Shown in pieces: positions 1-37,284 of a DNA stretch of 37,284 nucleotides (position 1 is the stretch's first letter; every line of letters begins with the position of its first letter). Under the pieces are notes generated by a model. The model was not told where the DNA came from and did not search any database. It saw only the letters and a list, made by a program, of their open reading frames with translations. Source of the DNA: Prochlorococcus sp. AG-409-A10 (GTDB taxonomy: Bacteria; Cyanobacteriota; Cyanobacteriia; PCC-6307; Cyanobiaceae); the NCBI GenBank assembly GCA_003216175.1, contig QCJG01000012.1, positions 1-37,284 of the forward strand. Direction: 5' to 3'. The translations under genes were made by a program, and so were the position numbers.

Positions 1-1048
1 CATCTTCAGATTTAATCTCTTCATGAGAATGTTCTGACTTAATCTCTTGAACAGGATTTTTATCAGCAACAGGATTCAATTCAAGAAATAAATCTTGTGA
101 AAAAACAATTTCTGGACTATCCATTTTAACTACAACAGGATTTTCTAATTCAAAAAATTGATTTATTTCATTCTCAGGAGTTTGTGCATAAATTTTCTTA
201 TTTAGATATAAAGAATTAGATTGATCAATTAACAATTTACCTTTAGGCACATAGATCTCATTCTCAAAACTTAGCTTGTTTTGTCTAAAAATAAGCTCTT
301 TTGCTTGAAGAAAAGAATTTCCATTAATTAATGTATTATTCGCATTAAATATTATTGACCCATTATTTAATGATTTCACACGACTTTCATTAATATTAAT
401 TTCGCCGGTTGGAGTATCTAATAAAAGATTCTGATCTATTGATATTTTAATTCCATTTAAAGAGATTTCTGGACTCTTTGCGCCTGTTTTTTTATTAATC
501 GAAAAAATATCAAATTGGTCTTCATATCCATACAACAAAGGATCTGAGTCTAAAAGATTAATTTGTTTCCTAGGATTATAAATATTATAATTTGATTTAA
601 CAAAAGACAATTGTTCTTGCGTACTTAAATGAAGGTTTGATGTGTTAACAAAGCCAACGTCTTTACTTAAATTAATTCCACCTGGTGACAATATAAATAA
701 ATTTGCTGGTTTAGACAATTTGACTTTCTTGTCTATATAAGTTCCTGACCTTGATGTAACTCCCAAAATCAAATTCCGTTTACCATCTGTTTGAATATTT
801 ACACCTTTAATTTCACCTCGAGTATCAAAATTTCTAAAAGAGTGAAACTTGTTTTTACCAATATCACCTCCCCCTGAAATTTGACAAAAACCGCTATTAC
901 AACTTTGACTTAAAGAACCGTTAACTCTGGTCCGAGTGGCATTATCAATAGATGGACTGATTTCAGCTTTCGCATTTGATCCGGCACCAGAACAAAGCAA
1001 AAATACCAATGGCAGACATAATTTAGATTTCTTTGAGTGATTTATCAT
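1..1048 (-). CDS. TpsA-like exoprotein with filamentous haemagglutinin N-terminal (TPS) domain, partial at 3' end
   Basis: The frame is open from an ATG at 1046-1048 leftward to the window edge, about 349 codons with no stop, so the C-terminal part lies outside. The first ~28 residues form a Sec signal peptide (SKKSK basic start, LPLVFLLCSG core, cleavage probably after SNAKA). Residues ~30-150 match the haemagglutination-activity/TPS secretion domain: an ATRTRVNGSL start, repeated short beta strands, and LFILSPGGINL, the family's N-P-x-G-I type motif. Later residues become Glu/Lys/Asn-rich. Known for the family: the TPS domain directs secretion through a cognate TpsB pore to the cell surface or medium. 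The divergent neighbour at 1165 is such a TpsB. What the passenger does cannot be told from the part seen. Confidence 0.85.
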   Translation of the reverse strand, partial: MINHSKKSKLCLPLVFLLCSGAGSNAKAEISPSIDNATRTRVNGSLSQSCNSGFCQISGGGDIGKNKFHSFRNFDTRGEIKGVNIQTDGKRNLILGVTSRSGTYIDKKVKLSKPANLFILSPGGINLSKDVGFVNTSNLHLSTQEQLSFVKSNYNIYNPRKQINLLDSDPLLYGYEDQFDIFSINKKTGAKSPEISLNGIKISIDQNLLLDTPTGEININESRVKSLNNGSIIFNANNTLINGNSFLQAKELIFRQNKLSFENEIYVPKGKLLIDQSNSLYLNKKIYAQTPENEINQFFELENPVVVKMDSPEIVFSQDLFLELNPVADKNPVQEIKSEHSHEEIKSED

Positions 1049-1164
1049 TCTATCTAAAATAAGATCAGACTGAATGCCATTTTTGAATTTAATCTAATCA
1101 TAAAAATCCATTATGGTTGAAAAAAAATTTTTTCAAGTAAAATATATTTACTTTAAATTTTATT

Positions 1165-2877
1165 TTGTTTTTACTTGCCCAGATATTAAATATATCCTTA
1201 CGTCCTGGCCCAGTGAGGGTTCCATTACCTAAACCAATAGAAACGCCTCTATTAGAAAACAAAGAAATTCCTCAGCAGATTTTGAATGATGATAAGTTCA
1301 ATCCAGATAAACAAGATTTGAACAAAGAAATAATTCCTAAATCATTACCATCAAATCAATTAAAAGAATTTGAGCTTGAGGGTCCACTTTGGAGAATAAA
1401 AATAAAAGGTGATAGTCCATACACATCTTTAGAATTAAAAACTATTTTAAGCAATTGTAGAAGTCAATCTAGGACTGAATCTTTAACAGCTTGTGCTGCC
1501 ACACTCACCGCAAAGCTTGTAAAAGATGGTTATATAAATAGTCGTGTTTTTATTTTAGAAGAACCTTTCCCTGGTTCCCTTGAGGTAATTGAAGGTCGCA
1601 TATCAGAGTTAAAAATCTCAAGTGAAAATAAAAAATTAGGAAATTATATCTACCGCAAACTTGATTATTTAATTGGGACAGTTCTCCATTTGCCTACTCT
1701 TGAGAAATCTTTATTTGAAGTAAAAGCAATACCTGGAATTGGATTAATTTCAGGGAACCTTGGTAGGTTAGGCAGTGATCCAACGCAAGCCGTTCTTGAA
1801 TTAACCATTGATCCCATTCCTAGTGATTGGCATGGGGAAGTTGCAATAAATAATCAAGGTAATGCTGGTACAGGCGAATGGCGAACTTCAGGCACTTTTT
1901 CAAAACAAAGCTTTTTCTTACCTGATGATAATTTGCTTGCTTATATAGAAATTGATAATGATAACGATAAAGAAATAGGAGCAATAATCACATCATCAAG
2001 CTATAGCTTTCCTTTGAATAATAATTGGACTGCAAGTGGATCATTAGGGTATAGCACTAGGCAAATGGTTGAGTCAAAAGGTGAAGCTCATGAGATAAGC
2101 TTCACTGCTTTACAAGGGTCTCTTCAGATAGAAAGGAAATTAGTAAACTCACCTTCAAAGCAATCTTCAATTTTTGCAGCCTTAAGCACTAGTAAAAACA
2201 ATGGATTTTTAAATAATCAACCTGCCCCTTTAGTTCTTGGGGGTGGAGCAAAAGGAATATTAAATACCGGTTTTTTTAGAACAGGTATAAATGTTGCTGG
2301 AACTAAAGAACGTATTTCTTGGAATGGAAATTTATATGGAATTCATGGTATCTCTGCTTTTAGCTCGAAGTCACAACTAAAAAACCTCTCAGATTTCGGA
2401 ATTAATCCTGGCGAAGCAAAAGCAATTGGAGGAACAGGTAACGTCTCATGGATTTTCAACTCCAAAACAAAAATAAACATATCTGGTGGAATTCAAGAAG
2501 CCTTTAATCCATTAATAAGCAGTATGGGTTTTAGCTTAGGTAACGATACCGGTTTAAAGGGATTACCAGGAAGTTTAAGTAGTGGTGACAGTGGATGGAT
2601 AATTAATGGAGAAGTGCCATTTAATATCTGGTCTAATAACAATGAATCTATTGAAGCAATTCCATTTGTTGGAAAAGGCAAGGTATGGACTGAAATAAAT
2701 AACTCTAAATCTGAAGATCAAGTAGGGTCAACTGGTTTAACTTTCAAATACAGCAAACCTTCCTTATCTATCGAGTTAGGTTTAGTGGCATCATTTCATA
2801 CAAAAGATAATGCAGGTGCTTGGAATAAATGGATGCTTTCTGATGGTTTATTTACTAAATTAACATATAGATTTTAA
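1165..2877 (+). CDS. TpsB/FhaC/ShlB-family outer-membrane two-partner secretion transporter
   Basis: 570 codons, close to the usual TpsB length. Residues ~70-150 are a POTRA_2/ShlB-type domain (GYINSRVFILEEPFPG, then LEVIEGRISEL). The remainder is a 16-strand type barrel with family landmarks: GRLGSDPTQAVLELTI, NNQGNAGTGEWRTSG, and a late SLSSGDSGWIINGEVPF resembling the conserved RGY/GD loop. It ends in Phe (KLTYRF), the usual Omp85/TpsB C-terminal signal. It should secrete the divergent TpsA-like protein. Oddity: the only starts in this frame are TTG at 1165 or ATT codons shortly upstream, which give a poor signal peptide. An ATG at 1113 in another frame encodes a good one (basic start, then aromatic/hydrophobic core). 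A one-base shift in the T-rich stretch 1157-1172 would join them, so the true start is uncertain. Confidence 0.88.
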   Translation: MFLLAQILNISLRPGPVRVPLPKPIETPLLENKEIPQQILNDDKFNPDKQDLNKEIIPKSLPSNQLKEFELEGPLWRIKIKGDSPYTSLELKTILSNCRSQSRTESLTACAATLTAKLVKDGYINSRVFILEEPFPGSLEVIEGRISELKISSENKKLGNYIYRKLDYLIGTVLHLPTLEKSLFEVKAIPGIGLISGNLGRLGSDPTQAVLELTIDPIPSDWHGEVAINNQGNAGTGEWRTSGTFSKQSFFLPDDNLLAYIEIDNDNDKEIGAIITSSSYSFPLNNNWTASGSLGYSTRQMVESKGEAHEISFTALQGSLQIERKLVNSPSKQSSIFAALSTSKNNGFLNNQPAPLVLGGGAKGILNTGFFRTGINVAGTKERISWNGNLYGIHGISAFSSKSQLKNLSDFGINPGEAKAIGGTGNVSWIFNSKTKINISGGIQEAFNPLISSMGFSLGNDTGLKGLPGSLSSGDSGWIINGEVPFNIWSNNNESIEAIPFVGKGKVWTEINNSKSEDQVGSTGLTFKYSKPSLSIELGLVASFHTKDNAGAWNKWMLSDGLFTKLTYRF

Positions 2878-3045
2878 TAGATTTTACTGAAAATTTTTTA
2901 GAATTTATATATTTAGGTAACAAATCCTTTAATATGTAAAGATTATGGAAAGGAAGGTTAAATTGTAAATTATTTAAAGAAGGATATAATATATTTAAGA
3001 AAAATAAATTTATTCATCTAAAATATAAATATAACATTTATAAGT

Positions 3046-4932
3046 ATGCTTTCACCTTACTTAAGTAAAATCAAATTAAACGAATTAGCAAAGAAAGTAA
3101 TTCCATACCTTGGTGCTGCTTTACTTTTAAGTGCAATAGACAAGACCAATCTTCCACAAGCAATAGATTTGATAATATATGATTATGTAATTAGTAAAAA
3201 GCCATTAAAAAATGGAATTAATGATCCTATAGTTATAGTTTCAATAGAAGAAACTGATATTAAAAAATATGGATGGCCTATTGATGATAAACTGTTTTGT
3301 GAAGGTATTGATATTCTTGATAAATATGGGGCAAAGGCTATTGGTTTTGATATATACAGGGACATAGGAGTAGGAAAGAATAAAAAATGTCTTAACGATA
3401 GATTTTCAAAGAATACAAAGCTAGTATCAATCTTTAATGTCGCCAATAATATCAACGCAATTCCTGGGACACCTCCTAAAAGGAAATCATTTAATGATCT
3501 AAGTCTTGATTCAGATGGTGTACTTAGAAGAGATCTCGTTCATGTTGCTGGACAGGATGATTCGACAGTATCTTTTCCTTTGCGAATGTATGAGATAGCT
3601 TTTAATGATATATTATTAAGAGAATCTCTAGAGAATAATCAATCAAAAGATTCGTGGATAGGAAAGAATTCAGGGATATATCGTAGAGAAATTGATGCGG
3701 GATTAGGAATGCAAAGAATGCTAAGTTTTAGGCAGCCTGGAACATTCACTAAATATTCTCTACAAGATCTTCTTATAGGTAAAATATCGCAATCATCAAT
3801 AGAAGGGAAAATAGTATTAATTGGAAGTAGTGCTCCCTCCTTAAAAGACCTTTTTGAGGTTCCTTTTTCAAGATTTGAATCAGGAAATGTAATGATGAGG
3901 ATACCTGGTGTAGAAATTCATGCAAATAGATTAGCTACTTTTATTGAACAAAGAAATGATGTTTATAAACCTGGGTTAATTTTTAACTGGACAGGAAAGA
4001 TTCTATTGATAATGATTACAATTATTACAAGCATTATACTTGGAGAATCATATAAAAAACTACATAGAAGTGTAATCTTCAACTCATTTTTTTTAATAAC
4101 AATAGGTATTTTATTAATCTATCTATTATTTAACAATATTTTATTGGGAGTAAGTATTCCATTACTTGGAATACTTACCTTTTCATCTATATCATTACTA
4201 AGAAGAGGTTTAGTTGGACAAAAACATAATCAACAAATTCGTCGATTATTAGGACAAGCAACTTCTCCTGCTATCGCAGAACAACTTTGGCAGCAAAGAG
4301 ATCAATTGCTAAAGAATGGAAGATTTGAAGGTAGAAAGATTTGGGTGACTGTTCTTTTTACAGACATGGTTAATTTCACAAAAGTGTCTGAGAATCTAGA
4401 CCCATCAGAGTTAATGGATTGGCTAAATAGAGGCATGTCTGTTTGCGTTCCAGCAATCACTAAAAGGGGAGGAATGGTAAACAAATTTACAGGTGATGGT
4501 ATGCTCGCGGCATTTGGTGTTCCAATAAGTAGTAATGTCAATGTTGATGCATTGGCAGCAATAAGTGCAGCCAATGAAATCAATGAGAGACTAATCGGTC
4601 TAAACAAATCACTAAGAGATGAAGGCCTTCCTGAGATGAAAATAAGAATGGGAATTCACTCAGGAGAAATTCTCGCTGGCTCTATGGGAAGTGCGGAAAG
4701 AGTTGAATATGCGCTTATTGGGGATACTGTAAATTGTGCTTCAAGACTTGAAAGTCTAGATAAAAACAAACATAAAGGCTTTTTGAGGGTGTTATTATCA
4801 TCAATCACAAAAGAATTAATTAGTGGCAACTCAATAAATGAAGAAAGATTTCTCAAATGGGGACCTATAAAGGTAAAAGGAAGATTAGAAGAAATCAATG
4901 TATTTGAATTGCTTTTCAACAAAAGTAAATAA
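3046..4932 (+). CDS. CHASE2-domain class III adenylate/guanylate cyclase
   Basis: 628 residues. A hydrophobic N-terminal segment (~18-30) is followed by an extracytoplasmic CHASE2 sensor domain (~45-300), a cluster of three membrane segments (~311-332, 342-364, 366-386), and a C-terminal class III cyclase catalytic domain (~430-625). Visible catalytic features are the metal-binding aspartates D440 (LFTDMVNFT) and D484 (FTGDGMLAAF), base-recognition K480, and the transition-state pair N563/R567 in IGDTVNCASRLES. The catalytic set looks complete. Lys480 favours ATP as substrate, but the second base-specificity position is not a clear match, so cGMP is not excluded. The stop lies 8 bp from the stop of a convergent channel gene whose product has a cyclic-nucleotide-binding domain, which suggests enzyme and target. 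The ATG start has no clear Shine-Dalgarno sequence, as is common here. Confidence 0.92.
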   Translation: MLSPYLSKIKLNELAKKVIPYLGAALLLSAIDKTNLPQAIDLIIYDYVISKKPLKNGINDPIVIVSIEETDIKKYGWPIDDKLFCEGIDILDKYGAKAIGFDIYRDIGVGKNKKCLNDRFSKNTKLVSIFNVANNINAIPGTPPKRKSFNDLSLDSDGVLRRDLVHVAGQDDSTVSFPLRMYEIAFNDILLRESLENNQSKDSWIGKNSGIYRREIDAGLGMQRMLSFRQPGTFTKYSLQDLLIGKISQSSIEGKIVLIGSSAPSLKDLFEVPFSRFESGNVMMRIPGVEIHANRLATFIEQRNDVYKPGLIFNWTGKILLIMITIITSIILGESYKKLHRSVIFNSFFLITIGILLIYLLFNNILLGVSIPLLGILTFSSISLLRRGLVGQKHNQQIRRLLGQATSPAIAEQLWQQRDQLLKNGRFEGRKIWVTVLFTDMVNFTKVSENLDPSELMDWLNRGMSVCVPAITKRGGMVNKFTGDGMLAAFGVPISSNVNVDALAAISAANEINERLIGLNKSLRDEGLPEMKIRMGIHSGEILAGSMGSAERVEYALIGDTVNCASRLESLDKNKHKGFLRVLLSSITKELISGNSINEERFLKWGPIKVKGRLEEINVFELLFNKSK

Positions 4933-4940
4933 CGGAATAT

Positions 4941-6482
4941 TTATAAATTAAAGAATCTTTCAAATGATGCTGACATTTTTTGCAATAGAGATACTTGGAA
5001 ATCTTCTTGTTCGATAGGAGTAAAGTTTCTTGATTCAGCCTCGCGATTTGCAATAATCCTGGAAAATTCATTCATTGCTAATTTATTATTTAAAAATATA
5101 TTTTCAATCTGACGTTGACTTATCTCTTGAAGCTCAATGTGCGTTACAGCCTTTATTGAAGCAGTACGCGGGGTATTTGTTAGCGCTGAAATTTCGCCAA
5201 AGATGTCTCCTTTATTTAACTTTGTTATAACTTTATTTGAATGAATATCATCACCTAAAACGACTGAACAAGTTCCTTCAATGATTACATACATAGAAGT
5301 ACCAATTTCTCCTTTTGAGACTATAAACTCACCTGGCGCATATCTTAGAAAACAATCATCAGATGCGATTCTACATAATTCATCGTCACTTAAAGAAGCA
5401 AACAAATCTATTTCTCGTAAGTTATCACAACTGATTTTTTGAAGTTTATCCATCATCAAAGCCTCTTGCTTTTTATTAGATTGACTAGTTCTTAAATCAA
5501 CAATGGGGAAAGGAATAGAATAACCTGCTCTCACAACGGCATACCAAATCCTACAACTAATATCAGATTTAACATAAAATCTGATAGCAAAATCAGAGAT
5601 AAAAAATCTTAAAATGTAGTTAATAGATGAATCACCATAATTGTCTAAAAAAACACAAGCTCGAGAAGGATCAGGAATATCCTTATGATTGGATAAAGTA
5701 GACCTTAATATTTCCAAGGCTTGTCCGGGTGGTAATTCATAGGGAAGACCAATATTAATTTCTAATTTAAAATCATTAGGTGTGGGCATTGAATAGTTGA
5801 CGATACTTACAGAATCAATTTTTGAATTTGGGATAACTATATATCGATCAAACTTTGGATCATAAAGATAGGTACTATTCCAAGAAATGTTGTCAACCTT
5901 GCCTAAATGACCATCTAATTCAACCCAATCACCTATTGAAAATTGTCGTTCAACTTGAACAGCAAGAGCAGAGGATATATTTTGTATTTGTTTAGATGCA
6001 CCTGGACCAACAATAAAGGCTAAAACTGATGCTACAGCTGCTGTTCCAATTGTAGTAAGCAAACCTCTATTATTCATTTCTACAGTTATTACTGCAAAAG
6101 AGGATGCTACAAATAAAAGATCTTTTAATATCCTTGGCGGAGATGATTTACGAATACCAAGAATTAAAATAGCACTCCAGATAGACTCAAGAATAATATC
6201 AACGATACCTAAACGGAAAGCTAGTGAATAAATTATTTGCATCCATTTTAAAAGCTCGCCCTGAACACCTAAAAAGAAAAGAGAGCGACTTAAAATCGCA
6301 GCTAATATAGAGATTCTAAAGAAAATAAGATTGGGTAATAGTTTACTAAACTTATATCTGCCTAGTCCCTTTTCCTTCCCTAATATCAATGTAAGCAAAA
6401 ATAATGCACCTAAAGGTATTAGAGAAAAAGCTTGATAATTTGTTTGATTTTGAAATGTAAGGAACATTTTAAAATTAATCAT
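4941..6482 (-). CDS. MscS-family channel with C-terminal cyclic-nucleotide-binding domain (bCNG type)
   Basis: 513 residues. There are four or so N-terminal membrane segments (~18-36, 53-72, 90-110, 120-135), then the MscS pore-lining helix and beta domain. These show as GTAAVASVLAFIVGPGASKQIQN (~146-168, alternating small residues and Gly), SIGDWVELDGHLGKVDNISW (~182-201) and VIPNSKI. Residues ~355-475 are a CAP/cNMP-binding domain with KLNKGDIFGEISALT and NTPRTASIKA. E430 and R439 are the ribose- and phosphate-binding residues of the phosphate-binding cassette, so ligand binding looks intact. Family knowledge: bCNG proteins are MscS relatives gated or modulated by cAMP/cGMP in the inner membrane. 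The convergent neighbour is a nucleotide cyclase. A second in-frame Met at residue 6 could be the actual start. Confidence 0.92.
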   Translation of the reverse strand: MINFKMFLTFQNQTNYQAFSLIPLGALFLLTLILGKEKGLGRYKFSKLLPNLIFFRISILAAILSRSLFFLGVQGELLKWMQIIYSLAFRLGIVDIILESIWSAILILGIRKSSPPRILKDLLFVASSFAVITVEMNNRGLLTTIGTAAVASVLAFIVGPGASKQIQNISSALAVQVERQFSIGDWVELDGHLGKVDNISWNSTYLYDPKFDRYIVIPNSKIDSVSIVNYSMPTPNDFKLEINIGLPYELPPGQALEILRSTLSNHKDIPDPSRACVFLDNYGDSSINYILRFFISDFAIRFYVKSDISCRIWYAVVRAGYSIPFPIVDLRTSQSNKKQEALMMDKLQKISCDNLREIDLFASLSDDELCRIASDDCFLRYAPGEFIVSKGEIGTSMYVIIEGTCSVVLGDDIHSNKVITKLNKGDIFGEISALTNTPRTASIKAVTHIELQEISQRQIENIFLNNKLAMNEFSRIIANREAESRNFTPIEQEDFQVSLLQKMSASFERFFNL

Positions 6483-6638
6483 GCGCTATAAGTTTAGTAT
6501 AGAAGAAAAAGCATAATGTAGTATAATATTTTGAATATTTAAATTGTAAAAGTATAAAAACTTTAATAGATCTTTTATCTGGTTAATAATTGAAATAATG
6601 ATATATGAATTATATATTTAACTATTAAATTCTAAAAA

Positions 6639-6989
6639 CTAAGTAATCAACCTAAAAAGAAAAAGAATAAAAAGCTTACAGATTAAATGTAGACTTTGAT
6701 CAACCATAAGGGAATATCCAATTCTACATTTTCCAAAATCAATGATTGAATGAATAATGCATTCAATCAATCCAAGCACCGGAATAGCTGTAATAACTGC
6801 GACTATAAATCCATGTATTGCTCCGTGAGAAATTAGCCACCAACGCCAGTCTAAAATGGCATCCCTACCAGGACATTTTTCGATCGCCATTCGATCACTT
6901 TGAAGAGCAAAATCACCTAGAAAATGACCAAAAGCTAAAAGTATAATTAGATCCAAATTGGTATAAATGATTGTGGAATTAGCAAACAT
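6639..6989 (-). CDS. DUF3307 family integral membrane protein
   Basis: 116 residues with three or four hydrophobic segments. It carries the family pattern FGHFLGDFALQSDRMAIEK near residues 20-38, a HGAIHG motif near 55, ECIIHSIIDFGKCRIG near 76-91, and DQSLHLICK near 97. These His/Asp/Lys-rich membrane motifs match DUF3307, which has no established function. It reads in the same direction as the MscS/cNMP channel downstream (156 bp gap), so the two may be co-transcribed. The length is typical of the family, and the protein looks complete. Confidence 0.8.
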   Translation of the reverse strand: MFANSTIIYTNLDLIILLAFGHFLGDFALQSDRMAIEKCPGRDAILDWRWWLISHGAIHGFIVAVITAIPVLGLIECIIHSIIDFGKCRIGYSLMVDQSLHLICKLFILFLFRLIT

Positions 6990-7293
6990 ATTTTTATTAA
7001 ATTTTGATTAGAATATATAATCAATATATTTTATATTCTAATATAAACACAAAATATGGCAACACAACAATTCTAGGTGAAGTATTTATTTAAAATTTTA
7101 TAAAATATTATTATTGATCAATCTATATTTTTTATGTATAAAAATAAAATTAAATATACATTATTATTGATAATAGTAAGCCTTTAGAATATAAGATTTT
7201 AAAATTAAATAAAAATTTCGATCTTGTTTAATATAGAAATATTTTTCTAAGTAAGTATTTTGGATTTCTGATGTAAATGTAGATCCGAAAAAG

Positions 7294-7440
7294 ATGTTTT
7301 ATAAATTTCACCAAGTTCTAAATAGTCTTGGCATGGAATTCAATCAAAGCCAAATTGACAAATTATTTATAAATGAGATAGCCAAGAAGATGTTTTTAAA
7401 TGTACATAAACTTAATCTCAAATCGTTCAATAAAAATTAA
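7294..7440 (+). CDS. Short ORF, possibly an EF-hand-like remnant
   Basis: 48 codons from ATG. The frame stays open upstream back to a stop, adding SDVNVDPKK just before the Met. Read together, DVNVDPKK, FHQVLNSLGMEFNQSQIDKLF and the following helix resemble a loop-helix arrangement of an EF-hand/calmodulin fragment. That is interesting because the next gene downstream also has an EF-hand-like region. The resemblance is weak, and the ORF may be non-coding or a relic. Confidence 0.25.
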   Translation: MFYKFHQVLNSLGMEFNQSQIDKLFINEIAKKMFLNVHKLNLKSFNKN

Positions 7441-7521
7441 AACATAAAGAGCCTAATTGAAATAAACCTATTATTCAAGATAAAACAATTTATATATTTA
7501 GGACATGTGGCACATAATAAG

Positions 7522-7727
7522 ATGAAAAATAAAATGATTAAATATGTTGATCAAAATCATGACTTTTTATCCCTTCTACCAATAGCCACTAGCTTAAGGA
7601 CTCGTAGATATATAGAGGGGAAACGTAATATAAAGTTGAAAAGATTATAAGAAATTCTCCACTTGGAGGTAATGCAGCTATTAGAAGAATAAAATCAGAG
7701 AAAAGAGACGTGGATAATCTATTTTAA
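7522..7727 (+). pseudogene. Possible frameshifted small gene of unknown function
   Basis: An ATG at 7522 opens a 42-residue frame ending at 7650 (basic; includes LLPIATSLRTRRYIEGKR). A second overlapping frame, 7644-7727, continues with coding-like residues (NSPLGGNAAIRRIKSEKRD). A single shift near 7644-7650 would fuse them into a ~65-residue basic protein. I do not recognise the family. The 5' end of the first frame contains a short repeat also found at 17136. It may equally be two real small peptides. Confidence 0.3.
7526..7562 (+). repeat. Dispersed imperfect repeat, copy 1
   Basis: A ~37-base segment nearly matches 17136-17172: identical 11-base and 14-base blocks are joined by a one-base gap, followed by one substitution and another one-base gap. 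The flanks do not match. In such AT-rich DNA, chance is possible. Confidence 0.4.
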
Positions 7728-7769
7728 CCCGCTAAGCCTCATCCTCTTTGATTTGAATTGAAGAATTAA

Positions 7770-7922
7770 TTACCATGTAATGTAGATCAAATTCCATTTA
7801 CACCTAGACCATTATACGGTGGTCCTATTGATGATGATAATAGAATTATTTTTTGTTTATGGGTCTATGAGTCTTCTAAAAGATTCATAGCAAAAATTGA
7901 AAGAAAGTTTAATAGCAAGTAG
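7770..7922 (+). pseudogene. ORF fragment without a start codon
   Basis: Fifty sense codons, open from just after a TAA at 7767 to a TAG at 7920-7922. The frame contains QIPFTPRPLYGGPIDDDNR and FCLWVYESSKRFIAKIERK. The composition looks protein-like, but there is no ATG, GTG or TTG at its beginning. It could be the 3' remnant of a decayed gene or the end of the frames seen at 7522-7727. The family is not recognised. Confidence 0.3.
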
Positions 7923-7988
7923 TCATATTGAAGTATAAAAGCAATAAACTTTATTCCATTTTGATTTTTACTATTTCTATATGAATAA

Positions 7989-10271
7989 TCAAGATTCTGT
8001 ATACCTACCACTTCTAGCTAATGCTTCTTCTGCAATTGAGAAATGTGGAGATCTATCTTTGAGCAAAGGTTCATAATTATATGTTTGTTGAAGAAAATTA
8101 GAAACATTTATAGATTCATCTAATACTTGTGTTGCTTTCTTACTTTTTTCAAATATTGATTTTAATTCTTCCTCATTATTGAAATTTAATTGTAATTCAT
8201 CCTTAAGTATTGAAAGATGAACAGCACTCTTGATTACACCATAAATCCTTGATATGTCTTTAGAGTTTATCATTTCATTATTTAGTAAATTTGCTCTCTC
8301 GATTTCAGAATCAAGACTAGGCCAATATCTTGATGTATAAAAAGCTTCTTTATCTGCATGAAACCAATCTTCAGACCTAGCAATAGAAGATGAAACAGTA
8401 TTATGTATTTTCCATAGAAATAATCTTAAGGAATTTGCATCCCTTATCTCTTCTAGTTTGTTTTCAAGACTTACATCAAAGTTAAATTTATCATTTTTGC
8501 AACCTATAATTAAATACTCTATGGGATACATAGAAACCTCTTTATTTTTCACTACAAACCTATTTAAGTGATAACGGCAATAAGGACACGGATACATAGT
8601 TGCGAAATACTTAAAAAATTCTACAAAACATTTAATACCTTTATATTGACTGGTTTTATCCATTAATGAATAGATTTCAGCAGATGTATGAAGAAGTCTC
8701 CATGTAGCTGGTCCTATGTAATAGGGAAAACTAACTCGCATTTGACTTTTTTCTATATCATTTCTTTTTAGATAAACATCGATGAAAGCAACATATTGAG
8801 ATAAGAAACCAGAGTCTCTACCGAATTCCTTTCTTTCTCTTCTTTTTTGTACCCCATTTAGATAATGTCTTGTAAGAATCCAGGCTTGTTTTAAACATTT
8901 TTTTGTCTGAAATGAACACTGTAAAAAATTAACTTTTAGGTCATTTCCATACTTGTCAAATTCTCCATTTAAATTTAATTTTTCAAACCATTGATCTAAT
9001 GCGTCTTCTTCAATCGAATCCCAATTTATAAGATCCTGGTGATTAGTAATTGATGTGGCTCTTAATAATAAAGGCATGAACTCTTCATACCAATATGATG
9101 TAGGAACTATTGCACCTTCGAAATAATTATTATCATTATCTACAATTACTCGATTCCAAGTTTCTAAATATTCAAGACTATTATTATTAGTAGAAATTTC
9201 ATTTTCTAGTATCTCTTCATGTTCTTCAAGTTGTCTTAATCTATTCATTTCATGATGCTCAAGATCACCTAGAGAGATATTATTAATAGAATGACCATGA
9301 AGTGCAGAACTTAAAACAATTTCAACTAAAACAGAAAAAATTTGATGATGATTATCTAATTCATCTAGTTCTTCATCAATGTATCTTTCAGCTTCTAACA
9401 TAGCTTCATTCTTATCAATACAATTCCAGTTCTGCATTCTATAATCCAAATCTGAATCTAGTTTTTTCACAGAAGTTCTTAAATCTTCAAAAGCGGAAAA
9501 GGATTCTGTAGAAACTATTCCAAGAGATAAATAGTAATCTATAGCTTTATCTACAAAACAAACAAAATCTTTTATTGTATAGGGTAAATCATATGATCTT
9601 AAATGAGTTTCACAATTAGCAGAGAAACTTTCCCTAAAACTACGATAAGCAGCACCCTGTAAAAGTCTAAAAAAACCGATTTGCATCTGTAATGGACTCG
9701 TGCCTTTTAAGGCATTGCTTCTATTATCTTTTTGCTTTTTATCTAAATTAGCTGTATTTAATAATTTCTTATCTATAGTATGAAAATTTATACCTTTGTG
9801 ACTTGATTCATAAGCCTTAGGATGTTTTTTAAAATCCTCAGGTAAGAAATGTAAAAAGTTTTTTTTACTAATTTCTTCTGATCCGTCGGTAGTGATTTCC
9901 TGAAGTATTTTATCGACTGCTGTTTGCTTAACTTCTAATAATTTTAATATCTTTTCTAATTGATTCCAAGAAACATAACCTTTGTTTGTTGAATCAAGAA
10001 GCTTGAAAGCCATTGATGCTTTTGCATCATTATCTCCTAATAAAATGTATAATAATAAATCTATCTGATGTTTATTCAGAGACTCATGATCAAGTCGATA
10101 ACTTTTAAAGGTGGAATGAAGTTGATTCTCATTAATTGATATGCTCTTATCTATAAAATAATCAGACAATCTGTTTATTAGATCACTTTCAGATTGAGAA
10201 GAGTTAAATATATTATTTTCTGTAAGTTCATCTATAAATGAACTTATTTTACTGGAAGAAAACTTATTCAT
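7989..10271 (-). CDS. Erv1/Alr-type sulfhydryl oxidase-like protein with N-terminal EF-hand-like region
   Basis: 760 residues with no signal peptide or membrane segment, so probably cytoplasmic. Residues ~85-145 look like a degenerate EF-hand pair: FKLLDSTNKGYVSWNQ at ~89-104 has Asp at position 1 and the central Gly, but Gln in place of the final Glu, and the second loop is weaker. Residues ~510-650 match Erv/ALR: IGPATWRLLHT (W524, H528), YPCPYC with the redox CxxC at C562/C565, and a late LWKIHNTVSSS (H623/N624), where the FAD-binding HNxVN motif is only partly kept. C452 and C459 could act as a shuttle pair. Known chemistry for the family is FAD-dependent thiol oxidation by O2. The long central helical part (150-510), rich in Glu/Asp, is unrecognised. 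It is a single-gene unit, convergent with nothing, and upstream of the OMP terminator. Confidence 0.7.
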   Translation of the reverse strand: MNKFSSSKISSFIDELTENNIFNSSQSESDLINRLSDYFIDKSISINENQLHSTFKSYRLDHESLNKHQIDLLLYILLGDNDAKASMAFKLLDSTNKGYVSWNQLEKILKLLEVKQTAVDKILQEITTDGSEEISKKNFLHFLPEDFKKHPKAYESSHKGINFHTIDKKLLNTANLDKKQKDNRSNALKGTSPLQMQIGFFRLLQGAAYRSFRESFSANCETHLRSYDLPYTIKDFVCFVDKAIDYYLSLGIVSTESFSAFEDLRTSVKKLDSDLDYRMQNWNCIDKNEAMLEAERYIDEELDELDNHHQIFSVLVEIVLSSALHGHSINNISLGDLEHHEMNRLRQLEEHEEILENEISTNNNSLEYLETWNRVIVDNDNNYFEGAIVPTSYWYEEFMPLLLRATSITNHQDLINWDSIEEDALDQWFEKLNLNGEFDKYGNDLKVNFLQCSFQTKKCLKQAWILTRHYLNGVQKRRERKEFGRDSGFLSQYVAFIDVYLKRNDIEKSQMRVSFPYYIGPATWRLLHTSAEIYSLMDKTSQYKGIKCFVEFFKYFATMYPCPYCRYHLNRFVVKNKEVSMYPIEYLIIGCKNDKFNFDVSLENKLEEIRDANSLRLFLWKIHNTVSSSIARSEDWFHADKEAFYTSRYWPSLDSEIERANLLNNEMINSKDISRIYGVIKSAVHLSILKDELQLNFNNEEELKSIFEKSKKATQVLDESINVSNFLQQTYNYEPLLKDRSPHFSIAEEALARSGRYTES

Positions 10272-10355
10272 ATTTACTTTTATTTTTGATGTTTAAATTG
10301 ATTCTAGTCAAAAATATAAATATTTAATATAAATTGATTGATAACTTTATAAGCA

Positions 10356-10401
10356 AAAAAAAACAACAAATCATTATTAAAAATGATTTGTTGTTTTTTT
10401 T
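10356..10401 (-). terminator. Rho-independent terminator of the outer-membrane protein gene
   Basis: A near-perfect 20-bp stem (10356-10375 with 10382-10401) encloses a 6-base loop. The core reads AACAACAAATCATT against its complement, and A/T runs border the stem on both sides. The minus-strand gene ending at 10420 would read into it 19 bp after its stop. Confidence 0.85.
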
Positions 10402-10419
10402 AATTAATTAATTAGAAAA

Positions 10420-11130
10420 TTAGAAAGTATATCTAATACCTGATTGAAGCACCCAGTTTCTTGAGCTTTGGGGGAGTAAATTTCCAAATGCGGTGTTTCT
10501 AAACAATAGTTCACTACCATGAATATAAGAACCACCAACATAATATTCAGTTTTATCATTAGCACTTATATTTAATCCTGCTTTATATTGTGTAATTGGA
10601 GCAGTAGCTTCATCATTAACAATCAAGCCAAATGGCTTGGCTCCCACATTTGTTAAATCCTCAATAATACTAGTTTGATTGCCTACACCAATACCAACAT
10701 AAGGTCTATATTGCTTTCTGTTTCCAAATCCATCTACATCATAATATGCATTAATTGTATATTGCTTCAAAATTACGTTACCTTCACCTTCTAGGGGTGC
10801 TCCACTACTTGCTGATGATGCGACAGTATCAACGTCATTATTGATTCGAGCGTATTCCGCACTCATTCTAAAATTCTTATTGAATCTGTAACCAATACCA
10901 ACTGAACCCATAGAGCCCTTTTTAAATTCTGTAACTGTATCTCCATTTTCTCCTGCTAACTCTCTGTCCTGATAACCCAAATCTCCATTTACGTAAAATC
11001 CTTTTTTAGGAATGATATCGTTTTGGTCACTTTTAGATTGACTTACATCAGCCAAAGTTGGAGCTGTAAATGTCAGTGAAACGGCTGAAATGAATAAACT
11101 ATTTTTTAGAGTTTTAGTTAAATTAATCAC
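10420..11130 (-). CDS. Outer-membrane beta-barrel protein (OmpW/opacity-like 8-strand type)
   Basis: 236 residues. The N-terminal signal peptide (about 1-27, ending APTLA-D) follows a lysine-containing start. The mature part alternates Gly/aromatic-rich strands: GFYVNGDLGYQDRE, GSMGSVGIGYRFNKNFRMSAEYAR, QYTINAYYDVDG, YRPYVGIGVGNQTS, TQYKAGLNISANDKTEYYVGG, and a final WVLQSGIRYTF ending in Phe. About 205 mature residues fit an eight-stranded small barrel of the OMP_b-brl superfamily. It is probably structural or a small pore in the outer membrane; no specific substrate can be inferred. The gene is monocistronic, with a strong terminator 19 bp after the stop and a 220-bp divergent spacer to the GMC gene. 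Confidence 0.85.
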   Translation of the reverse strand: MINLTKTLKNSLFISAVSLTFTAPTLADVSQSKSDQNDIIPKKGFYVNGDLGYQDRELAGENGDTVTEFKKGSMGSVGIGYRFNKNFRMSAEYARINNDVDTVASSASSGAPLEGEGNVILKQYTINAYYDVDGFGNRKQYRPYVGIGVGNQTSIIEDLTNVGAKPFGLIVNDEATAPITQYKAGLNISANDKTEYYVGGSYIHGSELLFRNTAFGNLLPQSSRNWVLQSGIRYTF

Positions 11131-11350
11131 GAAAAAAAAACCAATTCTTGTTATATTATCAACAAATTAAAATTTGGCACTACAAATCTTGAATACCTGA
11201 CAACATTCTTTCTTTAACATTAAAATTTGATTTATGCCAAATCCTAAATAATTTCTTTATCTTTTGTCTATATAATTTTTATATAACAATAAAGCAATAA
11301 TTTTTTTTTTATAAATTAAAATATAAATTAAATTTATTAAATTATAAAAT

Positions 11351-12880
11351 ATGAATGAACATTATGATTATATAGTAGTCGGTGGTGGAGCAGCTGGGTG
11401 TATAGTTGCTAAACAATTGGCTAAAAGAAGTAATGCAAATATTCTTCTAATCGAGGCTGGTGATAATGGCGTTGATGACAGGTTCAGGATACCTAGTATT
11501 GAAAATTTATTTAAAACATGGTTTACCGACGCTGACTGGCAAATAAAAACAACTCCGCAGAGAGGTTTAAACGATAGGGAAATCACTATAAATCAAGGAA
11601 AAGTTTTAGGCGGAGGTGCTGCAATTAACGCTTTGATGTATGTAAGAGGTAATAAACTTAATTTTGAAGAATGGTTCAGAATTTCTGGAGGTGATAGGAA
11701 TTGGAGTCCAGAAAATTTTGAAAAATACTTTAAAGAATTAGAATCTTTTAATATAGATAATTTAGATAATTCATTTACTAGAGGAAACAATGGACCAATC
11801 TCTATCTTGAAAACACCCAATCCTAGTTTTTCATCAACAGCTTTTATTAAGGGCTGTGTTGAAAATGGATATTTACAAGGTGATTTCAACGGAGAGAAAC
11901 AAAATGAAATTGTAGATTATATGCAACTTATAATAAATAAAAATGGAGAAAGATGTAGTACCTATAGAGCATTTATTGAAGGAATTATTCCAAAAAATCT
12001 GACGATAAAATGTTTATCGGAAGTTAAGAGATTAATTATTAAGGATGAAAAATGTAATGGTGTAGTTCTTAAAGACAATCAACAAATAAATGCAGATAAA
12101 GTTGTTCTTTGTTCTGGAGCATTATCTACACCTAAGATATTATTTAACTCAGGTATTGCTGATCCCGTCGAGCTTGAAAAATTTGGAATACAATGCACTG
12201 CAGAGAATAAGTTTATTGGGAAGAATTTATCTGATCACCTGAGAGTTATGATTGCATATGAATCAGAAATAGATCCAGGAAATACAGAGTTTTTATGTGA
12301 AGCTGCTCTTTTTACTAGATCTTTTTTACAAGAAAGTAATGAAGTTGATTTACAAATTAATTTTTCTGCAGGGGTACAGGGTTTTGTTCCTGATGAATTC
12401 ATTCCTGAGAAAGGCTTATCAAATTCAGTTATATTTGTACCTGTATTAGCTCGACCAACAAGTAAAGGAAATATATCAATTAAAGAAATGATAAATGGAG
12501 AATGTTTAGTTAATATCGACCCTAATTACTTAGGTAACGAATTGGATTTAGAGATATATAAAAAAGGAGTTGATATATGCCGAAAGATTGCAGAAAGCAT
12601 GGCAATGAAGGAGTATTGCAAAACTGAATTATGTCCAGGTAGGAATGAAAATGTTGAAGATTATTTAAAAAATTATGCTTCAACTATTTGGCACCCAGTT
12701 GGGACATGTTCAATAGGTGATTCTTATAAAAATAGTGCATGCTCACCAGACTTTAAGTTACGAGGAATTAATGATCTTTATATAGTAGATGCTTCTGTAA
12801 TTCCAACTTTACCTAGTGGAAATCCGCAGGCATCAATCTTTGCTTTATCAATGATAGCCTCTGAAGTTTTAGCTAAATGA
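11351..12880 (+). CDS. GMC-family FAD oxidoreductase, choline dehydrogenase/alcohol dehydrogenase-like
   Basis: 509 residues, typical for bacterial GMC enzymes. An FAD Rossmann motif lies at the N-terminus (YIVVGGGAAGCIVAKQL, then LLIEAGD). GMC signature 1 is GKVLGGGAAINALMYVRGN and signature 2 is SGALSTPKILFNSGI. The C-terminal active site shows H448 in IWHPVGTCSIG and N491 in PSGNPQASIFALS, the His/Asn pair of choline oxidase/dehydrogenase. A soluble or membrane-peripheral flavoprotein oxidising an alcohol to an aldehyde is expected. Choline is a reasonable substrate (glycine betaine synthesis), but no betB or choline transporter is in view, so other alcohols are open. It is divergent from the OMP gene, and a small gene follows 63 bp after the stop. 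Confidence 0.88.
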   Translation: MNEHYDYIVVGGGAAGCIVAKQLAKRSNANILLIEAGDNGVDDRFRIPSIENLFKTWFTDADWQIKTTPQRGLNDREITINQGKVLGGGAAINALMYVRGNKLNFEEWFRISGGDRNWSPENFEKYFKELESFNIDNLDNSFTRGNNGPISILKTPNPSFSSTAFIKGCVENGYLQGDFNGEKQNEIVDYMQLIINKNGERCSTYRAFIEGIIPKNLTIKCLSEVKRLIIKDEKCNGVVLKDNQQINADKVVLCSGALSTPKILFNSGIADPVELEKFGIQCTAENKFIGKNLSDHLRVMIAYESEIDPGNTEFLCEAALFTRSFLQESNEVDLQINFSAGVQGFVPDEFIPEKGLSNSVIFVPVLARPTSKGNISIKEMINGECLVNIDPNYLGNELDLEIYKKGVDICRKIAESMAMKEYCKTELCPGRNENVEDYLKNYASTIWHPVGTCSIGDSYKNSACSPDFKLRGINDLYIVDASVIPTLPSGNPQASIFALSMIASEVLAK

Positions 12881-12943
12881 AAACTTTAAATTTACTAATT
12901 TACATTTATAACTTATAATTTATAAAATTTATTAATTTTAAAT

Positions 12944-13195
12944 ATGTTTAAAACATTTAATTTACCTAATCAGATTGAGGATTTAATAAAAATATTAATA
13001 TCATTTAAGGTAGTGATTTTTATTTTAGTTGGTGCAATAGAGAGTTCTCTTGTGATTAAAGAAAGTTTTCTAATGGATCAATGCATTGAGACAATTAAAG
13101 AGAAAATTAAAACAGAAAATGAAGCTTTAAATTCAGCAAAAGCTGTTCATTTTTGTGGAGGAGGGCATGTTATTGATAAGAAATTAATTGATTAA
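12944..13195 (+). CDS. Small single-pass membrane protein, unknown
   Basis: 83 residues with one hydrophobic helix (~15-35, LIKILISFKVVIFILVGAI), then a charged amphipathic stretch and a Cys/His/Gly end (HFCGGGHV). It lies 63 bp downstream of the GMC gene, reads the same way, and is followed by a strong hairpin, so it is likely the last gene of that unit. No family recognised. The trailing CGGGH motif could bind a metal, but that is speculation. Confidence 0.6.
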   Translation: MFKTFNLPNQIEDLIKILISFKVVIFILVGAIESSLVIKESFLMDQCIETIKEKIKTENEALNSAKAVHFCGGGHVIDKKLID

Positions 13196-13198
13196 ACA

Positions 13199-13238
13199 AT
13201 TCATAAGCGATCCAATTTAAATTTGATCGCTTATGAAT
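13199..13238. terminator. Bidirectional terminator-like hairpin between convergent genes
   Basis: A perfect 14-bp stem (ATTCATAAGCGATC with its complement) encloses a 12-base loop. It starts 4 bp after the small-protein stop and ends 29 bp before the stop of the convergent aldo/keto reductase gene. Flanks are AT-rich, without a long pure T run. Confidence 0.75.
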
Positions 13239-13267
13239 AAATTGAATATTTAATATGAAAAATATGC

Positions 13268-14437
13268 TTACTTTTTATACTTATATGGTTCTGGAATCCT
13301 ATGATTAGAAATTAATTCTTCAGTTCCTCCCCAGAGCAGATCTCTTGAAAAGAAACTAGGGAGAGCAGGACTTCCGTATTCAAGCATTGTATAAGGGTAT
13401 GGGCCATAGTTAGGAAGAACAGATTGAAGTGCTTTTGTGGTTTTATTTGTAATAGTAGAAAATTGCTCATCACTTAATTCAAATTTAATGGCCCTAAGTG
13501 ATTCTTTAAGTTGTTCAAAAGTTCTAACAGAGAAAATAGGAATAGATACAACATCTTTTTGTTGCATAAGCCACCTTAAAGAAATTGCAGCCCATGGCTC
13601 ATCAATAGAATCAAAAGTTTCTGATAAATCATCTAGTATTGATAAATTTCTCTGAGTAGCTTCAAACCAAAATTCATTCTTATCTTGAACATGTGGTAAT
13701 ACTCGATTAGGTTGATCAGGATTTATCTGCCCTTTTGTATATTTTCCTGATAAAAGTCCTCCGTGCAATGGAGACCAACATGTAATTCCAATATCCAACT
13801 CTTTACACATTGGAAGAAATTCAGGTTCATGAGATCTTTCCACAATGCTCCATTCGTTTTGAACAGCAACAAAAGGATGAAAACCATGATTGTCTGCATA
13901 GGTATTCATTCTGGCAACTTGCCATGCTGGCACGCTCGATAACCCTGCATAAAGAACTTTACCTGATTTAATCAAGTCATTAACTGTTAAAACTATTTCA
14001 TCAAATGGAGTAGTGTAATCCCATATATGAAGCCATAGGAAATCAATATAATCAGTCTTTAATCTTTTTAAACTCGCTTCGACAGATCTCCGAAGATTTT
14101 TTCGATGATTCCCTCTATTATTAGGATCTAATTGATTAGTAGGTAAACCAATACCATTAAAGTCAGAGGCTCCATCACCAAGTGAATACTTTGTACCGAC
14201 AACAAAGAAATCTCTATCTTTCTGTATAAAGTCACCTACCCAATTTTCTGATTGAGATTCTTGATATCTATTGGAAGTATCTAAGAAGTTACCTCCTTCC
14301 TCTGCGAAGCCATTCAATATTTTAAAAGACTCATCCTTGTCCGCGCCAAGAGGTCCCCAATTAGTACCTATAGTGCCACATCCAAGACATAATTCTGACA
14401 CCCTCAATCCTGAACGCCCAAGTAATTTGTATTTCAT
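13268..14437 (-). CDS. Aldo/keto reductase
   Basis: 389 residues, long for the ~320-350 family norm but with a complete TIM-barrel pattern. The catalytic tetrad is visible: D53 and Y58 in NFLDTSNRYQESQSE, K83 in VVGTKYSLG, and H137 in DFLWLHIWD. The start MKYKLLGRSGLRVSELCLG is the typical AKR beginning (strand, GxSGLxVS, LGCG). NADPH-dependent reduction of an aldehyde or ketone is expected in the cytoplasm. The substrate is not predictable. The C-terminal ~30 residues (EYGSPALPSFF onward) extend past the usual barrel end. Next upstream on the same strand is the ZIP transporter, 82 bp away. Confidence 0.92.
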   Translation of the reverse strand: MKYKLLGRSGLRVSELCLGCGTIGTNWGPLGADKDESFKILNGFAEEGGNFLDTSNRYQESQSENWVGDFIQKDRDFFVVGTKYSLGDGASDFNGIGLPTNQLDPNNRGNHRKNLRRSVEASLKRLKTDYIDFLWLHIWDYTTPFDEIVLTVNDLIKSGKVLYAGLSSVPAWQVARMNTYADNHGFHPFVAVQNEWSIVERSHEPEFLPMCKELDIGITCWSPLHGGLLSGKYTKGQINPDQPNRVLPHVQDKNEFWFEATQRNLSILDDLSETFDSIDEPWAAISLRWLMQQKDVVSIPIFSVRTFEQLKESLRAIKFELSDEQFSTITNKTTKALQSVLPNYGPYPYTMLEYGSPALPSFFSRDLLWGGTEELISNHRIPEPYKYKK

Positions 14438-14519
14438 TGTTATAACATTTTGTGATAAATTATAATTATAATTGTAGTAGAAACTTGAAAATAGTCACCA
14501 ATTATTTATAAAAATGTTA

Positions 14520-15365
14520 CTATGTATGTGACAGAAAAAATGCAACTGCAAAACCGAAACAACCAAATATGCTAACTAAATCATGTGCTTCTTTGTAGGC
14601 CTCTGGTATAACAGTTTGCAATGTCATTGCTAGAATCCCGCCACCAGCAAATGAATATATGATTGATTGAAAATATGGGGAAATATCAGTTAGCAACAAA
14701 AAAGAAAGTACTGAGCTGAGTGTACAGATTATACCTACACTTAACCATATTAATATAATTCTAGATTTACTCATTCCTGCTCTTCGTAAGCCTGCTCCAC
14801 TTGCAAGCCCCTCTGGAAAATTTGAAATAAAAACACCAATAATTACTGTAATACTAATAATTTTATCATCTAGTAAACTCATGCCAATACTGGCACTTTC
14901 AGGTATGCCATCAATTAAGGCTCCTAGGATTAAAGCCTTACTGGTTGATGAAATTGAGTTTTGGCTTATTTTACCTTTACACCCTCCGTGGTTACAAGAT
15001 CTTCTTTCTTTAATACCTCTACTTTCAATCCATCTATTACTTAAAACATAAATTAGTAGACCTAATACTAAACCCATAAATGTTGGATTCATGCCACCAA
15101 TTTTATAAGAAGATTCAAATAACTCATAACAAATCAATCCGATTAAGACCCCACCAGAGAAGGCCAATAGTTTAGATATTATTTTTGTGCCTGGAAGAAA
15201 ATACATTCCTAAAAAAGCAGAAACAGGAAGAGAGGAAGATGCAATCAGCCCCCAAAATAGTGAATCGTATAACGAGCCTGGATAAGACTTAATTAAACCT
15301 ATATTTGGAGTAAGAAAAACAAATCCTTGATTAGATATGAAATCTAATAAAGATAAATTAGTCAT
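14520..15365 (-). CDS. ZIP-family divalent metal transporter
   Basis: 281 residues with about eight hydrophobic helices. ZIP core motifs are present: LGALIDGIPESASIGMSL in TM4 (D152 where the family often has His or Asn, E156) and VFISNFPEGLASGAGLRRAG in TM5 (N182, E185). A cytoplasmic loop near 123-130 contains CNHGGCK, a likely metal-binding patch. Zn2+, Fe2+ or Mn2+ transport across the inner membrane is expected. The direction in this subfamily (GufA/ZupT-like) is usually uptake. The gene lies 35 bp downstream of the beta-sandwich repeat gene stop on the same strand, so co-transcription is possible. Confidence 0.87.
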   Translation of the reverse strand: MTNLSLLDFISNQGFVFLTPNIGLIKSYPGSLYDSLFWGLIASSSLPVSAFLGMYFLPGTKIISKLLAFSGGVLIGLICYELFESSYKIGGMNPTFMGLVLGLLIYVLSNRWIESRGIKERRSCNHGGCKGKISQNSISSTSKALILGALIDGIPESASIGMSLLDDKIISITVIIGVFISNFPEGLASGAGLRRAGMSKSRIILIWLSVGIICTLSSVLSFLLLTDISPYFQSIIYSFAGGGILAMTLQTVIPEAYKEAHDLVSIFGCFGFAVAFFLSHT

Positions 15366-15400
15366 GAGAAAATAAAATATAATAAAGAATAAACTAATTA

Positions 15401-17038
15401 TTAAGAAGTTAATGGTTTCACAGAATATGATCCTGTTGTTATGTCTGCATAGAATAAATAAGGACCTGAAGCTATAGGTTCTACTTCTAAGGTAGGAGGA
15501 TTCCCATGTGTAGTTAACTGACCATATTTACGTAAAGTACTTTGAGTTGGTCTACCAGAGAAATCGTTATCACCTCGAAAATCAAAACCTTTGCAATCTA
15601 ATTCATAATCCGCAAAAACCATTGTCCAATTTGATTTATTTGCAACATATTTGTATGTATATTTCTTCCCGGCCTCAAGGTTAATAACTCTTTCAAATCT
15701 ATCGCTAGAAATTTTATTCATTAAATTAGCGGGAGACAAAGGATTCCATTCCTCCAAAGGTAAATCAAAATTTCCTACTATTGATAAAGATTCAATTGAA
15801 TCAACTGGTCTTAAATTAGCTTCGCCATCTAAAACTTCAATCTCAAATTTATCATTTTGTTCATGATAACTAAATTTCAAAAGACTTTTTTTATTTAAAC
15901 TAAATCCAATATTAAATTCTTGAGGCTTCCCATGCCATGCAATTCCAGATAGTTTCTTTGTTGGTGAATTCATATCTATATCAAGCCAGCAGCCTAACCC
16001 CATAGTGTCAAGAAAAAGTTCATTATTAATGGCGAAATTTATAGAGTGATCTCCCGGCTCAACACTTAACTCAATTTCAAAAACTCCTTTAGAAGTTTCC
16101 TTTAATGCACGGTTCGAAATGAGAGGATTAAAGGAATCTTCATCAAAAATAGTTCCAAGTATTTGAAAAGAACTTGTTGAATTTAATATTTTAGGTTTCA
16201 TATCTTCTTCAATACTTTCAATTGACTTTATAGAAAATGAAGGGTTTAAAGATTCAGGATTATGAAGGTTTATTCTATATTTAGCAGTTTTATTTATTTT
16301 TACAGTGCATCCAGAATGCTCTGATGTGCCATGACTACTTGAAAAGCCAGATCCATTTACCAAAGTACCTTTACCATCATTTAATGCAGCAAATCCAAAA
16401 TCTTCTTGAAAATCAGCAGAGATTAAGAACTGATAGACACCGTCAGATCTAAAATCAATGCCACCATTTTCTTTAAGTGTTAAATCAATTGACCATAACT
16501 GATCATTTATTTTTGAGAAGGACTTATGACCTATTGTTGGATTAAATTTTTCAAACATATTCAAATCGTCCCATACGAACCCATTAATTTGATATGACTT
16601 AAAACTTTCTACTATCTGTATCTTTTTTCTATCTTCATTATTTGATTCTATTATTAGATTACTATCAATCTCATCGTAAACGATACTTATCTCTTGATTA
16701 CATAAAGAGTAAAAATTAATATTAGTCAAAGACTCTCCTGAGAGTTGTTCTTTTAAAAACCATTTATCACCTTTAATATTATTAACTTTTAACTGTCTTC
16801 TAGGATTATGATTAATAATAATTCTAAATGAATAAGCAGTTTTATAATCATTTAAGTCAGAACCATCAACTTTTAAATTAAACTGCCATTTCCCTTCCGG
16901 CAAAGGCGTCATATCAATATTTTTATTAAATGGATTCCATCCCCATCTAGATGTATGAATATTTCCAATTAACGTTAAACTCTCTATTTCTGTTGAATTA
17001 ATATGTCTACTAGAGTGCTTGGGTAAGTCAAGGGACAT
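15401..17038 (-). CDS. Four-repeat beta-sandwich protein, possible glucan-binding (CBM-like)
   Basis: 545 residues with no signal peptide or membrane segment. Four tandem units of ~120-130 residues can be drawn at ~17-135, 146-275, 287-405 and 415-541. Each opens with a SLxIxGN-type strand and a WNP/FNP loop (LTLIGNIHTSRWGWNPFN; YQINGFVWDDLNMFEKFNP; FQILGTIFDEDSFNP; LSIVGNFDLPLEEWNP). Each then has a W/F-containing strand, a gamma-turn and YKF/YQF/INF strand, and ends with a short strand. The pattern recalls starch-binding X25/CBM and SusE/F-type sandwiches, a comparison by eye only. It is divergent from glgX across 335 bp, which supports a link to intracellular glycogen or another alpha-glucan. 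The function is unproven. Confidence 0.6.
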   Translation of the reverse strand: MSLDLPKHSSRHINSTEIESLTLIGNIHTSRWGWNPFNKNIDMTPLPEGKWQFNLKVDGSDLNDYKTAYSFRIIINHNPRRQLKVNNIKGDKWFLKEQLSGESLTNINFYSLCNQEISIVYDEIDSNLIIESNNEDRKKIQIVESFKSYQINGFVWDDLNMFEKFNPTIGHKSFSKINDQLWSIDLTLKENGGIDFRSDGVYQFLISADFQEDFGFAALNDGKGTLVNGSGFSSSHGTSEHSGCTVKINKTAKYRINLHNPESLNPSFSIKSIESIEEDMKPKILNSTSSFQILGTIFDEDSFNPLISNRALKETSKGVFEIELSVEPGDHSINFAINNELFLDTMGLGCWLDIDMNSPTKKLSGIAWHGKPQEFNIGFSLNKKSLLKFSYHEQNDKFEIEVLDGEANLRPVDSIESLSIVGNFDLPLEEWNPLSPANLMNKISSDRFERVINLEAGKKYTYKYVANKSNWTMVFADYELDCKGFDFRGDNDFSGRPTQSTLRKYGQLTTHGNPPTLEVEPIASGPYLFYADITTGSYSVKPLTS

Positions 17039-17135
17039 GGAAATTTAATAAATAATAAAGAAATAATTTAATTAGGAATAAAGAAACAAGCTAATCAAAT
17101 TAATGCTCTTTCAAGACCAAATATAGTTCAGCAGC

Positions 17136-17172
17136 AAAATAAAATGTTAAATATGTTGATTAAAATACATGA
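17136..17172 (+). repeat. Dispersed imperfect repeat, copy 2
   Basis: Partner of 7526-7562, sharing 11- and 14-base identical blocks with single-base gaps. It lies in the upstream region of glgX. Confidence 0.4.
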
Positions 17173-17285
17173 TAGAATCTGTATTATTCGTTACGTTTGT
17201 TAGTACTTTTAAGTAAAAGATTTCGCAACTTTATCATTATTTTAAATTTTTAATGACATCTTAATAAAACCAATGTAGTTTGTTT

Positions 17286-17349
17286 GAATACTTCAAAAAG
17301 AAACGAATTCTAAAGAAAATCTTGAGTTCGTCGCTATTCGGAAGTATTC
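17286..17349 (+). promoter_or_regulatory. Inverted repeat/structured 5' leader of glgX
   Basis: GAATACTTC (17286-17294) is perfectly complementary to GAAGTATTC (17341-17349). Inside lie further short complementary pairs (CGAA/TTCG and AAGA/TCTT), which could build a long imperfect hairpin ending 24 nt before the glgX ATG. It could be an mRNA leader structure or a split operator. Confidence 0.45.
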
Positions 17350-17373
17350 GTAAATTCCTCTCTTCACCTGAAA

Positions 17374-19539
17374 ATGCCAATCCTTCAAGATAAATTAACA
17401 ACTAATATTTCTGGTGAACTGATCAACTCTAAAGATTATAAATTCCAAATATACAAAGGTTCTGGGCACCCATTTGGTGTTACCTTGGATAGTAAAGGAG
17501 CTAATTTTTCAGTCTATAGTGAACATGCTACATCTATAGAAATACTAATTTTCAAGAGGCCTGACGACCCTGATCCTATTGAAGTCATAACTCTTGATAA
17601 AAAAGAAAATCATACATTTTATATGTGGCATATATATATAGAAGGTATTAAGCCTGGAATGGGTTACGCCTACAGAGTTGATGGCCCTAATGATCCATGG
17701 AACGGTCATAGATTTGATAAAGAAAAAGTTCTTATCGATCCTTACTCTAAAGGAAATACGCTAACTCTTTGGGATAGAGGATCTGCTTGTGTTCCAGGAG
17801 ATAATTTACATACAAGCATGAGAAGTGTAGTTATTGATACAGCTAATTATGACTGGGAAGGTGACAAACCTCTGAATATTCCTATGTCTGAAACTGTCAT
17901 TTATGAAATGCATGTAGCTGGTTTTACTAAAAGCAAAACTAGTAAAGTTAACAGACCTGGTACTTATTTAGGTTTAATTGAAAAGATACCTTATTTAAAA
18001 AAATTAGGTGTTACAGCTGTTGAACTATTGCCATGTTTTAGTTTTGATAATAAAGATGTTTACGGAATAAATGATGGAAATAAATTAGTTAACTATTGGG
18101 GTTACAGCACTGTTGGTTACTTTGCTCCTCATCAAGGTTACTGTTCGTCACCAGACTCTGGAGATCATATTACTGAATTTAGAGATATGGTTAAGGCACT
18201 TCATAAAGCTGGTATCGAAGTAATTCTAGATGTTGTTTTCAACCATACAGATGAAGGTAATCATCAAGGGCCAACTTTCTCTTTCAAAGGATTTGATAAT
18301 TCAACTTATTATTATCTAACGGGAGAGAATGGTTCTAAAGAATTTTTCTATGACTATACAGGTTGTGGTAATACTTTCAATTGTAATCATCCAGTTGGAG
18401 AAAAATTTATTCTTGATTGCTTAAGGTTTTGGGTAGAAGAAATGCATGTTGATGGATTTCGTTTTGACGAAGGTTCTGTATTGAGTAGAGGAGAGAACGG
18501 AGAGCCTATGGCACATCCACCTGTTATTTGGTCTATAGAACTAGATGACGCTCTCTCTAAAAGTAAAGTTATTGCTGAAGCATGGGATGCGGCTGGACTC
18601 TATCAAATTGGTTATTTCCCAGGTGCAAGATGGGCGGAATGGAATGGTAAGTATCGTGATTCAATAAGAAGCTTTATCAAAGGTGATCCTGGTATTGTAG
18701 GAGAATTAGCATCTCGCATAACTGGTAGTGCTGATTTATATCAATGGAGTCATCATGAACCAATTAACAGTGTAAATTTCATCACAGCCCATGATGGTTT
18801 CACTTTGTATGATTTATGTGCCTACAATCAAAAAAATAATTGGTCTAATGGTGAAAATAATAATGACGGAATCAATGACAATCTAAGCTGGAATTGTGGA
18901 GTAGAAGGTAATACTGATGATCAATGGGTTAATGATTTAAGGAAACGACAAGTTAAAAACTTTGCTGCAGTTTTAATGCTTTCAATGGGAGTGCCAATGA
19001 TAGTTGCAGGAGATGAATTCATGAGAACACAGAATGGAAATAACAATACCTATTGTCAAGATAATGATCTGAATTGGTTCGATTGGGAAAAAATTAATAC
19101 CAAAGAAAGTCAAGAAATGATTAGATTTTGGTCATTATTAATTGAAAAACGTAAAAAATACCTAAATCATTTTAAAGGTAAATATTTTACAGATCAAAAA
19201 AACAAATTTGGAATACCAGAAATTTCATGGCACGGAACAAAATTAAACTGTCCAGGTTGGAATGACCCTGAAGCAAAATGCATAGCTTTAACACTTGGAG
19301 ATATAAGAGGTGATGGTAATGAAATAGACAATATTCACTGCATGTTTAATATGCATTGGGAACCAGTATCATTTGAGATACCTCAATATGATGAATTAAA
19401 TTGGTATCGTTCGATTGATACATCATTGCCTTCTCCTGAAGATATTGCTGAAGTAAAAGATCAAGTTTGTATAAAAGATAATAGCTATATAGTTAATGAT
19501 AGAAGTATTGTTGTTTTGGTTACACGAAGAAAGAAATGA
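17374..19539 (+). CDS. glgX: Glycogen debranching enzyme GlgX (isoamylase type, GH13)
   Basis: 721 residues, normal for GlgX/TreX. An N-terminal CBM48 domain (~30-150, including GANFSVYSEHATSIEILIF) is followed by a GH13_11 barrel with GVTAVELLPCF, DVVFNHTDEG, DGFRFDEGSVLSR (nucleophile D365), VIAEAWDAAG (acid E402) and FITAHDGFTLYDL (D474). All three acidic residues are present. It hydrolyses alpha-1,6 branches of phosphorylase-trimmed glycogen in the cytoplasm. The ATG start agrees with the CBM48 boundary. It is divergent from the repeat protein and 98 bp upstream of an AGE-STAS gene in the same direction. Confidence 0.96.
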   Translation: MPILQDKLTTNISGELINSKDYKFQIYKGSGHPFGVTLDSKGANFSVYSEHATSIEILIFKRPDDPDPIEVITLDKKENHTFYMWHIYIEGIKPGMGYAYRVDGPNDPWNGHRFDKEKVLIDPYSKGNTLTLWDRGSACVPGDNLHTSMRSVVIDTANYDWEGDKPLNIPMSETVIYEMHVAGFTKSKTSKVNRPGTYLGLIEKIPYLKKLGVTAVELLPCFSFDNKDVYGINDGNKLVNYWGYSTVGYFAPHQGYCSSPDSGDHITEFRDMVKALHKAGIEVILDVVFNHTDEGNHQGPTFSFKGFDNSTYYYLTGENGSKEFFYDYTGCGNTFNCNHPVGEKFILDCLRFWVEEMHVDGFRFDEGSVLSRGENGEPMAHPPVIWSIELDDALSKSKVIAEAWDAAGLYQIGYFPGARWAEWNGKYRDSIRSFIKGDPGIVGELASRITGSADLYQWSHHEPINSVNFITAHDGFTLYDLCAYNQKNNWSNGENNNDGINDNLSWNCGVEGNTDDQWVNDLRKRQVKNFAAVLMLSMGVPMIVAGDEFMRTQNGNNNTYCQDNDLNWFDWEKINTKESQEMIRFWSLLIEKRKKYLNHFKGKYFTDQKNKFGIPEISWHGTKLNCPGWNDPEAKCIALTLGDIRGDGNEIDNIHCMFNMHWEPVSFEIPQYDELNWYRSIDTSLPSPEDIAEVKDQVCIKDNSYIVNDRSIVVLVTRRKK

Positions 19540-19637
19540 CTATGGTATTTTAAAAACAAAACATTTATCTAAGATTTGAAAATATCTCTTAAGATAATAA
19601 AAATCCATTCTAATTAAATTAATTATCTCTTATTAAA

Positions 19638-21797
19638 ATGACTACTAAAAACAAACTTAATTTCGCATTTTCCGATCTAATAGCAGGTTATATTCGAAAA
19701 GTTTCATTCCCCGATGTGTTTGATTCTCAGGGAGAAATTGAACTAGAAACTTCTGATAAACGAACCTATACGGTAAAAGTTACTTCGGCATGTTACGCCG
19801 AACTTTTAAGAAACCTAGGAGAACCATTCCAAGTCGCTCCAGGTATTGAAGATATTCTTACGGAGGACCGATTTATTCATGTATATGGTTTGTTTTACCC
19901 TGAGACTGATCGACTTAAATTCGAAGCGAAGCATATTTTGCTTTTTGGCAGAGAAAAAAGTGAATTAAGATTTGAAGATCAGAATTGGTGGACTAAACAA
20001 ATCCAACAACTGCTAAATTTTTATTTAGAGGCTCAATTTGATGTTAATGAAGGCGAGAAGATTGATTTCAAAAGATTTAGAACTGATTTAAGTTCTGAAG
20101 GGAAAAAGCAAGATGGTGTGCAGAATTTAGATACAATCTCAAGACTTATTTATGGTTTTGCATCTGCATATATGATTACTGGTGATGAAAGAGCATTAGA
20201 TGCAGCAAAGAATGGAACTCAATATATGCAAAAACATTTTAGGCATCAAAATAAAACCGAGGGAATAAGTTATTGGTATAGTCAAATTGATATTCAGTCA
20301 GACGACAGTGTTAGAAAATATATGGGATCCACCGCAGGAGGAGACGAAGGTGGAAATGCTATTCCATGTTATGAACAAATCTATGCACTAGCTGGTCCTA
20401 CTCAGACATTTAGAATTACCGGATCACAAGATATAAAGATAGATATAGATGATACGATTTCATTCTTAAATCGTTATTATAAGGATCATGGTCCTTATGG
20501 AGGATACTACTCTCATATTGACCCAGTAACTTTTGATGCACATGCAGAATCATTAGGTATAAATAAAGCAAAGAAAAATTGGAATTCCGTTGGAGATCAT
20601 GCACCTGCTTATTTAATAAATTTATATTTAGCAACGGAAGAAGAAAACTATGCAACATTTCTAGAGGATACTTTTGACACTATTTGTGAATATTTTCCAG
20701 ACTATGGATACAGTCCATTTATGAATGAGAAATTTTATGAAGATTGGTCACATGATTTGAAATGGGGAATTCATCAAGCACGTTGTGTTGTTGGGCATAA
20801 CTTAAAAGTTGCTTGGAATTTAACAAGAATGCACAGCCTAAACCCCAAAGAAAGCTACAAAAAATTTGCTCACCAAATAGCAGATGCAATTCCTGATTCA
20901 GGATGCGATAACCAACGAGGTGGTTGGTACGACATGATGGAGAGAACAAGAAAAGAAGGAGAAGAGACAAATAGACTTGTCTGGCATGATCGCAAGGCTT
21001 GGTGGCAGCAAGAGCAAGGGATTTTGGCCTATTACATAATGGCTGGTGTTTATGATGACAAACCAGAGTATCTCCAATATGCCAGAGAAGGCTCGGCTTT
21101 CTACAATGGTTGGTTCTTGGATTATGAGGAGGGTGGTATTTATTTCAATGTTCTTGCGAATGGTCAACCCTATTCATTAGGAACAGAAAGAGGAAAAGGT
21201 AGTCACTCTATGGCTGGTTATCATTCATTCGAATTATGTTATTTATCTGCAATTTATACAAATTTACTAATTAATAAACAATCAATGGATTTCTATTTCA
21301 GTCCTGAACCTCATGCTTGGAAAGATAATATTTTGAGAGTAGCTCCAGATTTATTACCAAAAGGTAGTGTTGAATTATCAGAGGTATGGATCGACGGAAA
21401 AGAGTATACGAAATTTGACAAAGAAAAAATGCATATTTTCTTACCCACCTCTGAAAAGGAATTAAAGGTGAGATGTAGGATCGCTCCAACGGGAATGGCA
21501 TTTGATGCTGATCTTATAGAATATAACAATGGAATTGCTAAATTTAATTTAAGTGGGGTGCTAAATAAAACGACTGTAAGTAGCTTGAAAAAAGAAGTAG
21601 AAAAACTATCAGGTGTTAAAGGTTTAGAGCTTGATTTGAGACATTTAAATTCAGTCGATGATATTGGTTTAAATTATCTTTTATTCACAAAGCAAAGAGC
21701 AGGAGCTGATTACAAGTTAAGTATCAAAAATCCAAGTAAATTGGTAAGGCAAAGTTTAGATGATGCAGAATTATCTGAAGAGTTTTTATTAGTTTAG
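19638..21797 (+). CDS. AGE-family (N-acylglucosamine 2-epimerase-like) protein fused to a C-terminal STAS domain
   Basis: 719 residues. Residues 1-115 form a small beta-rich domain of unknown type. Residues ~115-560 match the alpha/alpha-barrel AGE fold, with HQARCVVGHNLKVAWNL (H387), KAWWQQEQGILAYYI, a GWFLDYEEGGIYF segment and GYHSFELCYLSAIY (H529). These His and Trp positions suit epimerase or isomerase chemistry on a free sugar. Residues ~630-719 are a STAS domain, but the usual DSSG/DTSG loop reads DDIG (D674-D675), so the phosphorylatable Ser of anti-sigma antagonists is absent. This is probably a soluble sugar epimerase with an added protein-interaction module. The position after glgX supports glucan or sugar metabolism. 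The sugar substrate is unknown. Confidence 0.8.
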   Translation: MTTKNKLNFAFSDLIAGYIRKVSFPDVFDSQGEIELETSDKRTYTVKVTSACYAELLRNLGEPFQVAPGIEDILTEDRFIHVYGLFYPETDRLKFEAKHILLFGREKSELRFEDQNWWTKQIQQLLNFYLEAQFDVNEGEKIDFKRFRTDLSSEGKKQDGVQNLDTISRLIYGFASAYMITGDERALDAAKNGTQYMQKHFRHQNKTEGISYWYSQIDIQSDDSVRKYMGSTAGGDEGGNAIPCYEQIYALAGPTQTFRITGSQDIKIDIDDTISFLNRYYKDHGPYGGYYSHIDPVTFDAHAESLGINKAKKNWNSVGDHAPAYLINLYLATEEENYATFLEDTFDTICEYFPDYGYSPFMNEKFYEDWSHDLKWGIHQARCVVGHNLKVAWNLTRMHSLNPKESYKKFAHQIADAIPDSGCDNQRGGWYDMMERTRKEGEETNRLVWHDRKAWWQQEQGILAYYIMAGVYDDKPEYLQYAREGSAFYNGWFLDYEEGGIYFNVLANGQPYSLGTERGKGSHSMAGYHSFELCYLSAIYTNLLINKQSMDFYFSPEPHAWKDNILRVAPDLLPKGSVELSEVWIDGKEYTKFDKEKMHIFLPTSEKELKVRCRIAPTGMAFDADLIEYNNGIAKFNLSGVLNKTTVSSLKKEVEKLSGVKGLELDLRHLNSVDDIGLNYLLFTKQRAGADYKLSIKNPSKLVRQSLDDAELSEEFLLV

Positions 21798-21804
21798 TAT
21801 CTAA

Positions 21805-21832
21805 AACCGGGTGTTGAAAACAATACCCGGTT
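21805..21832. promoter_or_regulatory. Strong GC-rich hairpin between the AGE-STAS gene and the TPR-2OG gene
   Basis: A 12-bp stem with one G-U pair (AACCGGGTGTTG against CAATACCCGGTT) has a 4-base AAAA loop. It begins 8 bp after the upstream stop and ends 8 bp before the next ATG. There is no T tract on the plus strand, so it may be a terminator lacking a tail, a processing stem, or a translational control element. Confidence 0.65.
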
Positions 21833-21840
21833 AAAAAATT

Positions 21841-23238
21841 ATGACTACTATTACATCAAGAAAATCACTGCAATCAATTGGAAGTGAAGATTTAGATTGT
21901 GCAGAATCATTTTTTAGAGATCAATGTCTAAAAAATCCAACCGATCAGAAATCTATTTTCAATCTGATTAAAATTCTTGACTTAAGAAAAAAGTATAAAG
22001 AAATAAAAGACATTATTCCAAAAGATAATTATGAAATTAACAAGTGGAATGATTCACTATTATTTTTGACTAGTAAGACATTATTAAAAGCTAATAATTT
22101 TAACCTGGCTTCAAAAATTTTAAGCATCCTCGATGAAAGGCAAACTGAAAATATTGAAGTTTCTATACTTTTCACTGAGGCACTTTTTAGTTTAGGCGAT
22201 TTAGATAATGCAATAAAAAAAATAAATCTATCACTTGAGAAATGGCCTGATGATCCATCACTATTAAATAATAAGGCAATTATACTTTCCGAACTAGGAA
22301 ACTATATTGAGGCAGAAGAGACTTACTTAACTATTATAAAACAATTACCAAATCATTTCTTAGGCTACTATAATTTGGCATTGTTTTATGAGAAACATTT
22401 AAGATTTGAAGAGGCTTGTCGTAACCTAAAGCGTTGCCTGCTCATTGTTCCAAATGCTCCTGAAGCACTTGAAGCATATAATAGAATTAAGAATTCCTCG
22501 ATACAATTAAATAGGGGAAAAGATATAAAAGATATAATCTATACTTTTTTTACAAACAAAGAATGGGAGCAAGCTTATTTGTTACTTAAGGAAAAAGAAA
22601 GTGAGATAGAACGTACTCAGTATTATGCTTTTTTAAGCGAGATGCCAACTATCTATCAGGATAAGCTTTCTTGTTCTAAATATTTTAATTTACGTGAAGT
22701 GGTTAAATCTTATAATATTTTTGAATCAAAAAGTAAAGAAATAGATTTATTAGTTTCATCTTTAAAAAAAGAATCTACATTAAAATGGAATAGAGCGGGC
22801 AAGCCAACCAGAAACGGTTACCAATCTCATGAGATTTTAATAAATAAGAAAACAATTTATTCTGAGATCCTGGAAAATCCACTAATCACCAAAATAAATG
22901 AATATCTAAAATATTCATTATTTGATCAAGCAGAATATTATGATAAATCATTAAAATTAAGTGGATGGGGTGTGATCCTTAAATCAGGTGGAAAGCAAGA
23001 TAAACATATTCATCCAAGATCACTAATTAGTGGCGTTTTATATTTAAAAACACCTAAAACTTTTAACACTAAGGCAAAAAATAAAGAGGGGAATTTACTA
23101 TTTCCCACTGGAGATCAACTATACGTTGATCCGAAACCTGGTTTGTTAATTCTTTTCCCAAGCTATCTGCCTCATGAAACAATTCCTTTTTATTCTTCTG
23201 AAGAAAGGATTTGTATAGCTTTTAATTATCAACTTTAA
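21841..23238 (+). CDS. TPR protein with C-terminal 2OG-Fe(II) oxygenase domain
   Basis: 465 residues. TPR-like helices occupy ~15-215, clearest in the pairs SLGDLDNAIKKINLSLEKWP and GNYIEAEETYLTIIKQLP. The C-terminal ~150 residues match the 2OG-FeII_Oxy_5 family: KDKHIHPRS-type loop (H389, H391), ISGVLYLK, and a final LFPSYLPHETIPF (H445) with EERICIAFNY (R456). The metal ligands and the 2-oxoglutarate-binding Arg are visible. It likely hydroxylates a protein or small molecule. The TPR part suggests a protein partner, but no substrate is known. It is separated from AGE-STAS by a strong hairpin. Confidence 0.82.
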   Translation: MTTITSRKSLQSIGSEDLDCAESFFRDQCLKNPTDQKSIFNLIKILDLRKKYKEIKDIIPKDNYEINKWNDSLLFLTSKTLLKANNFNLASKILSILDERQTENIEVSILFTEALFSLGDLDNAIKKINLSLEKWPDDPSLLNNKAIILSELGNYIEAEETYLTIIKQLPNHFLGYYNLALFYEKHLRFEEACRNLKRCLLIVPNAPEALEAYNRIKNSSIQLNRGKDIKDIIYTFFTNKEWEQAYLLLKEKESEIERTQYYAFLSEMPTIYQDKLSCSKYFNLREVVKSYNIFESKSKEIDLLVSSLKKESTLKWNRAGKPTRNGYQSHEILINKKTIYSEILENPLITKINEYLKYSLFDQAEYYDKSLKLSGWGVILKSGGKQDKHIHPRSLISGVLYLKTPKTFNTKAKNKEGNLLFPTGDQLYVDPKPGLLILFPSYLPHETIPFYSSEERICIAFNYQL

Positions 23239-23342
23239 AACTATGTTAATCAACTTATTTATTTCTAGCCTTATACTTATAAGAGATGGACCAATAGAAG
23301 TTTAATTCAATCAATCCAAACTATTACTTAATTTAATTCTAA

Positions 23343-24200
23343 ATGAACAAAAAAATCTTAGTTGTATTATCTGAATGGGGGTATTGGGGGGAAGAACTAA
23401 TTGGCCCTTTAGACGTTTTAACCTCTGCAGGTTATAAGTTAGATTTCATGACACCTTTTGGAAGGAAGCCTCCTGCTTTGCCTCCAAGTATGGATGAAAC
23501 ATATATAGATCCACCATTGGACAAACCAGTAACTAGTTCTCATTTTGCAACTAGAACGACAGCTGTTGATTCATCAGATTTGCTTAGCTCACCTATTAAT
23601 TTAAGTGAGAAATTACCATTAATGCCATATTTTAATGGTGAGAAGTTTGGACATGAACTTGAAAAGTTTTTCAACTTAAGAAGTGAGTTTTGGAAAGACT
23701 TTGTCGACCCTTATGATGCTTTGCTTTTACCTGGCGGTAGTGGTCCAATGGCTGACATGGTAAACAATGAAAGACTTCATAATCTAATTCTTGGGTTTGT
23801 TGATAGAGATAAATTAATAGCTGCTGAATGTTATTGCGTTACATGTTTAGCCTTTGCCAGGGAATGGACAGATAGAAAAAGCATTATATGGGGGAAAAAT
23901 GTTACAGGTCATGCAAGAGAATACGATTATAAAGAGGGTACTGGATTCGCACAAATGTATGGATATGATGGTGAACCAATGAATACTTCTGCTAATTTTG
24001 GTCCTCCTTTTTATCCCTTAGAATATATTCTTAGAGATGCAACAGGTCCAAGTGGAAAATATCATGGTGGAGTGGGAAAAACACTTTCTACAATTCTTGA
24101 TTATCCATTCTTAACAGGAAGATCAACCCAAGACTCTCAGTTGGTTGGAGAACTTATAGTAGAAGTTCTTGAAAAAGGACTGAAGAAATACGGATGGTAA
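23343..24200 (+). CDS. DJ-1/PfpI superfamily protein (class I glutamine amidotransferase-like)
   Basis: 285 residues, longer than the ~190-residue DJ-1 core because of an insert at ~45-120. Conserved features are a beta-strand/Glu start (VVLSEWGYWGEELIGPLDVL), ALLLPGGSGPMAD, and a nucleophile elbow at AECYCVTCLAFA, where C163 aligns with the catalytic Cys, followed by Tyr rather than the usual His. A kinase-like or protease function is unlikely. Hsp31-like glyoxalase III or amidase-type chemistry on a small molecule is possible. It is bounded by a terminator hairpin downstream, so it is probably a separate unit from the ThDP gene. Confidence 0.75.
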   Translation: MNKKILVVLSEWGYWGEELIGPLDVLTSAGYKLDFMTPFGRKPPALPPSMDETYIDPPLDKPVTSSHFATRTTAVDSSDLLSSPINLSEKLPLMPYFNGEKFGHELEKFFNLRSEFWKDFVDPYDALLLPGGSGPMADMVNNERLHNLILGFVDRDKLIAAECYCVTCLAFAREWTDRKSIIWGKNVTGHAREYDYKEGTGFAQMYGYDGEPMNTSANFGPPFYPLEYILRDATGPSGKYHGGVGKTLSTILDYPFLTGRSTQDSQLVGELIVEVLEKGLKKYGW

Positions 24201-24219
24201 AATCATTTACAAATAGATG

Positions 24220-24261
24220 AATATTAGGGCTTATAAATATAGATTTTTAAGCCCTAATATT
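24220..24261. terminator. Terminator-like hairpin after the DJ-1/PfpI gene
   Basis: A perfect 14-bp stem (AATATTAGGGCTTA and its complement) encloses a 14-base loop. It begins 19 bp after the stop and lies 41 bp before the next ATG. The flanks are AT-rich, so it may work in either direction. Confidence 0.75.
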
Positions 24262-24302
24262 ATTAATTAATTGCAATTTGAACAAACTAATTTTATTTAA
24301 TT

Positions 24303-26024
24303 ATGCGTGGACATGAAGCGATCTTAAGGCAATTTTTAGCTAACGATCTTGATCATATGTTTGGGAATCCAGGGACGGTTGAACAAGGCTTTCTTGATGC
24401 TCTCTCTGATGTTCCTGAGATGAAGTACATACTAACTTTGCAGGAATCTATCGCTGTCTTATGTGCTGATGGCTACGCACGCGCAAGATTTAAACCAGCA
24501 CTTGTTCAAATACATAGCTCTCCAGGTCTTGGGAACGCAATTGGAAATTTATACCAAGCAATGAAGGGGCAATCTCCATTGGTAGTTATTGGGGGAGATT
24601 CAGGTATTAAATATCAAGCAATGGATGCTCAGATGGCAGCAGACCTTGTAGCAATGGCAGAGCCTGTTACTAAATGGTCAGCAATGGTTCAGCATCCAAG
24701 CAGTCTCTTAAGAATGGTAAGGAGAGCAATTAAAATAGCTTCAACTCCACCATGTGGCCCAGTATATCTTTGTCTTCCTGAGGACATTTTAGATGAAGAA
24801 ATAACAGAAGAAATTTACCCAGCACACAGGCCAAATTTAGGAACTATTCCAGTTGAGGAAGATTTAGATTCAATCATTAAACTAATAGAAAATTCCAAGA
24901 AACCTCTCATACTTTTAGGAGATGGAGTTGCTTGGACACATGGAACTGAACTTGCTACACAATTAGCTGAGAAGGTTGGGGCTAAAGTTTATTCCGCTGA
25001 TGGAGGAGAAATAAATATTCCTGATGATCACCCCCTAAATTATGGGAGCACTGGTCATATGTTTGGAGAAAGTAGTCTCCCTATTACCAAAGATTGCGAT
25101 TTATGTATTGCGTTAGGGTGTTATTTATTGCCTGAAGTTTTTCCAACACTTGGTGAGATATTTACGCAAAACGCAAAAATTGTTCATATTGACACTAATG
25201 TCGACAACATAGCTAAAAATCATAGAGTTGATTTATCAATAGTTGCGGCACCTTCAACAGTTCTGAAGGCATTATTACCAAAAGTAGAAGATTTACCAAG
25301 TAGCTGGCATTCAGAAGCTCAAGAAAGAAGAAAACTTTATGAAAAGAGATCGCCTCTCTATAACAATACAATTGATGAAAACTTCGATGTAATTCCTAAA
25401 CATAATGATGATGAATATGATGGTAAAAAGGTTTCAATGAAATCTGGATATTTTATCAAAACACTTTCAGAATTATTGCCAGATAATAGTGTGATTTTTG
25501 ATGAAGCTCTTACGAATTCTCCACCAATAAATAAATATATTCCTGGCAAAAAACCTGGAGATAGATTACTTACAAGAGGTGGCTCATTAGGAACAGGTTT
25601 CCCTGGAGCAATTGGAGCAAAACTTGCACACCCAGAAAAGGTTGTTATTGGTTTTTCAGGAGATGGAGGAAGTATGTATACTATTCAAAGTTTGTGGACT
25701 GCAGCAAGACATGGTATAGCAGCCAAATTCATAGTATGTCAAAATCGTTCATATCATTTACTTCAATTAAATATAAGCAAGTTTTGGGAAGAAAGAAATA
25801 TTAAAGATAGAGATTTCCCTTTGGCTTTTGACTTATCTAATCCAGAAATATATTTTGATGATATTGCAAGAAGCTTCAGTGTCCCTGGGGAAAGAGTTAT
25901 TAAACCAAGCCAAGTAAAACCTGCTATAGAAAAAATGTTAAACCATAATGGACCATATCTTATTAATTTAGTACTGGATGGAGATACTCATCCTGAGTTA
26001 GTTGGTGTTCATTGTGGACAATAG
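24303..26024 (+). CDS. Thiamine-diphosphate-dependent decarboxylase, benzoylformate-decarboxylase-like
   Basis: 573 residues with the three-domain pyruvate-oxidase/decarboxylase layout. The N-terminal domain shows HMFGNPGTVEQGF, LTLQESIAVLCADGYA with the ThDP-activating E48, and IHSSPGLGNAIGN with H71/S72, like benzoylformate decarboxylase. The C-terminal domain has GDGGSMYTIQSLW at 453 and the closing QN at 480-481 of the ThDP/Mg2+ motif. It should convert a 2-oxo acid to an aldehyde plus CO2. Similar sequences also include acetolactate-synthase-like and oxalyl-CoA types, so the exact substrate is unknown. It heads a gene row with two NTF2-like proteins and a VOC protein (gaps of 48, 48 and 2 bp). 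Confidence 0.88.
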   Translation: MRGHEAILRQFLANDLDHMFGNPGTVEQGFLDALSDVPEMKYILTLQESIAVLCADGYARARFKPALVQIHSSPGLGNAIGNLYQAMKGQSPLVVIGGDSGIKYQAMDAQMAADLVAMAEPVTKWSAMVQHPSSLLRMVRRAIKIASTPPCGPVYLCLPEDILDEEITEEIYPAHRPNLGTIPVEEDLDSIIKLIENSKKPLILLGDGVAWTHGTELATQLAEKVGAKVYSADGGEINIPDDHPLNYGSTGHMFGESSLPITKDCDLCIALGCYLLPEVFPTLGEIFTQNAKIVHIDTNVDNIAKNHRVDLSIVAAPSTVLKALLPKVEDLPSSWHSEAQERRKLYEKRSPLYNNTIDENFDVIPKHNDDEYDGKKVSMKSGYFIKTLSELLPDNSVIFDEALTNSPPINKYIPGKKPGDRLLTRGGSLGTGFPGAIGAKLAHPEKVVIGFSGDGGSMYTIQSLWTAARHGIAAKFIVCQNRSYHLLQLNISKFWEERNIKDRDFPLAFDLSNPEIYFDDIARSFSVPGERVIKPSQVKPAIEKMLNHNGPYLINLVLDGDTHPELVGVHCGQ

Positions 26025-26072
26025 CTAACCTTCCTAAATTTTTTCACCTACACTTTTACTTATCCTTTTATT

Positions 26073-26498
26073 ATGTTTACACATCCAGAAATTTGGAGTT
26101 TTGCATCCAATTGGTATCGCTTATTAGATATTCATGCACCTATTGATTCCTACAAGAACTTATTAACTGATGATGTCAAATTGATCTTCCCTGAAGCAAC
26201 TTTAAAAGGTTTTAGTGGATATTCTGAATGGTATAAAAACGTGACTAATTTATTCTTTGATGAGCAACACACACTTAAAACAGCTGATATTGTTAAACAA
26301 GAAGACAACGAATGTGAATTACATGTTGTTGTTAACTGGCATGCAAGTGTTTGGACTCCTCCAGCGTCACATAGTGCACGATTAAAAATGGATGCAGACC
26401 AAACATGGAAAGTTAAAAAACTATCTAATGGTGATCTAGCTGTATCTGAATATATAGTTAATGAACTTATATATGAGGATGGATCATGTAAGCTTTGA
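26073..26498 (+). CDS. NTF2-like/SnoaL-type protein
   Basis: 141 residues with the cone-shaped NTF2 layout: a helical start (PEIWSFASNWYRLLDIHA), then FPEATLKGFSGYSEWYKNVTNLF, and a strand-rich end (CELHVVVNWHASVWTP, YIVNELIYED). Such proteins act as small-molecule isomerases, cyclases or binding subunits, but no catalytic residue can be assigned safely. It lies 48 bp downstream of the ThDP gene, in the same direction. Confidence 0.7.
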   Translation: MFTHPEIWSFASNWYRLLDIHAPIDSYKNLLTDDVKLIFPEATLKGFSGYSEWYKNVTNLFFDEQHTLKTADIVKQEDNECELHVVVNWHASVWTPPASHSARLKMDADQTWKVKKLSNGDLAVSEYIVNELIYEDGSCKL

Positions 26499-26546
26499 GT
26501 ACTTATTTTTTATTATTACTACTTTTTATTTATCAATTTAATTATC

Positions 26547-26942
26547 ATGAAAAACGTTCCAAACTCCAAATTAGGAAATCTTTATAGAGAACACATAAAC
26601 CTTATATTAAAAAAAGATATTAAGGGTTTATTAAATCAGTATTCAAAAGATTCTGTTTTGATTTCTAGTTTTGAGAAAACCCCAAAATATTTCAGGGGAC
26701 ATAAAGAATTGGAAGAGCATTTTAAAGGGATATTAGGAATTAATGGGTTAGAGACAGATATTGCATTTTGGGGAGAAACAGAAAATCCAACAACATTAAT
26801 GATTGTTGAAGCAATAACAATGCAAACTGATCAGGGTGAAGCAAAAATGAGATTTGCCGATAGTTGGGTCCTAGATGATGAGGGTAAAATAAAAATACAT
26901 TTTGCTGGAATGACCCAATACCCAGATGGACAGGTAGCTTAA
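26547..26942 (+). CDS. Second NTF2-like/SnoaL-type protein
   Basis: 131 residues, same fold type as the preceding gene but divergent in sequence: LYREHINLILKKDIKGLLNQYSKDSVLISSF, then KYFRGHKELEEHFKGIL, and strands in MIVEAITMQTDQGEAKMRFADSWVL. The motif SVLISSF...GHKELEEHF is a typical NTF2-like signature (an RGxxxL helix after the first strands). The stop is 2 bp before the VOC start, so the genes are likely coupled. Function unknown. Confidence 0.7.
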   Translation: MKNVPNSKLGNLYREHINLILKKDIKGLLNQYSKDSVLISSFEKTPKYFRGHKELEEHFKGILGINGLETDIAFWGETENPTTLMIVEAITMQTDQGEAKMRFADSWVLDDEGKIKIHFAGMTQYPDGQVA

Positions 26943-26944
26943 TC

Positions 26945-27355
26945 ATGTTACAAATAGTCTCTCAACTCGCAATTACTTGCAAGGACCAGTCAATTACAGA
27001 AGATTGGTACGTAAAAAACTTTGGTTTTAAAAGAGCCAGAGTCGCGAAGCTTCCTGATGGGAAAGAAATAATATTTATAAAAATGGCAGATTCCTCTTTT
27101 TATTTAGAACTTTTTGAAGCGGATAAAGAAGCTCCAATTAAAGAAGCAACTAATGATGGTTATACCTTTCCAGGCTTCAGGCACTTAGCCTTTAAAGTTG
27201 AAAATGTTGATAACAAATTAAAAGAAATAGACAACTTGAATGTAACTTTAGGACCAATGAATTTTGATGATTTCATTCCAGGCTGGAGAACAGCATGGAT
27301 AAAGGATCCAGATGGAAGGATTATCGAAATCAGTCAAGGATTTGTTGATGAATAA
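26945..27355 (+). CDS. VOC/glyoxalase-fold protein
   Basis: 136 residues with two betaalphabetabetabeta modules. The candidate metal-binding set is Q7, E55, H80 and E128, matching the glyoxalase I pattern (Gln/His, Glu, His, Glu). WYVKNFGFKRARV, FRHLAFKVENVDNKLKEI and DPDGRIIEISQG are recognisable VOC features. It could act on a 2-oxo aldehyde or related product; the upstream decarboxylase would make an aldehyde. Last gene of the row, followed by a terminator. Confidence 0.8.
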   Translation: MLQIVSQLAITCKDQSITEDWYVKNFGFKRARVAKLPDGKEIIFIKMADSSFYLELFEADKEAPIKEATNDGYTFPGFRHLAFKVENVDNKLKEIDNLNVTLGPMNFDDFIPGWRTAWIKDPDGRIIEISQGFVDE

Positions 27356-27378
27356 ATGACATTTTCCTAATAAAATAT

Positions 27379-27411
27379 CTCAAAGAGAATAGATCATCTA
27401 CTCTCTTTGAG
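27379..27411 (+). terminator. Terminator after the VOC gene
   Basis: A 15-bp stem with one A-C mismatch (27379-27393 with 27397-27411) has a 3-base loop. It lies 23 bp after the stop and is followed within a few bases by a five-T run. Confidence 0.8.
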
Positions 27412-27493
27412 CAAAAATTTTTAGTTAATTTATTTTAATTAAAAGACGCAAGAGTTATTATCTCTTAAAATAAAAAAATATAAATATGTAGCT

Positions 27494-28129
27494 TTGAACA
27501 ACTCAATTATTTATCGTTCCTTTATTGAACTTATAGGCACTGCTATTCTTTCTGTAGCAATAATTACAGGCAAGAACTCATCACTAAGCATAGTTGAATC
27601 TTCTATTTTTATAGGCCTTACATTATGTTTTCTCATACATCTTTTTGGACGAATTAGTGGAGCTCATTTTAACCCTCTAGTTACTTTGATGTTTGTGCAA
27701 TTTCATAATGGGAATCATTGGTATAAAAAGAAATCGTTATTAGTTAACACAATACTATATATATTATTTCAACTAATTGGAGCTTCAATAGCCTTTTCAT
27801 TTTATCAAATTAGGGAAATAGATAATGCTTTAACAAGTGTTAATTTATTTAATGAAGGGTTGCTTACATTTATTTTTTTATCACTTATAAAAATTTGGAG
27901 TGAAGAAGGAAAAATCTGTCCTGAATCAAAACCATTATCTGGAATTGTTGTGGGTTTGGGTCTTATTCCAATATTAATTTTTGGTGGTTTAAACGCCTCA
28001 GGTTTACTAAATCCAGCCATCGCAATAGGAATATTTATTTCAGGAGCAAGTGGACTAAAGTCAATTTTATTTATAGAAATAATAATTCTAATGATGCTTT
28101 ATTTAACATCAAAAATAAAATACCAATAG
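27494..28129 (+). CDS. MIP-family channel (aquaporin/glycerol facilitator-like), atypical
   Basis: 211 residues from a TTG start, short of the usual 230-280 but with six hydrophobic segments and both half-repeats. The first pore motif is SGAHFNPLVTL (N60-P61-L62). The second is GLLNPAIAIG (N173-P174-A175). In the second, the arginine that normally follows NPA (the ar/R selectivity filter) is isoleucine (I176), which is unusual and suggests altered selectivity. No ATG lies near the N-terminus in this frame; the upstream ATG at 27486 reads into a stop. A membrane channel for water or small neutral solutes is expected. It is a single gene with a hairpin after it. Confidence 0.82.
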   Translation: MNNSIIYRSFIELIGTAILSVAIITGKNSSLSIVESSIFIGLTLCFLIHLFGRISGAHFNPLVTLMFVQFHNGNHWYKKKSLLVNTILYILFQLIGASIAFSFYQIREIDNALTSVNLFNEGLLTFIFLSLIKIWSEEGKICPESKPLSGIVVGLGLIPILIFGGLNASGLLNPAIAIGIFISGASGLKSILFIEIIILMMLYLTSKIKYQ

Positions 28130-28173
28130 ATAATTTAAACATAGTATGTTTATTTAGAATTAAAAGCAAAAAT

Positions 28174-28206
28174 AAAAACCCTAAAAAATATAAGTTAAGG
28201 TTTTTT
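28174..28206 (+). terminator. Terminator-like hairpin after the MIP channel gene
   Basis: AAAAACCCTAA pairs with TTAAGGTTTTT with one mismatch, across a ~10-base loop, and ends in a six-T run. It lies 45 bp past the stop. Confidence 0.55.
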
Positions 28207-28326
28207 CTAAAGAATATTTTGTTTGCTAGTATTTAATACATATTGTCTAAAAAACAGGAGAATAGTTATTCTTCGAGGTTCTTTGTTGCTACAGGTTCGG
28301 TTCAATTAGCAAAAAAGCAGTCCCAA

Positions 28327-28366
28327 TGAACTATGATAATATAAAAGTATTTTGAACTATGACAAT
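28327..28366 (+). repeat. Duplicated 14-base motif around a start codon
   Basis: TGAACTATGATAAT at 28327-28340 recurs at 28353-28366 with one base changed (C for T at position 11). Each copy contains an ATG. Only the second opens a long frame (28359); the first stops after three codons. Confidence 0.6.
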
Positions 28367-28502
28367 TTACAAATTAAAAGCAAAATTGGATCTAAATGTA
28401 GATGATATAGAATACGTACAAGATACAATCACTGAAGCAATAAATTCAATTAGTGCATGCGAGGATGTGATTTCTTTAGATCTAGAAATGAGCGAGAATT
28501 AG
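28359..28502 (+). CDS. Small acidic protein, unknown
   Basis: 47 residues from ATG: MTIYKLKAKLDLNVDDIEY, then helical EYVQDTITEAINSISACED and an acidic end. The composition is protein-like: hydrophobic residues with i/i+3/4 spacing and no odd codons. I do not recognise a family. It sits alone, upstream of the Mrp operon. A small genuine protein is more likely than not. Confidence 0.5.
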   Translation: MTIYKLKAKLDLNVDDIEYVQDTITEAINSISACEDVISLDLEMSEN

Positions 28503-28558
28503 ATTTGTAAATCTATTTGTTTCATTAGATATTCAATATGTTTATTCAGTTTTGTTTA

Positions 28559-28592
28559 TTTAGATAATTGCCTAATTTAATAATTATCTAAA
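28559..28592. promoter_or_regulatory. Inverted repeat upstream of the Mrp operon
   Basis: A perfect 11-bp stem (TTTAGATAATT with its complement) encloses a 12-base loop. It lies 57 bp after the small ORF stop and 152 bp before the Mrp start. It could be an AT-rich terminator without a T tract, or an operator. Confidence 0.5.
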
Positions 28593-28744
28593 TCATAATA
28601 TACTAATAAAATATCGTACAAGAAAATAATTGCAATACATAAAACCTCTATTCTTAATATTTTCTTCAGGCTCCTGAAATAAATATAAATTTTAAGCTTA
28701 GTATATCTATTTTTATATAAATTTATAATATTAGTATTAGCCAC

Positions 28745-29098
28745 ATGCATTTTGGGCAAGAACTAACAAGTCTTATATTGTTTTTTCCTCTTGTTGTATT
28801 AATAATAATTGGATGTTATGGATTAATTAATTCGAAGAATATTTTTAATGCTCTTTTCTCTCTAGATGTAATTGATACAGCTACTATTTCTCTTTTTGTT
28901 TTGATTGCTGCTTCTTCTGGACTGCAGACACCCATAACTGGTTTGCGGCGATATGCTAATTACGCAGATCCTTACCCTCAGGCTATTATTTTGACTGCAA
29001 TAGTTATTGGATTTGCAACTCAAGCTTTACTATCGGCAATTGCCTTAAGATTAAGTAGAAGTAATCCTCTACTTCGTTTTAAGGATTTGGAGGATTAA
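28745..29098 (+). CDS. mrpC: Mrp Na+/H+ antiporter subunit C (NuoK/MnhC-like)
   Basis: 117 residues with three membrane helices. The conserved MnhC/NuoK pattern is visible: IGCYGLINSKNIFNALFSLDVI and ADPYPQAIILTAIVIGFATQALLSAIAL near the C-terminus. It forms part of the inner-membrane Mrp antiporter complex, which exchanges Na+ for H+ and supports pH and salt homeostasis. First gene of a closely spaced operon: the next start follows 1 bp after the stop. Confidence 0.92.
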   Translation: MHFGQELTSLILFFPLVVLIIIGCYGLINSKNIFNALFSLDVIDTATISLFVLIAASSGLQTPITGLRRYANYADPYPQAIILTAIVIGFATQALLSAIALRLSRSNPLLRFKDLED

Positions 29099-29099
29099 T

Positions 29100-30599
29100 A
29101 TGAATGTAAATATTATATTAACTTGTTTGATATTCTTCCCTATAATTATAGGTTTTTTGGGTTGTCTATTCCCAAATAAATTCTTTTTTGTTGGAGTTTT
29201 TTCATTATTAGTTAGTAGCGTACTAAGTTTTTTAGGTCTCTTAAATGGGTTTAATGAATCATTTGTACTAGTAAATCAAGGTGGCATATTACTATCCTTT
29301 GATAAGTTTAGCTTGCCTTTAATATTTGGGACATCAATTGTTTTACTGATTACTTTCTCTCTCAGAAAAAAGTATTTTTCTCATTATTTTTATCAAATAT
29401 CGCTAGTTTTATTTTCAGCTTTATCAATTTGCTTCATAGCAAAAGACTTAATAAGTATATATATAGCTCTTGAGTTGACTGGTTTTTGTGCTTTTCTATT
29501 GATAGCAGACAAGAATACTAATAAATCATTATTCCAGTCATTCCAATATTTAATAGGTGGCGGATTGGCAATGCTTATTTATTTGATTGGAGTGATTCAG
29601 GCATTCACATATACCGGTTCTTTTGCACTTGACGACCTTTCCTTGGCTCCTAGTACAGCACTTTGTCTTATTGTTGCAGGTTTATTAACTAAATCGGGGA
29701 TATTTCTGTGCGGTATTTGGGTACCTAATATTTATACAAATGCTTCTATACAATCTTCATCAATACTTTCAGGTTGTGTTACTTGTGCAGGAATAGCTCC
29801 TATTTCAAGAATGAGTCAAATACTTACTCCAATTAGTAATTCTATGATTGTTATTGGCGTACTAAGTGCAATATTGGCAGCAATATTGGCAATATTTGAA
29901 ACTGATGATGGTAGGACATTAGGATGGAGTTCAGTATCTCAATTAGGCATATCAATACTTTCACCTTCTTATGCGTGCCTTTATGTTATGCAGCACGGTA
30001 TTTGCAAATGTCTTTTATTTAATACATTAAATGAGAATTCAGATTCACAAATAAAAAATGGATTAATAAAAAACAATGATTCGATATCATATCATCAGGA
30101 TTTAATCGGACTAATTACATTTATTATTGCAGGTCTTTCTATTGCTGGCTTCCCATTTATTGCAGGATTTACAACTAAAACTCTATTAAAATACGATTTA
30201 CCTTCATCTGCTCAACTCATAGTTTCAACATCTGCTTTACTTACCTCAGCCATTTACGTGAAATTAATAATCTCAAAATTAAAAAGATTTAGATTTGCTT
30301 ATTATAAAAAAACACCATCTATCAATATAAAATCAATATTAAACCAAAATAATTTAATTTTGATTTTTTGTATTTTATTTCTAATTTCTACCTCATTTCT
30401 ACGTTTTGATTTGTTTAAAACAATTTATATTACCAACAGCCTTTCTGCATTATTTATTGGTGGAATATTATATCTATGTGTTATGGGTATAGAAAAAAAT
30501 ATTGAATCATCTAATATAAGAAAGACAATTGATATAATTGGCGCACCTTTTATTGTTGCAGCAATTCTGCTGGCAAATTTGACTTATTTTAAATTATGA
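29100..30599 (+). CDS. mrpD: Mrp antiporter subunit D (NuoM/N-like)
   Basis: 499 residues, about 13-14 membrane helices, typical length. It carries the NuoL/M/N proton-channel core: ISIYIALELTGFCAFLLIAD (the conserved Glu), YLIGGGLAMLIYLIG and LLTKSGIFLCGIWVPNIYT (the conserved Lys). This is the only antiporter-type large subunit in the operon; other cyanobacterial clusters usually have two. The stop overlaps the next start by ATGA. Confidence 0.93.
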   Translation: MNVNIILTCLIFFPIIIGFLGCLFPNKFFFVGVFSLLVSSVLSFLGLLNGFNESFVLVNQGGILLSFDKFSLPLIFGTSIVLLITFSLRKKYFSHYFYQISLVLFSALSICFIAKDLISIYIALELTGFCAFLLIADKNTNKSLFQSFQYLIGGGLAMLIYLIGVIQAFTYTGSFALDDLSLAPSTALCLIVAGLLTKSGIFLCGIWVPNIYTNASIQSSSILSGCVTCAGIAPISRMSQILTPISNSMIVIGVLSAILAAILAIFETDDGRTLGWSSVSQLGISILSPSYACLYVMQHGICKCLLFNTLNENSDSQIKNGLIKNNDSISYHQDLIGLITFIIAGLSIAGFPFIAGFTTKTLLKYDLPSSAQLIVSTSALLTSAIYVKLIISKLKRFRFAYYKKTPSINIKSILNQNNLILIFCILFLISTSFLRFDLFKTIYITNSLSALFIGGILYLCVMGIEKNIESSNIRKTIDIIGAPFIVAAILLANLTYFKL

Positions 30600-31009
30600 C
30601 TATTACACGTTATATAAAATTTTTAATAACAATTATTTTTAGAACATTTGTATGGACGCTTATCACCTCAAATTTCAGTTACTTTAATATTTTATTTGGT
30701 TTAGTTGTCTCCTCAATAATACCTGTAGGAAAGTTTGAAAAAATCGATTTATTTTTAGTAATTAATCAAATTTTTGTCACTATCATGATTATACCCCAGT
30801 CATTATTGGAGACCTTAAATTTAATTTTAATAAGAAAGCCTTGTGACTCATTTATTCAGCAAAAATCTGTTGTCTCATCGAATGGATCTCAATTCATTAA
30901 TTTTATTGATTTGCTAAGAATTACAATTACACCATTGAGTCTTGTAACTAGAAGAATAGACAATAAATCATGGAGAGTACACATCATAAAAGAAACCAAA
31001 AATAATTAA
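30596..31009 (+). CDS. mrpE: Mrp antiporter subunit E (MnhE)
   Basis: 137 residues. Hydrophobic N-terminal helices (about 5-70) precede a C-terminal soluble part with FINFIDLLRITITPLSLVTRR and WRVHII, the MnhE pattern (TxxPG/TxxLS region). It overlaps mrpD by 4 bp (ATGA), pointing to translational coupling, and is separated from mrpF by 2 bp. Confidence 0.87.
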   Translation: MTITRYIKFLITIIFRTFVWTLITSNFSYFNILFGLVVSSIIPVGKFEKIDLFLVINQIFVTIMIIPQSLLETLNLILIRKPCDSFIQQKSVVSSNGSQFINFIDLLRITITPLSLVTRRIDNKSWRVHIIKETKNN

Positions 31010-31011
31010 TT

Positions 31012-31323
31012 ATGTATAACAACGTATTCACATTTTTAGTAACAGACTTTAATAGTAGTCAGATAAATAATATAGACTTAGTAATCATTTACACGATGTT
31101 AATTTGTTGTTTAATGCCTATGATTTCAATAGCACGTTCTAATGAAATACTAAGTCAAATAGCATCATCCTCCAGTTTTGGATCTAAAATAGCAATGTTA
31201 ATTATATCATATGCTGTTTTCATTGGTGACTGGTCTATTGGCTCGATAGGTACAACTATTTTAATCGTAGGAGATGCTGGTTTGATTGCATTAACTCTTT
31301 TATATGGTTCTAATAGAAACTAA
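31012..31323 (+). CDS. mrpF: Mrp antiporter subunit F (MnhF)
   Basis: 103 residues with three helices and the MnhF signature around PMISIARSNEILSQI and SYAVFIGDWSIGSIGTTILIVGDAG. A small membrane subunit of the Mrp complex. Fits its place between E and G; 2 bp to the next start. Confidence 0.85.
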   Translation: MYNNVFTFLVTDFNSSQINNIDLVIIYTMLICCLMPMISIARSNEILSQIASSSSFGSKIAMLIISYAVFIGDWSIGSIGTTILIVGDAGLIALTLLYGSNRN

Positions 31324-31325
31324 CT

Positions 31326-31595
31326 ATGCAACTTTTATTTTCTTATTTATTAGCTTTTATTGGATTGTTTCTATGGATTTGGGGTACGACTCCTTTGATA
31401 ACTCATAAAGGTCATCTTTTATATAAATTACATACTCTGACTGTTTCAGATACGGTAGGTTCGATTATTATTCTTTTATCCTTTATAGTTAGAGCCCCTA
31501 ATAAATGGCCAATATTTTTAATTGCAATATTTTCTCTAGCAATTTGGAATACTGTATTTGGTTATTTATTGGGCTCATTATCAGATAAAAAATGA
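31326..31595 (+). CDS. mrpG: Mrp antiporter subunit G (MnhG)
   Basis: 89 residues, three helices. KLHTLTVSDTVGSIIILLSFIV matches the MnhG motif (RLHaxxkxxTlG). Overlaps the next gene by ATGA. Confidence 0.88.
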   Translation: MQLLFSYLLAFIGLFLWIWGTTPLITHKGHLLYKLHTLTVSDTVGSIIILLSFIVRAPNKWPIFLIAIFSLAIWNTVFGYLLGSLSDKK

Positions 31596-32116
31596 CTAAT
31601 ATTCAAATCGCTACTTTGCTACCTTTTGAGTTTCTACTACCAATAATTGGTATATTATTAATCAGAAATCAATCTCCAATACAAGGCTTAATTTATAGAT
31701 CCTTTTTGGGCTCAACCGCTGCACTTATTTACTCACTTCTTGGAGCACCTGATGTCGCACTTACAGAAGTACTTGTAGGAACATTACTATCAACACTTCT
31801 CTATATAATAGCTATAAAAGGTTGTTACTCTGTAATAATTTTAGTTGAAAATGACTCAGTGCTTAATAATTCTTTGGAAAATGATTTGCATCTTTTATTT
31901 TCTGAGTTGAACTTTAATATTGTTTTCAAGCAAGTTAAAGTTATAAAAAAAGTCGGTTCTGGTAATGTTGATTGGGATAACACCAACGTACTTAATGGTT
32001 CTCCTCATGCAGCCTTGATAGGTAATGATTTATTAGTAGAGTCTCCTATACTAAGAGAAGAATTACTTTCAACTAATACAATTAAAAATTTATCTATAAA
32101 TATCATAAACACATGA
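31592..32116 (+). CDS. Mrp antiporter MbhD/DUF4040-like subunit (short MrpA-type)
   Basis: 174 residues. Three helices with SPIQGLIYRSFLGSTAALIYSLLGAPDVALTEVLVGTLLSTLL match the DUF4040/MbhD region, which in group 1 Mrp systems is the C-terminal part of the large MrpA. Here it stands alone, without the N-terminal NuoL-like portion. The soluble C-terminal ~70 residues are of unknown role. Overlaps both neighbours by 4 bp. Confidence 0.82.
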   Translation: MTNIQIATLLPFEFLLPIIGILLIRNQSPIQGLIYRSFLGSTAALIYSLLGAPDVALTEVLVGTLLSTLLYIIAIKGCYSVIILVENDSVLNNSLENDLHLLFSELNFNIVFKQVKVIKKVGSGNVDWDNTNVLNGSPHAALIGNDLLVESPILREELLSTNTIKNLSINIINT

Positions 32117-32814
32117 CTAACACAATAACTAAAGCTAATAGATATGAATTAGTTAAATCTCTCTTATATTTGTCAGCAATATCTTCTGTAATGATTATTC
32201 TTCTATTTTCTAATAATGATATAGAAGTCAGAAATACAGAAAATATCGTAAATTATCTATCTGAAATAACCTTAATACCAAATACAGTTACCTCTGTAAT
32301 ACTTGGCACTAGGCTCTTCGATACAATTGGTGAGGTAACTGTTTTTACAATTGCTGGATTAGGAGTAAAAATATTATTAGCGCATGAGAAATCAGAAAAA
32401 TCATTAACTGCTATTAAGGACCCAACCTTAATTTCTCTATTAGATTTTGCAGCATTATTATCTTCATTTTTGTGCTTCGAATTAGCAATTAGAGGTCATT
32501 TATCTCCCGGTGGTGGTTTTGCATCTGGGGTTGCAGGTGCTACATCTATTACTTTATTAATGATCACTGGTCGTCTAAAAAGATTGGAAAGAATCTATTC
32601 CAATTATCAAGTTATAAGTTTAGAAAAGATAGCAGTAATTGCTTTTATCCTATTATCAATAATCAGCTTTGCTTCTTATTCACCGTTATTGTCATTCATT
32701 TCTCTTCCACAGAACTTAATAATCCCTATTCTTAATATTATTTGTGCATTTAAAGTAACTGTTGGTACTTGGTCAATTATCAGACTGTTTATTATTAAAC
32801 GTGGTATTTTATAA
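32113..32814 (+). CDS. mrpB: MbhE-MnhB fused Mrp subunit (MrpB)
   Basis: 233 residues. An N-terminal MbhE-like segment with TRLFDTIGEVTVFTIAGLGVKIL precedes a MnhB domain with AIRGHLSPGGGFASGVAGATSITLLM, the invariant GH-x-PGGGF motif. It completes the Mrp complex in the inner membrane. The fusion of the former MrpA C-terminal piece to MrpB is a known variant. 2 bp separate it from the K+ channel gene. Confidence 0.88.
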   Translation: MTNTITKANRYELVKSLLYLSAISSVMIILLFSNNDIEVRNTENIVNYLSEITLIPNTVTSVILGTRLFDTIGEVTVFTIAGLGVKILLAHEKSEKSLTAIKDPTLISLLDFAALLSSFLCFELAIRGHLSPGGGFASGVAGATSITLLMITGRLKRLERIYSNYQVISLEKIAVIAFILLSIISFASYSPLLSFISLPQNLIIPILNIICAFKVTVGTWSIIRLFIIKRGIL

Positions 32815-32816
32815 TT

Positions 32817-33566
32817 ATGTATAAATATAGTGACCAATGGTATTTTGGTGATTATTTAGAGTCATTGCCAGGTAAAAATTACAATTATATAGTTTATTTC
32901 GTAACTATTCTATTATTCATTGAGATTGCGGTAAGTACTGAATCAACTTTAATTAACAGTCAAACTACTCTGCTATTAGATTTTTTTCTTAATTTAATTG
33001 AGTTGTTTTTTATATCTGATTATATTGGTAAGATATTAAATACATGGTCTAAAAAGGAATACAAGGTTAATTTATTAATTTTTATATTTTTTAAACCACG
33101 ATCTTTCTTTGACTTTTCATCTCTTATTTTATTGACTACAGGCATTTTCAGCACAGAATCACCTGTAGTAATTACCGCATATATTCTAAAAACTATATTC
33201 AATATCTATGACTCTAAACTTAGAGTAGCAATGAAAAGACTAGCATTTATATTTTTTTCTAATCCAACTAAAACCTTTTTCCCTATTGGAATACTTTCGA
33301 TACTAACATACCTATTTGCATCAACAATGTATGTTATTGAAAAAAATAATGATCCTGAACATTTTGGTTCCATAATAAGATCTCTATGGTTTTCAGTAGT
33401 GAGTGTTACAACTATTGGTTACGGAGATGTAACTCCTACAAGTGTTTTAGGCAAATTAATATCAACATTATTTGGTATCTTAGGTATCTTGTGTATTGCT
33501 TTACTTACTGCAAATATTGTCGATATGGATAATAAGTATAATCAAAAGATACAAGAGCAAGAGTAA
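32817..33566 (+). CDS. Voltage-gated-like K+ channel
   Basis: 249 residues. Four weaker helices (~25-130) resemble a voltage-sensor-like bundle with a poorly charged S4. They precede a pore module: a pore helix SLWFSVVSVTT and the selectivity filter TIGYGD (199-204), followed by an inner helix LGKLISTLFGILGILCIALLTANIV. No cytoplasmic RCK/TrkA domain is present; the C-tail is short and charged. It is the last gene of the Mrp operon, 2 bp after mrpB. K+ conductance may balance charge during Na+/H+ exchange. Confidence 0.9.
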   Translation: MYKYSDQWYFGDYLESLPGKNYNYIVYFVTILLFIEIAVSTESTLINSQTTLLLDFFLNLIELFFISDYIGKILNTWSKKEYKVNLLIFIFFKPRSFFDFSSLILLTTGIFSTESPVVITAYILKTIFNIYDSKLRVAMKRLAFIFFSNPTKTFFPIGILSILTYLFASTMYVIEKNNDPEHFGSIIRSLWFSVVSVTTIGYGDVTPTSVLGKLISTLFGILGILCIALLTANIVDMDNKYNQKIQEQE

Positions 33567-33652
33567 TATTTTCAAAAATCTTACATTGTATTTTTAATTA
33601 CATTGTAATTTGTAATATAAGGATTATGCTGGTTTTCTATAATTGAGTTTAA

Positions 33653-34366
33653 ATGAAATCTATAAACCATATACTTGACGCAGGTACACCATTTGAAATA
33701 GTCAAATATTATTTGAGCTCCTATTCTAAATTAATTGATATTTATAAATTTGGTTGGGGTAGCTCATTAATTGATCCTGAATTTCAGATGAAAAAAGACT
33801 TTTGCGATACTAATGATATTATTCCTGTCCTCGGTGGAACGATGTTTGAATATTATTATTATAAAGATAATCTCTTAACTTTTAAAGAATATCTTAAATC
33901 ACATAATCTTAAATGGGTTGAATTAAGTAGAGGTACTATTGATATACCTGATCAAGAATATTATGAGCTGGTAACAGAATATTCTGAAGATTTTAATGTT
34001 ATGAGTGAAATAGGAAGAAAGCATGATAATAACTTACCATTATTAACTTCAAAGGATTGGCTTGAACAATCATTATGCTCTTTAAAGGCTGGAGCTGAAA
34101 TTATAATATTAGAATCCAGAGAGTCCGGCAAGGCAGGTATAGCCAATGAAGATGGTACTTTGAAAAAAGATATTTTAAATGAGGTTTTATCAGAGATAGA
34201 TTTAAATATGATACTTTTCGAAGCGCCAACAAAAAAGATACAATCTTATTTAATAAATAACTATGGTTCTGAAGTTAATTTAGGTAATATTAGTCTACAA
34301 AATATACTGCCTGTTCATGCATTGCGTAAAAAACTTAGATCTGACACATTAATAGAAAATGAATAA
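33653..34366 (+). CDS. comA: Phosphosulfolactate synthase family protein (ComA/Hsa32-like)
   Basis: 237 residues, close to the family's usual 240-260. TIM-barrel landmarks of the family are present: ILDAGTPFEIVKYY, IYKFGWGSSLI (K32), PVLGGTMFEYYY, WVELSRGTIDIPD, FNVMSEIGRK, LKAGAEIIILESRESGKAG, ILFEAPTKKIQSYL, VNLGNISLQ, and LRKKLRSDT at the end. In methanogens and some bacteria this enzyme adds sulfite to phosphoenolpyruvate to give (2R)-phospho-3-sulfolactate. Plant Hsa32 heat-stress proteins are homologous, so catalytic function is not certain. It heads a four-gene unit (8-bp overlap with the VOC gene) containing a solute-binding protein and an SDF transporter. No ComB phosphatase is in view. 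Confidence 0.85.
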   Translation: MKSINHILDAGTPFEIVKYYLSSYSKLIDIYKFGWGSSLIDPEFQMKKDFCDTNDIIPVLGGTMFEYYYYKDNLLTFKEYLKSHNLKWVELSRGTIDIPDQEYYELVTEYSEDFNVMSEIGRKHDNNLPLLTSKDWLEQSLCSLKAGAEIIILESRESGKAGIANEDGTLKKDILNEVLSEIDLNMILFEAPTKKIQSYLINNYGSEVNLGNISLQNILPVHALRKKLRSDTLIENE

Positions 34367-34790
34367 AACGAATTTACAACCAACGATAGATCATGGTTAC
34401 TTAGTTCATATCGCGATAAAAAGTTATAATTTATCGGATTCCAAAGAATTTTATTCTAATTGTATTGGAGCTACTGTCTTTAGAGAATTAAATGACAGAG
34501 TAACCTTTGGGATATTAAATATTCAACTTGTGACACATTTGACAAAACATCATGATTTAACAAAAACTCCTAGTTTTTATCCAAATCATTTTGGACTTAC
34601 ATTTTTAAGTCAAGATCGAATTGAGGCTATGTATGATAAATCACTTGCTTATAATATTAAAAGTATATATAGTAAATTAGATTATAGATTCAAAGGAAGG
34701 CAAGATGAACACATGACTTTTTCTTTAATAGATCCATCTCACAACTTTATTGAATTTAAATATTATACAAAGTTAAAATTTCCTTTTTAA
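34359..34790 (+). CDS. VOC-superfamily protein
   Basis: 143 residues. Two betaalphabetabetabeta modules with a candidate 2-His-1-Glu type set: H17 (VHIAI), H60 (LVTHL) or H77 (NHFGLTF), and E132 (FIEFKYY). KEFYSNCIGATVFRELNDR is typical of the first module. It may be a dioxygenase or isomerase. It overlaps comA by 8 bp and precedes the solute-binding protein by 7 bp, so all are likely co-translated. Confidence 0.78.
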   Translation: MNKTNLQPTIDHGYLVHIAIKSYNLSDSKEFYSNCIGATVFRELNDRVTFGILNIQLVTHLTKHHDLTKTPSFYPNHFGLTFLSQDRIEAMYDKSLAYNIKSIYSKLDYRFKGRQDEHMTFSLIDPSHNFIEFKYYTKLKFPF

Positions 34791-34797
34791 TTGCATT

Positions 34798-35646
34798 ATG
34801 AATCTCCTCTATTTTTTAAGAAACTGTATTCTTATATTTACTTTGTTCTTACTGATTCAGATTAATCAGAAGGTTTATGCTGCTGAAAATATTTATATAG
34901 ATAAAATTATTCAAAGAGGTTATCTAAATGTTGGATTACCACCTTACACAACACCTCCATTTTATTATTTAGATCCGAAAGATAATAAATTAAAAGGATA
35001 CGATGTTGATATTATTGAAGGCTTTGCAAATGAAATTGGAGTTAATGTTGTATTTGATAGAGATTCAACAAGCTTTAATAATTTAGTAAAGCGATCTGGT
35101 GCTGGAGATTTTGATATGGCGATCGGTAAATTAGGAACAACTTTTAAAAGAATGTCTGATGCCCACCCTCATGAATATATGAATTTTAGGCATGCTTTGT
35201 TATCTAATAGAAAGTTTGTCAATTCATTAGGTGTTGCTCCTGATAATCCAAAATATGGTAATAAACTATTGAATTCTGAGATGACAATAGGTTTTATTGA
35301 TAGATCAGCTTATGACACTTATGCTAATTCTCTTTTTGTCAATGCAAAAAAGGTTGGTTTTAAAAATTGGACTGAGTGCAAAAATGCTTTATTAGAAGGA
35401 AAAGTAGATGCTATTTACAGGGATGCTACAGAGATAAAAAAAATTGTTTATCAAAAGCCTAATTTATCAATCGAATATGTCCCGATATTATTTGATGATA
35501 TAATTGATCAAAAATCCATATTTCTATCAACTGAAGCGAATACATATCTATCAGATATTCTTGATTATTATTTAAAAAGAAAAGAAATAAAAACAGACAG
35601 TGAAATCATGAAAGATTATTCATCTTTTTATGAGCCAATTAACTAA
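34798..35646 (+). CDS. Periplasmic solute-binding protein (SBP_bac_3/PBPb type)
   Basis: 282 residues. A Sec signal peptide (~1-28, ending KVYAA-E) precedes a PBP fold of the amino-acid-binding type: RGYLNVGLPPYTTPPFYYLD, then LKGYDVDIIEGFANEIGV, FDMAIGKLGTTFKRM, VDAIYRDATEI and a C-terminal lobe. The ligand cannot be read off. Its partner is an SDF symporter gene starting inside it (17-bp overlap), not an ABC permease/ATPase pair, which is unusual for this fold. Confidence 0.87.
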   Translation: MNLLYFLRNCILIFTLFLLIQINQKVYAAENIYIDKIIQRGYLNVGLPPYTTPPFYYLDPKDNKLKGYDVDIIEGFANEIGVNVVFDRDSTSFNNLVKRSGAGDFDMAIGKLGTTFKRMSDAHPHEYMNFRHALLSNRKFVNSLGVAPDNPKYGNKLLNSEMTIGFIDRSAYDTYANSLFVNAKKVGFKNWTECKNALLEGKVDAIYRDATEIKKIVYQKPNLSIEYVPILFDDIIDQKSIFLSTEANTYLSDILDYYLKRKEIKTDSEIMKDYSSFYEPIN

Positions 35647-36949
35647 ACTAAAAATGACAAACTCCTTTACAAATTTCCGCAGTGTCTTAACTACACTCAG
35701 AAACCCAAAGTTTTTCTTACTTATTATTTTTCCATTGGGGTTAATTATAGGTACCTTCTTACCAGATTTATCAAGTTCTTTGAATGATTTGGGATATACA
35801 TTAATTCAATTAATATCTTATCCTGCTATACCTTTAGTACTAACAGCTGTAATTATTTCTGTATATTCTATCCTTTCTTTGGATAAATCAAATAAAAATG
35901 CTTCTTTTGCAAAAAAGCTTGTATTCTCCTTAATTATCTTTACTTTTGTATCAAGTTTTCTTGCTCTAGCCCTTGCACTTTATCAGAAGCCTGGAATTCT
36001 TTCCCCTGATGGTAAGGTTTCAATTGGTAAGTTTATGCTAGATATTACAGATATTAATTTAACTGTTTTCACTTCAAATATTGAAGATCAAGTAGTTACT
36101 AATGCATCATGGCTTCAATCAATTATTCCCTCTAATATATTATCTGACGCTGCCAACAACAATACTCTTAAAGTAATATCAGGCTCATTAATTGCTGGCT
36201 ATGGTTTATCTATTCTTCCTCAAGATGTTTCAAAGCCATTAGTCACTCTTCTCAGAAGTATAAACTCTCTTTCTGTAAAAGTTCTAGATGAATTACTACT
36301 TCTTTCTCCAATCCTCCTAATATGTTTAATAGCTGGTGCAATTAGCAGCATTAATACAGAGATAATAATTGCTTTATTAAATGTAACCATTTGTATTCTT
36401 GTTTCAGCAGTTGCTTGTTTAGGACTATCAAGATTAATAATTAAGAGATATACTTCAAAGGAAGAAAAAACTTTACTTGAGACTAATCCAGCTGATTCAG
36501 TTTTTATTGTTGGTTTATCTACTGGTTCAAGTATGGCATGTTACCCTACAATAATTAATACATTAAAACTTATTGGCAGAGAACCTAATCAAGTTGAGGC
36601 ATCTACTTCTCTAAGCTTATTAATATCAAGACTGGGTAATGTTGTTTACAATGTTATTGCAATTGTTTTTGCATTAAATCTTTATGAAGTTAGACTTTCT
36701 CCAATTATTTTATTGCAAGTAATAATTCTGGGAGTAGTTAGTGGTATTTCATCAGCTGGATTAAATGGTGTAGCAGTTGTACCTACTATCGCTTTGGCTC
36801 TTGTATTCTTTCAAGTTCCAGCACCTCCTATACTATTACTTTTGTTAGCTATAGATCCTATAATGACATTACCAAGAGCTGCAATATCGGGAGTATTGGC
36901 CTTATGTATAAGTGTTATTTCAAGTGATAAAAGCATAGTAAAGGTGTGA
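35630..36949 (+). CDS. SDF/DAACS-family symporter (glutamate/dicarboxylate type), divergent binding site
   Basis: 439 residues with eight membrane helices and two re-entrant hairpins, typical of GltPh-like transporters. HP1 shows GLSTGSSMACYPTI. Late in the protein, TM8 reads IDPIMTLPRAAISGVLA. By alignment with GltPh TM8 (D390, D394, R397, T398, N401, D405), the residues are D409, T413, R416, A417, S420 and A424. The amino-group ligand Asp394 and the Na+ ligands Asn401/Asp405 are therefore replaced, while the Arg for a carboxylate is kept. That resembles C4-dicarboxylate (DctA-like) more than amino-acid transporters. The first ATG overlaps the previous gene; an ATG at 35654 would leave a 7-bp gap and may be the real start. 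Confidence 0.86.
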   Translation: MSQLTKLKMTNSFTNFRSVLTTLRNPKFFLLIIFPLGLIIGTFLPDLSSSLNDLGYTLIQLISYPAIPLVLTAVIISVYSILSLDKSNKNASFAKKLVFSLIIFTFVSSFLALALALYQKPGILSPDGKVSIGKFMLDITDINLTVFTSNIEDQVVTNASWLQSIIPSNILSDAANNNTLKVISGSLIAGYGLSILPQDVSKPLVTLLRSINSLSVKVLDELLLLSPILLICLIAGAISSINTEIIIALLNVTICILVSAVACLGLSRLIIKRYTSKEEKTLLETNPADSVFIVGLSTGSSMACYPTIINTLKLIGREPNQVEASTSLSLLISRLGNVVYNVIAIVFALNLYEVRLSPIILLQVIILGVVSGISSAGLNGVAVVPTIALALVFFQVPAPPILLLLLAIDPIMTLPRAAISGVLALCISVISSDKSIVKV

Positions 36950-37284
36950 TACTTTTTTTATTATCGTAATTTTTTATAAGTTTATTTATATATACATAAA
37001 CTATCAGAATAAATTCTCCATTTATTAATTTACGAATAAAATATCCTCATATAATAATGATTTTATAAATTCAAATATGAAAAAAAAATTTTTAAAATAT
37101 TAAAAGTTATATTTAATTAATCACGTTATTAACTCTTAGTTGAATCTTATTTTTAGTTGATGATTAAAAAATTGTTTTTTAACAATATAAGATTAGAAAA
37201 TAATTTACTATAAATGAATTTTTTAAGCATGGATGATGTCAAAAGAAAATCTTTAAGCTAAAAAATAAATACAGATTTTTATGT
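36950..37284. other. AT-rich 3' flank, no gene seen
   Basis: 335 bp to the window edge. Only very short frames occur (for example ATG at 37214, 15 codons). There is a 6-bp AT hairpin with a T4 loop at 37171-37186 and two TTAGTTGA copies near 37138 and 37155. A downstream gene or promoter may begin beyond the edge. Confidence 0.6.

Follow-up and report, generated by a model that had tools for sequence, protein, structure and literature searches.

What does a homologue of phosphosulfolactate synthase (ComA) do beside a transporter gene pair in a marine Prochlorococcus? The question is raised by contig QCJG01000012.1 of Prochlorococcus sp. AG-409-A10, of which the whole stretch analysed, 37,284 nucleotides, is here called the window. 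A sequence-only reading had proposed a four-gene sulfonate module with its own dedicated transporter. Our analysis places the four genes within a larger operon for ion and acid transport.

Gene content of the operon

The four ORFs lie on the + strand exactly where first noted and all have Pfam matches: ComA (33653-34366; PF02679 201.6 bits, gathering score 25.2), a VOC-fold protein (34359-34790; Glyoxalase PF00903 26.7 bits, cut-off 20.6), a family-3 solute-binding protein or SBP (34798-35646; SBP_bac_3 PF00497 48 bits, cut-off 26.4) and an SDF-fold carrier (35630-36949; SDF PF00375 135.6 bits, cut-off 27.9). ComA and VOC overlap by 8 bp, a 7-bp gap precedes the SBP gene, and the SBP and SDF genes overlap by 17 bp, bearing out the cluster and spacings first described. 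As a unit, however, the four genes only close a run of 12 (28745-36949, all +) that starts eight genes earlier, with Mrp-type antiporter subunits and a K+ channel.

The Mrp part opens with subunit C (28745-29098; NF005620 134.8 bits, cut-off 91; PF00420) and subunit D, the sole large antiporter-like subunit of the run (29100-30599; PF00361 108.1 bits). Next come an E-like subunit (30596-31009), named partly from its position as PF01899 scores 17.5 bits, under the cut-off of 27, and an F-like subunit (31012-31323), which has no Pfam match and is named from position only; an ortholog of the latter stands at the same place in loci L016-L026, L028, L050, L051, L053 and L054. Subunit G (31326-31595; PF03334 42.9 bits, cut-off 23.4), an MbhD-like subunit corresponding to the C-terminal part of MrpA (31592-32116; PF13244 54.4 bits, cut-off 27.2) and subunit B (32113-32814; NF009218 219.5 bits, cut-off 184; PF04039) complete the set. 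Canonical Mrp comprises seven subunits, with the large N-terminal part of MrpA among them, and no second large antiporter-like ORF was found in 28745-32814. Judged by its subunits, this is an Mrp-type, not a complete canonical Mrp, system. It is followed after 2 bp by the K+ channel (32817-33566; PF07885 62.6 bits), in whose sequence a TIGYGD filter can be read, and after a further 86 bp by ComA. Scans of 28100-37284 were uninformative: promoter-like sites number 58, where shuffled sequence averages 62.5, and terminator-like sites 0, where it averages 2.3.

Distribution and descent

ComA is rare, being present in 2 of 41 genomes of the genus, 14 of 400 of the family and, in a phylum-wide sample, 4 of 386, all four in this family. 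Mrp subunit B occurs in the same two genus genomes, and a K+ channel of this type in 17/400 family genomes. Among the 14 family genomes with ComA, the gene lies behind the operon K+ channel in 13 and, alone or with VOC, directly upstream of SBP-SDF in 12; in the 13th, G304, the contig ends inside ComA. The neighbourhood, whose conservation the first reading proposed to check, is indeed kept: the operon is shared by the window, L028 and the g5 loci. The order of the four genes recurs in another Prochlorococcus genome, where their identity is 84-91%, and in the g5 genomes (45-63% identity), and therefore the arrangement is not due to chance. A few marine Prochlorococcus/Synechococcus-like cyanobacteria carry a twelve-gene ion/acid-transport operon with an apparently intact ComA built in.

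Five family genomes possess the operon, whole or in part, without ComA, and a search of their loci found no ComA remnant (best E 0.041, outside the operon gap). One of them, L053, retains the carrier and is nested inside a ComA clade; on the operon tree ComA was lost at least once. The dedicated transporter pair first proposed is thus not supported: SBP-SDF belongs to the larger Mrp/K+-channel operon. The ComA and operon trees match when compared by eye, and the presence of ComA on the operon tree is not clustered beyond chance (102/500 shuffles as low). A search of viral_contigs for phage carriage gave no relative. Two SDF proteins and the VOC protein had no match in plasmids, and ComA homologues were found in 19 plasmid records, all at <60% identity.

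The carrier and its solute-binding protein

The carrier has the SDF fold, and its TM7 motif is SRLGN where NMDGT stands in GltPh-type carriers. Ser333, Leu335 and Ser420 replace GltPh N310, D312 and N401, which we take to be Na+-ligand side chains; D405 falls beyond the aligned stretch. Arg416 is the kept equivalent of GltPh Arg397, and TM7 bears an extra arginine, Arg334. Because the N310, D312 and N401 equivalents are lost and this TM7 arginine is present, the carrier is, on its residues, no ordinary Na+:dicarboxylate symporter. The suggestion of a dicarboxylate-like substrate site thus survives in part: the site is acid-like, with the Arg397 equivalent kept, but the ordinary symporter is not what it belongs to. 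Unlike GltPh, EAAT3 and DctA, the carrier also has the D394 equivalent replaced and an SBP gene directly upstream.

In the SBP, Lys111, Arg118, Arg208 and Asp209 are conserved in 20/20 aligned relatives. Arg118 and Asp209 align with AncQR, and we assume that they mark the alpha-carboxylate and alpha-amino positions, respectively, of a bound amino acid. At the gene level, an SBP accompanies 20 of the 21 carriers of this type that have upstream sequence. TRAP and TTT systems are SBP-dependent secondary transporters, and the present pair resembles them in that a secondary carrier is encoded with a solute-binding protein; here, however, an SDF-fold carrier is joined with a family-3 SBP. Such a pairing may already have been recorded to some extent, since a figure legend in PMC2950845 names both SBP family 3 and sodium:dicarboxylate symporter as domains found in a single 100-sequence network. 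In G087 a related SBP-SDF pair adjoins a PF00999 cation/H+ exchanger, again tying the carrier to cation/proton exchange.

In two distant cyanobacteria, L071 and L072, the neighbour of a related pair is an aspartate-type racemase, which we read as pointing to an acidic amino acid. The best NCBIfam match of both racemases is 'cysteate racemase' CuyB, at 181.0 and 171.6 bits, under the cut-off of 190. As controls, five plasmid racemases pass this cut-off (236.5-353.8 bits), as does a 221-residue fragment of 1jfl, an aspartate racemase of solved structure (249 bits), and therefore the CuyB name does not discriminate. For 1jfl the amino acid racemase model gives the higher score of the two (380.1), but for L071, L072 and the five plasmid racemases CuyB does. 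The L071/L072 enzyme is possibly a cysteate racemase; the match was nonetheless dropped as a second link to sulfonates, given that an aspartate racemase also passes.

ComA, VOC and the candidate pathway

The window ComA shares 80/230 aligned residues with ComA of Methanocaldococcus jannaschii (PDB 1qwg) and 79/227 with the Bacillus subtilis protein of PDB 1u83, presumably YitD (~35%). The residues common to known phosphosulfolactate synthases are intact in it relative to both solved-structure proteins; the sequence-only reading had called for such a check at the active site. Twenty-seven of 29 positions, hand-picked mostly off the conservation line of the alignment, are identical in all three, including K32, E66, E90, E119, K123, E154, R156, E157 and R229. 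The equivalent of M. jannaschii Lys137, which we take to be the general acid, is also kept. The likeness lies in PF02679 and these residues; in contrast to both, the window ComA sits within an Mrp/K+-channel/SBP/SDF operon. Moreover, dN/dS is 0.05-0.16 in the five pairs yielding a value (0.11 for the window gene), and ComA is under purifying selection.

The reaction itself is less certain. Against the archaeal ComA equivalog TIGR03849 the window protein scores 172.6 bits, below the cut-off of 280, which among 10 proteins scored is passed by Xanthobacter L046 alone (325.4) and also failed by L044 (266.9), L045 (203.6) and L047 (204.9). The operon ComAs form one clade whose stem is long, at 1.43 changes per column, and at the N terminus they are without the PRxxG(L/I/V)T stretch seen in six other members of the alignment. 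In view of these three features, the reaction could have shifted from phosphosulfolactate synthesis. Bacterial coenzyme M clusters (Xanthobacter autotrophicus Py2, Nocardioides JS614, Mycolicibacterium chubuense NBB4) also have an annotated PF02679-type synthase, but the genes after it in those clusters are annotated as lyases and a PLP-type enzyme, all absent from this operon.

Among known proteins close to the VOC protein is 3rri, a VOC protein of Alicyclobacillus acidocaldarius. The type is present in 5/30 chosen genomes, every time right behind ComA, and His17, His77, His118 and Glu132 belong to the residues that all five sequences share. One of the five ComA-VOC pairs adjoins NRPS genes, and among the 11 g5 genomes with the conserved gene order just 2 have the VOC gene.

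A homologue of the phosphatase ComB, sought beyond the window, was found in the same genome (G000:C13:29236-29910). It occurs in 12/14 ComA genomes, 8/8 of the nearly complete ones, and in 17/17 nearly complete genus genomes; as 16 of these are without ComA, ComB must have another job as well. The Ldh_2/ComC family is found in none of the 14 ComA genomes searched, so that enzyme would not take sulfolactate any further. A TPP enzyme at 24303-26024 was considered as a sulfopyruvate decarboxylase and rejected, there being no ComD/ComE model among the best 25 of its 51 NCBIfam matches. It has no close homologue in the g5 stretches examined and was left out of the system.

What ComA may do in the operon

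We tentatively favour, at somewhat less than probable, a reading in which the end product of ComA is sulfolactate and the surrounding operon keeps cations and acidic anions in balance. ComA would join sulfite to PEP, and the unlinked ComB would take off the phosphate to yield (R)-sulfolactate. SBP-SDF would carry an acidic solute resembling aspartate or malate, probably without Na+ coupling of the GltPh kind, while the Mrp-type antiporter and K+ channel would balance Na+, H+ and K+ against the anion traffic. Sulfolactate would then act as a dianion free of nitrogen that accompanies K+, in addition to or instead of the imported solute. It is the gene company that suggests this counter-anion role; sulfolactate itself is possibly moved by the SDF carrier. 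Speaking for the reading as a whole are the conserved operon, the intact ComA residues with low dN/dS, the ComB homologue, the missing ComC family, the place of ComA behind the K+ channel, the agreeing trees, the residues of the carrier and the exchanger in G087. Speaking against it are the possible shift of the ComA reaction, the presence of ComB in genomes that have no ComA, and the scatter of ComA over the operon tree, which is no more clustered than chance allows.

A doubtful but serious alternative is the dedicated module itself, in which ComA and ComB make sulfolactate, SBP-SDF takes it up or releases it, and strains without ComA take it from others. Sulfolactate resembles malate in structure, as cysteate does aspartate, and the position of ComA immediately upstream of SBP-SDF, the two arginines of the SDF site, which suit a dianion, and Lys111, Arg118 and Arg208 of the SBP all speak for it. 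However, the carrier persists in the five ComA-less genomes, L053 among them, the SBP keeps the aspartate aligned with an amino-acid-binding position, and the racemase neighbours count against it. Moreover, Arg334 occurs in carriers with and without ComA and is thus no mark of a sulfonate.

Those SBP positions and racemases speak instead for uptake of aspartate or glutamate on Mrp-set ion gradients, with ComA an unrelated passenger, e.g. trapping excess sulfite. So do the loss of ComA from the operon and the annotated Phaeobacter and Priestia plasmids, in which two of the five plasmid racemases adjoin an aspartase and an SDF-type symporter. Yet a passenger would not be expected to show a fixed operon place, a matching tree and low dN/dS, nor such rarity elsewhere in the phylum, and we consider this unlikely. 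That the homologue is a stress protein, of Hsa32 type or non-enzymatic in some other way, as its low identity to known enzymes and long stem might suggest, is highly improbable given the 27 shared positions, 32 columns invariant across 15 aligned rows that include coenzyme M cluster proteins, and an RESG stretch that the truly divergent Salinibacter L049 has lost and the window ComA has not.

The favoured end-product reading may be extended to a make-or-take anion system, although we regard this as distinctly unlikely. Here a Na+-uncoupled, SBP-linked SDF carrier, the Mrp-type antiporter and the K+ channel would maintain an acidic dianion against K+. It would be made by some lineages, as N- and P-free sulfolactate from sulfite and PEP, and imported by relatives that lost ComA.

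Our literature search, which covered mostly work outside subscription journals, found, among the matches listed, nothing published about ComA or the operon in marine picocyanobacteria, and passages of PMC10119275 and PMC2874817 contain nothing on the operon. Two features of the operon have functions open to test: a divergent group of SDF carriers whose genes accompany that of a solute-binding protein, and a VOC type linked to ComA. C3 sulfonates are a class of compounds used by marine heterotrophs. If ComA works here as proposed, some ocean picocyanobacteria would reach a C3 sulfonate directly, by a route free of nitrogen.

Gene order and distribution of the operon

On rechecking, the ORFs and spacings of the four genes picked out in the sequence-only reading were matched exactly, and each scored above the gathering score of its named Pfam family: a phosphosulfolactate synthase homologue (ComA), a VOC protein, a family-3 solute-binding protein (SBP) and an SDF-fold carrier. 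Eight further genes precede them on the same strand (28745–33566, +). These are Mrp-type antiporter subunits, in the order C, D, E-like, F-like (so named from its position alone), G, MbhD-like and B, and, at the end of this stretch, a K+ channel whose filter reads TIGYGD. Channel and ComA are separated by 86 bp; everywhere else neighbouring genes overlap or lie only a few bases apart.

All twelve genes are found in identical order in a second Prochlorococcus genome (G038), at 74–93% identity. The order Mrp, channel, ComA, (VOC), SBP, SDF recurs in 11 genomes of another genus (g5), with the VOC gene in two of them; for one of the 11 (G304) the contig ends inside ComA (L026) and a partial SDF gene lies on another contig (L055). 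ComA itself is rare, occurring in 2/41 genomes of the genus, 14/400 of the family and 4/386 sampled across the phylum, the last four all belonging to the same family. In 13 of the 14 ComA-bearing family genomes it lies behind the operon's K+ channel; the neighbourhood of the four genes is conserved. The channel and the SDF carrier were detected in 17 and 20 of the 400 family genomes, respectively (E up to 1e-20). MrpB is present in the very two of 41 genus genomes that have ComA, so the operon as a whole, and not ComA alone, is an accessory trait in the genus.

A group of genes upstream (23343–28129) encodes a DJ-1/PfpI-like protein, a TPP enzyme, two proteins that weakly resemble SnoaL, another VOC protein and an MIP channel; G038 has these genes in the same arrangement, and the g5 stretches compared have no counterparts. 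With ~31% GC in the window (operon 29%) against 37% in one other 14-kb stretch of the same genome (G000:C13:22000-36173), this contig is possibly a low-GC island. At one g5 locus (L018) the operon is flanked by the genes for DNA polymerase III alpha and DnaG, and ruvA lies upstream; at another (L016) ruvA is downstream. Directly behind the SDF gene of L018 is a short ORF, lipoprotein-like by eye (12559–13014), which has no Pfam match; similar ORFs occur in L019, L021 and L022, and all four are g5 loci without VOC.

ComA, its partners and its history

ComA is ~35% identical to both the Methanocaldococcus jannaschii enzyme (80/230 over aligned parts) and the Bacillus subtilis protein (79/227). 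Comparison with these two upheld the suggested synthase homology, in that conserved residues are kept, including K32, E66, E90, E119, K123 (aligned with Mj Lys137), E154, R156, E157 and R229. The gene is under purifying selection: dN/dS between the two Prochlorococcus copies is 0.11, close to the values of five further operon genes (0.07–0.12), and four g5 pairs gave 0.05–0.16, one of these near saturation (dS 2.7); a fifth yielded no value. The reaction is predicted from family membership, and full equivalence is argued against by a score under the archaeal ComA equivalog cut-off, the long stem of the operon ComA clade and the missing N-terminal PRxxG(L/I/V)T stretch, present in six other aligned members. 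Elsewhere in the ComA protein family, a Salinibacter ruber plasmid protein (L049, 4854–5699) lacks the RESG stretch and perhaps has a different activity. On a Legionella lytica plasmid (L048, 2805–6433) the annotation has the synthase as the end of a far longer protein, and the next gene, which overlaps this one, as a 2-phosphosulfolactate phosphatase.

The ComB phosphatase, absent from the window, has a homologue (PF04029) elsewhere in the genome (C13:29236-29910). Such homologues occur in 34/41 genus genomes (17/17 nearly complete ones) and in 12/14 ComA genomes (8/8 nearly complete); the two without a match, G299 and G319, are incomplete. Since 16 of the 17 nearly complete genus genomes carry ComB without ComA, which is found in only one, ComB must have an additional role. 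The ComC family (Ldh_2, PF02615), the sole dehydrogenase family searched, was found in none of the 14 ComA genomes (control genomes, 4/14 positive); therefore sulfolactate, if made, is likelier to end the route than to lead on to coenzyme M.

Of 30 chosen genomes, 14 with ComA and 16 without, five have this VOC type, in each case immediately after ComA (E up to 1e-5). The 16 without ComA gave no match, and nine of the 14 ComA genomes lack it, the G304 sequence ending before the position behind ComA; the VOC protein is dispensable. Further VOC-superfamily proteins occur (e.g. 26945–27355). His17, His77, His118 and Glu132 are invariant and would suit a metal site, and the substrate of the protein is probably the product of ComA or its precursor. 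In G190, of a third genus (g31), the ComA and VOC genes stand in entirely different surroundings, with a 4-bp overlap. Next to them (L027, G190:C7:34000-53900; 1–10068 and 15694–17442) are a PEP-mutase-family gene, a gene for an AMP-binding/PCP protein and ORFs that look NRPS-like by eye, and the group is a candidate cluster for a natural product containing a sulfonate or phosphonate unit. A TPP enzyme is also nearby.

Several operons lack ComA. In G324, G328 and G380 the Mrp genes, channel, SBP and SDF are present; G332 also lacks the channel but has the Mrp genes, SBP and SDF; and G073 (L052) has the channel, an SBP divided between two ORFs and an SDF gene, and no Mrp gene lies immediately upstream. 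No ComA remnants were found in the gaps of these operons. On the operon tree (18 rows, excluding L026 and L055) ComA presence requires four changes, at least three forced by starred branches, and clusters no more than expected by chance (102/500 shuffles as low). The G324 locus (L053) is nested in a ComA clade (100/99) and thus represents a clear loss. Operon ComAs form a single clade (100/99) in the ComA tree (20 rows, excluding L026 and L049), whose branching, compared by eye, agrees with the operon tree where both are resolved. Gains are possible; the simplest reading is early presence of ComA at this position with several later losses.

Substrate of the carrier and proposed role

The solute class of the carrier is likewise predicted from its family. 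An acidic amino acid or dicarboxylate is suggested by the TM8 arginine of the carrier and by SBP Arg118 and Asp209, as aligned with the amino-acid-binding AncQR. SBP–SDF pairs of the same type also occur outside the Prochlorococcus and g5 loci. In two distant cyanobacteria they adjoin an aspartate-type racemase, which points to the same substrates: in L071 (5119–7562) it overlaps the pair by 1 bp on the same strand, and in L072 (6167–8730), whose SBP bears a peptidoglycan-binding domain, it is convergent. SBP Lys111 and Arg208, with carrier Arg334, argue for a stronger dianion. This evidence does not tell malate, aspartate, sulfolactate and cysteate apart, and a dedicated sulfolactate transporter, as first envisaged, seems unlikely. 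In G087 the pair (L056, 1120–3513) adjoins a PF00999 exchanger, whose top NCBIfam matches, below cut-off, are K+/H+ antiporters; the carrier is thus again linked to cation/proton exchange, this time through an exchanger of an unrelated family.

The literature searched yielded no description of this operon. The enzyme, carrier fold, antiporter and channel each belong to known kinds; what seems new is that they occur together, and that an SDF carrier type is linked to an SBP. Our preferred reading is that the operon keeps cations and acidic anions in balance, and that within it ComA would supply sulfolactate made by the cell. To judge from gene company alone, this sulfolactate may act as a counter-anion to K+.
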